From the NCBI GenBank assembly GCA_028284905.1, contig JANQQU010000089.1:62001-126000 (forward strand): a stretch of DNA of 64,000 bases, written 5' to 3'. The stretch comes from Calditrichia bacterium (GTDB taxonomy: Bacteria; Calditrichota; Calditrichia; RBG-13-44-9; J075). Position numbers and translations under genes: made by a program. Under the pieces are notes generated by a model. The model worked only from the letters and a program-made list of their open reading frames with translations. It had not been told where the DNA came from and ran no database searches. Of the stretch, positions 1-64,000 are shown one piece after another (the first letter of the stretch is position 1; each line of letters begins with the position of its first letter).

Positions 1-64
1 TGCCTAAAAGCAAGCTGTATTTTTGATGCGTTGCATCACAGACAGATTTAGTACAGACAATATC

Positions 65-100
65 TTGCTTTCCGACTTTTTAATGGGATAATTTGTCCCA
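65..100 (+). promoter_or_regulatory. Possible promoter with overlapping inverted repeat upstream of the STAS gene
   Basis: TTGCTT (65-70) and GATAAT (87-92) are 16 bases apart and resemble a weak sigma-70 promoter. An inverted repeat, TGGGA-N7-TCCCA (84-100), overlaps the -10 element and could be an operator. Both are short enough to arise by chance. Confidence 0.25.
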
Positions 101-216
101 CGTCGTTTTTTTTTACGTTTTTTTGTCTTATACATGCTTTACAATTTAAAGTGCGGGCCAAACCGCCAGTAATTAAACCAGAAACCGAATAAAAAAATAA
201 AGTTTCAACAACGAAA

Positions 217-1263
217 ATGAAAACTATGAGTGAGCAAGAAGGAATTAAAATTCAAACGGCAGTCGTCGATGAAACAACCCATGTAATGGTTGTTGAAATC
301 AGCGGTTATGTCGATCAAGCCAATTGCCACGTGTTGCAGAAAACCATTACGGATTGTTTGGAGCATCAGTTTTACAATCTGGTTTTCAATTTGCAGAATC
401 TGGTTTACATGAGCAGTGCTGGCTGGGGCGTATTAATTGGTGAAATCAAGCGCTTTCGGGAAAATGGCGGTGATATCAAACTGGCTAACATGGGTCCGGA
501 AATTTATGAGATATACCAGATGCTGGAATTCTATCACATAATTTCCGAATATGCTTCTGTTGATGAAGCCCTGCAGAGCATGAATCTGAATGGCAGCGTA
601 CCGAAGGTTGAGAAGCAAGTTTTCAACCCGGAGCCGGAGCCCACACCGGAGCCTCCGAAACCAACGCCAGCCCCTCCCCCGCCGCCGATTGAAACACCTC
701 CGCCTGCACCGGAACCGGCACCAGAACCAATTAAGACACCGATTCCCATGCCAGAACCGGAGTCGGAAGCGACACCTGAGGAGCCGACTGAAGAAGTAAC
801 ACCGGAACCGGAAAAACCGGAAGATATTGACAATAATAATTTTGATTTCTTTCAGCAGCAAAAAAATGAAGATGTACATGAGATTTTAAACGATCCGCCA
901 GCCTCTAAACCCAAGAAGGATGACGATATCGTCTTTGAAGAAGAAATCAACATTAATATAGACGGCATTCTGGCCAACGAAGGTATTTCCAAATCTACCC
1001 AGAAGAGCAATAAGTCTAATTATATCGAATTTGATCCGGAAAAGTACAACCGGAAAACCAATATTAAAGTAATGCCCTTGCCGGATAAAATCCGTGACAT
1101 TGTTGCCAACGATCCTTCGCGGACGCCCTGGCAGATTCGGAAAATCTTACGGCTTGATGAATATGGAAATGTTAAAATCAGTTTCTTCAAATTAAGATCC
1201 ATTTTGAAGACCCTGGAATTAGATACAAAAGAAAAAAGATATCGATTTTATCGATCTGCCTAA
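217..1263 (+). CDS. STAS-domain protein with proline/glutamate-rich linker and C-terminal basic domain
   Basis: This 348-residue protein has three visible parts. Residues about 12-115 form a STAS fold of the anti-sigma-factor-antagonist type; the stretch around LVYMSSAGWGVL corresponds to the loop that carries the phosphorylatable serine in SpoIIAA-like proteins. Residues about 135-205 are a low-complexity Pro/Glu linker. Residues about 280-348 are basic and helical and include a segment (PSRTPWQIRKILRL) that could be a small winged-helix or protein-binding module; that reading is inference. No good SD precedes the start, and a second ATG at 226 is equally possible. It stands 28 bases ahead of the Wza-like export gene, so it is probably cotranscribed and may regulate production or assembly of the polysaccharide. 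STAS proteins usually act through a partner kinase or anti-sigma factor, and none is visible here. Confidence 0.8.
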   Translation: MKTMSEQEGIKIQTAVVDETTHVMVVEISGYVDQANCHVLQKTITDCLEHQFYNLVFNLQNLVYMSSAGWGVLIGEIKRFRENGGDIKLANMGPEIYEIYQMLEFYHIISEYASVDEALQSMNLNGSVPKVEKQVFNPEPEPTPEPPKPTPAPPPPPIETPPPAPEPAPEPIKTPIPMPEPESEATPEEPTEEVTPEPEKPEDIDNNNFDFFQQQKNEDVHEILNDPPASKPKKDDDIVFEEEININIDGILANEGISKSTQKSNKSNYIEFDPEKYNRKTNIKVMPLPDKIRDIVANDPSRTPWQIRKILRLDEYGNVKISFFKLRSILKTLELDTKEKRYRFYRSA

Positions 1264-1291
1264 AAAGCGTAAACTTGTTTGGAGGTTCACA

Positions 1292-2032
1292 GTGTTTGTA
1301 AATTTGAGAAATCGAAATGTCGGATCAGTTATTCTTCCCATTTTGTTGTTGTTATTGATGAGTGTAATGGGATTAGCCGATGAAAAGGCGTTGACAGGCA
1401 CAGGCGAAGATGAGAATGGAAGCTCAGATTTTTTACAACAAGGCAGTAGGCAGTCTGGTTTGGTTTTTATCCCCGGTGATGCAGTCTCTATTTCCACATT
1501 ACCGGACTCTTCCTCGTTTTTGAATAATGTATTTCCGATTGATGATCGCGGTTTTGTAGAATTACCGATCTATGGAAAAATCAAAATCTCGCATATGACT
1601 GCCGATCAGTTGGTAACATATCTGAGAGATCAGTTCGAGGAACAATTGATCTACAATGATATTCAGGTAAAGCCAATGATTCGTATCAGCGTATTGGGCG
1701 GTATTCCGCTGCCTGGCTTTTATTATGTTGATCCCGATCATTCTCTCTGGGAAGTTATGCGTCTTGTTGGCGGCACCCAGGATGAAGATGGTTTACGGGA
1801 TATGCGCTGGAAACGCAGTGGTGAGAATATCGAGGACGACCTGATTCCTTCCCTGCAAAGCGGAATTTCCCTGAAGCGGATGGGATTTCGTTCCGGAGAT
1901 CAAATTTGGGTAAGAACGCCCAACAAACCAGGCACGCTGGAAAAAGTTCGCGGTTACCTGAACTTAATTACCGCCACGGCATCTGCAGCAACCCTGATCA
2001 TTACATATCAAATTGCATTGAAAGACCGTTAA
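1292..2032 (+). CDS. Wza-like polysaccharide export protein
   Basis: A 246-residue exported protein of the polysaccharide biosynthesis/export (OPX, Wza-like) family. The hydrophobic N-terminus (about residues 10-30) is a Sec-type signal without a lipobox cysteine. The Poly_export domain starts near residue 53 (FIPGDAVSIS) and continues through FPIDDRGFVELPIYGKI. An SLBB-like segment follows (ISVLGGIPLPGFYYVDPDHS). The C-terminus ends in a hydrophobic stretch (about 225-240) that could be the outer-membrane helix or an anchor. It is shorter than E. coli Wza, as is common in the synthase/EPS OPX subfamilies. The GTG start is chosen because GGAGG lies 6 bases upstream. It should form the export channel that works with the Wzc-like kinase encoded next. 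Confidence 0.88.
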   Translation: MFVNLRNRNVGSVILPILLLLLMSVMGLADEKALTGTGEDENGSSDFLQQGSRQSGLVFIPGDAVSISTLPDSSSFLNNVFPIDDRGFVELPIYGKIKISHMTADQLVTYLRDQFEEQLIYNDIQVKPMIRISVLGGIPLPGFYYVDPDHSLWEVMRLVGGTQDEDGLRDMRWKRSGENIEDDLIPSLQSGISLKRMGFRSGDQIWVRTPNKPGTLEKVRGYLNLITATASAATLIITYQIALKDR

Positions 2033-2151
2033 TTTTTAAATCCCCAAGGAGCTACCTGGAAGGGGTTCGGAATCTGATGAGATATTCTTTAGTGAAATCA
2101 AACTAATTCCGCAAAACTCAGGATGAATTAAAGACATATAAGAGGACAGCA

Positions 2152-4509
2152 ATGAATATCAGCAGCAACGGGCAAAGAAAGTTGAACAACAGCTTTGCTG
2201 AGAATGAGAATGAAGTAAAACGGTATCTGCGGATAGCCAAGAAACGGAAATGGGTCATTATTATTACATTTCTGACCGTCTTTTTCGGATGGCTGGGCTA
2301 TGTAATTGTTTTTGGCAGCTCTCCGACCTATTCGGCTACAGCATTGCTGCATTTTCAAAATTCCGGTAAAGACCTCGTCATTGGTGGTGAGGGTGGTTCA
2401 AAGACAAACGAAAGTAAGGCCACCTGGCTGGAGACCAATCGCCTGATCGGTCAAGTGGTTGAAGAATTACAGCTAAATCTATCCATGGCAACAGAAAATG
2501 TCAGCCGGGAGCATTTCTTCACTTATGTCGATGTTAATTCGGAAAGTGTCGGCGGTATTTACCGGGTAGTTCCCGGAGCTGAGAAATACGATTTGATGTA
2601 TTTCCTGAAATCTGAAGAAGAGCCGGGCGAAATTTTAATGTCTTTCCTTCCTGAAGACACCGTCCAGATTAACAACATTACTTTTCAGGTAAACCAGGAA
2701 TACATTCAGAATTCCCCGCATGAGACGATTTCCTTTAAAGTTCGCAATGCGGATCTGGCGATTAAAACGCTGAAGAGCCGTATTTCCTACGGCTGGCTCG
2801 ATCGTAAGACAAAGAATAATCTGAAAATTTCTGCAACGGACAAGTCCCCCACCCGGGCGGCTCAGATTACCAATGTTGTCGCAGACAAATTTGTTTACTT
2901 CGACTCCTATGTTAAAAATCTGAAAAACTACGAAACCCTGGAAAACCTGGAAAAGCAGCTGGAAGTTGCCAAAATTGATCTGGATAATTCCAACCGCCAG
3001 TTACAGATATTCCGGGAAAGAAACCCAACCGTTCAGGATGTAAACACCACCGCAACCATTACTGCGGATGAGCAAAGTAAAAATACGATTCAATTACGCA
3101 TTGATGACTTGAATCGTTTAGCTACCAAGGCAGCAGCATCCGCCGATTTTGAAGATAAAATCGATTATCATAAAGAACTCGTTTCCTATTTGATTGCTGA
3201 AGGCGTTCCTTCTGCGACAGTATTTGACGGAGAGTTTATTGCACTCAAACAAAAACGCGATGAGTTGTTAACCCGTTATCGCAACAACAGCAAACACCCG
3301 AATGTGCAGGCAAATACTGCCCAGTTTGCGCCGCTGTTCCCGAAAATCACATCCGCCAGTGCAGAGCATATCAATAAACTGCAAAGCCAGATTAACGGAT
3401 TGAACAACAAGATTAATAGAGTGCGCAGAAATTTGGCAACCCTGCCGGAAAAGCAGCGTCGCCTCTCGGAATTAGTTGTTGATCAAGGTGTAAAAAGCCA
3501 GCTGTATGAATCACTGCTTTCCAAATTCAACCAGGCAAAGATCAAAACGGAAGTTGAAGTTGGTGACGTTTTCGTTTTCGATAAAGCCACCGTTCCTCCG
3601 CTGCAAAGCAGTAGCGGCCTGATCCTTCAAAAATCGTTGCTAGGTCTGTTGATCGGCCTCGGCCTCGGTATTGCACTGGCAATTGTTCTGGAATTTTTTG
3701 ATAAAACTGTCCAGACCGCGGAAGACCTGGAAAGTAAACTGAAACTGCCGGTTATCGGCACCATTCCGGTAATTCAGGGTGGCGAAGATATGCCGGAGAA
3801 TATCAAGGACATAAAGGGTAAACGGGATACCAAGTTAATTACCCTGGACTATTCTCCAACGCTGGAATCGGAATCTTACCGAGATATCCGTACGAAACTA
3901 CTCTTTATGAATCAGAACCGGAATTTATCATCATTCCTGCTGACTAGTTTACGTCCCAGTGAAGGAAAATCGCTGACATCATCCAATTTGGCAATCACTT
4001 TTGCCCAGCAAAAAATCTCTACCCTGTTAATCGACGCAGACTTACGTCGGGGCGTTCTGCATAATGTTTATGGCAACAAAAAGAAGCCCGGCCTGGGAGA
4101 TTTCCTGATCTCGAAAGCAACAGTCGATTACGAAAACGTTAATAAACTGATCCAGAAGACAATCATTCCGAATCTTTATTTGATTACGACCGGTTCTCCG
4201 ATTCCGAATCCGACAGAGATGCTCGGTTCGGAAAGAATGATTAATCTTCTTAACGTTCTAAAGTCTCGTTTCGGTATGGTAATTCTGGATACCGCTCCTT
4301 TCCAGGCCAGCTCCGATTCTGCGATTCTTTCTTCTGCCGTTGGTGGCGTGGTTGTGGTTGTTCGGGCGGATTATACCAACATTGAACAGCTCAATCAGAA
4401 AATCCATGAATACCCGAACATCCAGGAAAACATTCTTGGCCTGGTATTAAACATGGTTAAGATGGACATGAAAAAAGAACGCTATCAGTACTCTTATTAT
4501 AACTATTAA
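2152..4509 (+). CDS. Wzc-like polysaccharide co-polymerase with BY-kinase domain
   Basis: A 785-residue inner-membrane chain-length determinant and bacterial tyrosine (BY) kinase. Transmembrane segments lie near residues 32-54 and 488-512. Between them is the periplasmic Wzz domain with a long coiled coil (about 250-460). The cytoplasmic kinase carries a Walker A motif with K606 (SLRPSEGKS), Walker A' LLIDADLRR (D628, D630) and Walker B VILDTAP (D713). The C-terminus ends in a tyrosine cluster (RYQYSYYNY), the usual autophosphorylation site of BY-kinases. It follows the Wza-like gene and is closed by a strong terminator, so 217-4509 looks like one transcription unit. Its likely opposing phosphatase is the LMW-PTP domain fused to an ATP-grasp protein at 16174-17925. 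The annotation is secure; the chemistry of the polymer is not known. Confidence 0.95.
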   Translation: MNISSNGQRKLNNSFAENENEVKRYLRIAKKRKWVIIITFLTVFFGWLGYVIVFGSSPTYSATALLHFQNSGKDLVIGGEGGSKTNESKATWLETNRLIGQVVEELQLNLSMATENVSREHFFTYVDVNSESVGGIYRVVPGAEKYDLMYFLKSEEEPGEILMSFLPEDTVQINNITFQVNQEYIQNSPHETISFKVRNADLAIKTLKSRISYGWLDRKTKNNLKISATDKSPTRAAQITNVVADKFVYFDSYVKNLKNYETLENLEKQLEVAKIDLDNSNRQLQIFRERNPTVQDVNTTATITADEQSKNTIQLRIDDLNRLATKAAASADFEDKIDYHKELVSYLIAEGVPSATVFDGEFIALKQKRDELLTRYRNNSKHPNVQANTAQFAPLFPKITSASAEHINKLQSQINGLNNKINRVRRNLATLPEKQRRLSELVVDQGVKSQLYESLLSKFNQAKIKTEVEVGDVFVFDKATVPPLQSSSGLILQKSLLGLLIGLGLGIALAIVLEFFDKTVQTAEDLESKLKLPVIGTIPVIQGGEDMPENIKDIKGKRDTKLITLDYSPTLESESYRDIRTKLLFMNQNRNLSSFLLTSLRPSEGKSLTSSNLAITFAQQKISTLLIDADLRRGVLHNVYGNKKKPGLGDFLISKATVDYENVNKLIQKTIIPNLYLITTGSPIPNPTEMLGSERMINLLNVLKSRFGMVILDTAPFQASSDSAILSSAVGGVVVVVRADYTNIEQLNQKIHEYPNIQENILGLVLNMVKMDMKKERYQYSYYNY

Positions 4510-4523
4510 TATTTTCAGTATTC

Positions 4524-4556
4524 CTCCGGGAAGTTTGAACACTTCCCGGAGTTCTT
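4524..4556 (+). terminator. Rho-independent terminator after the Wzc-like gene
   Basis: A perfect 11-bp stem, CTCCGGGAAGT / ACTTCCCGGAG (4524-4534 / 4541-4551), with a 6-base loop is followed by TTCTTTCC. It begins 15 bases after the Wzc-like stop codon. Confidence 0.8.
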
Positions 4557-4673
4557 TCCAGCACCAATTTCGATCAAACTTATTCCATTACATGGTCAGA
4601 ATCACTAAATTCTTTAGGCACATTCCGAAATATTTAATACCCGGATAGCGTGTTCAGATGAGGGGATATAATC

Positions 4674-4702
4674 TTGAAAGAAAAAGAAATCTTCCTTATA
4701 CT
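4674..4702 (+). promoter_or_regulatory. Sigma-70-like promoter for the epimerase/FemAB/GT operon
   Basis: TTGAAA (4674-4679) and TATACT (4697-4702) are separated by exactly 17 bases. They sit after the upstream terminator and about 57 bases before the epimerase ATG. This is the best sigma-70-type match noticed in the window. Confidence 0.55.
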
Positions 4703-4758
4703 AGTGACGATACTTTAGCGGAATATTTTATTGATCTATTTCAATTGAGGATTTGAGG

Positions 4759-5727
4759 ATGAGTATTTATTTGATTACCGGATGTGCAGGTTTTATTGCC
4801 TCCAAAGTTGCAGAAAAACTCCTGAAAGACGGCCATCAGGTTGTCGGTATAGATGATATCAATGATTATTATGATCCCCGTTTAAAAGAATGGCGACTGA
4901 AGCAACTCCAGCAGTTGGAAGGATTCACATTCTACAAGGATGACGTTCGTAATCGCGCTGCCATCGAGCCACTGTTTCAAAAATATCAATTTGCAGCCGT
5001 TTTTAATCTCGCCGCCCGTGCCGGTGTGCGCGCCAGTGTGGAGAATCCCTGGATTTATTATCAAACAAACACTGAAGGCACCCTGAATCTGCTCGAATGC
5101 TGCCGCACTTATGATGTGAAGAAGTTTATGCTCGCTTCCACCTCGAGTATTTATGGCAATAGCGAGATTCCTTTCAATGTTGCGAAAAAAACAGACCTGC
5201 CGCTCTCTCCCTATGCAGCATCGAAGAAAGCTGCCGAGGCACTTGCCCATTCATATCACTACCTCTATGGCATTGATGTGTTCATTCCCCGTTATTTCAC
5301 CGTATACGGACCGGCAGGACGCCCGGACATGTCTTACTTTAACTTCATGCTGAAAATCGATAACAATCGCCCTATTGACGTTTTTGGAGATGGATCGCAA
5401 TCGCGCGATTTCACCTTTGTCGATGATGTTGCCGAAGCAACGATTCGTGGGCTGGCACTGGAAGGATATAATATCTATAATGTTGGCAACGACGAACCAA
5501 CCGGCCTGATGGAGATGATCAAGATCATCGAAAGACTGATGGAAAAGCCGGTAAATATCAACTTTCACCCACGCCACCCGGCCGATAATCTGAAAACCTG
5601 GGCAGACCTGACACATACAGAAAAATTGCTTAACTGGAAACCGGGTACTCCTATAGAAACCGGCTTGGCAAAAGTACTTGCCTGGTATAAAGAAAACCGG
5701 GATTGGGTCAAACACCTTAACGTGTAA
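4759..5727 (+). CDS. NAD-dependent nucleotide-sugar epimerase (UDP-glucuronate 4-epimerase-like)
   Basis: A 322-residue cytoplasmic short-chain dehydrogenase of the extended (GalE/RmlB) type. The N-terminal Rossmann motif is GCAGFIASK. The active site shows the Ser region ASTSSIYG and the catalytic YxxxK as YAASK. The segment GIDDINDYYDPRLK resembles UDP-glucuronate 4-epimerases, which supply UDP-galacturonate; a UDP-glucose or UDP-GlcNAc epimerase is also possible. Two in-frame starts compete. ATG 4759 is preferred to TTG 4753 because TTGAGG lies 8 bases upstream. It should provide an activated sugar for the two glycosyltransferases of the locus and lies 7 bases before the FemAB-like gene. 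Confidence 0.88.
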   Translation: MSIYLITGCAGFIASKVAEKLLKDGHQVVGIDDINDYYDPRLKEWRLKQLQQLEGFTFYKDDVRNRAAIEPLFQKYQFAAVFNLAARAGVRASVENPWIYYQTNTEGTLNLLECCRTYDVKKFMLASTSSIYGNSEIPFNVAKKTDLPLSPYAASKKAAEALAHSYHYLYGIDVFIPRYFTVYGPAGRPDMSYFNFMLKIDNNRPIDVFGDGSQSRDFTFVDDVAEATIRGLALEGYNIYNVGNDEPTGLMEMIKIIERLMEKPVNINFHPRHPADNLKTWADLTHTEKLLNWKPGTPIETGLAKVLAWYKENRDWVKHLNV

Positions 5728-5734
5728 ATCAAAA

Positions 5735-6772
5735 ATGAATAACCTTAAAATTGAAAGCTGGGATACGCCCCCTCAGGGTTGGTCCCAGTATGTTGAGAAC
5801 CATCCTGAAGGCAAACTTTACCACCTCCCGGAATGGAACGACGTCGTGAACAGATCCCTGGGCCGCAGCGCCCGCTATATAACGCTGAAGCGTGCTGACA
5901 AAATTTGTGGCGTTCTCCCCCTGACCGAGTTCACTTCAAAAATTTTCGGCCGTTTCGCGGTTTCCCAACCGTTTATTAACTATGGTGGGCCATTACTGGA
6001 TGATGATTCCCTGCTCGCTCCGCTGGCTGAATATCTCGCAGGCGTGCGTAAGGAAAATGACTACAAGCATGTAGAATTACGGATGGATCGGCAGTATGAG
6101 ACTGCCCTCCCGGTTAAGCAACATAAAGTTACGTTTTTTATGGACTTGCCGGAAGATCCGGATGAACTGATGAAGTCTTTTAAGTCCAAATTACGTAGCC
6201 AGATCAAGCGGCCGATTAAAGAAGAGATGACCGCCAAATCCGGCGGACTGGATCTGCTTGATACGTTCTACCATGTATTCACCGTCAACATGCGGGAATT
6301 GGGCACCCCTCCCCTGCCGAAGTCGTTCTTTCGGGAGATATTAAAACAGTTTCCCGATCTGGCAACGATCGTTGCAGTTTTCACTAAATCCGGTGAAGCT
6401 GCAGCCGCATCTTTCCTGATTAAGTATCGCGATATTGTGGAAATTCCCTGGGCATCTTCTATCCGGAAATTTAATCGTTTTAGTCCGAACATGCTCCTTT
6501 ACTGGGAATCTTTTCGCACATCGATTGAGAATGGCGGAAAAGTTTTCGACTTCGGCCGTTGCTCCCCGGAAGGCGGCACCTATCGTTTCAAGAAACAATG
6601 GAAATCCCGGGAACATCCACTGTTCTGGTATTACGTACTGCCGAACGGTGAAGACCTGCCTGAATTAAATCCGGATAACGCTAAATTTTCCCTGGCGATT
6701 AAAACCTGGACGAAGTTGCCCCTCAGCGTTACTAAAATTGTTGGACCGCAAATCATTAAGAATATTCCCTAG
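5735..6772 (+). CDS. FemAB-like aminoacyl/peptidoglycan-type transferase (EPS-associated)
   Basis: A 345-residue protein with the double-GNAT fold of the FemAB/FemX family. Visible hallmarks are FFMDLPEDPDELMKSFKSK followed by a basic LRSQIKRPIKE segment, the central AAASFLIKY strand and the C-terminal GKVFDFGRCSPEGGTYRFKK stretch. It resembles the FemAB subfamily found beside exosortase/EPS loci. Classical FemAB enzymes transfer amino acids from aminoacyl-tRNA; what the EPS-linked subfamily transfers is not established. ATG 5735 is chosen because longer in-frame starts would run into the epimerase. With three ATP-grasp proteins nearby, it supports the idea of amino-acid decoration of the glycan, which is inference. 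Confidence 0.85.
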   Translation: MNNLKIESWDTPPQGWSQYVENHPEGKLYHLPEWNDVVNRSLGRSARYITLKRADKICGVLPLTEFTSKIFGRFAVSQPFINYGGPLLDDDSLLAPLAEYLAGVRKENDYKHVELRMDRQYETALPVKQHKVTFFMDLPEDPDELMKSFKSKLRSQIKRPIKEEMTAKSGGLDLLDTFYHVFTVNMRELGTPPLPKSFFREILKQFPDLATIVAVFTKSGEAAAASFLIKYRDIVEIPWASSIRKFNRFSPNMLLYWESFRTSIENGGKVFDFGRCSPEGGTYRFKKQWKSREHPLFWYYVLPNGEDLPELNPDNAKFSLAIKTWTKLPLSVTKIVGPQIIKNIP

Positions 6773-6776
6773 ACGC

Positions 6777-7919
6777 ATGAAAAAGATTAAAATCGCTCAC
6801 TTGCTACACATTGTGGGCCCCGCCGGCAAAGAACAGGGTGTCCTGAAAATTGTCAACCGGATGGATAAAACAAAGTTCGATGTAGACATTATCGTCATGA
6901 AAGACGTTCGCTATCCGGAACTCCTGGATCTGGAGAACTTCAACATTATTCGCCTGGAAAGTATTCAGGGCAATAGCCTCAAGCTGGTGCCGCAATTAGC
7001 AGAAGTGCTCAAGCGCGAAAAATATGATGTCATTTATACCCATTCCTGGAATACTTTACTGGAAGGCTACCTTGCCGCAAAATGGGCCGGCACACCAGTA
7101 AAAATTCATGGAGAACACGGCACTTTCGAACGATCTTCCCTAAAGGATAAGCTCCAACGATTATTATGGGGAAAGTTTGATGCCGTAACCGTCGTTGTCG
7201 GCGATCTCGAGGCGAAACTTCGTAATATTTTCAATTATGGCAAAAACAACATCGCCATTGTCTATAATGGCACCGACCATACCAAGTTTTATCCCTCGGA
7301 GAAATTCCGGCATAGCTTCCGCAAAGCACATCAGCTTGAAGATGTCTTTCTTATCGGCACGGTCGGCCGCTTCCATCCTGTAAAAGATCATTTTACCCTG
7401 ATCAAAGGCTTTGCCACTTTTGCGAAAGATCTGAAAGATGTCAAACTGGCGCTCGTCGGAGGTGGTGGCGCTACCGGTGAATCTTACAAACGCAAATATG
7501 AAGCGCTGATTGCGGAGCTTGGTATTGAAGATAAAGTCATTTTTATTCCCCCGACCTCCCACCCGGAACAAATGCTCAATATGTTCGATGTATTCGTCTT
7601 AAGTTCAATCAGTGAGGGCTGCTCCAATGTTATTCTGGAAGCGATGTCCTGCGGAATTCCGGTTGTCGCGACAGACACCGGCGGCAATCCGGAGCTGGTC
7701 AAGGAAAACCATAATGGCATGCTCTTTCCGGTCGGCGATGCTGATGAGCTGGCGAAAAAGCTCCACCATCTCTATAAAGATAAAGCACTTCGGGAGAATT
7801 TCTCGAAAATCGGTCTCGATATTATTAAAAAACAGTTTACAATTGAAAAGACCGTAAATAATTATGAACAACTGTTCATCAACTTATACAATGCCAAAAC
7901 TAACGGCAGCCGTGCCTGA
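6777..7919 (+). CDS. Glycosyltransferase family 4 protein
   Basis: A 380-residue GT-B retaining glycosyltransferase. The N-terminal acceptor domain begins KIAHLLHIVGPAGKEQGVLK. The C-terminal GT4 donor-binding domain starts near GTVGRFHPVKD and contains the typical E-x7-E region in EGCSNVILEAMSCGIPVV. It probably adds one sugar to the lipid-linked repeat unit at the cytoplasmic face. The start lies 4 bases after the FemAB-like stop codon; the longer in-frame start at 6738 would overlap that gene and lacks support. It is the last gene before a 188-base gap with an inverted repeat. Confidence 0.92.
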   Translation: MKKIKIAHLLHIVGPAGKEQGVLKIVNRMDKTKFDVDIIVMKDVRYPELLDLENFNIIRLESIQGNSLKLVPQLAEVLKREKYDVIYTHSWNTLLEGYLAAKWAGTPVKIHGEHGTFERSSLKDKLQRLLWGKFDAVTVVVGDLEAKLRNIFNYGKNNIAIVYNGTDHTKFYPSEKFRHSFRKAHQLEDVFLIGTVGRFHPVKDHFTLIKGFATFAKDLKDVKLALVGGGGATGESYKRKYEALIAELGIEDKVIFIPPTSHPEQMLNMFDVFVLSSISEGCSNVILEAMSCGIPVVATDTGGNPELVKENHNGMLFPVGDADELAKKLHHLYKDKALRENFSKIGLDIIKKQFTIEKTVNNYEQLFINLYNAKTNGSRA

Positions 7920-7956
7920 GGATAATTTACCGGCATTTATTTTAGTTCTGAGTATC

Positions 7957-8068
7957 AAATTTTTGTAAGGGCGTCTTTGTGGGCGAAATCATTATCGCGC
8001 CTGAAGGATGCCCTAATCTTTATTAGTCAGCTTGATCGCTGGCACGGTCATTGTCCTTACAAAAATTT
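7957..8068. repeat. 14-bp perfect inverted repeat bounding about 84 bases
   Basis: The arms AAATTTTTGTAAGG (7957-7970) and CCTTACAAAAATTT (8055-8068) are exact reverse complements. The enclosed sequence holds smaller potential stems, for example GGGCGA with TCGCGCC (7981-8001). It could be a structured leader, a terminator-like element or a small non-autonomous insertion. No target duplication was recognised. Confidence 0.6.
8040..8054 (+). promoter_or_regulatory. Possible sigma-54 promoter upstream of the MBOAT gene
   Basis: TGGCACG-GTCA-TTGT matches the -24 element perfectly (GG at 8041-8042) with correct 10-base spacing. The -12 dinucleotide is GT instead of GC. The predicted start near 8066 would give a leader of about 42 bases before the MBOAT ATG. 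It overlaps the right arm of the inverted repeat. Confidence 0.35.
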
Positions 8069-8107
8069 ACATTCAGCAGTTAAGACGTTATTAATCCAGA
8101 GAATCTC

Positions 8108-9559
8108 ATGCTGTTTAATTCATTTGAATTTACGCTTTTTTTTCCGATAGTCGTATTTACATTTTTCCTGCTTCCCCATCGTTTTCGTTGGGCATTCCTA
8201 CTCGGTGCCAGCTACTACTTCTATATGTGCTGGAAGGCGGAATATCTCGTATTGATTATTATCTCCACCCTGATCGACTACTTTGCCGGTATTCAAATGG
8301 GCAAAATTTCCGAACAGGCAAAAAGGAAAAAATACCTTTATCTCAGTTTGCTGGCAAATCTGGGTATTCTATTCTCATTTAAATACGCAAATTTCTTCAG
8401 CGAATCCATGCGGATTGCGCTTCAGCAATTTAATATTTTCTATGAAATGCCCCTCTTCGATTGGCTGCTACCGGTGGGCATTTCATTCTATACATTTCAG
8501 AGCCTCAGCTACTCTATTGATGTTTATCGGGGAGAGAAAACCCCGGAGCATCATCTCGGTAAATTTGCCTTGTATGTTGCCTTTTTCCCGCAATTGGTCG
8601 CCGGTCCGATCGAGCGCTCCGTGCGCCTGTTACCGCAATTCGACAAACCGGTTTCCTTCGATTATGACCGCGTTGTTTCCGGATTACGCCTGATGCTCTG
8701 GGGATTTTTCAAGAAGCTGGTGATTGCCGACCGCGTTGCGATCTACGTAAACGAGGCGTATAATCATCCCGCCGAGTATCAGGGCCTGGTATTGATTATC
8801 GCGACCTACTTTTTCGCAGTGCAAATCTACTGCGATTTTTCCGGCTACTCCGATATCGCGATCGGTGCGGCCAGAGTAATGGGCTACGATTTAATGACGA
8901 ATTTCCGGCAGCCCTACTTCTCCCGCTCTATCAGCGAATTCTGGCGGCGCTGGCATATTTCGCTTTCTACCTGGTTTAAAGATTATTTGTATATTCCCCT
9001 TGGGGGCAACCGGGTGGATAAATACCGTTGGTATTTCAATTTGTTTATGGTATTCCTCATAAGCGGTCTTTGGCATGGGGCCAACTGGACTTTCGTCTTT
9101 TGGGGCGCTTTACATGGGTTCTACCTGGTGTTCGCAATTGTATCTACGAATTTCCGGGATAGCCTGGCAAAACTAAGTGGTCTGGCCAGCCTCCCCTGGC
9201 TACGGAATGCGCTTAAAGTTTTCGTCACCTATCACCTGGTTTGGTTTGCCTGGATATTCTTTCGGGCCAACTCCATCGGCGATGCATTCCTGATTATCGA
9301 GCGGATGCTCATGCTGGATTTTTCCGGTGATGCCCTGGGCAATATTAGCCTGGCACTTGGCACGGGAGAATTCTTAATCGCGCTCGCTTTTATCGCTTTT
9401 ATGGAAATGGTTCATTTATTCCAGACCCGAATCAGCCTCCAACAATGGTTTACAGCGCGCCCACTGTATTTTCGCTGGTTAGTTTATTACACGCTGTTGT
9501 TAAGCATCACCTTGTTTGGTGTATTTAGCCGCAGTGAATTTATTTACTTCCAATTTTAA
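8108..9559 (+). CDS. MBOAT-family polysaccharide O-acyltransferase (AlgI-like)
   Basis: A 483-residue integral membrane protein with about ten hydrophobic segments and the MBOAT signatures: PQLVAGPIERS, the FWRRWHISLSTWFKDYLYIP block and SGLWHGANWTFVFWG containing the presumed catalytic histidine (H323). AlgI-type enzymes move an acyl (usually acetyl) group across the inner membrane and hand it to an SGNH partner that O-acylates the exported polysaccharide. The partner is probably the next gene, 11 bases downstream. A structured gap with a possible sigma-54 promoter precedes it. Confidence 0.95.
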   Translation: MLFNSFEFTLFFPIVVFTFFLLPHRFRWAFLLGASYYFYMCWKAEYLVLIIISTLIDYFAGIQMGKISEQAKRKKYLYLSLLANLGILFSFKYANFFSESMRIALQQFNIFYEMPLFDWLLPVGISFYTFQSLSYSIDVYRGEKTPEHHLGKFALYVAFFPQLVAGPIERSVRLLPQFDKPVSFDYDRVVSGLRLMLWGFFKKLVIADRVAIYVNEAYNHPAEYQGLVLIIATYFFAVQIYCDFSGYSDIAIGAARVMGYDLMTNFRQPYFSRSISEFWRRWHISLSTWFKDYLYIPLGGNRVDKYRWYFNLFMVFLISGLWHGANWTFVFWGALHGFYLVFAIVSTNFRDSLAKLSGLASLPWLRNALKVFVTYHLVWFAWIFFRANSIGDAFLIIERMLMLDFSGDALGNISLALGTGEFLIALAFIAFMEMVHLFQTRISLQQWFTARPLYFRWLVYYTLLLSITLFGVFSRSEFIYFQF

Positions 9560-9570
9560 GCTTTGATAAA

Positions 9571-10587
9571 ATGAGAATATTCAGCCGTTTAGTCACATTC
9601 ATTGTTGTGTTTTTAATCGCCTATTTTGGCGGCGCTGTGCTGCTTTCTGTCATTAACATCGGTAATCGACCGTTGATGAAAATTGCTACGCGCAACCCGG
9701 TCATTCCCGGCGATTTCGGATTCACCCTTCCCCGCTTTCAGGAAATTAACCAGCATCAGAATATAGATATCGTTTTTGTCGGCTCATCCCATTGTTATCG
9801 CACTTATGATACGCGTATTTTTGCGTCGAATGGCCTCCGGGCTTTTAATATGGGCACCACCGGACAAACCCCGCTAAACAGCTATTATCTCCTGAAGGCG
9901 TATCTGGAAAAATTGAATCCCCAGGTGGTTGTTTTCGATCTGAATTACCGGGTGATGAACCGGGATGGACTGGAAAGTTTTTATGACCTCTCAACCAATG
10001 CGCCCTACAATTCCGGATTTTGGGGAATGGCATTGTCGATTGGTAATCCCCATGCATTTAACGAAGCAATATCATCCTGGATACTCGATCTGCTGAACAA
10101 AGCCCCACAGTATACGCAAAAGGATCGGGATGGAGAAGCTTACACTCCCGGTGGATATGTAGAATTCACCGACTATCTTGAGGTCAATGAAGCGGATTTT
10201 TTACAGCCCTGGGAAGAGCCATCAGGCGGGTATCAGCCACAGGAAATTGAATTAAACCGCAGCCAGTTAGCATATATTGCCCGCATAATCGAATTGGTTA
10301 AATCCCATGGTGCTAAAATCGTGTTGCTGACAAAGCCGGAACCGCAGGAGAATTTGAAAGTAGTCGCCAACTACGATGAGATATCTACTGATTTTGCATC
10401 AATAGCGGCTAAATATGACATCCCGTTTTGGGATTATAACAAAATTGCCCATCCACTGAAAACTGAAAAACATTACCATGACAAAGAGTATCTCAACCCA
10501 TTTGGCGTTAACATTTTTAATGCGCTGTTGCTCCGGCAATTACAAACCGAAGGATTTCTCCCGGAAAATCTCAGTCGTGCAAAATAA
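9571..10587 (+). CDS. Membrane-anchored SGNH-hydrolase-like protein, partner of the MBOAT acyltransferase
   Basis: A 338-residue protein with one N-terminal membrane anchor (about residues 7-27) and a periplasmic SGNH-like domain. The nucleophile block is FVGSSHCYR (probable nucleophile S73), and GTTGQTPLN with YYLLKAYLEKLNPQVVVFD follows, as in AlgJ/AlgX- and DltD-like proteins that work with MBOAT enzymes. The C-terminal block reads HDKEYLNPFG, whereas relatives usually have D..HLN..G; the position expected for the catalytic histidine is tyrosine here, although histidines lie just before it. It probably receives the acyl group from the MBOAT protein and transfers it to the polysaccharide. 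A silent-domain role is an alternative if the histidine is truly missing. Confidence 0.75.
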   Translation: MRIFSRLVTFIVVFLIAYFGGAVLLSVINIGNRPLMKIATRNPVIPGDFGFTLPRFQEINQHQNIDIVFVGSSHCYRTYDTRIFASNGLRAFNMGTTGQTPLNSYYLLKAYLEKLNPQVVVFDLNYRVMNRDGLESFYDLSTNAPYNSGFWGMALSIGNPHAFNEAISSWILDLLNKAPQYTQKDRDGEAYTPGGYVEFTDYLEVNEADFLQPWEEPSGGYQPQEIELNRSQLAYIARIIELVKSHGAKIVLLTKPEPQENLKVVANYDEISTDFASIAAKYDIPFWDYNKIAHPLKTEKHYHDKEYLNPFGVNIFNALLLRQLQTEGFLPENLSRAK

Positions 10588-10825
10588 CTGGTAAGAGAAT
10601 CTTTCGCTTATTTCTTCATTGTTTATGCCGGACCAATACAAATACAGAAACGCCTTTCCATTTTTTTGATGCCCGGCAAAGTTTTTCGGCAAATCATGTC
10701 TAATATCATTTTCTGTATGAAAGAAATTACACACTTTGAGGCTCATACGAATAGCAGCAACGGCAGTTTAATGGATTTATGAATATGGAACGCTCCTTAA
10801 GATTGGAAATACTCAGAAGAATATC

Positions 10826-11890
10826 ATGAAATTATTGACAGACCTGCAAGTTTACACCACCCGCGTACGCCGCTTTCTGGAAGATCACAAAGTTGTGAAT
10901 CGCCCGGCTTTTGAAAAAGACCGTTTCCGTTTTTACGAAGATTTATGGCGAAAGACCGCCGCTGATATGGGTTGCCAGATCGAAGACTTTGGCAATGGTT
11001 ATTTCAAAATTTACAATCAGGATAACTGGACCTTCGTTTTGGAAGCAAAAGTAATGCTGGACGATCACCTTAGCCTGCGAATGGCCGGCAATAAGCCATT
11101 GGTGCACCGCATGCTCACCGAGGGGAATTTTCCTATTCAGGATTACTGCGAATACGGCATTCATAGCTTAAACAAGGCTATGGATTTTATCAAAGCAAAA
11201 GGGAAGCCCTGTGTCGTTAAACCGGCTGCCGGGAGTGGTGCTGGTAATGGCATCACTACCAAAATCACCAATTACAAACAATTAAAGAAAGCGTCCGTTT
11301 GGGCGGCGACCTTCTCGCCACGACTGTTAATTGAAGAAGAGATTCCCGGGGATTCCTACCGTCTGATGTATCTTGGAGGGAAATTTCTTGACGCCGTCCG
11401 CCGCAATCCTCCGGTAGTTACCGGCGATGGGAAAACAACGATTAAAAAGCTGATGCAAATCGAGAACAAACGCCGGCTGGACAGCGATAAAATAATTGCT
11501 TTATCCCCAATGTTAATCGATTTTGAGTGCCGTCTTTGCCTCAAGAAGATGGGTATTACCCTGAACTATATTCCCCAGCACCGGGAAGAAATCCCACTAA
11601 AAACGGTTTGCAATCAGAATACATCCGCAGAGAACGAATCGGTTACCCGGGAAGTGCACTCCTCAATTATCAAATATGGGGAAGAGATCTCGAAAATGTT
11701 CCGCCTGGATTTGGTCGGTGTAGATCTGATTACCCCGGATGTTTCCCAGCCACTGGAGAAAGTAGGCGGGGTTATTAATGAGATCAACACCAATCCCGGT
11801 ATCCACCATCATTACCTCATCAACAATCCGGATAAAGGCGTGCCGGTTGCGCAACGCATCCTCGAATACATTTTAGCAAAGCAGCAATAA
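10826..11890 (+). CDS. ATP-grasp ligase related to cyanophycin synthetase / glutamate ligases
   Basis: A 354-residue protein with an ATP-grasp fold. After an N-terminal domain, the nucleotide-binding part begins near GNKPLVHRML and contains CVVKPAAGSGAGNGI (the Gly-rich lid), LLIEEEIPGDSYRLMYLGG, and the metal-binding C-terminal block INEINTNPG. The stretch GDGKTTIKKLMQIENKRR is typical of cyanophycin synthetase and related ligases. Such enzymes join carboxylates to amines through an acyl phosphate. The substrate cannot be read from sequence; an amino acid or amine linked to a sugar acid is a reasonable guess from the context. A 238-base gap separates it from the SGNH gene, and another ATP-grasp gene follows after 25 bases. 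Confidence 0.85.
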   Translation: MKLLTDLQVYTTRVRRFLEDHKVVNRPAFEKDRFRFYEDLWRKTAADMGCQIEDFGNGYFKIYNQDNWTFVLEAKVMLDDHLSLRMAGNKPLVHRMLTEGNFPIQDYCEYGIHSLNKAMDFIKAKGKPCVVKPAAGSGAGNGITTKITNYKQLKKASVWAATFSPRLLIEEEIPGDSYRLMYLGGKFLDAVRRNPPVVTGDGKTTIKKLMQIENKRRLDSDKIIALSPMLIDFECRLCLKKMGITLNYIPQHREEIPLKTVCNQNTSAENESVTREVHSSIIKYGEEISKMFRLDLVGVDLITPDVSQPLEKVGGVINEINTNPGIHHHYLINNPDKGVPVAQRILEYILAKQQ

Positions 11891-11915
11891 AACAGATACG
11901 ATTGTGGAATTTAAG

Positions 11916-13091
11916 ATGACTAAAAAGAAAAAACCTCCGGTCGTTATTTTAGGCGGCTCATCCAATGCACTGGCAGTTGCCCGCACATTGGGTAAACGTG
12001 GCATTGATATCTACCTTGCGGTGATGGAGAGAAATTGTGCGACATTCACCCGTTATGCGAAAAAGGTATACCCGATTCATGATAAGAAAAAGATAGCGGA
12101 GAACTGGCGCGATCTGCTGCTTTCCGGCCAGCATGCCTATCTACATGGCAGCGTCGTATTTCCCTGTAATGATGACGCCCTGGAATTTATCGCCAACCAT
12201 AGAAAAGAATTGCAAACACATTACATTCTCGACGAATCCGACCCGGAATTTGTATTGAACATGCTCAACAAACGACGGACCCTGGAGCTCTCCGAGAAGA
12301 TTGGCATCCCCTATCCAAAATTTGCCGCGATTGAATCTCGCGAAGATATCGAAAAAATAGATAAAGACATCCAGTTTCCGCTGATTGTCAAACCACAGCA
12401 TTCTCATCTTTTTCAGAAAGCATTTAACGGGGAAAAGCTCTTCTTCGTTAATAACTGGGATGAACTTCATCAACGCCTGGCGCAGGTTTTGGAGAATGAT
12501 CTGAAAGTCATTCTCAACGAGATGATTCCCGGACCGGATACGCAATTAGCCAGTTATTATACTTATATCGATAAAAATGACAACCTGCTTTTTCATTTCA
12601 CCAAAAAAGTGATTCGCCGCTTTCCGAAAAACAACGGACAAGGCTGCTACCATGCAACAGAGTGGAATCCGGAAGTTGCGGAAGTTGGTTTGCGCTTTTT
12701 TAAGGGCGCCGGATTACGTGGGCTTGGTAACGTGGAATTCAAGAAAGATCTGCGCGATGGGCAATGGAAAATTATTGAGTGTAATGCGCGTTTCACCGCG
12801 GCTCATGAGCAATTGATTCGTTGCGGCATGGATACTTCGTTAATCGTCTACAATCACCTTGTTGGTTTACCGGTACCGAAGATCGATACTTTCCAAGAAA
12901 ATGTCACCCTCTGGTTCCCCCGGCGTGATTACCTGGCATATAAAGAACTAAAGCAGCTGGGCGAACTCTCTTTTGGCGGCTGGCTGAAAAGTATCGCCAA
13001 GCCCCAGGTATTACCGCATTTTCGCTTTCTGGACCCGATGCCGACAATATCACCATTTATTGACTCTGTTAAAAACCGGCTTTTCGGTTGA
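11916..13091 (+). CDS. ATP-grasp carboligase-like protein (COG3919 type)
   Basis: A 391-residue protein with an N-terminal pre-ATP-grasp Rossmann-like domain (PVVILGGSSNALAVARTLG) and an ATP-grasp domain: FPLIVKPQHSHLF as the lysine strand, KVILNEMIPGPDTQ, and WKIIECNARFT as the acidic metal-binding strand. It is paralogous to the N-terminal half of the protein at 16174, since both share the opening LG..........LG pattern and order of motifs. Members of this group are described only as putative ATP-dependent carboxylate-amine ligases. ATG 11916 is preferred over an in-frame GTG at 11904 because GTGGAA lies at a suitable distance upstream. It may act with the preceding ligase in modifying a glycan precursor. 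Confidence 0.82.
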   Translation: MTKKKKPPVVILGGSSNALAVARTLGKRGIDIYLAVMERNCATFTRYAKKVYPIHDKKKIAENWRDLLLSGQHAYLHGSVVFPCNDDALEFIANHRKELQTHYILDESDPEFVLNMLNKRRTLELSEKIGIPYPKFAAIESREDIEKIDKDIQFPLIVKPQHSHLFQKAFNGEKLFFVNNWDELHQRLAQVLENDLKVILNEMIPGPDTQLASYYTYIDKNDNLLFHFTKKVIRRFPKNNGQGCYHATEWNPEVAEVGLRFFKGAGLRGLGNVEFKKDLRDGQWKIIECNARFTAAHEQLIRCGMDTSLIVYNHLVGLPVPKIDTFQENVTLWFPRRDYLAYKELKQLGELSFGGWLKSIAKPQVLPHFRFLDPMPTISPFIDSVKNRLFG

Positions 13092-13411
13092 GTGTTTTCA
13101 CCTGCCGCCCTGAGAAATTTAACCATTCCGGCAGCTCATTAATCATAACAAAAGCTTTTAGAGTGGGACAGGCAGGTATATTTCATTTTATTTTGTCTTG
13201 TCGCTATTGAATCATTTAATCACAACAACAGAGGGTGAAATATTTAAATTGCGTGCCTTGAATCATGGATTCTTACCATTTTTTGTTCTAAAATATACCT
13301 ATCCATGCGTCCCGGGTAGAAAAAAACTGCCCTAGATAGAACGTCGCCGGAAATTTGCTGGAGAATTCGGCGCCCAAGTAGTTATTGTCTAAGCCAAACT
13401 GATGGATCATT
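13092..13411. other. Intergenic region, 320 bases
   Basis: It is AT-rich and holds no convincing open frame, RNA gene or terminator. It probably carries a promoter for the O-antigen-ligase-like gene, but no clear -35/-10 or -24/-12 pair was found. CGCCG and CGGCG at about 13348 and 13370 could pair weakly. Confidence 0.5.
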
Positions 13412-14740
13412 ATGAGCGTTACCGCGATATTTTTTCTGATTTTTTACGTCGGCGGGTTATTGTTAACCTTTCGCAACCCCTATTATGGTGTCTTAACCTA
13501 CATGTTCGAATGGCATTATCATCCGCCTTATTATTGGTGGGGAGATGAAGTACCGGATTTCGTCGGAGGCCGTTGGTCCTTTGCTATCGCATTGGCAACA
13601 TTGGTCAGCTGGATTATACATCGCCGTAAACTGGCGCCTTTACATGAACCAAAATACACCACAAGTATCTGGTTATTATTTATAATTTTAAATATGCTTT
13701 GGGTCTCTGTGGGTGTGGCGATTCTTCCCGACGTCAGCATGGACAAAACCAACGAAATTTTCAAAGTATGGATTAGCTTCCTCCTGATAACTACCTTGAT
13801 TCGCACCTTCAAGGATTATGAGTTAATGGTCTGGCTATTATTACTTTGGGCGACCTATTGGGGATTTACCTCCTGGCAAGTTGGGGGGAACCGCGATATC
13901 GGGGTAATGGCGCCGAACACTACCGAGGAAAATGCGGTTTCGGCGCATATAATTGCCATAATGCCATTCTTCGGAGTTTACTTCCTGAAAGGCAATCGCT
14001 GGGGGAAAGGCCTGGCAGTCGTCGGCATCGTCTTTGCGATTAACCTGCTGATTCTGGCGAATAGCCGTGCGGCGCTGGTCGGTCTGGCCGCTATTGCACT
14101 GGCATCTATCTTCCTTTTTAAAGGCAAGATTCGTTTCGCTGCAATTCTCGGCATACTCGTTGTAGGATTTCTCTTTAGTCAATTAGGTAATGAAACCTTT
14201 GCTGAACGACAATCTACCCAAACTTATGATGATGGCTCTGCAACCAGCCGATTACACCTTTGGGCCGGTGGATGGGAAATGTGGAAGGACCATCCCTTCG
14301 GGGTTGGCGGTGGAGGGTTTATAGATCTCTCCATGGAATACGTTCCGGAAATACATAGTCCGAAATCCCAGCACAATACTTTCGTAGCGGTTTTTACCGA
14401 CTGGGGCTTCTTCGGGCTTATTTTCTACCTGGGCTTCCTGGGACACACCTTTTTTATACTAGCGAGGATAAAGAGTGAGGCGAAGCGAATGCCAATGCTC
14501 AAAAAATTTGGGCCTGAAGCCACAGCCGTACAGCTAGCGCTGATCGGTCTTTGTGGCGCCGGTTTGTTCCATAGTCGCCAATATGCAGAAATTGTCTACT
14601 GGCTCTGTTCTTTTTCCCTGATGCTGCAAAATATAATGAAAACTGAAGTTGAAATGATGAAGCGGGAGCTGGATAAACCGATTAAAACCGATGATTTTCC
14701 GGAAACGGCAACGTCGCTCCTCCAAAACCCGGTAACATAA
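13412..14740 (+). CDS. O-antigen ligase/polymerase-like membrane protein (Wzy_C family)
   Basis: A 442-residue polytopic membrane protein with about ten to twelve hydrophobic segments. The Wzy_C/O-ligase core is visible as LILANSRAALVGLAAIAL, then the large periplasmic loop with SRLHLWAGGWEMWKDHPFGV and HSPKSQHNTFVAVFTDWG. The N-terminus (FRNPYYGVLTYMFEWHYHP) resembles the EPS/exosortase-associated O-ligase subfamily. It is the best candidate for the Wzy polymerase or for a ligase that moves the glycan to an acceptor; sequence does not separate these. Its stop codon overlaps the start of the next glycosyltransferase by one base, so the two are translationally linked. Confidence 0.88.
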   Translation: MSVTAIFFLIFYVGGLLLTFRNPYYGVLTYMFEWHYHPPYYWWGDEVPDFVGGRWSFAIALATLVSWIIHRRKLAPLHEPKYTTSIWLLFIILNMLWVSVGVAILPDVSMDKTNEIFKVWISFLLITTLIRTFKDYELMVWLLLLWATYWGFTSWQVGGNRDIGVMAPNTTEENAVSAHIIAIMPFFGVYFLKGNRWGKGLAVVGIVFAINLLILANSRAALVGLAAIALASIFLFKGKIRFAAILGILVVGFLFSQLGNETFAERQSTQTYDDGSATSRLHLWAGGWEMWKDHPFGVGGGGFIDLSMEYVPEIHSPKSQHNTFVAVFTDWGFFGLIFYLGFLGHTFFILARIKSEAKRMPMLKKFGPEATAVQLALIGLCGAGLFHSRQYAEIVYWLCSFSLMLQNIMKTEVEMMKRELDKPIKTDDFPETATSLLQNPVT

Positions 14741-16143
14741 TGAAACGACTATTAATTGTATCGACAAATTTTCCGCCATCGATATCGATTGGCACCCAGC
14801 GGATTCTGCGAATATCCAAGTATCTGGATCCTTCACAGTGGCAGGTATCTGTCCTGACCTTAAAGGAACATTACTATCCTGATATGAGTCATCGCACCGA
14901 TGATGATAAAGGTGATATCCTTAATAAATTAAATATCCACCGCGCCGGTAAAATTGACCCGGTTGAAAGCATGCTGAAGCTCCGGGAATCTATTAGTGGC
15001 AATGGCAAGCAGAATAACAGCGGCATCGCCAAAGCAGCTCCCAAGAAAAAAGAATCGGAAAAAAATGGCAAGGCGAATTATTCCGAAAAAATCAAGGCAA
15101 AACAGAAGCAATCCTTCTGGTCGCAAATAAAAGATTTTGCGACTGGCATTATGCAATTTCCCGATAAAAACGTCACATTCTTTCCCCTGGCGCTGATGCG
15201 CGGATATCGGATTATCAAAAAAGAGAAAGTCGATGTTATTTTCTCCAGTTCCCCTCCGCACAGTATGCACCTGATCACCGTTTGGCTGAAAAAGCTAACC
15301 GGTAAAAAACTGGTGGTCGATTTCCGTGATCCCTGGGCCCGTTCCCCCTGGCATGATGAAGAGCGGGAATTGAACAAGTTTGAGCAGTGGAAGCATGATA
15401 AAATTGTTTCCCTGGAAAAATGGGTTGTCGAACATGCCGACAAGGTGGTTCTGGTAACCAAAGAGATGCGTGACGATTATGTCCGTCATTATGATTATTT
15501 ACCGGCAGATAAATTTATCTGGTTTTCCAATGGCTATGATCCCGATACGGTTCAACCCAATGCTATGTATCGCAATGGAAAAACCGAAGCACCGGAAAAG
15601 GTTAAATTTATTCATGCCGGTTCGTTGTACAAATATCGCGACCCTACCACTATCCTGAAGGCATTGAAGCTACTGGTGGATAAGAAAGAAATCGATCGTT
15701 CCAGAATTGAGTTTCTCTTCATCGGGGGCATCAATACCGACCAGGCACATATTCCTGATATGACCAAAGAAATGGGCATCGATGACATGGTTAATTTTAT
15801 GCCACCGGTCAGCTATAATTCAGTGATGGAGTATATGGTCGCCAGTCACATCCCGATTCTCCTGCAGCCGGTGACCCGCCTGCAGCTACCGGGGAAATTT
15901 TTCGATTATCTCTGCCTGCAAAAGCCAATACTGGCTGTGGCAGAGCCGGAAAGTGCGACGAAACATATGGTCGAAGAGCATTTTGGCATCTTCGGTGATG
16001 TGAACAAAGTGGAAGATGTTGCCAAAGCGATCAAGTTTCTCTACGACAATCCGTTCTACAACTTCAATACAATCGAAGAGAAACGCGAAAAGTTCAACAT
16101 GGCGAAATCCATTCACACTTTCCAGGAAATACTGAACGTTTAA
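14740..16143 (+). CDS. Glycosyltransferase (GT4-like) with lysine-rich insert
   Basis: A 467-residue GT-B glycosyltransferase. The N-terminal domain starts KRLLIVSTNFPPSISIGTQR, which is typical of GT4 enzymes of surface-glycan loci. A charged, Lys/Asn-rich insertion at about residues 95-130 (PKKKESEKNGK) looks disordered. The acceptor domain continues with VVDFRDPWARSPW, and the donor domain has FIHAGSLYKYRDP and QLPGKFFDYLCLQKPILAV. It lacks the fully canonical E-x7-E spacing, so the family assignment is less firm than for the gene at 6777. The start codon overlaps the preceding stop codon. Confidence 0.85.
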   Translation: MKRLLIVSTNFPPSISIGTQRILRISKYLDPSQWQVSVLTLKEHYYPDMSHRTDDDKGDILNKLNIHRAGKIDPVESMLKLRESISGNGKQNNSGIAKAAPKKKESEKNGKANYSEKIKAKQKQSFWSQIKDFATGIMQFPDKNVTFFPLALMRGYRIIKKEKVDVIFSSSPPHSMHLITVWLKKLTGKKLVVDFRDPWARSPWHDEERELNKFEQWKHDKIVSLEKWVVEHADKVVLVTKEMRDDYVRHYDYLPADKFIWFSNGYDPDTVQPNAMYRNGKTEAPEKVKFIHAGSLYKYRDPTTILKALKLLVDKKEIDRSRIEFLFIGGINTDQAHIPDMTKEMGIDDMVNFMPPVSYNSVMEYMVASHIPILLQPVTRLQLPGKFFDYLCLQKPILAVAEPESATKHMVEEHFGIFGDVNKVEDVAKAIKFLYDNPFYNFNTIEEKREKFNMAKSIHTFQEILNV

Positions 16144-16173
16144 TATTTGAATTGAAAGCGGAAAATCTGAACA

Positions 16174-17925
16174 ATGCAGCAGTATAAAGCTTTGGTTCTC
16201 GGCGTTGACGAACGTAGTGCATTAACCGTCGTTCGTTCTTTGGGCAGACATGACATCACGGTTCATTTAGGGCGGGATATCCCATTTTCGCCGGCACAAC
16301 TATCAAAATATGTTTCGGAAGTTGTCCAATTCCCCAACGCCGGGCATGATCCTGACGAGTGGGTGCAGGCGCTAATCGCCCACTTGCAAAAAGAAACATA
16401 CGACCTTGTTATTCCAACTGTCGATAAATACCTGGTACCGGTCATGCAACACCGGGAAACCCTGGAGAAGCTTGCCAAATTCGCCATTCCGGACGAGCGG
16501 GGATTCGAATACACCTACCGAAAGAGCAAAACCCTGGAACTGGCGAAACAAGTCGGCGCCCCCATTCCGAAAACCATTCAGGTAGACAGTATCGATCAAC
16601 TCCCGGAAGTTGAAGCAAACTTCGAATTCCCCCTGATCGTCAAACCGGTTTCCTCAAAAGTTTTTATCAACAATATCCGTTATGATATGAATGTGGAACT
16701 GGCGAAAAGCCGGGAAGATCTGGAACGTCGGCTTACCCGTATCCTCCAGTTCTGTCCGGTATTAATTCAGTCATTCCACGGGGGCATTGGTGTCGGACAG
16801 GAATTCCTAATGCGCGATGGCGAGGTGATTGCTGCTTTTCAGCACGACCGGGTTCACGAACCGCTGGGCGGTGGTGGCAGCAGCTACCGGAAAAGCGCGC
16901 CACTAATTCCGGAATTGTATGAAGCCTCAGTAAAAATGCTGAAGGAAATTAAATGGACCGGCGTGGCGATGGTGGAATACAAATACGATTACGAAAAGAA
17001 ATCCGGTATTCTCATCGAAATTAACGGCCGCTTTTGGGGCTCCGTGCCTTTGCCGGTAGCAGCAGGCGTCGATTTCCCGGCATTGCTTTTCGATATGCTG
17101 GTAAAGGATAAAGTGCCCGCAAAGCCACCGGCGTACAAATACAATGTTTATTGCCGTAACTTCCCGAAAGATTTTGAATGGTTCAAAGCCAATTTGCGTG
17201 CTGACAAAAAGAACCCCTTTTTAATGACTCGCCCGCTGCCAAAAGTGTTTGGCGAGGTCTTTAATTTACTGCTATTGCGGGAACATTATGACACTTTAGT
17301 GATGGATGATCCCCGTCCCGGTTTTAAGGTTATTGGCGGCTATATCGGTGAACAATTCCGGGGCGCGTTTGATAAACTTTATACCGCCGGTATTAAACTC
17401 AATTACCGCTTTAATGGTTTAACGCGGCGCAGTAAAGTCCGCCGTATCGAAAAACTGGTTAAAGCGAATCCTTATGTTTCCTTTGTTTGCAAAGGCAATA
17501 TCTGCCGCAGCCCATTTGCCGATTACTATCTGCAGCAATTAATTAGCAAGGGCGCTTCCAAAGATATCCGGGTGGAATCATACGGCTTAATCGAACGGGT
17601 TAACCGCCCCAGCCCGGAGCTGGCGGTGGAAGCGGCAAAGTCATTCGAAATTGATATGTCCGTGCATCGCTCCAAATTACTCACCCAGGGCATCGTTGAT
17701 CGTTCCGGGGTGTTGTTCATTATGGACATCGAACTTTACAAACGGGTACGTGCCTTGTATCCTTCTGCGAAAGATAAATTATTCTTTCTCGGTGTGCTCC
17801 AGAATAGCGCCGATAAACCGATAGAAATCGATGATCCTTATGGAAAAGGTATCGATAAATTCAAATTTGTTTTTAAACAAATTATCCAATCCGTGGATAA
17901 GCTGTCACGGTTGGCCGGGAGCTGA
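16174..17925 (+). CDS. Fusion of an ATP-grasp ligase and a low-molecular-weight protein tyrosine phosphatase
   Basis: A 583-residue two-domain protein with no frame break. Residues 1 to about 400 form a pre-ATP-grasp plus ATP-grasp unit of COG3919 type: KALVLGVDERSALTVVRSLG, FPLIVKPVSSKVF, and GILIEINGRFWGS as the metal-binding strand. Residues about 432-575 form a complete LMW-PTP: the P-loop VCKGNICRSP gives the catalytic C439 and R445, and the general-acid loop is DDPYG (D554-P555). LMW-PTPs of EPS loci (Wzb) dephosphorylate the tyrosine tail of Wzc, and no separate phosphatase gene was seen in the window. The fusion therefore probably ties the Wzc phosphorylation cycle to a ligase step; that link is inference. 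The gene lies 30 bases after the glycosyltransferase. Confidence 0.9.
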   Translation: MQQYKALVLGVDERSALTVVRSLGRHDITVHLGRDIPFSPAQLSKYVSEVVQFPNAGHDPDEWVQALIAHLQKETYDLVIPTVDKYLVPVMQHRETLEKLAKFAIPDERGFEYTYRKSKTLELAKQVGAPIPKTIQVDSIDQLPEVEANFEFPLIVKPVSSKVFINNIRYDMNVELAKSREDLERRLTRILQFCPVLIQSFHGGIGVGQEFLMRDGEVIAAFQHDRVHEPLGGGGSSYRKSAPLIPELYEASVKMLKEIKWTGVAMVEYKYDYEKKSGILIEINGRFWGSVPLPVAAGVDFPALLFDMLVKDKVPAKPPAYKYNVYCRNFPKDFEWFKANLRADKKNPFLMTRPLPKVFGEVFNLLLLREHYDTLVMDDPRPGFKVIGGYIGEQFRGAFDKLYTAGIKLNYRFNGLTRRSKVRRIEKLVKANPYVSFVCKGNICRSPFADYYLQQLISKGASKDIRVESYGLIERVNRPSPELAVEAAKSFEIDMSVHRSKLLTQGIVDRSGVLFIMDIELYKRVRALYPSAKDKLFFLGVLQNSADKPIEIDDPYGKGIDKFKFVFKQIIQSVDKLSRLAGS

Positions 17926-18041
17926 TTTTTTGAGAGAAAAATAGCAGTTCTGGGAATCTAAGATATAGTGGGTGTAATTTTATTTTAATCATCCCGGATA
18001 AATTAGATTCCAAACCAGTGTCTTTTATGGAAGAATCAGCA

Positions 18042-19559
18042 ATGGCAAAGAATGTTGGCTCGCAGGCAAAAGAAGGTGTTTTTTGGACTTTCTTATTTGA
18101 CGCGATAGAAGTGGTTTTCAGCTTCATCGTGGGCATTGTGTTAGCCAGAGTACTCGGCCCGGCGGTATACGGAATTATGGGAATGGTATCAATTGCCACC
18201 CAGTTTGCCCGGCGTCTTGGGAATTTCGGTTTCAGCACTGTGCTCGTTCAGCTGAAGGAAGTTCGAAACGAGCATTACGATACGGTCTATTACATTAATA
18301 TTCTCTTAATGAGTATCGTTGGTGCGGTTATCATTTTTTCAGCCCCGGCAGTGGCGCGTTTCTTTGATACAGATGTTCTCAATTCGATTCTGCCCATTGT
18401 TGCGCTGGATTTTTTATTGAAGGCCTTCGCCAGTGTGCCGCAGGCGATTCTGAAAAGGGAGATGCGATTTAAAGAACTTGGAATGGCCCAATCGGTCGGG
18501 AAATTCACCGGGATTTCCTGTCAGCTGGTTTTAGCACTTACCGGTTATGGTATATGGTCTTTGGTCATTGGCGCGGTTGTCGGTAGCTTCGCCTATCGCA
18601 GCGCGGTTATCTTCTTTTCCCGGAAAGTAGCAGATTGGCGGCCGGGATTACGCTTTAGTAAAGTTGCTTTAAAGGAATGCTTTTCTTTTGGTGCATGGAT
18701 TTATGTCAGTAGCTTCATCAGCTTTGGGATTAACAAAGTTGACTATATTTTAATCGGCCGTTTTTTGGGCGATGCGATGCTCGGCGCTTATGAGAAAGCC
18801 TTCGAGTTAATGAGCCTCCCCCGAAAGAAGCTGGTGCGAAAAGTGAACAGCGTGTTGTTTTCCAGCTATTCACGTATTCAGGATGATAATCAACGGGTTG
18901 CCAGTGCGTTTTTACAGGTGGTAAGTTATCTGGCCTTTATTACCTATCCGCTTATGACCTGGCTATTTTTTGTCGCGCCATCATTAATTTCGATTGTTTA
19001 TGGCAGCGACTGGCTGGCAGTTATCGTACCTTTGCAAATTATGTGTATCGCAGGAGTGATTGACTCCTATACGCTAATTTTTCAACCGTTGATGAAGGCA
19101 AAAGGACTGGTAGGCAATCATGCCCGCCGGGATTTTTTCTACCTGGCAGTTCTGATAATCGCCGTATGGCTGGGCATACAATCCGGCAAGGGAATTATCG
19201 GCGTTGCCAGTGGCGTAGCGATGGTATCTTTTATCCGTTTAGGAATGATGATGCAATTAGCGACGCGCCATCTCCCGATTACAGTCCTGCAGTTCATTCG
19301 GGCCCAGCGGTCGGCGGCTGTTTACGTCTGCATACAGATTGCAATTTTACTGGCTGTACAATATTTCGCCAGGCCTTATTTCCACGTGGATTCCTGGGAG
19401 ATGTTAGCAAGCGTAACGATACTATCTCCAATCCTGTTTTTCGGCGCACATAAAATTATCCGCTTTCAGGATGTGGAAACGATCTGGAAAGACATTGCCA
19501 AAGACACAGGAAAATTGATGCGCAAAGTGCCACTATTGAAAAAGTTGGCGGCCCGTTAA
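18042..19559 (+). CDS. Wzx-like oligosaccharide flippase, copy 1
   Basis: A 505-residue membrane protein of the MOP/polysaccharide-biosynthesis (Wzx, WzxC-like) superfamily with about 12-14 hydrophobic segments. Recognisable blocks are GVFWTFLFDAIEVVFSFIVG, FGFSTVLVQLKEV and the charged loop SLPRKKLVRKVNSVLFSSYS. Wzx proteins flip undecaprenyl-linked repeat units to the periplasm. ATG 18042 is chosen because GGAAGAA ends 6 bases upstream and because the resulting N-terminus matches the next paralogue; an in-frame ATG at 18027 and GTG at 18018 are less likely. It is closely related to the gene that follows, so it arose by tandem duplication. Confidence 0.9.
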   Translation: MAKNVGSQAKEGVFWTFLFDAIEVVFSFIVGIVLARVLGPAVYGIMGMVSIATQFARRLGNFGFSTVLVQLKEVRNEHYDTVYYINILLMSIVGAVIIFSAPAVARFFDTDVLNSILPIVALDFLLKAFASVPQAILKREMRFKELGMAQSVGKFTGISCQLVLALTGYGIWSLVIGAVVGSFAYRSAVIFFSRKVADWRPGLRFSKVALKECFSFGAWIYVSSFISFGINKVDYILIGRFLGDAMLGAYEKAFELMSLPRKKLVRKVNSVLFSSYSRIQDDNQRVASAFLQVVSYLAFITYPLMTWLFFVAPSLISIVYGSDWLAVIVPLQIMCIAGVIDSYTLIFQPLMKAKGLVGNHARRDFFYLAVLIIAVWLGIQSGKGIIGVASGVAMVSFIRLGMMMQLATRHLPITVLQFIRAQRSAAVYVCIQIAILLAVQYFARPYFHVDSWEMLASVTILSPILFFGAHKIIRFQDVETIWKDIAKDTGKLMRKVPLLKKLAAR

Positions 19560-19589
19560 CAAAGAAAATATTAGAAAAGATTATACAAC

Positions 19590-21158
19590 ATGGCAGAGAA
19601 TCAAAAACCGAAGAAGAAGAAAAAGAAAGAACAGGATGTTGCCTCCCAGGGTAAGCAGGGGGTATTCTGGACGGCGCTTTTTCAAAGCATAGAATCCGTT
19701 TTGCGATTCGCCAGCAGCATCGTTCTTGCCCGGGTGCTTTTCCCGGAAGATTTTGGATTGATGGGACTTGCCTCTATCGTCATCCAGCTGGCGCGCCGCC
19801 TGACCAACTTTGGTTTTAGCACCGTTCTGGTTCAGCTGAAGGAAGTTAAGCGGGAGCATTATGATACCGTTTTTATCATGAATTTTACCCTGATGGCCGG
19901 ACTGGCAGCGCTGCTCTTTTTCGGCGCCCCATATTATGGGCAATTCTTCGAAAGCGAAAACTTTCTCGATAGCAGTGAACTCCAACTGATCATTATGTGG
20001 CTGTCCTTCGATTTTCTCATTAAAGGACTTTCCAGCGTCCCGCAGGCGATCCTGAAGCGCCAGATGAAATTCAAAGAATTGGGGCTTTCCCACACTATTG
20101 GTAAGTTTGTTTCCCTGGGTTCTACCGTTGCTCTTGCATTGCTCGGTTTCGGCGTTTGGTCATTGGTTTATGGCGTACTGCTTGGTAGCCTTACCATCAA
20201 ACTGCAAGTCATCTTTTATGCCCGCTGGTTACCGACATTCCGCTTCCGTTGGTGGGCGTTTAAAGATTCATTTTCCTTCGGTCTCTGGTTATATGTTGGT
20301 GCCTACATCAGCTATGGCATCAATAAAGTAGATTATTTCATTATCGGAAAATTCCTTGGTCCGGCAATGCTCGGTTTTTACGAGCGCGCCTTCGATTTGA
20401 TGAGCCTGCCGCGCAAGCGCATCGTCCGCAAAGTAAACAGCGTATTTTTTGCGACCTATTCCCGCTTACAGGATGATAACCCTCGTTTGGTTCGCGGGCT
20501 GCTGCAAGTCACCCGCTATCTTTCGATCATATCGTATCCGTTTATGATTTGGATGTTTTTTGCTGCACCGGCACTCATCACTAATCTCTACGGAGATAAA
20601 TGGCTACCGACAGTGCTTCCGTTGCAGATCATGTGCATCAGCGGTATTCTCGATTCCTTTACCCTGATTTTCCAGCCGCTGCTGAAAGCAAAAGGCTGGG
20701 TAGGCAACAAAGCCCGGCGCGATATGCTTTACCTGGTTATTCTCGCCGGCAGCGTTTATGCTTTATTGCCCTGGGGCATTGTCGGGGTTGCCGGTGGGGT
20801 TGCGGTTGCCTCTATTATTCGCCTTGGCATTATGCTGCAACTCACCGTTAAACGCTTGCCGATGACGGTATTACAATTTTTCGGCGCGATGCGTTCCGCT
20901 ATTGTCTATGGCGCGATTCAGGCATCTGTCATTTACGGCGCACAAATACTTTGCCGCCCATATTTCGCAGATACCTCGATTCCGATGTTTATCCTGGTCA
21001 GCGTCCTCTCCGCAATCACCTTTTTCGGGGCGCATATGATTATCCGCTTTAAGGATCTTGAAGAAATTTTCCAGGACTTTTTTAAGGAACTGCGCAAATT
21101 TGCGCGCAAATTGCCCGTGGTTAAGAAGCTTGGTATTTTACAACCGGCGAAAAAATAA
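19590..21158 (+). CDS. Wzx-like oligosaccharide flippase, copy 2 (tandem paralogue)
   Basis: A 522-residue flippase that aligns with its upstream neighbour along its whole length. Shared stretches include GFSTVLVQLKEV, SSVPQAILKRQMKFKELG (ASVPQAILKREMRFKELG in copy 1) and SLPRKRIVRKVNSVFF. It differs by a Lys-rich cytoplasmic N-terminal extension (KPKKKKKKEQ). Two flippases in one locus may serve two lipid-linked substrates, or one copy may be redundant. The gap to copy 1 is 30 bases. Confidence 0.9.
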   Translation: MAENQKPKKKKKKEQDVASQGKQGVFWTALFQSIESVLRFASSIVLARVLFPEDFGLMGLASIVIQLARRLTNFGFSTVLVQLKEVKREHYDTVFIMNFTLMAGLAALLFFGAPYYGQFFESENFLDSSELQLIIMWLSFDFLIKGLSSVPQAILKRQMKFKELGLSHTIGKFVSLGSTVALALLGFGVWSLVYGVLLGSLTIKLQVIFYARWLPTFRFRWWAFKDSFSFGLWLYVGAYISYGINKVDYFIIGKFLGPAMLGFYERAFDLMSLPRKRIVRKVNSVFFATYSRLQDDNPRLVRGLLQVTRYLSIISYPFMIWMFFAAPALITNLYGDKWLPTVLPLQIMCISGILDSFTLIFQPLLKAKGWVGNKARRDMLYLVILAGSVYALLPWGIVGVAGGVAVASIIRLGIMLQLTVKRLPMTVLQFFGAMRSAIVYGAIQASVIYGAQILCRPYFADTSIPMFILVSVLSAITFFGAHMIIRFKDLEEIFQDFFKELRKFARKLPVVKKLGILQPAKK

Positions 21159-21182
21159 CGAAAAATCTTTAATCGAAATATT

Positions 21183-22226
21183 ATGGCAAAAGAAGACTTA
21201 AACAGACTCATCGCAGAAATTCCCGGGGAAGAGTGGGAATCGACATTGTCCATTGGCAACTTTAAAGGAACCGAGCAATTGCGGGTGTTTACCCGTCCCT
21301 TTTCCTATATCTCCCGTACGCGGATCAGCGGCGATCAGGGCGATCGGATCGTTTATGTCAAGCTATACCGAAACCGCAGCAATCGCACGCACGAGCGCTG
21401 CATGGAAAAAATTGTCGAAGATTACCGAGTTGCCCGTTTTTGGTATGACAAGTTCGCCGACTCCCAGCAATACCAAGTTGTCCGGCCGACAATGGTTATT
21501 CCGGAAAAGTACCTCTTTGTTACTGAGGAGAGTAAGGGCGAGAACCTCTTCAATCTGATTCTGAAAAATGCCAAATGGATGCCTTCTTCCGCAAATATGG
21601 ATATGCTCTGCAAACACCTCCGCAATGTTGGCGGCTGGCTCGGCTATAAGAAAACGATCATGACCGATCCGGCAGATCGCTACAATCTGATGGATCTGAA
21701 AGAATACATGGATGTCCGCCTGAAAATCCTGCTGGAAACGCCCACGATCGGCATCGATGAAGTTTATCGGAAACGCATTCTCGATTTTGTTGATGAAAGC
21801 GTTGAACAAATTCCGAACAGCGATTTACTGATGAGTACCAGTCACAGCGATTTTAATCCCGGCAACATTCTCGTCAATGACGCGACAGTAACCGTGCTCG
21901 ATTTCGGGCGACTGGTCAAAGAGTGTTTTCTCCTTGATGCCAGCAAACTCCATTTTCAGCTATGGCTGCTCACGCTGAAGCCGATTTACCGACCGGGAAC
22001 GATTCGTCACCTGCAAAGCGCCCTTTGGGAAGGTTTTGGGGATCCCGGCATTGAACAACGAATGATCTTCCGTTTAATCATGATCAGAAACATTCTCACT
22101 CATTTAACCGGGCAGTCGAAGTTTAAAAATCTCAGTTTCAAGGAAAAATCTTATAATCGCTGGGTAATTCATCGGGAAATGAAGCTACTGATGCAGTTGC
22201 TAAACAGCGGCAATTTATCCAATTAA
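21183..22226 (+). CDS. APH-like phosphotransferase
   Basis: A 347-residue cytoplasmic protein with an aminoglycoside-phosphotransferase/protein-kinase-like fold. The catalytic loop is HSDFNPGN (H221, D223, N228) and the metal-binding motif is VLDFG (D240), so the key residues are intact. The N-terminal lobe has KLYRNRSNRTHERCMEK, where a lysine could contact ATP. In this setting it probably phosphorylates a sugar, a lipid-linked glycan or an alcohol head group, not an antibiotic. It lies 24 bases after the second flippase. The substrate is unknown. Confidence 0.82.
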   Translation: MAKEDLNRLIAEIPGEEWESTLSIGNFKGTEQLRVFTRPFSYISRTRISGDQGDRIVYVKLYRNRSNRTHERCMEKIVEDYRVARFWYDKFADSQQYQVVRPTMVIPEKYLFVTEESKGENLFNLILKNAKWMPSSANMDMLCKHLRNVGGWLGYKKTIMTDPADRYNLMDLKEYMDVRLKILLETPTIGIDEVYRKRILDFVDESVEQIPNSDLLMSTSHSDFNPGNILVNDATVTVLDFGRLVKECFLLDASKLHFQLWLLTLKPIYRPGTIRHLQSALWEGFGDPGIEQRMIFRLIMIRNILTHLTGQSKFKNLSFKEKSYNRWVIHREMKLLMQLLNSGNLSN

Positions 22227-22242
22227 AAATGTGTTAACAGAA

Positions 22243-24006
22243 ATGAAACCAACTGCCAAATACATCCTTTTAATATGCCTGACGCTGATAATGACATCAC
22301 TCCCATTAGCGGCTCAGAACAAAATAATTGCGCTCATACCGGAATTTAAGATTAACCCGATTTCCGGCGAACTGGTCGGTGATGGGGAAAACCTGGCCAC
22401 TCTGCAAAAGCGTTTTAACTTATTGGACAAACAGAACAAAATGCAGTTGGAGGCAGTTAGCGGAGAAACAGCGGTATTTCAGTTGATATTGCCAGCAGAT
22501 AATGCCCTGCGTCTGCTTCCCCTGACAGATGAAAACATCGATTTTCGTATTTATCAAGCCGGCACTGTTCGTGGTCCGGAAACGAAAGAAGGTCAGGCTT
22601 TGCCGGACATCCTCTTCCCACTGCAAGCCAGTGCAGATGGGGAATATGCACCCTGGCGCAACAACGACTTAATCCCGGCAAACAGCCGCTATTTTCTTTT
22701 TTGGATAGAATTAGTCACAGCTTCTTTAAACACTGATCAAACCATCCCGGCGAAACTTAAAATCCGTAGCAACGGCAATGAACAGGAAATATTGATCAAT
22801 CTGATCGTCGATGCGGAAAAACTCCCTCCTGCCCCACTGATGATCGACTTCAATGAATATGGGGACAAGTATCTGCAGGTATTTCGGAAGCACGGCTCGC
22901 CGGCAGAACTTCATCAAGTAGAAGCATCCGTTTTTCAGCTTGCTGCTGAGCATTACGGTAGCATGAATCCACTTCCTTACAAAAGCCAGCAAGGAAAACC
23001 CCGCGATGGCATGGTGCCGGTTATGGTGAACAACGACCCGCTCAATCCGCAGCTGGACTGGCGGGAATATGATGCCCGTTTCGGCAAATTCCTTGATGGC
23101 AGCGCTTTTCCCGATGGGCAACCGATCGATCATCTTTATTTGCCCTTTAATCCCTACTGGCCGGCGGACTTTCGGCTGTATATTTCCGATCGGGAACGCT
23201 ACGAAGCGATTTGGATAGCAACGGCAAAAGCCTTTATCGCACATTTCCGGGAAAAAGGATGGACGGAAACCACTTTCCAGGTCTATTGCAATCAAAAGCC
23301 GAATAAAGGCGGCGGGGTTCCCTGGCATCTTGATGAGCCGAAAAGCGTGAAGGATTATGAAGGATTGCGCTATTATCATGACTTAGCGAAACGTGCCTTT
23401 GCCGGTGCTGACGATTTAAAAATCCGCTTCCGGATCGACATTTCGCATTTCTACTGCAACCAGCATGAAGGGCGGCAGGACAAAGATTTTCGCGTCAATG
23501 GCGGTGGCGAGATTTTAGCCCCGGTTGATATCTGGGTCATTTCCCGTCATTCTATGTACGATGCTGCGGCGATCAAACAGGCGAAAAAACTGCAAGCGCA
23601 AGGAAAAGAGGTTTGGGTATATGCCGAAACGCCCAAGCTGAAAGAAAGCGGCCAAAGAAGCATTCAGCGTATTTATCATAGCTGGAAGCATCAATTCGAC
23701 GGTGTGTTAATCTGGCGGACATTCGCTCGAAAACTTCACAAAAGAAAAGGCTCGGAATATATTTTATATGCTATTGACAGTGCCGGTGAAAAGGGCGTTT
23801 ATCCCTCAATCCGCCTGAAACAATTCAAACGGGCATTCGAAGATGTCCGCCTGTTTGAACTGGCCATTGAGAAAGGCCACCTTGAGCGGGAAGCGGTGCA
23901 GGAAATAGCAGAGAAATATGCCGAAGGCAACCTTGAGGACATTTGGCAATATCGCACCACTTTACACAAGATTTTACTGGAAGAGCAAAAAATGGGGAAG
24001 AACTAG
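22243..24006 (+). CDS. Secreted DUF4091-like (glycoside-hydrolase-like) protein
   Basis: A 587-residue exported protein with a clear Sec signal peptide (about residues 1-26, cleavage near PLAAQ). An N-terminal beta-rich part (about 30-195) precedes a TIM-barrel-like domain. The end shows DUF4091 features: FDGVLIWRTFARKL, then GVYPSIRLKQFKRAFEDVRLFELA, which matches the family pattern of PSIRLE..R.GIED. DUF4091 domains accompany glycoside hydrolases of the GH123-like kind, so polysaccharide cleavage or remodelling in the periplasm or outside is plausible. ATG 22243 was preferred over GTG 22231 because it places the signal peptide at the very N-terminus. The stop codon is 2 bases from the deacetylase start. 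Confidence 0.75.
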   Translation: MKPTAKYILLICLTLIMTSLPLAAQNKIIALIPEFKINPISGELVGDGENLATLQKRFNLLDKQNKMQLEAVSGETAVFQLILPADNALRLLPLTDENIDFRIYQAGTVRGPETKEGQALPDILFPLQASADGEYAPWRNNDLIPANSRYFLFWIELVTASLNTDQTIPAKLKIRSNGNEQEILINLIVDAEKLPPAPLMIDFNEYGDKYLQVFRKHGSPAELHQVEASVFQLAAEHYGSMNPLPYKSQQGKPRDGMVPVMVNNDPLNPQLDWREYDARFGKFLDGSAFPDGQPIDHLYLPFNPYWPADFRLYISDRERYEAIWIATAKAFIAHFREKGWTETTFQVYCNQKPNKGGGVPWHLDEPKSVKDYEGLRYYHDLAKRAFAGADDLKIRFRIDISHFYCNQHEGRQDKDFRVNGGGEILAPVDIWVISRHSMYDAAAIKQAKKLQAQGKEVWVYAETPKLKESGQRSIQRIYHSWKHQFDGVLIWRTFARKLHKRKGSEYILYAIDSAGEKGVYPSIRLKQFKRAFEDVRLFELAIEKGHLEREAVQEIAEKYAEGNLEDIWQYRTTLHKILLEEQKMGKN

Positions 24007-24008
24007 TT

Positions 24009-25013
24009 ATGCGGGATGCTATAAAAGACGTCGCATTTAATGGATTGGGCCATCTCGGCGTCTATAAACGCCGCCGCCAGGCAAATATTGATAAGGCAAT
24101 CGTGCTAACCTATCATGGTATTGTGCCGGAGATTCCAGCAGGTGCGCCAACATTTGAATACCGGAATTTCGTTACTACCAGTCAGTTTGAAGAACAAATT
24201 CAATTTCTCCTGCGGAACTATCGTCCGTTAAAAGCTGCTGACTTGTATACGCCGGGTGTGAGTGTAGAGGGCGGATTTTTAATCACTTTTGATGATGGTT
24301 TTCGCAATAACTATCAATATGCCATGCCTATTCTGAAACAATACGGCATACAGGGATGCTTCTTCATAACTACGAATCTAATCGGTACCCGGGAACTACT
24401 CTGGACAGAGCAGGTTACCCTGATGCTGGAACGCACTAAAAAGCCCGCTGTCACCCTGGAACTTGATGCACCGCAAACTTTTTCCCTCGCCGATCCACAA
24501 CAACGGGAGGAGGCCTCCAGGGGGATTCGTAAACATTTAAAGCTCATGTCCTCGGCCCGCTTGCGGAAAGTAATGCAGCAAATGAAATCCCAACTGGATG
24601 ACGTTCCGCTCACCGTCGGCAAGACAGAAGAAGAGCGCTATTTGTTTATGACCTGGGACGAAGTGCGCGAGATGGTCGCCAATGACCAGTTAATTGGCGC
24701 CCATACCCACAATCATCCAATGCTGGCAACGTTAACCGAAGAAGAAAGCTGGCAGGAATTAAGCTTGTGTAAGGAAGCGATCGAGAAGGAAACCGAACAG
24801 CCTTGCTTGACGATGAGCTATCCCAATGGGGAACGGGAGAATTATAATCAAATGAATATCGAGCATCTAAAAAAGCTGGGTTTTAAATGCGCTTTTACCC
24901 AGGTGCCACTTTACAATGATGAGAAGACCGATCTCTTTCAATTGCACCGGGTAAACATCAGCCTGAAAATGTCCTTAAAAGTATTTGAAGCAACGCTCTG
25001 TGGTGTCATTTAA
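24009..25013 (+). CDS. Polysaccharide deacetylase (NodB/CE4 family)
   Basis: A 334-residue CE4 esterase. Motif 1 is ITFDDGF (D95, D96) and motif 2 is GAHTHNHPML (H232, H236), which provide the catalytic base and the metal ligands. It has no clear signal peptide, so it may act on a cytoplasmic precursor or be held at the membrane by its basic N-terminus. It would remove N-acetyl groups from hexosamines, creating free amines. Such amines are possible acceptors for the ATP-grasp or FemAB-like enzymes of this locus, which is inference. ATG 24009 has GGGGAAG about 9 bases upstream; the longer in-frame start would overlap the preceding gene. Confidence 0.9.
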   Translation: MRDAIKDVAFNGLGHLGVYKRRRQANIDKAIVLTYHGIVPEIPAGAPTFEYRNFVTTSQFEEQIQFLLRNYRPLKAADLYTPGVSVEGGFLITFDDGFRNNYQYAMPILKQYGIQGCFFITTNLIGTRELLWTEQVTLMLERTKKPAVTLELDAPQTFSLADPQQREEASRGIRKHLKLMSSARLRKVMQQMKSQLDDVPLTVGKTEEERYLFMTWDEVREMVANDQLIGAHTHNHPMLATLTEEESWQELSLCKEAIEKETEQPCLTMSYPNGERENYNQMNIEHLKKLGFKCAFTQVPLYNDEKTDLFQLHRVNISLKMSLKVFEATLCGVI

Positions 25014-25093
25014 CGCACCGGCAAAAATACTTGCCCTGGCGAGTATTCATTAAGAATTTTCAAATTATTATTAACGACTGAAATAAAATTACT

Positions 25094-27202
25094 ATGCTTA
25101 GTAAATCTACCAGCACTTTACCGCCCCTGATGACCGCAGACTATACGGATGATTACCGCTGTCCGCTTTGCTGTTCCTCTTTGGAAAAAGTGCAGAAAAC
25201 ATTGAAGTGCACATCCTGCAAAACGGCTTTTCCTTTCCAGGAAAATCAAATTCCCGATTTTGCCTTATCGCGAAATTTTTACTATGCGGATATTCCAAAA
25301 AGCGCGATGCAACCATTACTGACGCAGGGAAAAACGATTGGTTGGAAAGCTGCGCTGGCAAGCGCTCTGGATACTCTACCGTTAAAAATGCGCCGTAGTA
25401 TTATTCAGGTTTTATTTAATGAAGGCCGAGCTGCCTGGAAATTTCTGCTGGATATCGCCCCCGGCAAAAGAGTGCTCGATTGCGGCGCCGGCTCCGGCAT
25501 CCTCTCCATCGCATTAGCGCGGAGCTTCCAGGAGGTTGTTAGTTTTGATCTGACCGGTGAACAACTGCAATTGGTAAAAATGCGAGCGGCGGCTAACGGC
25601 GTTAATAACATTAGCTGCGTACGCGGCGGGGATACGCCATATCTCCCCTTCCCGGAGAATCATTTTGATGCGGTGATGCTGAACGGTGTATTGGAATGGC
25701 TGCCGGAATCCCGCCAGGGAAATCCCCGCACCATCCAGCTGGCATTCCTGAAGGAAGTAGAACGTATACTGAAACCGGGCGGAGAATGTATTATCGGTAT
25801 CGAAAATCGATACAGCTACGAAAACTTTCTGGGAAAAACCGAAGGACAATCTGCCCTTGCCTACAGTTCTCTGATGCCCCGAAAAGTAGCGAATTTGTAT
25901 TCTCTGAAAAAGAATGGAAAACCATACCGCACATACACTTACTCGCTTCGCGGATATAAGAAACTCTTTAAAACCGCTGGGTTGAAACCAGCAAAATATT
26001 TTTCCCCCTACCCTTCTTTTCGGCGCTTTTCACAAATGCTTAGTCTTTCTCATCATGGCAAAGTGAACAGCCGGTTTTTCGGGGGAAATCCCAATTCGAA
26101 ACGCACCCGTTTGATGAACAGCAGTCAGTTTCTTAAGCTCTTCACCCCGTCCTTCTTTATTTTAGCGAACAAGCAAAAGAGCACCGAATCTTTTCTGGAT
26201 CGATTGCTCCCGAAGGTTAGCCGGGAACTCAACGAGCGCCTCTCCCTGCAAGGCGGCAGCTGGGGCATCCATTCCTTTCTGGTCGCATCTGGCAATAAAG
26301 TATTGTTGATGATTGAGTACGATGGTGACGGCAAGGAAAGCCACGCTAAAAAAATGGTCATCAATATTCCCATGAATCCCTACGCCAATGAGCGCTTACG
26401 GGAAAATGCAGCGATTCTTGATAACTTGCACAACAGCGGGAAAATACCGGCGGAAATGCTTAAACAGATCCCCAGAAATGTACTCAGCGGAGAAATGGAT
26501 GGGGAATATTATTATGTGGAGGAAATGCTTGATGGCGTTCCCGGGGAAGGGCTGCCAATCCCCCGCAAAGATCAGAAAAAACTGATTCGCGCAGCGTTTG
26601 ACGGGCTCGTCGCCTTACATCAGGCAGATTGCAGTAATACGACTATTGATGATCAACTTTTCGAAGAACACTTTGCCCGCCCCTTGCGGGAAGTTGCCAG
26701 TTTTTTCGGTAGCAGAGAAGAACAGCAAAAAATTGACGGACTGATCGGCAAACTTCAGAAAATGCTGGTAGGGAAAGCGCTGCCAATGGTATGGCGCCAT
26801 GGAGATTTTTCTCTGAAGAATCTACTCTTCGACACGGATAAGATGACGCTTTCCGGTATGATCGACTGGGATCTTTCCGAGCAGCACAGCTTACCGCTGA
26901 TTGATGTGCTGCAACTGCTCATCCGGACCAAAATGACCGGCGAACGGACTTCCTTCAAAAAAACCTTGATGAAGTACCTCTACCCCGCAAACTTTAGCGG
27001 CTTTGAAGCGGAACTGATTGAAGAATACCTTGCAACTTTCAACATTGATTCGGCATTGATAAAACCGATATCGATCATTTATTGGATTAGCCGCATTCAG
27101 CCGCATGTCGGCTCTTTCAAGGATCTCGATGTCGTCTGGGTGCAGGATAACTTCAAGGAGATGCTCAGCTACATCGACGACTTCACCAACGAACCTAATT
27201 AA
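25094..27202 (+). CDS. Fusion: zinc ribbon + SAM methyltransferase + APH-like kinase
   Basis: A 702-residue cytoplasmic protein with three parts in one frame. A zinc-ribbon like Trm112 or methyltransferase-associated fingers uses C23, C26, C39 and C42. A class I methyltransferase follows (about 110-300) with motif I VLDCGAGSG and LKPGGECIIGIENRYSYENF. The C-terminal part (about 385-690) is an APH/choline-kinase-like domain with HGDFSLKN (H569, D571, N576) and MIDWD (D591). The union suggests that one substrate is both methylated and phosphorylated, like capping methyltransferase-kinase enzymes (WbdD type) that set O-antigen chain length. That comparison is by architecture, not measured homology. 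It is the last gene of the EPS locus. Confidence 0.85.
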   Translation: MLSKSTSTLPPLMTADYTDDYRCPLCCSSLEKVQKTLKCTSCKTAFPFQENQIPDFALSRNFYYADIPKSAMQPLLTQGKTIGWKAALASALDTLPLKMRRSIIQVLFNEGRAAWKFLLDIAPGKRVLDCGAGSGILSIALARSFQEVVSFDLTGEQLQLVKMRAAANGVNNISCVRGGDTPYLPFPENHFDAVMLNGVLEWLPESRQGNPRTIQLAFLKEVERILKPGGECIIGIENRYSYENFLGKTEGQSALAYSSLMPRKVANLYSLKKNGKPYRTYTYSLRGYKKLFKTAGLKPAKYFSPYPSFRRFSQMLSLSHHGKVNSRFFGGNPNSKRTRLMNSSQFLKLFTPSFFILANKQKSTESFLDRLLPKVSRELNERLSLQGGSWGIHSFLVASGNKVLLMIEYDGDGKESHAKKMVINIPMNPYANERLRENAAILDNLHNSGKIPAEMLKQIPRNVLSGEMDGEYYYVEEMLDGVPGEGLPIPRKDQKKLIRAAFDGLVALHQADCSNTTIDDQLFEEHFARPLREVASFFGSREEQQKIDGLIGKLQKMLVGKALPMVWRHGDFSLKNLLFDTDKMTLSGMIDWDLSEQHSLPLIDVLQLLIRTKMTGERTSFKKTLMKYLYPANFSGFEAELIEEYLATFNIDSALIKPISIIYWISRIQPHVGSFKDLDVVWVQDNFKEMLSYIDDFTNEPN

Positions 27203-27203
27203 C

Positions 27204-27227
27204 AAAAAAGGCCGGAATCATCCGGCC
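27204..27227 (-). terminator. Rho-independent terminator for the YfcC-like gene
   Basis: A perfect 7-bp stem, GGCCGGA-ATCA-TCCGGCC (27210-27227), is followed in the minus direction by TTTTTTG. It ends the minus-strand YfcC transcript. It may also partly stop plus-strand reading from the EPS locus, though no T-run follows on that strand. Confidence 0.8.
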
Positions 27228-27313
27228 CTTCCACTTATGCCAAAGGCATTCCAGAGCAAAAACCAGAGTGTCGAAGACATCTCCAGGTACCCCCAGCGCA
27301 TCATCACAAAAAC

Positions 27314-28771
27314 CTACCAGCTCCACACCGATGGAAAGAATACAGATATCGCCAAAAATATCCCGGCCATAACCATCAGAATCACAAATAGCGGAAACAT
27401 GAACCGCAACCAGGCGGTGTAGGGAATCTTCGCCAGGCTAAGCATCGCCATTAGCACGCCGGATGTCGGAATGATCGCGTTCGAGAAACCATCACCGCAG
27501 GTAAAGGCAAAAACGGCGGTTTGCCGGGTTATCCCGAGCACATCAGCTAATGGGGCCATCAATGGCATAGTAACCGCTGCCTGTCCGGAGCCGGAAGGCA
27601 CCAGGAAGTTGAGCATAGATTGAAATATTAACATACCTTCTGCAGCAACATAGTTCGGGAAGTTCCTTAAGACCGAAGCGGCTGAATAAATCAGCGTATC
27701 CATCACCTGTCCATCCTGCAACACCACTTCTATCCCCCGGGCAAAGCCAACCACCAAAGCCGCCACAACCATCTCGTCCATTCCCTTAACGAACGATTTT
27801 GCGGCTTCATCCATCGGCATTCGGGAAATCAGCACAGCCGCGATGCCCATCAGGATAAATCCGCCGGACATTTCCGCCATCCACCAGCCTTTGTAATTTA
27901 CCGCCAGCAAAATACCGGCAAAAATCACGACACAGACAACCAATGTGGCGACGTGTGTACCTTTCAATTCAATCTCTTCAAAGTCGATTTCTTCTGCTTT
28001 AAAGTCTTCACCCTTCAGTAAAGACGATGCGGGATCCTTTTTAATTTTCGCACCGTAGCGAAGCAAGTAAGCAATACTAATCGTCAGGCAAACGACCAGA
28101 AAAAGTATACGATATGGCAATGTGCCGTTGAGCGGCAACTCGGCAATTCCCTGGGCAATGTTAACAGTAAACGGATTTGTGGTTGCTGCAGCAAACCCAA
28201 CAAAAGAAGCGAGAATGATAATAGATAATCCGAAAATACGATCGTATCCCATTTCCCGGGAAATAATCAGAAACAGGGGCACCAGTGGAATAAATTCCTC
28301 TCCCATGCCCAGGGTGGAACTGCCAATAGCGATAGCGATCATTAGTACGATTGTCAGGGCGATGGTATTATCGCCGAATTCCTTCAGCATTTTCTGAATC
28401 ACGGCAATCACCATTCCGGTGTGCTGTAAAATGCCCAGAACACCGCCAATAATGAAAATAAAGAAGATAATATCTGCAGATTTCTCCATGCCCCGCGGAA
28501 TTGCGCTAAGGAATTGTTGAAAGCTAACCGGCGAGGCTTTCCCCTCGACTGCTTCCTCCATAAAAATTCCTGAAAGGGTAATATTTTTCTCTTTTTCCTG
28601 GTAAGTATCCGGCACAACAACAGTGCGGGTGCTACCTTCAATTTGTCGAGTTTCCCGCTTATATTCTCCGGATGGAATCACATAGGTAAGAATACTACAA
28701 AAAAGCACCATTCCCAGTAGCAGAATAAACACATGGGGAATTTTAAGTCGCTCCAAAAAAGATGTCGCCAC
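27314..28771 (-). CDS. yfcC: YfcC-family transporter (DcuC/AbgT-like superfamily)
   Basis: A 485-residue inner-membrane transporter with about 12 segments. Features of the YfcC family are the N-terminal YVIPSGEYKR, PRGMEKSADIIFFIFIIGG, the re-entrant GSSTLGMGEEFIPLVP and ATTNPFTVNIAQGIAELPL, and the late VPSGSGQAAVTMPLMAPLAD. The superfamily moves dicarboxylates, amino acids or peptides; the substrate is not defined. The start is GTG, supported by GAGGAGG 7 bases upstream on the minus strand. It lies downstream of a 3-hydroxyacyl-CoA dehydrogenase gene, with a hairpin between them. Confidence 0.9.
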   Translation of the reverse strand: MATSFLERLKIPHVFILLLGMVLFCSILTYVIPSGEYKRETRQIEGSTRTVVVPDTYQEKEKNITLSGIFMEEAVEGKASPVSFQQFLSAIPRGMEKSADIIFFIFIIGGVLGILQHTGMVIAVIQKMLKEFGDNTIALTIVLMIAIAIGSSTLGMGEEFIPLVPLFLIISREMGYDRIFGLSIIILASFVGFAAATTNPFTVNIAQGIAELPLNGTLPYRILFLVVCLTISIAYLLRYGAKIKKDPASSLLKGEDFKAEEIDFEEIELKGTHVATLVVCVVIFAGILLAVNYKGWWMAEMSGGFILMGIAAVLISRMPMDEAAKSFVKGMDEMVVAALVVGFARGIEVVLQDGQVMDTLIYSAASVLRNFPNYVAAEGMLIFQSMLNFLVPSGSGQAAVTMPLMAPLADVLGITRQTAVFAFTCGDGFSNAIIPTSGVLMAMLSLAKIPYTAWLRFMFPLFVILMVMAGIFLAISVFFPSVWSW

Positions 28772-28925
28772 AGCACAGCCTCCTCATACATTGCAATGAT
28801 AAATTGCCCCGAATCGGGTTGTTGCAAAAAAGCAAGGAACAAACTAAGGGTTTGCCGGGAAAATGTCAATACCCTACTTGGGGGAAGCGAAAGTTAAGGA
28901 ATCAGGAAAAATGGGTGGGAATTTA

Positions 28926-28956
28926 CTCTCGTTCCCGGGAATTCCGGGAACGAGAG
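28926..28956. repeat. 13-bp perfect hairpin between the dehydrogenase and YfcC genes
   Basis: CTCTCGTTCCCGG and CCGGGAACGAGAG (28926-28938 / 28944-28956) enclose the loop GAATT. It lies 36 bases past the dehydrogenase stop codon. No T-run follows in either direction, so it may be a 3'-end stabiliser, a factor-assisted terminator or a REP-like element. Confidence 0.7.
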
Positions 28957-28991
28957 GAGAACTTGAAAATCGAAAAAATCAATCAATGTTA

Positions 28992-30323
28992 TCAGGCATA
29001 TTCATTGATTGGACCGTATAGATGAAAAAAGCCGTTCATCAGAACGCCATTCACATCTTCGGCAGCGTTTGCCACGCCACCATTCAGCAATAATTCGCCA
29101 ATCTCGCGGGAATTTTTTAAATAAGCACTGGCCAATGTTGCGCCATTGCCATTATCCGCGCTCATTGCTGCAAAGTAGGACTTGAGCTGTGCATCACGAT
29201 CCTCGGCCTTCAGTAATGCCTTCCAGGGTGCGTGGCCTTCCGGTTTATCCCCAATCCAGCGATCTGCTTTCCCCTGCCAGTCTCCCGAAGAGAAAGGCAC
29301 ATAACTTTCCTTGACCAGGTCGTAAACCCCAACCGGGCGGCCATTTTCGTATTTCAGAAAACCATTCTTTTGGCTGCCGTCGGAATATTGCCCGCCTTTC
29401 ACATCTTTGCTGACCAGAATGTCAATCAGATCGCTATGCAGTACTTCTCCGGGGAAATGCGGTGCCATAATTTTCAGAATACTTTGGAAGATATCCAGCC
29501 CAACATAATCGATCAGCTGAAAAATCCCCATCGGACGCAACAGCAGATCTTGACTGACCTGATTGACGATATAAACCGCTTCTATAAAAGACATTTCCTG
29601 GCTAAGACGTTGTGCTTCGCGAATGCCATGTAAACCATCGCGCATAAAGTGTCCGTTGCCGATAAAACCGGCGACATCATTGGAAGGAATAATAATTTTC
29701 CCAAGCCGCTTCCCAATTTCCCGGGAAAGTTCCGGAAGGTCCGCTGCAATGTTTTCCGGAATGATTAATTCCACCAGGCGCTGAACTGCCGGAGGATTAT
29801 AGAAGTGGAAGCCGATAATTCGTCCGCCCAGGCCAACTTTTTCATCGAGCTCTTTAATCGGGATGGAAGAGGTGTTGCTAAAGAAATAAGTGGTATCCGC
29901 ACAGGCTTCTTTCAACTGATTAAAGACGCGGATTTTCAAATCGAGGTTTTCCAGAATTGCTTCGAACACCATGTGGGAACTGCCAACGGCTGCCAGATCC
30001 GTTACCGGATTTAAAATGGATGCCTGGGCAGCAACAAACGCTTCGGCAATGGCTGTCGGATCGTCCATTCCGGGGAATAACGCGGCAATTTTCTCCGCTT
30101 TCTTTTCAGCAAAACGCTTCCCCTGTTTCTCCAAGTAAGCCTGTAGTCCGTTTAGCGCATCCGGATTTACGTCCATTAAGGTTAATTGATAATTTCGCCC
30201 GGCATTTTCCGGGTTTAATTTTGCAAGGGTCATCTCCCTTGCCAGCAGCAAAGAAATTCCGCTGCCCATTTTGCCGCCGGCCCCCAGAACAGCAACATGT
30301 TCCAAACGATCATTCAAATTCAT
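28992..30323 (-). CDS. 3-hydroxyacyl-CoA dehydrogenase
   Basis: A 443-residue NAD-dependent dehydrogenase. The Rossmann motif is AVLGAGGKMGSGIS near the N-terminus. The catalytic region contains SNTSSIPI and IIGFHFYNPPAVQRLVELI, where the histidine pairs with the downstream glutamate. A C-terminal 3HCDH helical domain follows (AGFIGNGHFMRDGLHGI). It is longer than a stand-alone HBDH (about 280-320) but lacks a hydratase domain, so it may act on a specialised acyl-CoA. The ATG at 30323 is chosen because AGGAGA lies upstream; the frame extends further upstream without homology. The role is probably fatty-acid or amino-acid degradation. Confidence 0.88.
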   Translation of the reverse strand: MNLNDRLEHVAVLGAGGKMGSGISLLLAREMTLAKLNPENAGRNYQLTLMDVNPDALNGLQAYLEKQGKRFAEKKAEKIAALFPGMDDPTAIAEAFVAAQASILNPVTDLAAVGSSHMVFEAILENLDLKIRVFNQLKEACADTTYFFSNTSSIPIKELDEKVGLGGRIIGFHFYNPPAVQRLVELIIPENIAADLPELSREIGKRLGKIIIPSNDVAGFIGNGHFMRDGLHGIREAQRLSQEMSFIEAVYIVNQVSQDLLLRPMGIFQLIDYVGLDIFQSILKIMAPHFPGEVLHSDLIDILVSKDVKGGQYSDGSQKNGFLKYENGRPVGVYDLVKESYVPFSSGDWQGKADRWIGDKPEGHAPWKALLKAEDRDAQLKSYFAAMSADNGNGATLASAYLKNSREIGELLLNGGVANAAEDVNGVLMNGFFHLYGPINEYA

Positions 30324-30639
30324 GAGAATCTCCTGTAAGTTTATTCCTTTTTTGCCGGTGCCGCTGTTCGCAATTCTACACCATCTACGAGAACTATCAC
30401 CTGCCAATATCAATCGCACCGGACCTTCAATTTAAAGGGTAGATCGCCCGGATTCAATCCTTTAACTTTTTTTCAGGAATCTACAGGAAAGCATAAATAA
30501 GTGTTACTACTGCTGCAGTGCTAAACGATTGTATGTGAACTTTCCTTGCCTGCTTTCGAATCGCTGCATCGACATCATTTTCTTTCACACGGGATATTTT
30601 CTCATCCATATGACGCAAACCTTGCGCCGCCATCATTAC
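30324..30639. other. Intergenic region, 316 bases
   Basis: It separates the dehydrogenase start from the end of the small membrane-protein gene, both on the minus strand, and should contain the dehydrogenase promoter. No convincing promoter, RNA gene or coding frame was found. Confidence 0.5.
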
Positions 30640-30855
30640 TCATGTTTGATGATGGGCTTGAAAAACCCCGCTCAATCCTCCAAGTAAAGGCAGAAACAGC
30701 GCCAGTTGCCAATAGAGCGGCGCATCGATATATTTGAGATAGATGCCTAAAACAATCGTTAGCGCAATTCCCGCAATTCCCCCAAACAAACGAAGCCGGC
30801 GTTGCTTTCGGCCAATATTCGGAATACATACTGCCGCCTGATTTGTGGTTGTCAT
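30640..30855 (-). CDS. Small membrane protein of unknown function
   Basis: A 71-residue protein with a polar N-terminus (CIPNIGRKQRRLRL) and two hydrophobic segments (about 24-40 and 46-63), ending QAHHQT. The shape (Cys, basic cluster, two helices, conserved-looking QA near the end) recalls a widespread small integral membrane family in Bacteroidota-like genomes, but I cannot name it with certainty. A CGGAG SD at proper spacing supports the ATG. It stands alone between two minus-strand genes. Confidence 0.65.
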   Translation of the reverse strand: MTTTNQAAVCIPNIGRKQRRLRLFGGIAGIALTIVLGIYLKYIDAPLYWQLALFLPLLGGLSGVFQAHHQT

Positions 30856-30954
30856 TTTTACTCCGGATTAATTTCAACTTTCTCATAAGTGGTAAAACAA
30901 AATATTTTGATAAAAAGGGTAGCACTCAAAATATCAAGACTGAACACTCAGCTT

Positions 30955-30992
30955 CCCTTTGCCCATTTGCAAATTTACAAATGGGCAAAGGG
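30955..30992. repeat. 15-bp perfect hairpin downstream of rarD
   Basis: CCCTTTGCCCATTTG and CAAATGGGCAAAGGG (30955-30969 / 30978-30992) are exact reverse complements with an 8-base loop, CAAATTTA. It lies in the 317-base gap (30856-31172) about 180 bases beyond the rarD stop codon and 100 bases before the small membrane-protein start. No T-run follows. The rest of the gap shows nothing further. Confidence 0.7.
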
Positions 30993-31172
30993 TTCGGTGA
31001 AAAACTTGCGACCTGGTTATTACCTAAATTTTTTGTCCAAGCACTTACCTTGTTTATTTTATTCAAATATTTCCCATAATTCAAATGCATTCCCAAGTCT
31101 ATAATAAACTCTCTTAGAATACAGTGCTTTATACGTTTCGCAATCTGCATAATGAATCTCGCCCTTGAGCGC

Positions 31173-32060
31173 CTAACCAGTCGCTACTGCTCGTTGCCGG
31201 CTCAACCACCAAAAGCTCTCAAAGGAATAAATAATCAAGGCAATCCAAATGATAGAAAACCCAATCATCTTTTCGCTGGAGAAAGGCTCGTTATAGAGGA
31301 ACACCCCGATCATAAATTGCATCGATGGGGCGATATATTGTAATAATCCTACCAGCGACAGCGGAATCTTGCGCGCGCCATAAGCAAAGAGTAATAACGG
31401 CACAGCGGTAATAATGCCACTAAGTAGTAATAAAGTCATGGTAAAATTATCAATCGTCGTAAAGGCAGCCATCTCATTATAGCTGAGAAAAAACAGGTAT
31501 ATCAGGGACGGTAGAAAAAGGCTGGCCATTTCGATGCTCAATCCTTCCAGGGAGCTCAGACGGGCAGTTTTGCGAATCAATCCGTATGTCCCGAAAGACA
31601 GTGCTAATCCCAGGGCGATCCAGGGTAAACGGCCATAGCTAACCGTTAAATATGCCACGCCAAGAAACGCCAGTGCTACCGCGCCCCATTGCACCATTCT
31701 CATCCGCTCTTTCAGAAAGATGACGCCCAAGAGCACGTTTACCAGGGGATTGATGAAATATCCCAAACTCGCTTCAACAATAAAATTGTTATTGACTGCC
31801 CAAATAAAGATTAGCCAGTTTAGTCCTAATATGGTACCGGAACCAACAAAGGTTGCAACTGTCCCGGGATTTCGTTTCAGTAGTTTTACCCAATCCCAAC
31901 GCCGCAACACAGTTAACAGTATAATCAGTATGATTAACGACCATACTACCCGGTGCCCAAGAATTTCCATCGCCGGAATTGCGCTTAACGCTTTCCAGTA
32001 TATTGGAAAAACGCCCCATAACAGGTAAGCACTCATTGCTGCCAGTATGCCATTTTTCAT
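31173..32060 (-). CDS. rarD: EamA-family transporter RarD
   Basis: A 295-residue inner-membrane protein with ten hydrophobic segments and two EamA halves. The N-terminus, GILAAMSAYLLWGVFPIYWK, followed by ILGHRVVWSL is characteristic of RarD (chloramphenicol-sensitivity protein). Other fitting blocks are LGYFINPLVNVLLGVIFLKE and the C-terminal LLQYIAPSMQFMIGVFLY. RarD is a drug/metabolite-superfamily permease whose physiological substrate is not known. The start has GGGG upstream. Confidence 0.92.
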   Translation of the reverse strand: MKNGILAAMSAYLLWGVFPIYWKALSAIPAMEILGHRVVWSLIILIILLTVLRRWDWVKLLKRNPGTVATFVGSGTILGLNWLIFIWAVNNNFIVEASLGYFINPLVNVLLGVIFLKERMRMVQWGAVALAFLGVAYLTVSYGRLPWIALGLALSFGTYGLIRKTARLSSLEGLSIEMASLFLPSLIYLFFLSYNEMAAFTTIDNFTMTLLLLSGIITAVPLLLFAYGARKIPLSLVGLLQYIAPSMQFMIGVFLYNEPFSSEKMIGFSIIWIALIIYSFESFWWLSRQRAVATG

Positions 32061-32081
32061 TTTGCCCCTATCCGGTCTATC

Positions 32082-32118
32082 ACCTGCTCAGTAACCCTAC
32101 AGCTACTAACCTGCTCAG
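32082..32118. promoter_or_regulatory. Direct repeat upstream of rarD
   Basis: ACCTGCTCAG occurs at 32082-32091 and again at 32109-32118, 27 bases apart, just upstream of the minus-strand rarD start. It could be a pair of regulator sites. The match is only 10 bases. Confidence 0.35.
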
Positions 32119-32488
32119 CATATGGTTTATTTTACATTTCCAGCTGTGAGCGTATTGCAAGTAGCAATTGTTTCCGCAGAATATAGGCCCGGAATAGAAT
32201 ATTTACGCGAAAAAATATACTTTTATTCTGTGCGATGGGTCATCTGCCCCGTAATCCTGGCTTCTAATTTGAACCATATCTGTTACTTATTTTCCTGCCC
32301 GTACGAATCATCGGGATTGATGATTACGGGTAAACAACTTGCACTTCCCTACTGAGATACCTCCCGGGGAGCGATCTGTCTTTTGTAAACCACCTTCTGA
32401 AAAGTTCTCGGGTAACAGGGAAACGCATTCCAGGCTTCAGGAAAATATCTATCTATTTAAACCCATACATTAACCACGGAGAGGTAAA
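32119..32488. other. Intergenic region between divergent rarD and the first giant gene
   Basis: No coding frame with family resemblance is seen. GGG-TAAACAACTTGCA at 32328-32343 has sigma-54 spacing (GG-N10-GC) but only a partial -24 match. A GGAGAGG SD precedes the giant gene at 32479-32485. Confidence 0.45.
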
Positions 32489-35400
32489 ATGTTGGCGCAA
32501 ATTCATACCACCCGTATGTTTCTCTTAATCATTTTTCTTTCATCTGCTCTATTCGGGCAGGCGACCTATACCTGGACGTCTGACAATAGTGGATGGAATT
32601 CATCCCTCAACTGGTCCCCGAGTGGCGTTCCCGGCCCCAGCGACACAGCTATTGTAAATTCCGGCCTGGTTATTCTTGATGACCATATTACTGTCGGCGG
32701 ACTGGTTATGACCGATGGTAACATCACCGGAACTAACAGCCTGACTGTTAACGGTAAAATGCGTTGGGAAGGGGGTATAATCGAACCGGGCGATTCGCTT
32801 TACATTCCTTTTGGGTCAGAATTAAATTTAAGTGGTAGTAGTTCCGTATTGCTGGATGGACGCCCCATATCCAATGCTGGGGATATCAATTGGACGGGCA
32901 CAGGTAATATTAGGGTAAAAAATGGTGCGGTAATCAATAATAGACTGGGCGGTGATTTTAACATTGAAACCGATGCTGAGATAGAATTCTCGATACCTTC
33001 CGGCGGAACAATCGTGAATCGCGGCGTTATAACGAAGCTTTTCTCTTTCGGTACCACACCTGTCGAAATTGCCCTGGAAAATACGGGTAATATAGTTGTC
33101 ATCAGCGGGACGCTGGAGTTTAAAGGGGGAACAAATGCTTCCTTATGTACATTTGCGACGAACAACAACGGCGACATTGCTTTCCGGGAAGGCACCCATA
33201 CCTGGGATAATGTAAATTTTACCGGAGGTGGCGCGGCGCTCATCAATGATGCCGAAGTAACCGTTAACAGCGGCGGTTTAACCTTGCAAAGCGGAATGTC
33301 TCTAATCCTTGATGGTGGAGATGGTTTAATTACCGGCAGCGGCGACGCGTTGATTAATGGTGTTTTTGACTGGCGGCGCGGCACCGTTGCCGGCAGTGGC
33401 AGCTTTCTCATAAACGGCGAAATTCAAATTGGCGGCACCAACACCAAAACACTGGATGGTCGCACTATTACAAATGTCGGCGCTGCTAGCTGGCTGGAAA
33501 GCGGCACCTGGCGATTCATTAACAACGCCACATTTATTAATGATACCAGTGCGACGCTGGACATTCAAGTTGATGCATTGCTGGACTTCCTGGATAATGG
33601 TGGCGGCACTTTCGTAAATCATGGCATTCTAACGAAAAGCGCGGGTAGCGGCAATAGCACTTTCGATGTTCCTTTTAACAACAACGGCACTGTCAATATC
33701 AACTCCGGGAACCTGGCACTAACCCGTGGTGGCGCCAGTAATAATAGTAGTTACAATTTGTCGGCCAATACAGCGTTGAATTTCAGTGGGGGCACACACG
33801 ATATCAATGATGCCACATTCGATGGCGATGGCTCTGTTCAGATTACCAGCAACACGGTCAATTTTAATGGTTCACAAAATCTCATTCAACCCACTTGTAC
33901 CCTCTCAGTGACAGGTGGAGTAATGTCCGGTAATGGGCTGGTTACTGTTTCCGGGCCGATGACCTGGTCTGGCGGCACGATTACAGGAAACGGCAGTTTT
34001 GTTAGCAGTGGTCATTTGGATTTAGATGGCACCTCTACAAAAACCATCGATGGAAAAACATTGACGATTAACGGCACTGCCACCTGGGCGAATTCCGGGA
34101 AAATTGGCATTAGAAACAGCGGTGTATTGAGTATCGCTAATGGCGGGTATTTTGAGATCCAAAATGATAGCGATTTCGATTTTGTATCACCGAGTGGCGG
34201 CACCATAGAAAACAATGGCACCATCCGTAAAATCAGCAGCGGTACAACCGGTGTCGAAATGGATTTCACCAACAATGGTTTACTGGATGTGCAAAGTGGT
34301 ACGTTTGAATTTCAGGAAAATACCACCAGCACGAATGGCAACTACCGCGCTTCATCCTTGGGAGAAATCATTTTCAATGAAGAAATTCACACATTTGATG
34401 GCACAACATTCTCCGGCAACGGCGGCTTTTCTGAATTCGATAACGGTACTGTCAATGTTAATGGTAACGGCATTACTGTCGCAGACACAGCGCTGTTAGT
34501 TGTTAATGGCTCCAATACTCTGATCGATGGCAGTGGCGCGATTATCATTAACGGGTTGCTGCAGTGGGAACGCGGCACAATTGCCGGTAGTGGTGGCATT
34601 ACTATTAACGGCACCCTGGAAACAGTCGGTGGCAGTTCGCGAACACTGGATGCCAATAACCTGACAAACAACAATCTCTTTAAATGGAATAATACCGGTG
34701 CTTTACGCCTGACAAACGGCGCCAACTTTCTGAATACTGTAAATGGCACACTGGAATTTTTGACTGATGGCGTTTTGGATCATCTCGACCCATCCGGCGG
34801 CACATTGAATAACCAGGGAAGCATCACGAAGACCAGTGGAATTGGCAAATCAATTATCGATCTCGAAACGACCAATTCCGGCAATGTGACAATCAATAGC
34901 GGCACACTGGAATTTACCCGCGGCGGCAACAGCAGCCAGGGAACGATTTTCAACATAGCGCCTGATGCGACGCTGGAATTCGACGGAGGCATTTTTATGC
35001 TCGATGCCGTAACCTTCAATGGTGGCACGGTGCTGCAAAGTAGCAATACATTAAGCATCGAGAGTAGCGGCGCGACGGTTAGCCCGGACTGCCATTTCAT
35101 CATTAATGGCGGTACTCTGCAAGGTGATGGACTTTTTGCTGTTACCGGCATTTTCGACTGGCGGCGCGGCAATCTTGGTGGTACTGGAATAATACTCGTC
35201 GATGGCATGATGGACATTAATGGCGATAATGCGAAAACCCTGGATGGCAAGACCCTGATGAACAAGGCGACGGCGCTCTGGCGGGGCAATGGTGAGCTCC
35301 GGTTCCGGGATAATGCCCATCTAATCAATGACACCTTAGGAACGCTTGAGATTCAAAATAATCGCCCGTTCATTTATTCCAATCCAGGCGGCGGCATTAT

Positions 35401-36817
35401 GACTAACCACGGCAGCATCACAAAAACAGATGCTAACGGCACTACCCGTTTCGAAATAGATTTTTTCAATTACGGCACCCTGGATATTACCAATACCGAC
35501 GTCGCTTTCGAGGAAGCATTTGTTAATCATCCGAATGGGAGGGTGCGCGGCAGCGGCACGCTGGATATGTCCGATGCGGCTTTCCAAAACGATGGCGACT
35601 TTGAGCCTGGCGAAGGCACCGCTTCTCTGAGTTTTATCGGCGACTTTCATCAAACTGCCAGCAGTGTCCTCGATATTGAAATTGGGGGTATGACCGCTGG
35701 TAGTGATCATGATGAGTTTGTCGTATTGGATTCCGTCAGCCTGGCTGGCACTATTAACCTCACCACCGTAAATGGATTCGCACCGGCAATCGGTGATTCC
35801 TTTGTTGTAGTTACGCACAATGGCCGGGTTGGTCAATTTGCCAATATTACCAGCTCAATTCCCGGTGGCGGAGAGGCGTTCCAGGTAGCCTATTATCCAA
35901 ATCAGGTCGTCGTAAAAACTGTTCGCTCCAATAATCTTCCCATCCTGGGTACTGATATCCGCACCATTCTCGAAGATGATTCCACCACGCTCAATGTGCT
36001 GAGTAATGACAGTGATCCGGATGGAGACCCCTTAACCATCGCGGACATCATTCAATCCGCGAACGGTGTGGCAACTTTAACTGGCGACAGTACCATCAAA
36101 TATATTCCCAATGAGAATTTCTTTGGTGCAGACACCTTTTATTATGTCGTCAACGATGGTTTCGGTGCGATGGTGAATGGCACGGTAATTATGAATGTGG
36201 TCGGTGTTAATGATCTTGTCGATATTAGCGGCATTCCCGACACGCTTTCATTTGGAACGAATCAAAATGTGACCCTGGATGTTTGGAACGCGGTAAGTGA
36301 TCCGGAAACGGCGGATTCATTATTATCCTATAGCTTCCAATCGTCAAACAATTCAGTAAGCGCGGATTTTAATGCATTAACTGGCATACTAACACTGGCC
36401 GCCCAAAACAACTTCCAGGGCACAATCAGTTTGAATGTGGAAATAACCGACGAGGATAATGCCACTGCTCAAAAATCCGTAACAGTGATCGTCACCGGCC
36501 CGGTTGGTGTAGAACCAGTACCGCAGGCTGCATTACCGGAAAAATTCGAATTAGCACAAAATTATCCTAACCCGTTTAACCCGGAAACGCGCATCCGTTT
36601 CCAATTGCCGGAAGCCGCGGATGTCCAGCTAATTGTCTACAATATGCTCGGGCAACAGGTACGGGTATTGGTAAATACCCATCTGGCGCCGGGATTTTAT
36701 GAAAGCACTTGGGATGGGCGAAATGACTACGGTGTTCAATTGGCCAGCGGTGTCTATATCTATCGGCTTGTAATGCCGACCTTCCAGAAGACGCTGAAAA
36801 TGACTCTGATACGCTAA
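32489..36817 (+). CDS. Giant secreted beta-helix-like repeat protein with T9SS sorting tail, copy 1
   Basis: A 1442-residue exported protein. A Sec signal peptide (about 1-24) is followed by a Trp-rich opening (TYTWTSDNSGWNSSLNWSP) seen in autotransporter-like surface proteins. Residues about 70-1010 contain five roughly 198-residue units rich in Gly, Asn, Thr and Ser (for example GGTFVNHGILTK), which predict a beta-helix. A cadherin/Big_9-like domain (NVLSNDSDPDGDPLTI) and one more Ig-like domain follow. The last 90 residues are the type A sorting tail with QNYPNPFNPE near 1357 and GVYIYRL near the end. It is probably exported by T9SS and kept on the cell surface or released as an adhesin or matrix protein. 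GGAGAGG precedes the ATG. It is paralogous to the next gene. Confidence 0.9.
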   Translation: MLAQIHTTRMFLLIIFLSSALFGQATYTWTSDNSGWNSSLNWSPSGVPGPSDTAIVNSGLVILDDHITVGGLVMTDGNITGTNSLTVNGKMRWEGGIIEPGDSLYIPFGSELNLSGSSSVLLDGRPISNAGDINWTGTGNIRVKNGAVINNRLGGDFNIETDAEIEFSIPSGGTIVNRGVITKLFSFGTTPVEIALENTGNIVVISGTLEFKGGTNASLCTFATNNNGDIAFREGTHTWDNVNFTGGGAALINDAEVTVNSGGLTLQSGMSLILDGGDGLITGSGDALINGVFDWRRGTVAGSGSFLINGEIQIGGTNTKTLDGRTITNVGAASWLESGTWRFINNATFINDTSATLDIQVDALLDFLDNGGGTFVNHGILTKSAGSGNSTFDVPFNNNGTVNINSGNLALTRGGASNNSSYNLSANTALNFSGGTHDINDATFDGDGSVQITSNTVNFNGSQNLIQPTCTLSVTGGVMSGNGLVTVSGPMTWSGGTITGNGSFVSSGHLDLDGTSTKTIDGKTLTINGTATWANSGKIGIRNSGVLSIANGGYFEIQNDSDFDFVSPSGGTIENNGTIRKISSGTTGVEMDFTNNGLLDVQSGTFEFQENTTSTNGNYRASSLGEIIFNEEIHTFDGTTFSGNGGFSEFDNGTVNVNGNGITVADTALLVVNGSNTLIDGSGAIIINGLLQWERGTIAGSGGITINGTLETVGGSSRTLDANNLTNNNLFKWNNTGALRLTNGANFLNTVNGTLEFLTDGVLDHLDPSGGTLNNQGSITKTSGIGKSIIDLETTNSGNVTINSGTLEFTRGGNSSQGTIFNIAPDATLEFDGGIFMLDAVTFNGGTVLQSSNTLSIESSGATVSPDCHFIINGGTLQGDGLFAVTGIFDWRRGNLGGTGIILVDGMMDINGDNAKTLDGKTLMNKATALWRGNGELRFRDNAHLINDTLGTLEIQNNRPFIYSNPGGGIMTNHGSITKTDANGTTRFEIDFFNYGTLDITNTDVAFEEAFVNHPNGRVRGSGTLDMSDAAFQNDGDFEPGEGTASLSFIGDFHQTASSVLDIEIGGMTAGSDHDEFVVLDSVSLAGTINLTTVNGFAPAIGDSFVVVTHNGRVGQFANITSSIPGGGEAFQVAYYPNQVVVKTVRSNNLPILGTDIRTILEDDSTTLNVLSNDSDPDGDPLTIADIIQSANGVATLTGDSTIKYIPNENFFGADTFYYVVNDGFGAMVNGTVIMNVVGVNDLVDISGIPDTLSFGTNQNVTLDVWNAVSDPETADSLLSYSFQSSNNSVSADFNALTGILTLAAQNNFQGTISLNVEITDEDNATAQKSVTVIVTGPVGVEPVPQAALPEKFELAQNYPNPFNPETRIRFQLPEAADVQLIVYNMLGQQVRVLVNTHLAPGFYESTWDGRNDYGVQLASGVYIYRLVMPTFQKTLKMTLIR
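32690..35540 (+). repeat. Five tandem units of about 595 bases in giant gene 1
   Basis: The landmark LDGRxxxN and its variants recur at about 32863, 33452, 34047, 34647 and 35239, a spacing of 590-600 bases. Units are diverged in DNA but share the protein pattern of glycine-rich strands, the landmark, then GGTxxNxGxxTK. Confidence 0.8.
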
Positions 36818-36824
36818 ATTTTTA

Positions 36825-36866
36825 AATGCCGGTGTTTAAATTTCCATTAATACCGGCATTCTTTTT
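36825..36866 (+). terminator. Rho-independent terminator after giant gene 1
   Basis: A 9-bp stem, AATGCCGGT / ACCGGCATT (36825-36833 / 36852-36860), with an 18-base loop is followed by CTTTTTATC. It begins 8 bases after the stop codon. Confidence 0.75.
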
Positions 36867-37227
36867 ATCGCGGATGTGATTATTGCATATAATTTTACCG
36901 TTCACGAATCCTTAAAAAAACTTTGTGCGATGAATCATTCTCATCGAACAGTCATTCGCTACATTTCCAAACGGACATATTTTGCCGTTCTTTAACAAGT
37001 TATATGGAAGTAGTATCGTTATTTTCCGGATGAAAATAAAACTCCCCCAACTATTCTCTTAACGATACTGATATCGCCTCCGAGAGCGTGGAAGCGATTG
37101 CCTGTAGTTGAATAATCCCCGGGCATATGGGCAGGTATGTGCTGTACCGGGAATAATGGCTATAAAACTGAATTATTACGATACAAAACCAAAGATCTCA
37201 TAACCAAGCATGAAAGGGAGAAACTCT
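36867..37227. other. Intergenic region before giant gene 2, about 360 bases
   Basis: No coding frame or RNA gene was recognised. TGGGCAGGTATGTGC at 37128-37142 has the spacing of a sigma-54 element but matches poorly outside GG and GC. GGGAG at 37216-37220 is the SD of the next gene. Confidence 0.45.
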
Positions 37228-40200
37228 ATGCATGTTTCCACAAAAACAAATGTATTCGCAACTTTACTGTTGTTGATAGCATTATCACTCCCGGCTTTTA
37301 GCCAAACGACTTACACCTGGAGTGGTAGTGATACGACCTGGAGTACTGCGAGTGCCTGGAGCCCCAGCGGCGTTCCCGGCGCCACTGATACGGTTGTCAT
37401 CAGCTCCGGTATTATTAATACGGATTCCGATGTATCCGTTGGTGGCATTTTACAATCGGGCGGTATTTTTCGCGGCACTAACGCGTTAACCGTAACCGGT
37501 CGCTATAACTGGACCGGCGGTCGCCTGGAAGGTAGCGGTAGTCTTTCCGTTTCTTCCGGTGCAGCATTTACGATTGGTAGTTTAGCGTTGAAAATCATTG
37601 ATGGATGGACGCTTACAAACAACACCAGCGCAACCTGGAGCGATGATGGCGATATCCGCGTTCAGGGCGGTGGTAGCTTTAGCAATGCCTCCGGCGCTAC
37701 TTTCACCATTCAAAATGCAGCCGCATTTGACATTTCTTCCGGCGGTGGTAGTGTTGTTAACAACGGTACTTTCACAAAAACAGCTAGTGGACAAACTGTC
37801 ATTGAGTTGCCATTTACCAATAACGGCAGCTTTAATGTAAACAGCGGTTCCCTGCAAATGACCGGTGGCACTTCTCATAATGGCGCAACCTATACTACCG
37901 GTGTTAGCACGTCAGTCGAATTTCGTGATAACAATCATACCCTCACGGACGTTGCCCTGGAAGGTAGTGGTGCTGTAAACTTTACCACTGGTGCAATCGG
38001 CACCGTTGGCGGAACAAATGGTTTAACCAGCGCCGCTGGCGTTAGTCTTTCCATGACTGGCAGCGATACCAAACTGGATGGTTCCGGACCGATTACCGTC
38101 AATGGTAGTTTGGATTGGAATCGCGAAGAGATTGCTGGTTCCGGTAATTTGACCATTAATGGCACCATGACTATTAGTGGCGGTAGTTCCCGGACACTGA
38201 GCGGAAGAACACTGGTTAACAATGGTACCGTTACCTGGACAGGCGGTGGAAACTTACGCCTGACTTCCAATGCAAACATCAACAATGTTGCCGGATCTAC
38301 CTTCGAAGTACAAACTGATGGTATTCTGGATTTTCTCGATCCCAATGGCGGTACGTTCACCAATGCGGGAACATTTACCAGAAGCGCCGGTAGCGGAAAC
38401 TTCATCTTTGATGTCGCATTTGATAATTCCGGTACTTTAAATCTGAATTCCGGAAATATCCGCCTCACCCGTGGTGGAAATAGCAATAGCGGTACGTATT
38501 CCATCCAACCCGGTCGTATGTTGGAATTCGACGGCAGCACCCACACTTTAGATAACATGACTTTCCCCAATAGCGGCACCATTCAAATTTCCAGCAATAC
38601 CGTAAGTATTAATGGTGCTGGTATAACTATTGGCGCTACAACTGTTTTAAACCTGAATGCCGGTATCCTGAACGGAAACGGCCCGATTAATGTCGATGGT
38701 ACCCTGAACTGGAATGGCGGTATTCTCTCCGGATCCGGTTTATTAAGCAACAATAATGTTATGAACATTAGCGGGAATAATGACAAAACGATCGACACCC
38801 GCTCTTTAACCAATAATGGCACCATCAACTGGACCGGCACTGGCGCAGTTGAGCTGGATAACGGAACGGTATTCACGAATGCCGGTACTGGTATTCTCAA
38901 CATGCAGGATAATAATGAGCTGGACTTTGTCTTCCCCACCGGTGGTTCTTTTATCAACAATGGTGTTGTTAACCGAAGCAGTGGTTTTGGTGAAGCGCTG
39001 TTCGATGTACCGGTAGAAAATAATGGTACGATCAACCTGCAAACCGGCACGATGAGCATCGCCCGGGGTAGCAACGGTGCTGCAGCGATTTTCGATGTTT
39101 CCGCCGGAACAACCCTGGAATTCAGTGATAACTCCCATACATATGATGGCATCACCTTGAATGGAAATGGCACTGTTCAGGCACGGGACGAAGCCACGAT
39201 GACTTTCAACGGCACTGGCCTCAATATTACCAGTGGCATCACTTTCGAAACATTTGCCGGTGGAACAACCATTGGTGGCACCGGACCGGTTCTCGTAGAC
39301 GGAACATACAACTGGAATCGCGGCACCATTACCGGAACAGCCGCCTTTACTGTAAACGGTTTGTTAAGCCTCAGTGGTACCAGCAGCCGTGATCTTGATG
39401 GTAGAACATTGACCATTAACAGTACAATGCAATGGACTGAAGCCAGCGTGCTTCGTATGGCCAACAGTGCGCTTATCGATATTCTATTTGGTTCAACTTT
39501 AGATTTAAAAGCAGATGGTAGCATCGATTTTCTTAATCCGAGTGGTGGTACGATTATCAACCTTGGTACTCTCAAGAAAAGCGGTGGCTTAGGAAACTCA
39601 TTTATCGATGTTGCTATTACCAACCCCGGCGATCTGGACGTATCCACTGGGACAATGCGTCTTACCCGCGGCGGCGACCATACCGGCTCGACCTTTAATA
39701 CCGGCGCGAATAGCACAATCGAATTTGATGGTGGTGCTCATACTCTGGATAACACCGAAGTTACCGGTAGCGGTAGCCTGCAAGTTTCCAGCAATGTTAT
39801 TACTGTCAATGCCGGCGGCCTCTCCATGGCTGCAGGCACCAACCTGAACCTGGATGCCGGTACTATCACTGGTAGCGGTGAGATCGAAACAGGTTCGCTG
39901 ACCTGGAACAAAGCGACGATTTCTGGTAGTGGCAATTTAACTGCCGCCACCGGCCTTACCATCTTCGGTGCAGATGCTCGTCTGCTCAGTGGCCGTAACC
40001 TGATTAGTAAAGGTGCTGGTGTATGGTCTGGCAGTGGTAATTTCCGCCTTTCTAACAACGCACAATTTGTTAACGATACAACCGCTTCTTTGGATCTGCA
40101 GAGTGACGCAAACTTCCAGTTTTTCTCTCCCAATGGTGGTACTGTCGTTAACAATGGTACTTACACCAAGAGTGTAGACGGACTGGGCAGCTCCCTGGTG

Positions 40201-42828
40201 CCGGTAGATTTTACTAACAATGGCACCCTGAATGTAGCGGCCGGTACGATGGTCTTCTCAACAGTGCTTAACAACACGACGACCGGCACCCTTGCGGGTA
40301 ATGGCACAATCAATGTTACTGGCGCTACCTTTACCAATAATGGAAACACAGCACCGGGCGCTTCTGCCGGCGCGCTGAATATTACTGGTAATTTCGCACC
40401 CAGTGCAACTTCGAATCTGAATATCGAACTTGGTGGCACTACCCCGGGAACCGAATATGACCAACTGAATGTTTCCCAAACCGCAACACTGGATGGGATA
40501 GTAAACGTTTCGTTGATCAACAACTTCGCTCCGCAGGTGGGTGATGAATTCCAGATTCTCAATTATGGCGCAAGAGTCGGACAATTCCCGACCATTAACG
40601 ATCCGAGTGTCGATGTCCGTTTTATTCCGATCTACAGTCCCACCGGACTTAGCTTGCGGGTAATTCAAACCAACGTTTCCCCGGTTGCTAATGCCGATAG
40701 TGCAACTATCAACGAAGATAATACTGTTGATATCAATGTGCTCGCGAATGACTTTGACGGCAATGGCGATCCAATGACCATTTCCAGTTTCACCCAGCCG
40801 GTAAATGGCTCTGTTTCCCAGGTGGGCGACAGCCTGCTGCGTTACCAGCCCCTTGAAAATGATTTTGGCATCCAGAATTTTACCTACAAAATTAGTGATG
40901 GTAATTCTGAAGACAGCTCAACCGTTAAAGTGACGATCAATGCTGTGAATGACAATCCGGTAATCAGCCCGGCTATTCCGGATGTTGTTTTCAAGGAAGA
41001 CAGCACTGCATCTTTGGATCTCGATTCCTATGCAACTGACGTAGAAAGTGATACTTCCGAACTGGTTTGGGATGCTGTCGTTATCGATGCTCAGGCCGGA
41101 ACAGGTGTTCCTGCACCGGATCAGGGTGAAAAAGGCGGCGCTTCAGGTGTTATTGAAGTGGATGTCACCGACCTCACCGTATCTATCGATCCGGTCAGCC
41201 ATGTCGCAGATTTCAGTTCCACTGCAGACACCAGCGGTATCTTCACAGTTGTATTCACTGTTGGCGATCCGCAAGAAGGCACCGACACAGATACTATCAC
41301 TGTTACCGTTACCGGCGAAAATGACCCGCATTTCGTTTCCAATCCGATCGCGGATGTCGCTTATGACGAAGACAGTGGTCCACGCACCGTAGTCAGCAGT
41401 ATGGACAGCGTTTACAGCGATCCTGATCCCGATCAGGTATTAAGCTACAGCGCTTCTTCCGACACTTCTGCCATTCAGGCAAGCGTCGTTAACGACAGCC
41501 TGCGGGTAAACTTTACCGAAAACTTTAATGGCAGTGGTGTGGTAACTGTTTCTGCGAATGACGGCAGCGGATTAATCATCGACGATCAGTTCACCGTAAC
41601 GGTAAACCCGATTAACGATGCACCAATGGTCTTCCCGTCAATTCCCAATATTATTTTTCAGGAAGACAGCTCTTCAACCCTCGATCTGGATGGGTTCAGC
41701 CAGGATGTTGATAATGATACTACGGAAATGACCTGGGCTGCCGATGTTATCGCTGCAGCGAATATAGAGGTTGACGTTACAGATCTTATCATTTCCATCG
41801 ATCCGGTCACTCACGTTGCTACTTTTAGCGCCACTCCGGATAGCACTGGTATCTTCACGGTTGTATTCACCGTCGAGGATCCGGCAGGATTAAGTGACAC
41901 CGACACCATGACTGTCACTGTCGATGATCAGCCCTCTCCCTCTGTATTGAACCCGATCGCAGATCAGGTTTATGACGAAGATAGCGGCCCGCGTGCAGTA
42001 GTTGCGGATTTGGATAGCGTATTTTTTAATCCGTTTCCGAGCATTCCGTTAACCTTCGCCGCAGAATCGAATAATCCTGACATCCAGGTGAATGTCACCA
42101 ACAATACTCTGGAAGTTGATTTTACCGAAAATTATCATGGTGCAGGTCTTGTCACTGTTACAGCCACCGGCGATGATGGCGCAGAGGTTATCGACGATTT
42201 TAACATTACCGTATCATCAGTCAATGACATTCCGGTGCTTAGCGGCTTACCGGCATCTATCACCTTTGCCGGAGACAGCACTGCCGAACTGCACATTTGG
42301 GATTTTGTCAGTGACATCGAAACAGCGGACTCGTTGATGAGTTATCAGTTCGATGCTTCTAACGATTCCCTGGCCCGGAATTATGATGCAAACACCGGTG
42401 TGCTCACCCTGTTTGCCCAGTCCGGATTTGCCGGTACTATCGACCTCGGTGTTGTTGTGGACGATGGTGATGGCGGTGTAGTTGGAGATACAATCGCGGT
42501 TACCGTTACCGCATTGGTAGGATTGGAACCGGTAGCAGGCAATGTTCCGTTGGAATATGAACTGTCCCAGAACTATCCGAATCCTTTTAATCCGAGTACA
42601 ACGATCAACTTTCAGTTGCCGGAAGCAAGCAGCGTTCAGTTAACCGTATATAGTGTGCTGGGCCAAAAAATCCGCACGCTGGTTAACGATCAATTGCCGG
42701 CTGGCTTCCATCAGGCAGTTTGGGATGGTCTCAGCGATCAGGGATTCCAGCTTTCCAGTGGTATCTATATTTACCGCCTGGAAACCCCGGCATTCCAGAA
42801 ATTCCGCAAGATGATCCTGCTGAAATAA
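37228..42828 (+). CDS. Giant secreted beta-helix-like repeat protein with T9SS sorting tail, copy 2
   Basis: An 1866-residue paralogue of the preceding protein. It has a signal peptide (about 1-26), the Trp-rich opening TYTWSGSDTTWSTASAW, and five Gly/Asn/Thr/Ser-rich units of about 198 residues. It then carries a longer set of cadherin-like domains than copy 1: one Big_9-like (INVLANDFDGNGDPMTI) and about five further repeats marked by NEDN, KEDS and YDEDSGP. The sorting tail begins with QNYPNPFNPS near 1781. ATG 37228 is preferred over the in-frame ATG 37210 because GGGAG is 7 bases upstream and the signal peptide then starts correctly. The acidic DxD/ED motifs of the cadherin-like part may bind calcium. 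The likely role is adhesion or matrix formation. Confidence 0.9.
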   Translation: MHVSTKTNVFATLLLLIALSLPAFSQTTYTWSGSDTTWSTASAWSPSGVPGATDTVVISSGIINTDSDVSVGGILQSGGIFRGTNALTVTGRYNWTGGRLEGSGSLSVSSGAAFTIGSLALKIIDGWTLTNNTSATWSDDGDIRVQGGGSFSNASGATFTIQNAAAFDISSGGGSVVNNGTFTKTASGQTVIELPFTNNGSFNVNSGSLQMTGGTSHNGATYTTGVSTSVEFRDNNHTLTDVALEGSGAVNFTTGAIGTVGGTNGLTSAAGVSLSMTGSDTKLDGSGPITVNGSLDWNREEIAGSGNLTINGTMTISGGSSRTLSGRTLVNNGTVTWTGGGNLRLTSNANINNVAGSTFEVQTDGILDFLDPNGGTFTNAGTFTRSAGSGNFIFDVAFDNSGTLNLNSGNIRLTRGGNSNSGTYSIQPGRMLEFDGSTHTLDNMTFPNSGTIQISSNTVSINGAGITIGATTVLNLNAGILNGNGPINVDGTLNWNGGILSGSGLLSNNNVMNISGNNDKTIDTRSLTNNGTINWTGTGAVELDNGTVFTNAGTGILNMQDNNELDFVFPTGGSFINNGVVNRSSGFGEALFDVPVENNGTINLQTGTMSIARGSNGAAAIFDVSAGTTLEFSDNSHTYDGITLNGNGTVQARDEATMTFNGTGLNITSGITFETFAGGTTIGGTGPVLVDGTYNWNRGTITGTAAFTVNGLLSLSGTSSRDLDGRTLTINSTMQWTEASVLRMANSALIDILFGSTLDLKADGSIDFLNPSGGTIINLGTLKKSGGLGNSFIDVAITNPGDLDVSTGTMRLTRGGDHTGSTFNTGANSTIEFDGGAHTLDNTEVTGSGSLQVSSNVITVNAGGLSMAAGTNLNLDAGTITGSGEIETGSLTWNKATISGSGNLTAATGLTIFGADARLLSGRNLISKGAGVWSGSGNFRLSNNAQFVNDTTASLDLQSDANFQFFSPNGGTVVNNGTYTKSVDGLGSSLVPVDFTNNGTLNVAAGTMVFSTVLNNTTTGTLAGNGTINVTGATFTNNGNTAPGASAGALNITGNFAPSATSNLNIELGGTTPGTEYDQLNVSQTATLDGIVNVSLINNFAPQVGDEFQILNYGARVGQFPTINDPSVDVRFIPIYSPTGLSLRVIQTNVSPVANADSATINEDNTVDINVLANDFDGNGDPMTISSFTQPVNGSVSQVGDSLLRYQPLENDFGIQNFTYKISDGNSEDSSTVKVTINAVNDNPVISPAIPDVVFKEDSTASLDLDSYATDVESDTSELVWDAVVIDAQAGTGVPAPDQGEKGGASGVIEVDVTDLTVSIDPVSHVADFSSTADTSGIFTVVFTVGDPQEGTDTDTITVTVTGENDPHFVSNPIADVAYDEDSGPRTVVSSMDSVYSDPDPDQVLSYSASSDTSAIQASVVNDSLRVNFTENFNGSGVVTVSANDGSGLIIDDQFTVTVNPINDAPMVFPSIPNIIFQEDSSSTLDLDGFSQDVDNDTTEMTWAADVIAAANIEVDVTDLIISIDPVTHVATFSATPDSTGIFTVVFTVEDPAGLSDTDTMTVTVDDQPSPSVLNPIADQVYDEDSGPRAVVADLDSVFFNPFPSIPLTFAAESNNPDIQVNVTNNTLEVDFTENYHGAGLVTVTATGDDGAEVIDDFNITVSSVNDIPVLSGLPASITFAGDSTAELHIWDFVSDIETADSLMSYQFDASNDSLARNYDANTGVLTLFAQSGFAGTIDLGVVVDDGDGGVVGDTIAVTVTALVGLEPVAGNVPLEYELSQNYPNPFNPSTTINFQLPEASSVQLTVYSVLGQKIRTLVNDQLPAGFHQAVWDGLSDQGFQLSSGIYIYRLETPAFQKFRKMILLK
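37430..40270 (+). repeat. Five tandem units of about 595 bases in giant gene 2
   Basis: The landmark (IDGWTLTN, LSGRTLVN, IDTRSLTN, LDGRTLTI, LSGRNLIS) recurs at about 37597, 38199, 38790, 39396 and 39979. Spacing and unit number equal those of giant gene 1, so the array existed before the two genes diverged. Confidence 0.8.
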
Positions 42829-42877
42829 GGAATTGTAAACATAGCCGCTAACCCGGCTGTTAAGTATTTGAAATAAA

Positions 42878-42925
42878 ATGCCCCCGTTCTTTGTCGATAT
42901 CGACTGGATCGGGGGCATCCTTTTT
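42878..42925 (+). terminator. Rho-independent terminator after giant gene 2
   Basis: ATGCCCCCG / CGGGGGCAT (42878-42886 / 42910-42918) form a 9-bp stem followed by CCTTTTTG. The loop contains a second perfect palindrome, GTCGATATCGAC (42893-42904). Confidence 0.8.
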
Positions 42926-43053
42926 GCAGTGCAGTCTCATACGGGTACGGCTATTCTCTCAGGCGATACCCAAAACAATGCTGGATTTACTGCATTTTTT
43001 TTGTAGATTGATGTTTACTAATTACTTCCGTTCAACCATGCGGCTTTCGAGAT

Positions 43054-44628
43054 ATGGCAACGACCTCCTCAGATGATCTTAAAACCCTTCAGCAGGAAAA
43101 TCAGTCTCTCAAAGAGAAACTGGAAGACTACGAGCAACTTTATAAAGTTCTGGAGACCGTCAGCTCTTTTATTAAGGTAGATGACGTCATCGAGCACATC
43201 ACTGAGGAAGCTTTGGCACTTTGTCAGGCAGATCAGGGTGCGATATTATTGTTCGACCCGGCAGGCAAGAATGAAGCAAAAACGCTCATCCGGCAATCCT
43301 CTTCCCGCGATATTAAACTCGACCACTTTCTCAACATGATGCTCGCCGGCTGGGTAACGAACAATAACCGTCCCCTGCTCTCCTCCAATCTGGAAGAAGC
43401 TGTCGGCAAAGAATTCATAAAAGATCAATATACTGATATCAGCTCCGTGATCAGTATGCCATTGATGCTGCAAGGAAAAATGATTGGCGTTCTGAATCTT
43501 ATTCGCCTGCAGGCAAAGGCAGAATTCTCCGAGCGGGAACTTCATTTACTGAATATTCTCGGGGCGATCTTTGGGCAGTATATTCATAACGCGAAACTGC
43601 ATCACGAGGTTTTTAATGAGACCCTTCGCCTGCGTAAAGAGGTGCAGGATAAGTATGCGTTTCATGGCATTGTTGGCCAGAGTCCTCAGCTCAAATCCGT
43701 ATTTGCGATTCTGGAGCGGGTAACGCCAACCGATGCCCGGGTATTAATCCAGGGAGAAAGCGGCACAGGAAAGGAACTGATCGCCAAGGTGCTACATTAC
43801 AGTGGTCCCCGCAAGGATAAACCCTTTGTTGCGATCGACTGCGGCGCCCTGCCGGCCACTTTGCTGGAAGGTGAGTTGTTCGGTTATTTAAAAGGATCTT
43901 TCACCGGCGCAAACCGCGATAAGAAAGGGCTGTTTGAAGTCGCCAACGGCGGCACCCTTTTCCTCGATGAAATTGTTAGCATGCCCCTGGAAATTCAGAG
44001 TAAATTTTTACGGGCGATTCAGGAGAGCGAAATTCGCCCGCTGGGTAGCACTCAGGTTCGTAAAGTAGACGTGCGAATCCTCTCCGCCGCCAGCAGCAAT
44101 CTGCGAGAAAAGCTTGAGTCCGGTGAATTTCGACAGGACCTGTTCTACCGGCTGAATGTCGTTACCGTTCAATTGCCGCCGCTGCGAAATCGCAAGGGAG
44201 ACATTGCCATTCTCGCCAATCACTTTTTAGGAAAAATGACCGGGCGGCATAATAAACCGATCAAAGGATTTAAGCCGGAAACGATGGCGCATCTGGAAGC
44301 TTACAGCTGGCCAGGAAATGTGCGGGAGCTGGAAAATATTGTCGAACGGATGGTTATTCTTACCGAGGAAGAACAAGATTATATCCCGGTCGATCTATTA
44401 CCATTTGAGATTCGTCCGCAAACATTTTCGGAACCGGCAGAGTCCCCCGCTTTAATGCCGGCACCTCAGAATATCAAACATAAAAAAGCCAATTATGAGA
44501 AGGCGATTCTGCTCGAAGCATTGGCAAACAATAAGTGGAACCAATCCGCGGCAGCAAGGGAGCTAGGAATTTCCGAACGCACGGTGCGCTACCAGATGAA
44601 AAAATACAATATCCAGAAACCAGGCTAG
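43054..44628 (+). CDS. Sigma-54-dependent activator (GAF, AAA+, Fis)
   Basis: A 524-residue bacterial enhancer-binding protein. An N-terminal coiled coil (about 5-30) leads to a GAF sensor domain (about 30-185). The AAA+ domain (about 200-430) has Walker A GESGTGKE (K240), Walker B GTLFLDEI and an arginine-rich sensor region. The sigma-54 contact loop reads GSFTGA (281-286) in place of the usual GAFTGA. The C-terminal Fis-type helix-turn-helix is NQSAAARELGISERTVRYQM. It binds enhancer sites and drives sigma-54 RNA polymerase by ATP hydrolysis. The GAF ligand is unknown. Likely targets include genes with sigma-54-like elements at 49736 and 55818, which is inference. Confidence 0.93.
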   Translation: MATTSSDDLKTLQQENQSLKEKLEDYEQLYKVLETVSSFIKVDDVIEHITEEALALCQADQGAILLFDPAGKNEAKTLIRQSSSRDIKLDHFLNMMLAGWVTNNNRPLLSSNLEEAVGKEFIKDQYTDISSVISMPLMLQGKMIGVLNLIRLQAKAEFSERELHLLNILGAIFGQYIHNAKLHHEVFNETLRLRKEVQDKYAFHGIVGQSPQLKSVFAILERVTPTDARVLIQGESGTGKELIAKVLHYSGPRKDKPFVAIDCGALPATLLEGELFGYLKGSFTGANRDKKGLFEVANGGTLFLDEIVSMPLEIQSKFLRAIQESEIRPLGSTQVRKVDVRILSAASSNLREKLESGEFRQDLFYRLNVVTVQLPPLRNRKGDIAILANHFLGKMTGRHNKPIKGFKPETMAHLEAYSWPGNVRELENIVERMVILTEEEQDYIPVDLLPFEIRPQTFSEPAESPALMPAPQNIKHKKANYEKAILLEALANNKWNQSAAARELGISERTVRYQMKKYNIQKPG

Positions 44629-45084
44629 AAACTTCTCCCCCGCTCTTATTCAACGATGCTGCCTCGCCATTTTCGACGAAGTGGTCGCCAGTCTTGTCGA
44701 TTCGTATGTGTCATATCCCTCAATAAAATGTTCATGGGCAGCAATTTAGTAGCTTCAATCGTATTGGCACTAAATTCGCTTAAGAAATAGAGCGAAAGCG
44801 AATTTGCCTAACCGGGCGCTCTTTTGAATGCATTTTCCGGTTAAAAAGGTTAGATTTAGATGTGATTGTCGCATCAGAGCACTTTTTAAGGGCTAAATCG
44901 CTTAAATTCAGGGAAGTAGTTGGAACAAATAAGTGCATCGATTGTACAAATCCAGGCAGGTAAAAGGCCGGAAAAAAATTTCGCGCTTTTAGTTTATTAA
45001 AAATTTAATATATTTTACGGGCAATATTCTAATGTAGCCGGAGAATTCTCAAAAACCGGCCTCAAAATAATCGAGAGAAAAAAA
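44629..45084. other. Intergenic region, 456 bases, with possible sigma-54 element and inverted repeats
   Basis: TGGCACTAAATTCGC (44765-44779) matches the sigma-54 -24 element with correct spacing, but has TCGC at -12. AAATTCGCT / AGCGAATTT (44772-44780 / 44797-44805) is a 9-bp inverted repeat that overlaps it. GCCGG / CCGGC (45037-45041 / 45056-45060) flanks the palindrome GAGAATTCTC just before the next gene. No coding frame or known RNA family is evident. Confidence 0.4.
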
Positions 45085-45834
45085 ATGATATTTAATGGGC
45101 ATACCGCCAAACGCAAGCTACAGTGGAAATATATTATTATCACTGTTACACTGGTTTTGGGGAGTGCAGCGTTACTAATTGATCTCTTGCCGGAATACTA
45201 TGAAATTACTTTATTCGGCCTCTATTCCATTCCTTCGCACATGCTAATTTCGCCATTTCCGCACGAACCTTACTTGTTGTTTATTTCAAAGTACTTTTCC
45301 CCGCTAACAATTAGTCTTGTAGCTACCCTGGGCTGCTGTATCGCAGGATTTATGGATTATTTACTGCTGATGCCTCTGGTCAACCATCGTTCCCTGCGAC
45401 CCAAATTTGAAAAGAGCAATTTTTATCAGAAGGCGAATTCGTTTTTCAAGAAATCCCCTTTCTTGTTTTTAGTTGGTGCAGCGCTTTCTCCGGTACCGTT
45501 TTATCCTATCAAATTCATCAGCATCGCAGCGAATTATCCGCTATGGCGCTATCAATTAGCATTAATCGTTGGCAGAACACCGCGCTTTTTTCTGCTCGCT
45601 TTGCTGGGGCAAGCATTACAGGTGCCGACCTGGGTTCTCGCGACCTTGCTCGTCGTATTGATTTCACTCCCCTTTATCCAGAAGCTGAAGCGCAAAAAAG
45701 AGACTCCGGAAATAGAAGATGTTATTCCGGTGCCGACCCCCGCAGATGATGAAATTTTTATGCCTACTTATAAGAATATTCTTGAGGTAGATGAAGAGAG
45801 CGAAGGTTATCGGCGGCGCGTCGCTAATTCCTGA
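45085..45834 (+). CDS. VTT/DedA-like membrane protein
   Basis: A 249-residue protein with about five hydrophobic segments. The central block FFKKSPFLFLVGAALSPVPF followed by YPIKFISIAANYPLWRYQLA fits the VTT (SNARE-associated/DedA, YqaA-like) domain, with the characteristic glycine/proline-rich motif and the arginine-containing VGRTPRFF helix. DedA relatives act in membrane-lipid or undecaprenyl-phosphate homeostasis. The C-terminal 45 residues are polar. GAGAG upstream supports the ATG. A strong terminator follows. Confidence 0.85.
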   Translation: MIFNGHTAKRKLQWKYIIITVTLVLGSAALLIDLLPEYYEITLFGLYSIPSHMLISPFPHEPYLLFISKYFSPLTISLVATLGCCIAGFMDYLLLMPLVNHRSLRPKFEKSNFYQKANSFFKKSPFLFLVGAALSPVPFYPIKFISIAANYPLWRYQLALIVGRTPRFFLLALLGQALQVPTWVLATLLVVLISLPFIQKLKRKKETPEIEDVIPVPTPADDEIFMPTYKNILEVDEESEGYRRRVANS

Positions 45835-45856
45835 TTCGCACTCAAATTTGGTTTTT

Positions 45857-45890
45857 AAAAGGCTGTCGAGATTATTCGGCAGCCTTTTTT
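45857..45890 (+). terminator. Rho-independent terminator after the VTT gene
   Basis: AAAAGGCTGTCGA / TCGGCAGCCTTTTT (45857-45869 / 45876-45889) pair over about 13 bases with one G-T wobble, and the stem runs straight into a T-run. Confidence 0.85.
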
Positions 45891-46001
45891 ATTTACGGCA
45901 ACGCCGTTGATAAAATGGTTGAATTTCAGCGGAAAATATATCACATTAAAGGAGTTCTGCTTCATCTCAGATTAAGGATATGCTAACAAGAGGTAATATC
46001 T

Positions 46002-46334
46002 ATGCCTACCCAGGTTAACAAACGCCTGAAGAGTTATCAGACCCGCCTTAAGACCCTGAAAGAAAAATATAGCGGTGATGCCCTTAAGCTTGTTGATAAA
46101 AGGGTGATCAAGGAAATGACCCGCCTGGAAAAAAAGGTCGGCGATATGAAGGAAATGATTGAAATTTTTGAAGATGATTTTTGCGAACGATTTCCGGAGT
46201 TGCCAGACCCGAAAAAGCAGGAAGCAAAGCCAGGTGGCATTACGCCCGAACAAATTACCCTGCTGGTTTTTCTGGTATTATTTGTCGTTGCGGCAGTCGC
46301 GCTGGTTATTATGCTTAACATGAATGGGAGTTAA
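46002..46334 (+). CDS. Small coiled-coil protein with C-terminal membrane anchor
   Basis: A 110-residue hypothetical protein. Residues about 5-60 are highly charged and helical, likely a coiled coil (LKTLKEKYSGDALKLVDK). A Pro/Gly linker follows, and a single hydrophobic helix (about 84-106) ends the protein, giving a tail-anchored topology. AGAGG at 8 bases supports the start. I do not recognise the family. It lies between the VTT terminator and a metallophosphoesterase pair. Confidence 0.65.
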   Translation: MPTQVNKRLKSYQTRLKTLKEKYSGDALKLVDKRVIKEMTRLEKKVGDMKEMIEIFEDDFCERFPELPDPKKQEAKPGGITPEQITLLVFLVLFVVAAVALVIMLNMNGS

Positions 46335-46596
46335 TGATAGTTTTCTCGCAGACAATTAGTGCTTCTTCTCAATGTCTTATTTCTAACTGATTTTCCGGTA
46401 GCAATATTTAACTTTGCTGTTTTTATTTATCTGAAAAAATCTTGTATTCATTATTTTCTTTTGGAAAAATAGGATTCCTTCCACAATTTTCTCTCGTATT
46501 TCCTTTTAATTACAATTACTAACTATCTGCGGAAATTTCTGCAATCGCCTGGCAGTCGATTCTTCATTACGAATCTACAGAGAATGGAAGAGTGGA

Positions 46597-47451
46597 ATGA
46601 ACAGCATTAAGCAGTTAGCTTCCTGGAAAATACGTAATTTTATTTTACCAGACAGCACAACCCACTTAAAGATCGGGCAACTTTTTAGTACATATAAACT
46701 TACCCTCAACGTAGAACAAATCTCTTTTCCGAATAAAGTGTTAAAACATCCAGTACGGGTTTTACATTTATCAGATTTTCATGCATCATCAGCAGTGCCG
46801 CTCTCTTTTATAGAGAAGGCTATTCGCCGGGGAATAGAACTCGCCCCGGATCTCATCTGTATTACCGGAGATTTTGTGACCGGTATGCCATATAAATATC
46901 AGGAATATCAGCAGATATTAGCCTTATTACCTGCAGCTGCGCCGACATTTTCCTGCTTTGGCAATCACGATGGCTGTGACCATAACTTTGAGACCCAAAG
47001 CTATTATGATAAATTAGGGGTTGGACAGTTGCTAATTGACAGCGGCATTCATAATTTGTACAATGAAAGTCAGAATATAATAATTGGCAATCAGGAGATT
47101 AATATTGCCGGTTTGTCGGATTTAAAAAGCCATGGCATGTGCACAGAGCAAACATTGCCCAGTAGAGGAGATGGCCCGGAAATTCCAATTGTGTTGATGG
47201 CCCATAATCCCGATACAAAGGATAAGATAGTTAACTTCGACTGGGATCTAATGCTAAGCGGCCATACTCACGGCGGGCAAATAAAGTTACCTCTTTGGGG
47301 CACTCCTTTTGCACCGGTGGTAGATAAGCGGTTTATTGAGGGCCTAAAGCAATGGGACGACCGTTGGATACACGTTACCCGTGGTATCGGCAATGTCCAT
47401 GGCATTCGGATTAATTGCCCGCCACAAATCAGTTTACTGGAGTTAATTTGA
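46597..47451 (+). CDS. YaeI-like metallophosphoesterase, copy 1
   Basis: A 284-residue calcineurin-like phosphoesterase. Metal-binding motifs are complete: LHLSDFHAS, ICITGDFVTG, GNHDG and GHTHGGQI. The order and spacing fit the YaeI/YkuE group, which act on phospholipid-like or lipid-A-like substrates. It lacks an evident signal peptide; its first 50 residues are unusual and contain no twin-arginine motif. GGAAGAG precedes the ATG. Its stop codon overlaps the start codon of the related gene that follows. Confidence 0.9.
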   Translation: MNSIKQLASWKIRNFILPDSTTHLKIGQLFSTYKLTLNVEQISFPNKVLKHPVRVLHLSDFHASSAVPLSFIEKAIRRGIELAPDLICITGDFVTGMPYKYQEYQQILALLPAAAPTFSCFGNHDGCDHNFETQSYYDKLGVGQLLIDSGIHNLYNESQNIIIGNQEINIAGLSDLKSHGMCTEQTLPSRGDGPEIPIVLMAHNPDTKDKIVNFDWDLMLSGHTHGGQIKLPLWGTPFAPVVDKRFIEGLKQWDDRWIHVTRGIGNVHGIRINCPPQISLLELI

Positions 47452-48293
47452 AATTATTGTCCCGACGTCAATTTATTGGCACACTATTCGGTATGGGAAT
47501 CGGCAGCGCCGCTTACGCCCGTTTTATTGAACCGGAGTGGTTGGAATTCAGCGAAGTTACTGTGTCCCTGCAAACCAATCCTGAAAATCCCCCGCTAAAG
47601 CTCCTCCACCTTTCCGATCTGCACGCCTCGGAGCTGGTCAGTTTTGAATATCTTGATTATGCCATTCGTCAATCATTGACCTATCAGCCGGACCTGATTT
47701 GCATCACCGGAGACTTTATTTCCTACGATTTTCCCGACATCGATCAATATAAATCACTGTTAAGACAACTTTCAGCCGCTGCCCCGACATTCGCAGTATT
47801 TGGAAATCATGACGGGGGGCGCTGGCTGGCGAAACGTGGCGGTGCCAGCGATATTACTGTTGTTCAGAATATTCTGCTAGGCAGCGACATTATTCCGTTG
47901 GTCAATGAAAAAGAATCCATCAGGATCCGTGGGCGGGAATTGGTAATTGCCGGCCTGGGCGATTTGTGGGCAGGTATGTTTTCCCCGGAAAAAATTTTTC
48001 AGGGGAATTATGCCGATGAAAACCAAACTATTATCCTGCTTTCTCACAACCCGGACACGAAAGATTTACTCCGGAATTACCACTGGCATTTGATGCTTTC
48101 CGGTCATACGCATGGTGGCCAGATTCGTATACCATTGGTTGGTGCTCCTTTTGCCCCGGTCAAGGACAAACGATATGTCGAAGGTTTACATCAATGGGAA
48201 AACCATTGGCTACATATTACCCGGGGCGTTGGCAACGTTCGGGGAATTCGTTTTAATTGCCGGCCACAAGTGTCCTTGCTGACCCTTTTGTAA
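47448..48293 (+). CDS. YaeI-like metallophosphoesterase with Tat signal, copy 2
   Basis: A 281-residue paralogue of copy 1, with LHLSDLHAS, CITGDFISY, GNHDG and GHTHGGQI. The N-terminus, LLSRRQFIGTLFGMGIG, is a twin-arginine signal (SRRxFI plus a hydrophobic stretch), so it is exported folded, as is E. coli YaeI. The start is TTG 47448, which overlaps the preceding TGA as TTGA; GGAG lies just upstream, and no ATG or GTG gives this signal. Copies 1 and 2 probably have the same chemistry on different sides of the membrane. Confidence 0.88.
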   Translation: MKLLSRRQFIGTLFGMGIGSAAYARFIEPEWLEFSEVTVSLQTNPENPPLKLLHLSDLHASELVSFEYLDYAIRQSLTYQPDLICITGDFISYDFPDIDQYKSLLRQLSAAAPTFAVFGNHDGGRWLAKRGGASDITVVQNILLGSDIIPLVNEKESIRIRGRELVIAGLGDLWAGMFSPEKIFQGNYADENQTIILLSHNPDTKDLLRNYHWHLMLSGHTHGGQIRIPLVGAPFAPVKDKRYVEGLHQWENHWLHITRGVGNVRGIRFNCRPQVSLLTLL

Positions 48294-48394
48294 ATATCAC
48301 ATATATTCGATCCTTCTCTCCAAAACCTTCCTGAAAGCAATATCTAGTTAAATTGGGGGTAGTGTTAGAGAAGTAATGCTGAAAATTGACCTTG

Positions 48395-48485
48395 CTGTCA
48401 TCGCGAGGCGTTTTTTGCCGAAGCGATCCCTTTCGGGCATGCAATTTTGGAGATTGCTTCGGCAAAAAACGCCTCGCAATGACAG
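48395..48485. repeat. Long imperfect hairpin repeat, 34-base arms
   Basis: Arms 48395-48428 and 48452-48485 are reverse complements with two mismatches; they begin CTGTCAT.GCGAGGCG and meet at a 23-base loop. The size, sharp ends and intergenic place match dispersed MITE-like or REP-like elements. It lies in the 659-base gap after the second phosphoesterase. Confidence 0.75.
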
Positions 48486-48952
48486 ATCTGATAGCATTAA
48501 ATGTTTAACAATACTCAAAATTTTCTTTAGTTTTTAGTTTTTACTACACTTAAGCGACCTAAAACGGTAGTTTCCAGTAATTCTTTTCTAAATATGCTTG
48601 GTGGCTGTCACCTGCTGTGGTTTTAATCAACCGATGAATTCTTTGTGCCTTATTTCTCAAACACATACATCGCCAAACCGTAAGTCAAATCAAAACAAAT
48701 ACTTAAAACAAATTTCTATAAAAACCTATCGGAGATAGAATTTATTTTTATCAAACCTTATCCTAACCTGCGAATCGACAAAAAAGCCCCTTAATTACTG
48801 TAAAACAAAAACTTACAACAGTTAAAATTCATAGATATTCTTTCCGTGGCGCAGCTCAGGTGTACCTTTATGCAAAATTCCTTATCTTTAACAGCCAACA
48901 ATAAAGAAGGCATCTTGATAAAAAGTTTCACCCTAAAAGAAGATTAAACATC
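48486..48952. other. Intergenic AT-rich region, about 470 bases
   Basis: No gene, RNA or clear promoter is recognised. It is AT-rich with A-runs and probably carries regulatory sequence for the small gene at 48953. Confidence 0.45.
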
Positions 48953-49204
48953 ATGATACAATATGCATCTGAATATAATGGCCATTACGAAGAGCGCTCC
49001 GTTCTGGAGAAGCCGTCCTTTATTAAGAAGGAACATCTCATCCTTTTAAATGCACTCGAAGAATCCGCAGCTTTAAACATGTTTATTTCAGTGCCTTATT
49101 TACTGGAAAATGATCCAGAATTGAGTGCGGATCAGGCTCAGCAAGTTTTGATTTACTGGCTGAAAAGCTATAACGAAACATCATCATTTATTGGCAACCT
49201 GTAA
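48953..49204 (+). CDS. Small hypothetical protein
   Basis: An 83-residue protein without recognised domain or membrane segment. It is mostly helical and acidic (PYLLENDPELSADQAQQVLI) and could be a small regulatory or toxin/antitoxin-like protein, but nothing specific supports this. AGAAGA lies about 12 bases upstream of the ATG. Confidence 0.5.
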   Translation: MIQYASEYNGHYEERSVLEKPSFIKKEHLILLNALEESAALNMFISVPYLLENDPELSADQAQQVLIYWLKSYNETSSFIGNL

Positions 49205-49220
49205 GTCGGGCAGACTAATA

Positions 49221-49532
49221 ATGCAAATTCAACCGACGGTATTACCTTTTCCCGGCATTTTCTCTAAAGGAAAATGTCTGATGAATAAATTGCCCCGGCA
49301 ACGGCAGTTTTTCCCTGCAACAGGGACTGGCAATTTTTTCATGATAAAATCTCCTCAATATGGAGTGGCAGGGATGCTGCTCCGGGACGCATCACCATCC
49401 GGCATGTTTCCCGGTGTAGTATTCAGGCAGCAAAATGTCCGGGCAGGACAAAAACTAAGCTCATACTCATCTCATCTCTACAACAGATACAATTCCGGTA
49501 GTGGAATGCGGCTAATAAACCGCTGTCAGTAA
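49221..49532 (+). CDS. Uncertain small protein
   Basis: A possible 103-residue basic protein (frame 49221-49532) without recognised domain. No good SD precedes the ATG, and the composition (many Gly, Ser, Arg, Pro) gives no fold. It ends 21 bases before a strong terminator, which is the main reason to keep it. It may equally be a non-coding 3' region of the gene at 48953. Confidence 0.35.
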   Translation: MQIQPTVLPFPGIFSKGKCLMNKLPRQRQFFPATGTGNFFMIKSPQYGVAGMLLRDASPSGMFPGVVFRQQNVRAGQKLSSYSSHLYNRYNSGSGMRLINRCQ

Positions 49533-49553
49533 ATCCATTACTTACCTTTTCTA

Positions 49554-49588
49554 AAATTAGCGCCATCCGGGACGGATGGCGCTAATTT
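49554..49588. terminator. Strong hairpin terminator, 15-bp stem
   Basis: AAATTAGCGCCATCC / GGATGGCGCTAATTT (49554-49568 / 49574-49588) form a perfect stem with loop GGGAC. The stem ends in TTT and is followed by CTCAAATTTCCC, so termination is likely but the T-run is short. Confidence 0.7.
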
Positions 49589-49735
49589 CTCAAATTTCCC
49601 TAAATTTTTCCTTTCTCCTCTACTCTTAAGCCAGTATTATGCAGCTTTTTGTATAAGCTTTCAATGCTGTGTAATATATTTACATCAAAACAAAAATTGT
49701 TTTCGAAAACCCCTATAAAACAAGGCTTTCAGTTT

Positions 49736-49750
49736 TGGCAAACTGTTTGC
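49736..49750 (+). promoter_or_regulatory. Sigma-54-like promoter of the PorV-Fn3 gene
   Basis: TGGCAAACTGTTTGC has GG (49737-49738) and GC (49749-49750) with the required 10-base spacing and a good TTTGC -12 box. It lies 44 bases upstream of the ATG at 49794. The same 15 bases recur at 55818-55832. The core GCAAAC-T-GTTTGC is also palindromic, so an operator is an alternative reading. Confidence 0.6.
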
Positions 49751-49793
49751 TTATATCTCCCCCTGAAAACGTATAATGAGGGAGATAACCCAA

Positions 49794-51590
49794 ATGAATA
49801 GAGAATTTCGGCAAACATTAATAAAGTATGTAATTGCTCTAATACTTATATTTTTCGGCACTTTACCGGTAAAAGCACAACTTGCTTCCGGGGCACAATT
49901 TCTTCGAATGAACATTGGTAGTGAAGCACAGGGAATGGGTAATGCTTATACAGCTGTCGCACTCTCCGCAAATGGTATGCATCACAACCCGGCTGGTATG
50001 GGTTTCGGCATTAACCGCGAACTAATGTTTTTTCATTCACAATGGTTTCAAGACATATCCGTAGAGAATGTCACCTTTATGTATCCCTTTACCACTCGCT
50101 GGTCGCTGGGAACGTCCCTGTCCTTCCTGCACATGCCGGAACTGACCCGCTACGAAGTCGACCCCACAACCGGTGGACCGATCGAAACCGGCACATTCAG
50201 AGTATATAACCTGGTAGCGACTACTGGTATCGGTTTTCGTATTTCCGACAATGTTTCCATGGGAACGAATGTCAAATTTTTTCAGGAGCAGTTGGAAAAT
50301 GTAACGGCCAGCGGCGTCGCTTTTGATGTTGGTTTACTAACACGTATTCCCAACACCGGTCTTAGGCTCGGTGCAGCCGTTCAGCATATTGGTCCGCCGG
50401 TGAAATATATCGAAAAAAGCGAAACGTTGCCGCTCACCTATAAAGCCGGGATGGCGCTGAAACTTCCCGGTAGCAATAGCACTATTGCTGTAGACGTTGC
50501 TAAAACCGAAGGCGAGGAATTACAGGTTCTTCCCGGTATCGAATGGGGATTGTCCGACAATTTCTTCATGCGTGGTGGATATCAGTTTGATCAATTGAGC
50601 GAGGCCGATGGCTTTACAGCTGGATTTGGCTTGCAACTGATGGACAATCACAAGATTAATTATGTTTATGTGCCATACGGAGATCTTGGTGATACCCACC
50701 GGGCAGAAGTTGTTTTCCATCTTGGTTCACCGAGTAACGGAAAATCTACTTACGAAATGGCCAACAACAACACGACCCCGAGCCGGCGTGCCCGGGATAT
50801 TATTAATACCCGTGGAAAAAGACGCAGCGCTACAGCAGAGCGGCCGCGAACAACACAGCGGCAGCCGGCAGCCAGCACCTCAACTAATCGCAGTGGTGCA
50901 GAAACAGAAGTTATGCAATCAATCGTACTCCATGGTGTTAAACCTGCTGCCCCGGGCGCATTACAATTAACGGCGCTTGATAACGACAAGATGAAGCTGA
51001 CCTGGCAGCCTGTTGCAGATGGCAATGCAACCTATCACATCTATGCCAAGCCTGCCAGTGGTGCTAAATGGATTCGCATAACACCGCAACCGATCTCCAA
51101 TAATTACCAGGTGTTCACAAAAACCAGATCCGGCGTTAACCTGATGTTTGTAGTGACAACCTTACTCGGCGACCAGGAAAGTGATTTTTCCAATACTGCC
51201 AGCATGAACGAATCGGACAGCTTCTCCAGCCGATTGGAGCAAGTATCCAGCAACGCAAATAATACAGCATCTGTGAATCGAAACACAACCTCCACGTTGG
51301 CCAGCCAGCAGCGCCCGGAAACACCTACCGGTGTCAATATCACCGAGCTGAATGGCAATCGTATTAAATTAACCTGGGATGCCTCTATTGCGCCGAACAT
51401 AGGTTACCATATCTATGCGAAGGCAAATGGCAGTAACAAGTGGATTAAGATTACCCACGAGCCGATCAAAGAGAATTATCGTGTTTTTACCAAACGAAGA
51501 GAGAATGTTAATCTGATTTTTGTCGTAACGGCGGTTAATAATATCGATGAAAGTGATTTCTCCCGCCCGGCTTATCTGGACATGAACTAA
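49794..51590 (+). CDS. PorV/PorQ-type outer-membrane protein with two C-terminal Fn3 domains
   Basis: A 598-residue protein. A signal peptide (about 1-27) precedes a beta-barrel of the PorV/UPF0164 family: SGAQFLRMNIGSEAQGMGNA and HHNPAGMGFG are hallmark blocks, and the barrel runs to about residue 310. A basic, low-complexity linker (about 315-375) leads to two Fn3-like domains (about 385-475 and 505-598). These two are clearly related (YHIYAKPASGAKWIRITPQP versus YHIYAKANGSNKWIKITHEP). PorV shuttles T9SS cargo at the outer membrane; most relatives end after the barrel, so the Fn3 part is an addition. ATG 49794 has AGGGAG upstream and gives a proper signal peptide. Confidence 0.88.
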   Translation: MNREFRQTLIKYVIALILIFFGTLPVKAQLASGAQFLRMNIGSEAQGMGNAYTAVALSANGMHHNPAGMGFGINRELMFFHSQWFQDISVENVTFMYPFTTRWSLGTSLSFLHMPELTRYEVDPTTGGPIETGTFRVYNLVATTGIGFRISDNVSMGTNVKFFQEQLENVTASGVAFDVGLLTRIPNTGLRLGAAVQHIGPPVKYIEKSETLPLTYKAGMALKLPGSNSTIAVDVAKTEGEELQVLPGIEWGLSDNFFMRGGYQFDQLSEADGFTAGFGLQLMDNHKINYVYVPYGDLGDTHRAEVVFHLGSPSNGKSTYEMANNNTTPSRRARDIINTRGKRRSATAERPRTTQRQPAASTSTNRSGAETEVMQSIVLHGVKPAAPGALQLTALDNDKMKLTWQPVADGNATYHIYAKPASGAKWIRITPQPISNNYQVFTKTRSGVNLMFVVTTLLGDQESDFSNTASMNESDSFSSRLEQVSSNANNTASVNRNTTSTLASQQRPETPTGVNITELNGNRIKLTWDASIAPNIGYHIYAKANGSNKWIKITHEPIKENYRVFTKRRENVNLIFVVTAVNNIDESDFSRPAYLDMN

Positions 51591-51611
51591 AGAATAATTC
51601 TTAAATTTCGT

Positions 51612-51648
51612 AAAAAAGGTCGATCATCACGGTCGACCTTTTTTTTTT
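51612..51648 (+). terminator. Rho-independent terminator after the PorV-Fn3 gene
   Basis: AAAAAAGGTCGA / TCGACCTTTTTT (51612-51623 / 51633-51644) pair perfectly around a 9-base loop and end in a long T-run. Confidence 0.85.
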
Positions 51649-51868
51649 CATTAAATTTTTCATCGATTGCTCTATGTACGCCCGCGAAATGGGCGTTTGG
51701 GGATTAAATAGTTGAAAAAAATTACAAATTTATCTAATATTGACCAGAGATATCCAAAAAATGGTTTAAAATATAGATTTTTTTTGTGATGAAGCCCTCT
51801 GATATTAGGAATGACGGAGCAGGTATAATATTAGAGAAAAATGAATATCTTAAAAACGAGGAGGAAAG

Positions 51869-52345
51869 ATGAGCAAAAACGGTCGAGTGATGGTTGTGGA
51901 TGATGAAGAAAACATCCGGGAAGTGCTTTCTAACTATCTGGACTCCCTCGGTTATGAAGTTGTAACTGCAAGTGACGGCGAAGACGCTTTGCGCAAGTTT
52001 GAAATTGGTGGTTACGATTTAATCATTTCCGACCTTTTAATGCCAACGATCGATGGATTGGAATTGTTGAAAGCCGTACGGGAGAAAGACCGGGATGTAA
52101 TCTTTTTAATGATTACCGGCTATCCTTCAATTGAAACTGCAGTAGATGCCATTAAGCAAGGCGCTTACGATTACATCACCAAACCTTTTCATATGGAAGA
52201 TGTAAAAATTCGTATCGAACGTTCTTTCGAGAAAAAGAACCTGCGCGACAGATTAAGCACCATCCAGGGGTTTGTCTGGGCATTGCTGTTTTCGATTCCG
52301 GTATGGTTGATCCTGGGAATCATTCTCGCTAAGCTGCTAAAATAA
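51869..52345 (+). CDS. Response-regulator receiver protein with C-terminal membrane anchor
   Basis: A 158-residue protein. Residues 1-125 are a complete receiver domain: acidic pair D11-D12, phospho-acceptor D55 in SDLLMP, T83 and K105 in ITKPF. Residues about 134-156 are a single hydrophobic helix ending AKLLK. There is no DNA-binding or enzymatic domain. Receiver domains are normally soluble, so a tail-anchored version is unusual; it may recruit partners to the inner membrane or act as a phosphate sink. AGGAGGA gives a strong SD. No histidine kinase gene is adjacent. Confidence 0.88.
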   Translation: MSKNGRVMVVDDEENIREVLSNYLDSLGYEVVTASDGEDALRKFEIGGYDLIISDLLMPTIDGLELLKAVREKDRDVIFLMITGYPSIETAVDAIKQGAYDYITKPFHMEDVKIRIERSFEKKNLRDRLSTIQGFVWALLFSIPVWLILGIILAKLLK

Positions 52346-52446
52346 AAGCGGTTTGGCAGAAGTTGTAAGAATTTTGAAAATGTCTAATAAGCGGGAATTG
52401 ATTTCGATTCACCGCTTTACAGGCATAACATCCGTGCGTACTTTAT

Positions 52447-55092
52447 TTATAATTCGAACGCCCGATATTCCTCTTCTGAAATCTTCAAATCATAATCAAT
52501 TTCAGTAATTTGCTCGTACGTCAAGCCGTATAATCGATAGACCATCGTATCGATGCGATTACTCAGCGCATTGATACGATCATTAAGATGCGCTGCCGGT
52601 TGTCGGCTTTCCGCAAACTTTGGCAACCAGACGGATTGCTCTGCCTCGGAAAGCCGGATTTGCGATTTTTTCAAGGCGCTTAGAAAACCCGGCCACTCCA
52701 GCAAATACCAGTTCTGCAGTCTTCGTGGGACAACCTCCAATCCCAAACCTGTTTGCATCTCTTTTACAAATTGATCGCGCAGTAAAATCAGTTCCTGATA
52801 ACGGTTGAGTATATCCCGGGTAACCTTGATAAACGGTTCCTGTTGTTTTTTCGCTAATCCGCGCACTGGGATTCGGGCTGTTATCGCATTATCAAAATGC
52901 ATGGTTCGGATCGATTTTCCAAAAATGAAGCAGTAGGCATACCAGTTTATCAATTTCGAATTTAACAGACACCAGATATACTCAGGGGCATAGTTCTCGA
53001 AAATATTGATCTGATTGATCGTGTCGAGAATTACCAGGCGCAAGTCCTCCGGAATACAAGCAATAATTTGAATATGGTCTACCGGCTTCTGAATGTGCGC
53101 GACAATATTCTGTACAAGCACACTATTGCCTAACACTGCTGCCTGCGGATAGCTCAGTCCGGGCTTGTCAATAAACCCTTTAATTCCTCGCACCCCAAAA
53201 CGCTGCACCTCTGCCCCGCCAATCACCTCCAGTTCACCAGAATCCCCCAGCGATTTCTGCAGTGGAGCGCCCCGCCGGTTCGTGGCGATTTCGTTCAGCA
53301 TAAAAGCGTTACTACCCATCATGCGGGCAATATCGATTTCTACATTGGTTACCCCGTTTAAAATAAGGGCAAACTGCTTCGCATCCATTTTCCGGATATT
53401 CGCAATCGGATCAATCTCATCCCCATTAAGGACAGATGATTGATAGTTTTTGAAACGTTTTCCCTTGTTGACAGAGATGATCACCTGTTCCAGCTTTACT
53501 TCTTTCCAAACCTTTCCACAGTCGACCAATCCATAAAGGTTATCCCAAAGATATTCCCGAATACGCAAATAGTTTGAAGCATAGGTAAATGCCTTTGGAA
53601 TAATGAAGTTAAGGTATCCATCCGGCTTCAATAAATCCATGGATCGCTTAATAAAAAGTATCGCTGTATCGGTGGAACCGATTTTATATTTCTCTTTAAA
53701 ATGATTTTGCTGCTGCTTAATGAGCTTTGCTCCGTAGGGCGGATTGCCCACGACAACATCAAAACCTCCATCACGAATGACGGTCGGGAAGTTTTCCCGC
53801 CAGTCGAAGGCTAGCCCGGATATTTCCTGGTTATCGATCAGCGAATTGCCGCAGAGAATATTTTTATCCAGCGCAGTAAGTTCGCTATGCTTATTAGCGG
53901 TTTTCAACCATAAAGAAAGCTTGGTAATTTCCACGGATTCCGGGTTCAAGTCCACGCCGTAGATATTGTTGGTCAGAATATGCCGGTCCAGATCGAAAAG
54001 ATCCCGCTGCCCTAATTTAATGCGGGCCAGTTCATCATTAACACGTTGCCCTTCCGCCTGCAAAAAATCGAATACCTGGTTAAGAAAAGCACCGGAGCCA
54101 CAGGCCGGATCCAACACACGAATATTGATCAATTTCTTCTTATACGCTTCCCAAAAATTGATATGTGCCCGGACGTTGGCATTACAGCGCAACACGTTTT
54201 TAGCATTTATTTTGATACTTTGATAGTCACTCTCAGTCAGTTTCGGCAGCCGGGAAAAACCCAATTCTTTTTTGCGCTCTTCCAGCCATTGCCCAATCGC
54301 CCCATGGACCATATAGCGGGTAATGTGCTCCGGTGTATAAAAAACCCCGTCTTTCTTACGCTTCCCTGCTTTGACATCATAGCGCTGCTGGCGAATTTCT
54401 GCCTTAATCTCCTCAATATCGGAAATCGACTGTTCGAAAATGTGGCCAAGGATATTAACATTCAGCTCGCTGGCAAAATCATACTCCGCCAGCTTTAGCA
54501 GGTGCGCCAGCATGGCATCGCGAATGACCAGCGCATCCATCTCCCTGTCCCGGGCAAAAAGGCCGCCGTTAAACTTGTTAATTTCCAGTGCCGGATTTCC
54601 CTTGTCGATACTTTGAAAAAGCTTCTTCACTTCCCCCCAAAGATCACCGTTTTCCCCACCGCGATTGGCCTGATATTGCTCCAGGACGCGCCGAAAGGTG
54701 CTGGAAGGGATGAGTTGCATGTCTTCGCAAAAACAAACAAAAATAAAGCGATCGAGCAGCTTCTGGGTTTTATTAAAGAGCAGTATTTCGTCTTTGGCGG
54801 GATTGTTTTCTTTCAGATGCGCAAAGAGGTTAAGACGGGCCTTTTTGTAATCAACATAAAATTCCTTTTCGATGATCGCTACCTCCGGGAAATTTTCGCA
54901 TGACGCGGTCTGGCTGGCACTGGACAATCTAATTTCAGGCAAATTACCAGTACTGAAGCCAACTGATAATTTCGCTACAAATATATCCGAATTTGTATAG
55001 CGCTGCAAACAGTTTGTGCAGGAATGATTTTGCGAAAGTCCCCAATAGCTACTATATTGACGAAAAAAATTGGGTTTGGGAATGGTTATCAC
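52447..55092 (-). CDS. Eco57I-type N6-adenine methyltransferase (type IIG-like), probably 5'-truncated
   Basis: An 881-residue frame with an intact amino-methyltransferase: GVFYTPEHITRYMV, SAM motif I DPACGSGAFLNQVFDF, and catalytic motif IV NPPY (450-453). A TaqI/Eco57I-type specificity region follows (about 620-800) with the typical late INWYAYCFIFGKSIRTM. The section LFNKTQKLLDRFIFVCFCED normally sits in the middle of the N-terminal half of full-length enzymes, after a nuclease-like region that is not visible here. The first 60 residues do not resemble the family, and the frame runs into the GNAT gene on the other strand. It is probably an N-terminally truncated restriction-modification enzyme, now orphan methylase or pseudogene. 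Confidence 0.75.
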   Translation of the reverse strand: MITIPKPNFFRQYSSYWGLSQNHSCTNCLQRYTNSDIFVAKLSVGFSTGNLPEIRLSSASQTASCENFPEVAIIEKEFYVDYKKARLNLFAHLKENNPAKDEILLFNKTQKLLDRFIFVCFCEDMQLIPSSTFRRVLEQYQANRGGENGDLWGEVKKLFQSIDKGNPALEINKFNGGLFARDREMDALVIRDAMLAHLLKLAEYDFASELNVNILGHIFEQSISDIEEIKAEIRQQRYDVKAGKRKKDGVFYTPEHITRYMVHGAIGQWLEERKKELGFSRLPKLTESDYQSIKINAKNVLRCNANVRAHINFWEAYKKKLINIRVLDPACGSGAFLNQVFDFLQAEGQRVNDELARIKLGQRDLFDLDRHILTNNIYGVDLNPESVEITKLSLWLKTANKHSELTALDKNILCGNSLIDNQEISGLAFDWRENFPTVIRDGGFDVVVGNPPYGAKLIKQQQNHFKEKYKIGSTDTAILFIKRSMDLLKPDGYLNFIIPKAFTYASNYLRIREYLWDNLYGLVDCGKVWKEVKLEQVIISVNKGKRFKNYQSSVLNGDEIDPIANIRKMDAKQFALILNGVTNVEIDIARMMGSNAFMLNEIATNRRGAPLQKSLGDSGELEVIGGAEVQRFGVRGIKGFIDKPGLSYPQAAVLGNSVLVQNIVAHIQKPVDHIQIIACIPEDLRLVILDTINQINIFENYAPEYIWCLLNSKLINWYAYCFIFGKSIRTMHFDNAITARIPVRGLAKKQQEPFIKVTRDILNRYQELILLRDQFVKEMQTGLGLEVVPRRLQNWYLLEWPGFLSALKKSQIRLSEAEQSVWLPKFAESRQPAAHLNDRINALSNRIDTMVYRLYGLTYEQITEIDYDLKISEEEYRAFEL

Positions 55093-55636
55093 AACACATC
55101 AGGATCATGAGCTCGCCCGCGAACAAGTTGCGGAAATCCTCAAGCTCATGAATGGCATTTGGGATCCTCCGGATATATCGCTGGAAGAACAAATCGAAAA
55201 GTTTTTCGATCACCAGAAAACGACCCCGGATTGGTATCTTGCCCGGCGCTATATTGCCTGGGACGGAGAAAAACCGCTGGCCCATGCCTTAACCTTTTCC
55301 CGCAAGATTTATATCGGAGAAAAACCATTGACAGTGCTTGCCCTCGCCGGTGTTTGCAGTTCACCGGAAGTCCGGGGTCAGGGATTGGGCAAAACCATTG
55401 TGGAATGTGCATTCTCAAGAATTCACAGTGGCGAGTTTGAGGTTTCGTTATTCCAAACGGATGTGGCGGAATTCTATAACAAACTCGGTGGGCGCGTTAT
55501 CAGCAATAAATTTTGCAATCGCAAAAACGTTGATGATCCGGAGGCCTGGCCCTGGTGGGGAGAGGAAGTAATGATTTATCCCGGTACTTTCCCCTGGCCG
55601 GAAGAGACGATTGATTTAAATGGCAATGGTTATTAA
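55082..55636 (+). CDS. GNAT-family N-acetyltransferase
   Basis: A 184-residue acetyltransferase. The acetyl-CoA loop is VRGQGLGKTIVE, preceded by the strand LALAGVCSSPEV, and the C-terminal part contains FYNKLGGRVISN. The acceptor cannot be predicted. ATG 55082 follows a GGG-rich stretch and is chosen over the longer TTG start at 55070. Its 5' end overlaps the beginning of the minus-strand methylase frame, which supports truncation of the latter. Confidence 0.85.
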   Translation: MVITTHQDHELAREQVAEILKLMNGIWDPPDISLEEQIEKFFDHQKTTPDWYLARRYIAWDGEKPLAHALTFSRKIYIGEKPLTVLALAGVCSSPEVRGQGLGKTIVECAFSRIHSGEFEVSLFQTDVAEFYNKLGGRVISNKFCNRKNVDDPEAWPWWGEEVMIYPGTFPWPEETIDLNGNGY

Positions 55637-55817
55637 TAAATGATTTTGTCGAATTTACTGCTAACTAAGTTAACAGGAGTATAAAAGGAATTATCAGTTT
55701 TTTGAACGCTTATGTAAGTAAATTTTTCTGCCCACACATTCTAAAGACCACTTAAACCCAATATTTACAGGGCTAAAATTATCCGCAACATTCACATCAT
55801 TCATCTTATGCCGAAAC

Positions 55818-55832
55818 TGGCAAACTGTTTGC
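55818..55832 (+). promoter_or_regulatory. Sigma-54-like promoter of the DUF7305-like gene
   Basis: TGGCAAACTGTTTGC is identical over 15 bases to the element at 49736. GG (55819-55820) and GC (55831-55832) are 10 bases apart, and the ATG follows 40 bases downstream. It shares the GCAAAC-T-GTTTGC palindrome. Confidence 0.6.
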
Positions 55833-55871
55833 ACCTTTCGTAAGTGTTTTTGAAATAGAAAGGATTGAACA

Positions 55872-56990
55872 ATGAAACGACAAATTATTCTGATAACCTT
55901 GATGACGACCTTTATATTGGGCGATGCTATTGCCCAAAACAATTCACGTAAACCACGCAAACAGCAATTACACAACAATTACGAAACCGAAGAATCGACA
56001 CCTTTCGAGTATTATGAAAATGACCGGGATTATAATAATGAGGATACCCGGGAGAATTTTGATACACCTTACGATGCCTATCACCAAAATCGCGGTGACA
56101 GAGAGAATCAACGCTATCGCAGCCGTAAGAATATTGCGGTAGAGATTTACTATCCCAGCCATAGCCGGAAGACCAGAAAGCGTAATTCTCATCAGCGCCG
56201 TGGCGTATCAATGATACCATATTTAAACGAGCGACCGATCGGGAAGTCCAATTATATACTGCTGGCGGCTGAAGATATAGTCCTGAATGCGCCGGAGTTG
56301 ACGCAGGGTGCTATTTTTGCAAATGATGATATTCATTTCAATCGCGGCCACTTTTCCGTTCACAATGGCAAATTGATCGCTGGTGATGATGTAGAAATTT
56401 TTCGCGGCAACACCATTGATGGACGCGTGTTTGCCGGCGGCGAAATCGAAAGCCGTGGCGAAATAAATGGCCGCACCCGGGAGAATAGCTGGATAGGACC
56501 GGTAAGCTTTCCGGCACTACGAAATTTCCGGGCCGGGCGGGACAATGTCATTGTCCGCGGACAGCGCCGAAATGAGTTAAAACCGGGTCGCTATGGCAAT
56601 ATTTCTGTCCGGCCGGGCAGCGTTCTAAAGCTGACCAGCGGCGTCTACTTCTTCCGGCAGCTTTATGTCGGAGACAACAGTCAACTGCGCATCGATACCC
56701 GCCGTGGACCAGTAGTGATAAATGTAGTGGAAAACATCTTTTTCGGTCGCAATGCGCAAATAAGCAGCTCGCAGGGGAAAGCCGGCAGCGATCAGATTTA
56801 CTTTAACTCTCTGCAACGGCGGGAACTACGCATCGAAAGCAACGCGCAACTGATGGGAACGATTGTAGCACCATATGCAAAAGTATTCGGCTTACGGGAT
56901 GTGCGTTTTCATGGCACTATTTGCGCGAGAGATATTCGTTTTAAGCGGGGTGCACATTTAACCGCACATCAATTAAAACAGCGCCGCTAA
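55872..56990 (+). CDS. Secreted DUF7305-like beta-helical protein
   Basis: A 372-residue exported protein. The signal peptide (about 1-22) ends GDAIAQ. A polar, Asn/Asp/Tyr/Arg-rich low-complexity segment (about 23-105) is followed by a basic stretch. The C-terminal part (about 125-365) consists of short beta-strand repeats like polymer-forming proteins; LKPGRYGNISVRPGSVLKL and GTIVAPYAKV match the DUF7305 pattern seen in PilX-like proteins. It may form a surface or periplasmic structure. There is no T9SS tail. AGGA precedes the ATG. Confidence 0.7.
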   Translation: MKRQIILITLMTTFILGDAIAQNNSRKPRKQQLHNNYETEESTPFEYYENDRDYNNEDTRENFDTPYDAYHQNRGDRENQRYRSRKNIAVEIYYPSHSRKTRKRNSHQRRGVSMIPYLNERPIGKSNYILLAAEDIVLNAPELTQGAIFANDDIHFNRGHFSVHNGKLIAGDDVEIFRGNTIDGRVFAGGEIESRGEINGRTRENSWIGPVSFPALRNFRAGRDNVIVRGQRRNELKPGRYGNISVRPGSVLKLTSGVYFFRQLYVGDNSQLRIDTRRGPVVINVVENIFFGRNAQISSSQGKAGSDQIYFNSLQRRELRIESNAQLMGTIVAPYAKVFGLRDVRFHGTICARDIRFKRGAHLTAHQLKQRR

Positions 56991-57027
56991 AAGCACATTT
57001 TTCAAGCAATCAAGCAGCTCATTACAG

Positions 57028-57060
57028 AAGCCAGTCCAAACGAGGGCTGGCTTTTATTTT
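57028..57060 (+). terminator. Rho-independent terminator after the DUF7305-like gene
   Basis: AAGCCAGTCC / GGGCTGGCTT (57028-57037 / 57044-57053) pair with one G-T wobble around a 6-base loop and are followed by TTATTTT. Confidence 0.8.
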
Positions 57061-57079
57061 AGGGATATCTGTTTCTTCA

Positions 57080-58081
57080 TCAATCCCCCTGCAGTCTCTC
57101 CAGCCGTAGCTTTCCATAGCTGGACATTCCCCGAAAAAACAGTATACCGGAAAAAACAGTTGCCCCACAAAACAAGAGCAAATTCAATGACATTGGTATG
57201 ATAAAAAGCGCCGCGATAAACTGCACGGCAATGGAAAGGTAAAGGAAGCCTGCAACGAAGAGGCGGGAACGATTTCGGATAAAAAAGGCGCCCAATGGTG
57301 CCCCAATCACCACTACCGGGACGCAAACGAACCAGTATTCCCATGCCTCCGGCGCCATCCCTTTACTAACGCCTTCATTCCAAATTACGCCCCACAAAGC
57401 ATTCATTCCCATTAATACCACCGAAGTTGGTGTGGCAATTTTTTCATCAATGCGGAATGCCAGGACGAGCAAGGCGAAGGTGACGATATCGAGACCACTC
57501 CCGGTAATACCGCTTATGATGCCGCCGATGATACCGGCAAGCAACAATATCAAGGCATGGCGAGCGGCAAAGTTTTGAATGAATGGATGCACCTGACGTT
57601 CTTTAATTCGATTCATCCAAAATAATGCCATGGCAAAACTGAGCCAGCTGCTGACAAAAAAAATCTTTGTATAAGCTGGCGGCAGCGCGCCGGAAATTAC
57701 CTCCAGCCCGATAATCATCCCAACCATTCCCCCTAATCCGCTCCATATTATTGCCCGGGCACTGACCGGCACCTTCAGACAAAAGATGGTAAACGAAGCG
57801 GCCATCATGCCAACGGCTTGAATACAAAGGGAAAAATCCCGGGCGATGCGCGGTTCGATTTTGAAGAGTAAGGTCATTACCGGAAACGCAACAGCGCCTC
57901 CCCCTTCGCTGGTTGCCCCGGCGATAAATGATCCGAAAATCATCGTTACCGTCATATACCATTTTTCCAGGAAGAGATGCTGAATATCTACCGAGCGAAT
58001 CAGAATAAGCCAGCCCATCCAGCAGAATAATGCCCCGATAATTATCGGATACCGCGTAATTCGGAAATTATTATTCAACAT
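57080..58081 (-). CDS. TauE/SafE-family sulfite/sulfonate exporter-like permease
   Basis: A 333-residue membrane protein with about eight to nine hydrophobic segments. The two repeated TauE halves are seen at IFGSFIAGATSEGGGAVAFP and IIGGIISGITGSGLDIVTFA, each with the glycine-rich family motif. The family exports sulfite, sulfoacetate or other small organosulfur anions. The start overlaps the end of the upstream minus-strand dehydrogenase-like gene by 11 bases (ATG 58081; a GTG at 58084 is possible), so the two are translationally coupled. Confidence 0.88.
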   Translation of the reverse strand: MLNNNFRITRYPIIIGALFCWMGWLILIRSVDIQHLFLEKWYMTVTMIFGSFIAGATSEGGGAVAFPVMTLLFKIEPRIARDFSLCIQAVGMMAASFTIFCLKVPVSARAIIWSGLGGMVGMIIGLEVISGALPPAYTKIFFVSSWLSFAMALFWMNRIKERQVHPFIQNFAARHALILLLAGIIGGIISGITGSGLDIVTFALLVLAFRIDEKIATPTSVVLMGMNALWGVIWNEGVSKGMAPEAWEYWFVCVPVVVIGAPLGAFFIRNRSRLFVAGFLYLSIAVQFIAALFIIPMSLNLLLFCGATVFSGILFFRGMSSYGKLRLERLQGD

Positions 58082-59384
58082 CACTCGAGAGATATTGATA
58101 GTCCGGTGTTAACTCTCCGGCATGCGCAATAATTGATTTCCGGAAATCCGCAGCGACCTCCAGCGACGCGAAGGATTTATCGAAATCGACTGCGGCAAGA
58201 TTCGGTAAATAAAACATCAATGCATTCCCAAAAAAGTCAGATGCTTCCCGAGGAAGTTCCGTGGGAAGAATATCTACGGCCATAACCACTGGTCCATTTC
58301 CTTCAACGCCATCATACGTTTCTTCACTGGTAGGATCGAAGACATATACTGGATTATTAGACTTGGTGGACTTCACCGTCATCTCAATCGAGCCATCGAT
58401 ATCACAGGTGATATCACCAATCACTCTTAGACGTAGAGAATTATTTTTCTGATACAGCGCTTTGAGATATGATTTTGTAATCAGCCGGGGGCATTCCGGC
58501 GTCCAGTAGATACCGTTCACGACCATGCTCAAATAAGGCACATATTGCTCAAAAATGCCTTTGTATTTTTCCGGATGGGTGAAGTAATCCTGCAAATCAA
58601 AATCTGCGGATGGGTCTTTCGGCGCAAACATGTCCTTCTCATAAAACTCTACCCGGTAAAGTGCATTTGCAGAATGTTCTCCATTTTCAACAAAATCTGC
58701 CAGGTTTTCCGGGGCAATAGTAACTGTCGGCAGCAGTTCATAAATTTGCTGAGCGGCTTTGGATACCTGGCCATATCCGGTAAATCCACAAACCAAAGGT
58801 GTGACTTCTTTTGGTAATCCTTCCTCCCGAATACGATTCCCGACGGCCTTCACTGCATCCATTGCTGCCTGAAGATTATCATATTGATAGGCTGGTTTAA
58901 TCTCTGCCAGAGGCGTTTTAAATCCTTCTGCAGCCAGGCGTTGCCCCATCGTCCAGAGCGAATTTAACATACCGGCATATCCGGCAAAGTTCCCGAAAAA
59001 TATTTGCCGGCGGCCATCGCGATTGGTAACCACTTCATAATCCAGCAAGGTTATTTTTCGATCCAGAATCGTTTTTAGCATCGGCATATTGTATGGTTGG
59101 GCTTTAATAGTATGCGAAAAAAAGCAGTAAGCGGGTCCGGGTTGCAAATCGTCCAGCGGAATTTCTTTAACGCCAAAAACAATATTGCAATTACTTAGGT
59201 CCTCACTAATCTCTGCGCCGGCAGCCTGATATTCCGCTTCCGTAAAAACGCGCTGCGCGCTGGGTTCGACAACTACCCGTAAAGCATAATTGTCGATCAA
59301 TTTACCAACCTGGGCCGGTGTTAAAGGTGCTCGCCGTTCCGTGTCATACTTATTTTCCTTCCGAATGCCGATGCAGTTTTTCAT
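58071..59384 (-). CDS. Lysine-2-oxoglutarate reductase (LOR)-like protein
   Basis: A 437-residue protein of the alanine-dehydrogenase/PNT superfamily, LOR (saccharopine-forming) branch. The N-terminus IGIRKENKYDTERRAPLTP and the block FFSHTIKAQPYNMPML are characteristic of the LOR half of the bifunctional LOR/SDH proteins. The nucleotide-binding motif is GFTGYGQVS. A separate saccharopine dehydrogenase gene is not seen nearby, so the route is incomplete in this window. It might act on another amino/keto-acid pair, as the coupled TauE-like permease would suggest. AAGGAA upstream supports the start. Confidence 0.85.
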   Translation of the reverse strand: MKNCIGIRKENKYDTERRAPLTPAQVGKLIDNYALRVVVEPSAQRVFTEAEYQAAGAEISEDLSNCNIVFGVKEIPLDDLQPGPAYCFFSHTIKAQPYNMPMLKTILDRKITLLDYEVVTNRDGRRQIFFGNFAGYAGMLNSLWTMGQRLAAEGFKTPLAEIKPAYQYDNLQAAMDAVKAVGNRIREEGLPKEVTPLVCGFTGYGQVSKAAQQIYELLPTVTIAPENLADFVENGEHSANALYRVEFYEKDMFAPKDPSADFDLQDYFTHPEKYKGIFEQYVPYLSMVVNGIYWTPECPRLITKSYLKALYQKNNSLRLRVIGDITCDIDGSIEMTVKSTKSNNPVYVFDPTSEETYDGVEGNGPVVMAVDILPTELPREASDFFGNALMFYLPNLAAVDFDKSFASLEVAADFRKSIIAHAGELTPDYQYLSSDVE

Positions 59385-59643
59385 GTGCTGGTTCCTTTCT
59401 CGCTGGAATTTTAATCGTTTTTCAGTCTACTCAAAATATAAATGATACCTGTTCAATAGGAAGTAATTTCTAAATTGTTCAGGGAATTATAGCAACAAAA
59501 TAATGTCAGGTTTTCCTTTTGCTTTCACCTTGCGATTCCCCGGTTCTTTAATTATTTTCCCAACCGTTATTTGCGAAGAAAAAAGAAAAGATTATTAAAG
59601 AAAAATCATATAACTGAAAGCTGGTTTTTTAAAAAGGAGATGA

Positions 59644-60927
<1,284 letters not shown>

Positions 60928-60958
60928 GACTTTCAAACCTTATCGTATTTAGATTTAT

Positions 60959-60995
60959 AAAAGCCGCATTCCATTTCCCCGGAATGCGGCTTTTT
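60959..60995 (+). terminator. Rho-independent terminator after eno
   Basis: AAGCCGCATTCC / GGAATGCGGCTT (60961-60972 / 60981-60992) form a perfect 12-bp stem with an 8-base loop and end in a T-run. Confidence 0.9.
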
Positions 60996-61186
60996 CTTTC
61001 CTGAGCAAATTTCCCTGCAAAATTTCCCTTTTCAGGGTTATCTCCGATAACTCCGTAATTAATACAAGAAGTCTGATAAAGGCTTCCAAACATCTTGCAA
61101 GATGAACCCGGTGGCAATTGCTGCCTGTTAAGCACTTGGTTTTTATCCATTAAATATTGCTGTTTCACTAATCTAAAGGGTTTATC

Positions 61187-61669
61187 ATGACTTATTCAAT
61201 CAGCAAACTCGCAAGTTCATTTTTTGCATTTTTACTATTGGCTCTTCTAATTTCTTGCAGCAGCGACTCCACAACGCCAGAAGCTAATGACGCTTCAGAT
61301 TTTATTGGCGATTGGCAAATTACTGCCTTTGGAATGACGGAAAAAGCCAACACCAATAATCAGGTCGATTTATTTTCGGTCATCAATAATTTCAATGGCA
61401 ATGTTCAGTTTTCGGAAAACGGGCGCTATGAATTCCGCTTTGGCATGGATACGACGATTTTTCAACAAGAATTGGGACAGTATAATATCGATGGTGAAAG
61501 CTTGCTGTTAACCGAAGACGGCAGTTCGGAAAACACTGTTATCACATATGCCTTCTCAAATAATCAGAGAACACTTCAACTTCAGGATGAAAATTCATCA
61601 TTCGACTTTAACGGCGACAGCTTCGATGAACCGGCTATCGCCAACATCACTTTGAGCAAATCCAACTAA
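61187..61669 (+). CDS. Lipocalin-like lipoprotein
   Basis: A 160-residue predicted lipoprotein with lipobox LLISC (cysteine near residue 24) and a short linker. The mature part begins DFIGDWQITAF and shows alternating strands (VQFSENGRYEFRF, GQYNIDGESLLLT), the pattern of small lipocalin-like or META-like barrels. Function is unknown. It lies alone between eno and another secreted protein. Confidence 0.7.
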   Translation: MTYSISKLASSFFAFLLLALLISCSSDSTTPEANDASDFIGDWQITAFGMTEKANTNNQVDLFSVINNFNGNVQFSENGRYEFRFGMDTTIFQQELGQYNIDGESLLLTEDGSSENTVITYAFSNNQRTLQLQDENSSFDFNGDSFDEPAIANITLSKSN

Positions 61670-61772
61670 TACTTCAAACCAATTTTCCCTCATTAATCTT
61701 CAGCAATTTTTGGAATCATGATATTCCGAAGGTTAACGATCTATGTTTAATTGAACCATGAAGGAGTCAATT

Positions 61773-62621
61773 ATGCACCAATACGCTTGGCACCTCAGTT
61801 TAATGATACTTTCAACATCACTGACGTTTCATATGAATGCACAAATCAATCCTGTCCCGAATCCGGATTTTGAAGTATGGTCTGACGGGCAACCGGAAAA
61901 CTGGTTTGGCTTATATATTTCCCAAAGCACGGATAGTTACAGCGGCTCATACGCCGTGCATGGGCAAGTCGACAGTGATTCATTTCCGGTTATTGTCTGG
62001 ACGAAAAACGGCGCGATGGATGGTTTTGTAGTAAATCAACAATACAGCTTCTTTACAGGGTATTACCGCTTTCAGCCGGTGGGCAATGATCGCTTCCGAA
62101 CCAATGTTGCTATGTGGCGAGATGGCCAGGCTGCAGCATTGGCATTTTCATTTCTTGAACCATCGGCTAATTACCAGCAATTTATGCTGCCGATTAACTA
62201 TGCGACGACTGTGGCACCGGATTGCTGTATCATTACTTTTCAAATATGGGGAGATGAGAACAATCCAAACCAGCCGAATGCCGGTACCCAATTTCACATC
62301 GACAACCTAAGTTTGGGATACGTCGATGCATTGATTGATGAGAATCCCGGTTTGCCGGAACAAATCAACTTATATCAGAACTATCCGAATCCATTCAACC
62401 CTTCAACGACATTCGAATTCAGTTTACCACTTTCGATGCCGGTAAAGTTAGCAGTTTATAATACACTCGGCCAGGAAGTCGCCATCATTGTAAACGAAAA
62501 GCTGGCGGCAGGCAATCATGCAATATCCTGGCATGCTCAAGGACTTCCCGGAGGAATATATTTTTATCGTCTTTATGGAGAAAATTTTTCCAGGACACGA
62601 AAACTGGTTCTGCTAAAATAG
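61773..62621 (+). CDS. Secreted protein with T9SS type A sorting tail
   Basis: A 282-residue exported protein. The signal peptide (about 1-25) ends HMNAQ. Residues about 28-185 resemble a carbohydrate-binding or jelly-roll module (PNPDFEVWSDGQPENWF, QFHIDNLSLGYVD). The last 80 residues are the sorting tail (QNYPNPFNPSTTFEFSLP ... GGIYFYRL). It is likely surface-bound or released by T9SS. ATG 61773 is chosen because AAGGAG is 6 bases upstream; the ATG at 61758 overlaps the SD. Confidence 0.82.
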   Translation: MHQYAWHLSLMILSTSLTFHMNAQINPVPNPDFEVWSDGQPENWFGLYISQSTDSYSGSYAVHGQVDSDSFPVIVWTKNGAMDGFVVNQQYSFFTGYYRFQPVGNDRFRTNVAMWRDGQAAALAFSFLEPSANYQQFMLPINYATTVAPDCCIITFQIWGDENNPNQPNAGTQFHIDNLSLGYVDALIDENPGLPEQINLYQNYPNPFNPSTTFEFSLPLSMPVKLAVYNTLGQEVAIIVNEKLAAGNHAISWHAQGLPGGIYFYRLYGENFSRTRKLVLLK

Positions 62622-62637
62622 GATTTCTCAAATCAAC

Positions 62638-62676
62638 AGAGAGCCTTCCGCAATGTGGTAGGCTCTCTAAATTTTT
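62638..62676 (+). terminator. Rho-independent terminator after the T9SS-tailed protein
   Basis: AGAGAGCCTTCC / GGTAGGCTCTCT (62638-62649 / 62657-62668) form a 12-base stem with one mismatch and a 7-base loop, followed by AAATTTTT. Confidence 0.8.
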
Positions 62677-62990
62677 CCATTTTCACTCAACTTCGCGGCA
62701 CCAATCACGGACTTTTTCCACACCGTTTCCGCTCCTTTTATTACATTTATCTTCAAATCCTGTAAAAATAAAAAAGCCAGTGCCAAAAATGATAAATCAG
62801 CACTTGATTATCCAGCGCGGGTCGACCTATATTCAGCCCTATGCTAACTTTCCAGACAATCTATTCTGACTATTACAGCAATTTTAGTATTCGCTATTCA
62901 TTTGCGTACAATTCCCGGATGACTCTTAACGCTCCCGGAATTCTAAGATAAATTAAACGATCCATTTTATTGGGATGATCCTGACGCTCC
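62677..62990. other. Intergenic region upstream of the FtsB-like gene
   Basis: No gene is seen. TTGATT (62804-62809) and TATATT (62828-62833), 18 bases apart, are a weak candidate promoter for the FtsB-like gene. Confidence 0.35.
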
Positions 62991-63350
62991 ATGGCAAAGC
63001 GACCTTTTTCGACCAGAAACAAAAGAGATAAGACACTTACGGTAAGCTACCGTTATTTTCCCTTGTGGATATTTATACTGATTGTTATTCTGGTTTTATT
63101 CGTCTTCTTAACCGGCAGTCGCTCCATTTTCCGATTATATGATTTACACAAACAGCATAATGAGCTTTTACAGCAGAAAGAAACGCTGGAGTCCGAAAAC
63201 GAGCAACTATTAGAGCAGATTGAAAAGCTCCAGGAAGATTTGGATTATATCGAGAAAGTTGCCAGGGAAAAATATAATCTGAAGCGAGAAGGCGAAGATA
63301 TTTACAAGATTGTCCCGGAAAAAGAGAATGACCCTGAAGACGATCAATAA
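62991..63350 (+). CDS. FtsB/DivIC-like septum-formation protein
   Basis: A 119-residue bitopic protein. A basic cytoplasmic N-terminus (1-25) precedes one membrane helix (about 26-45), then a periplasmic coiled coil (HNELLQQKETLESENEQLL). The conserved end EKVAREKYNLKREGEDIYKI is typical of FtsB/DivIC proteins, which join FtsL and FtsQ/DivIB in the divisome. Enolase lies 2 kb upstream, a vestige of the eno-ftsB pairing of many genomes, here split by two secreted-protein genes. Confidence 0.9.
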   Translation: MAKRPFSTRNKRDKTLTVSYRYFPLWIFILIVILVLFVFLTGSRSIFRLYDLHKQHNELLQQKETLESENEQLLEQIEKLQEDLDYIEKVAREKYNLKREGEDIYKIVPEKENDPEDDQ

Positions 63351-63437
63351 CGCTTCCGGGAGTTTAACTGTCGACTAAAACACTTTTCATTCGTTATCAA
63401 ATTTATCATTGTCCTCAGCCATAGGAATCCATCCTGG

Positions 63438-64000
63438 ATGAGAATAAACGTCCACTCCCCTACTTTAATTGTAATGCTTTGCTGGCTTTCATTTTTTTCT
63501 TTTGCTCAGCAACCTCCATCTAATGCCAAGGAAACGCCTCCAAACATATACCTGGTCGATTTAAAAAAAGAATTTTCCAGTTGGTTATGGTTTGCGCAAC
63601 TGAAATCTACTGTCAAAACCGGAGAAAAATCAGCCTTAGCACTTTCAGACAATTTTTACAGCAGCCTTTTTCGCAGCTCGTCTGAAGACAAGTGGCGGGA
63701 TGACAATTTTTTTCATCTTTTCTGGCATTTGGCACCCACGGAGAAATTTGCAACACGCTCCTTTTTAACTTCGAAAATTCTCGCCGATGAAAACACCGGA
63801 CGAAGTTTTAACAAACATCTCCTCGCCCAGAAATTTTTCTACAATCCACATCCGAAGATACAATTGCAACCGGCGCTCGGTGTCGCCTTCGAAGAGGCGT
63901 TTGATATTCAGGATCAGGGTTGGTATGCCAGCGTTGGCGTCGATATCAGTAAACTGGATATGGGCGGCTATCTAAATTATACTGATTTAAATAGTACCAT
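63438..64000 (+). CDS. Secreted hypothetical protein, cut by the window end
   Basis: An open frame starts at ATG 63438 with an AGGA nearby and runs to the last base without a stop. It opens with a signal peptide of about 24 residues (hydrophobic core IVMLCWLSFFSF, then AQQPP). The visible mature part (about 160 residues) is rich in Phe, Trp and Asp and ends in strand-like stretches (WYASVGVDISKLDMGGYLNY) that suggest an outer-membrane or surface beta-structure. The C-terminus is missing, so the family is undetermined. Confidence 0.7.
   Translation, partial: MRINVHSPTLIVMLCWLSFFSFAQQPPSNAKETPPNIYLVDLKKEFSSWLWFAQLKSTVKTGEKSALALSDNFYSSLFRSSSEDKWRDDNFFHLFWHLAPTEKFATRSFLTSKILADENTGRSFNKHLLAQKFFYNPHPKIQLQPALGVAFEEAFDIQDQGWYASVGVDISKLDMGGYLNYTDLNST

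Follow-up and report, generated by a model that had tools for sequence, protein, structure and literature searches.

The EPS locus described here raises the question of why an ATP-grasp ligase and an LMW-PTP are encoded as one polypeptide. The window, i.e., the whole stretch of DNA that was analyzed, is 64,000 nt in length and comes from a Calditrichia bacterium (assembly GCA_028284905.1, contig JANQQU010000089.1). The fusion gene is within a co-directional run of plus strand genes that extends from about 1.3 to 27 kb of the window (Table 1). The first part of the run consists of a Wza-type exporter, a Wzc-type BY-kinase, an epimerase, FemAB, glycosyltransferases, an MBOAT-type gene and two ATP-grasp genes. 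These are followed by Wzy, the fusion, two Wzx, a kinase-like gene, a deacetylase and a methyltransferase-kinase. The EPS locus of another Calditrichaceae genome (G031) is organized in a similar way. There are three ATP-grasp genes in this single EPS locus. The second, at positions 10826–11890, is of the cyanophycin-synthetase / GshAB type (TIGR02068 169.7 bits, under the cut-off), and the third is at positions 11904–13091. The gene that closes the cluster (positions 25094–27202) is a 702 aa fusion of a methyltransferase and an APH-like kinase domain.

Table 1. Features of the EPS locus and of the fusion gene, with positions in the window
Feature	Positions	Strand	Remarks
Wza-type polysaccharide export protein	1292..2032	+	PF02563
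Wzc-type polysaccharide co-polymerase and BY-kinase	2152..4509	+	785 aa; tail KERYQYSYYNY; TIGR01007 166.8 bits, cut-off 108; proposed PTP substrate
FemAB-family protein of XrtA/PEP-CTERM EPS loci	5678..6772	+	TIGR03019 330.5 bits, cut-off 260
Wzy_C / O-antigen-ligase-type polymerase	13412..14740	+	PF04932
GT4 glycosyltransferase	14740..16143	+	ends 30 bp before the fusion gene
ATP-grasp ligase and LMW-PTP fusion gene, whole	16174..17925	+	583 aa; ORF, Pfam, AlphaFold2
ATP-grasp domain	16174..17358	+	residues about 1–395; K157, E268, E282, N284, R286 conserved
Helical linker between the two domains, residues about 396–433	17359..17472	+	AlphaFold2 model
LMW-PTP domain	17473..17922	+	residues 434–583
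P-loop C439-K-G-N-I-C-R445	17488..17508	+	C, G, N, I, R and the next S invariant in 27 fused PTPs
D-loop D554-P555-Y556	17833..17841	+	D and P invariant in 27 fused PTPs
Wzx-type flippase, first of two	18018..19559	+	PF13440
Wzx-type flippase, second	19590..21158	+	
Polysaccharide deacetylase-family protein	23943..25013	+	actual start probably further downstream; a type of gene that partners the ATP-grasp family of the fusion

Translation of the fusion gene gives a single stop-free frame of 583 codons. The stop-free ORF, the Pfam matches and the conserved residues bear out the preliminary description, which had claimed that this frame carries an intact ATP-grasp domain and an intact LMW-PTP. 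C439, R445 and D554 are exactly where it placed them, and Y556 and the ATP-grasp residues are present as well. In the C-terminal half, Pfam finds LMWPc (PF01451) at residues 435–577 with an E value of 1.1e-22. The P-loop follows the LMW-PTP pattern CXGNXCRS (C439-KGNIC-R445-S446), and the general-acid Asp is found in a DPY D-loop (D554-P555-Y556). The 27 fused PTPs, whose mean identity is 37%, show no variation at C439, G441, N442, I443, R445, S446, D554 or P555. By its sequence, the PTP is catalytically intact. An arsenate reductase identity for the PTP was also considered, and nothing beyond weak family matches was found. The AlphaFold2 model, made with 39 window and locus sequences, displays two domains (pLDDT 95.2, pTM 0.84) and a helical linker at residues about 381–431. 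A chance ORF is ruled out by the presence of two conserved, confidently modelled domains.

Pfam ATP-grasp matches to the first half are weak: PF15632 has an E value of 2e-06, just under its cut-off, and CPSase_L_D2 one of 2e-05, over its cut-off. None of the NCBIfam equivalogs scores this half over its cut-off. Membership in the ATP-grasp superfamily is seen in the Lys, in the Glu...ExN ligands and in the fold as matched by Foldseek and by a profile search of the PDB. The five residue columns listed for this domain in Table 1 are invariant in an alignment of 15 relatives. A profile of relatives has 2pn1 as its best match among solved structures (E value 3.5e-16). The top Foldseek matches of the fusion model are the L-amino acid ligase RizA and biotin carboxylases, with 2pn1 (TM 0.80 by target) and YwfE also high. 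The fusion thus has a fold and catalytic residues in common with ATP-grasp carboxylate-amine ligases (PRK12767-like 2pn1; RizA and YwfE; PF15632), but identities in structural alignments are 13–18%, and only the fusion is joined to a phosphatase.

The fusion is found in isolates, a complete genome and MAGs from at least seven phyla. Phyla with a fusion include Calditrichota, Planctomycetota, Nitrospirota, Acidobacteriota, Armatimonadota, Verrucomicrobiota, Krumholzibacteriota and Pseudomonadota. Full-length fusions are present in five Calditrichota genomes, and the isolates that carry one are Rhodopirellula JC639, Stieleria tagensis and Gemmata IIL30; the complete genome is CP054190. A sequencing artefact or frameshift at the domain join, a concern raised in the preliminary description, is ruled out because homologues in independent assemblies carry the same join. 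The domain order recurs in many phyla, and the fusion is genuine and old and looks functional. The contig labelled Deltaproteobacteria (L020) has a fusion gene nearly identical to that of a Calditrichaceae contig (L021) and is probably mislabelled or misbinned. A description of the ATP-grasp and LMW-PTP architecture was not found among open-access papers, with subscription literature outside the search; automatic domain databases may list the combination.

The first survey of relatives was biased, as one of the scan patterns, FVCKGNIC, is the PTP motif itself. Many unfused ATP-grasp loci in that set have a PTP close by, and the statement that a PTP adjoins every unfused relative was set aside for this reason. 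An unbiased survey was used instead, with the ATP-grasp domain alone as query against 398 Pseudomonadota and 294 Planctomycetota genomes, the two phyla being named after the locus titles of G040 and G041. It added seven fusions and two linked pairs to the set. A PTP is fused or within 4 kb in 9 of 12 new members of the clade described below, versus 0 of 14 sequences outside the clade; the 12 include L184, which has a broken ATP-grasp frame and was placed in the fused clade by its PTP domain, and L181 and L189, which branch at the base of that clade, where support is weak. The Lys of CKGNICRS was ruled out as a family signature because the unbiased fusions show CYGNIMRS, CYGNINRS, CHGNINRS or CYGNICRS.

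The evolutionary history of the fusion was approached with a quick tree of the ATP-grasp domains, not bootstrapped, and with a PTP tree. In the ATP-grasp tree one clade (support 99) contains all fused and nearly all PTP-linked members. Nested in it are two clades, one linked (97) and one fused (99; 24 members fused, 4 not). In the PTP tree, all 27 fused domains fall in a single clade (SH-aLRT 95) that also takes in L063 but not E. coli Wzb; L063 is a further ATP-grasp-PTP protein with a diverged ATP-grasp half. The two trees, with their linked and fused clades, therefore suggest that the ATP-grasp and PTP genes were probably neighbors in EPS loci before they fused and that the fusion probably arose once, ancestrally. 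The unfused linked PTPs also have an N-terminal extension, at the position of the fusion's linker.

The nearest ATP-grasp relatives that lack the fusion are encoded close to an LMW-PTP, usually also to a polysaccharide deacetylase and often to FemAB and a BY-kinase. They are at home in XrtA/PEP-CTERM EPS loci (TIGR03018 kinase, TIGR03019 FemAB, TIGR03097 ligase). The FemAB protein of the window passes TIGR03019, but exosortase (PF09721) is absent from the genome, and none is found in four other fusion-bearing Calditrichota. In addition, the window kinase is fused to the co-polymerase (Wzc type), in contrast to the split kinase of the XrtA type. A deacetylase is within 4 kb of 27 of the 28 linked-clade ATP-grasp genes versus 0 of 14 other ATP-grasp paralogues; in the fused clade it is nearby at only 7 of 21 loci. 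The ligase is predicted to form an amide on the cytoplasmic side, with an amino sugar or a comparable group as acceptor. Trios of the bacillithiol/mycothiol type consist of a glycosyltransferase, a cytoplasmic deacetylase and a ligase. The logic of a GT4, deacetylase and ligase cassette is alike here, but this is an analogy only, as the ligase family is different and the context is EPS. The glycosyltransferase at one locus (L042) scores 138.8 bits against BshA, which is under the cut-off.

A likely function of the phosphatase half comes from comparison with Wzb, Etp, AmsI and VpsU, LMW-PTPs paired with BY-kinases in Wzx/Wzy loci. Wzb and VpsU take phosphate off tails of the Wzc type and aid production of the polymer (PMC8285477, PMC7485978). 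The fusion PTP has the same fold, the CXGNICRS P-loop and the DPY D-loop, and, as judged by eye, likewise no Trp at the W-loop position. Wzc, Wza, Wzx and Wzy are likewise encoded in its EPS locus. There are also differences. Identity to E. coli Wzb is only about 25%, and Wzb is in a separate clade, where it pairs with a Lysobacter PTP and not with the fusion PTPs in a tree that has few columns and weak deep forks. The NCBIfam Wzb model NF007520 scores the fusion at 44.8 bits, under its cut-off of 243. The Wzb-type enzyme is a stand-alone protein of 147 aa, whereas the fusion PTP is the C-terminal part of a larger enzyme. The fusion does not adjoin wzc as these phosphatases do and is 12–43 kb from it in most loci; in G045 it is adjacent. 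A Wzb-like role is predicted as the best reading of the fusion's PTP and is likely.

The kinase that this role calls for is present in the locus. As previously noted, there is a Wzc-like BY-kinase with a tyrosine tail (YQYSYYNY); it is 11.7 kb upstream of the fusion in the co-directional cluster. Thirteen fusion contigs are long enough to judge proximity with a limit of 45 kb, and 9 of these 13 loci have a BY-kinase within that distance, versus 0.57 expected by chance. At the nine loci the fusion is the sole LMW-PTP, and the kinase tails are Tyr-rich at eight of them; the G046 kinase has few tyrosines. In G043, G048, G543 and G584, whose fusion loci are well flanked, no BY-kinase was found over about 60 kb of upstream sequence or on the contig, and none was found in G655. 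Co-occurrence of the fusion with BY-kinases is strong locally, but it is not significant genome-wide (22/23 vs 15/20, p 0.08). Proximity also follows from mere status as an EPS gene and does not separate a direct partnership from a shared locus.

The claim that there is no other Wzb-like gene is correct within the window but does not extend to the genome. The host genome, of 8.55 Mb, has five LMWPc genes, three BY-kinases over the TIGR01007 cut-off and one CpsB-type phosphatase. The four LMWPc genes other than the fusion are on other contigs and read, by sequence, as YfkJ/PtpA-like, an LMW-PTP beside a heptosyltransferase-like gene, ArsC-like, and a PhoU-ArsC fusion. The last of these (L005:1420–2571, contig C13) encodes 383 aa with PhoU and an ArsC/LMWPc-type domain and is beside phosphate transport genes. 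The CpsB/CapC-type PHP tyrosine phosphatase (G000:C52:241392–242093) is about 71 kb from another BY-kinase. These other LMW-PTPs and the CpsB-type phosphatase could act in trans on Wzc. Lack of a separate Wzb was dropped as proof of the role after comparison with control Planctomycetota. It says little, because BY-kinases without a nearby LMW-PTP are common in these controls, two of which have no LMW-PTP at all.

Some other fusion-bearing or linked-PTP genomes contain more than one BY-kinase. In G045, G074 and G335 a CpsB-type phosphatase is encoded near a BY-kinase other than that of the fusion or linked PTP, and in G129 such a BY-kinase has an adjoining Wzb-like gene. For the kinase that shares its locus with the fusion or linked PTP, that PTP is the only one there (G045, G074 and G129). 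In these four genomes each kinase locus seems to be equipped with a phosphatase of its own, because the other BY-kinases have separate ones. These separate phosphatases, the strong enrichment near BY-kinases and the Tyr-rich tails make it unlikely that the main substrate of the PTP is not the BY-kinase but another pathway protein, e.g., a glycosyltransferase, a sugar-nucleotide enzyme, the ligase itself or its partner. Such a substrate would be compatible with the four long-flanked loci that have no BY-kinase and with the conservation of the PTP beside ATP-grasp, deacetylase and glycosyltransferase genes and not beside the kinase. It would also be compatible with fusions elsewhere in the wider PTP family, where the PTP is joined to a polysaccharide deacetylase (L052, L060) or to a GT4 (L086).

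The deacetylase fusions are at L052:4279–5961 and L060:628–2316, from a gammaproteobacterial MAG and a Desulfobacteraceae MAG. The GT4 fusion (L086:8129–9847, Marinimicrobium) is divergent from an ATP-grasp gene, and a second, partial copy of the pair is at L086:1–1931. With two of the related PTPs joined to a deacetylase and one to a glycosyltransferase, the ligase has no special place among the partners of the PTP. These fusions argue for tethering and not for a dedicated coupling of ligase and phosphatase. As independent fusion events they also suggest that localization matters, and in this respect they count against the proposal that the fusion only secures co-expression of two unrelated EPS enzymes, with a PTP that acts on various proteins and gains no advantage from tethering. 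Fusion of neighboring genes is common, and the unfused relatives do have both genes as neighbors, as that proposal would predict. Nevertheless, one fused clade has been kept over a deep divergence with both active sites intact, and the proposal is judged quite improbable. It is more doubtful still that the fusion is a decoration checkpoint, where precursor occupancy of the ligase would switch the PTP and thereby limit Wzc reset and polymer export to correctly amide-modified repeat units, which is the strong form of the coupling in the preliminary description: the single polypeptide, the helical linker that the model predicts to be confidently folded, and the retention of the fusion across many phyla would fit, but most sister-clade relatives are unfused, related PTPs are joined to other enzyme types, and three members of the fused clade (L173, L177 and L182) have no PTP in or near them. 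Active coupling between the two halves is possible but is not indicated.

The reading that we favor, with somewhat better than even confidence, is that of a bifunctional EPS protein in which the ligase decorates a precursor, the PTP resets Wzc, and the fusion tethers the PTP at the assembly site. The sequences themselves show the fusion, the intact active-site residues and their conservation, the single fused clade, the earlier history of the two genes as neighbors and the nearness to BY-kinases, whereas we infer both substrates as well as the tethering role. The N-terminal ATP-grasp domain would be a carboxylate-amine ligase that most likely decorates a polymer building block on the cytoplasmic side; in the wider ATP-grasp family the product is probably an amide on the amino sugar freed by the neighboring deacetylase. 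The C-terminal LMW-PTP is most likely the locus's own phosphotyrosine phosphatase, which would take phosphate off the tyrosine tail of the Wzc BY-kinase. The dephosphorylated kinase would then reassemble, and polymer export would go on. The fusion probably sets the phosphatase at the cytoplasmic site of assembly. The preliminary description had proposed that the physical joining of the two enzymes would tie assembly of the polymer to a modification step. Its interpretation is supported in part, by the recurrent domain order and the nearness to BY-kinases; there is no need to assume direct signalling from ligase to phosphatase.

The survey reveals a conserved module of deacetylase, ATP-grasp ligase and PTP in EPS loci, of which the open-access papers searched gave no description. 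The fusion joins a likely modification enzyme to a likely resetting phosphatase and is widespread, and it offers a genetic and biochemical handle both on what triggers the cycle of Wzc phosphorylation and dephosphorylation and on how export of the polymer is matched to its modification.
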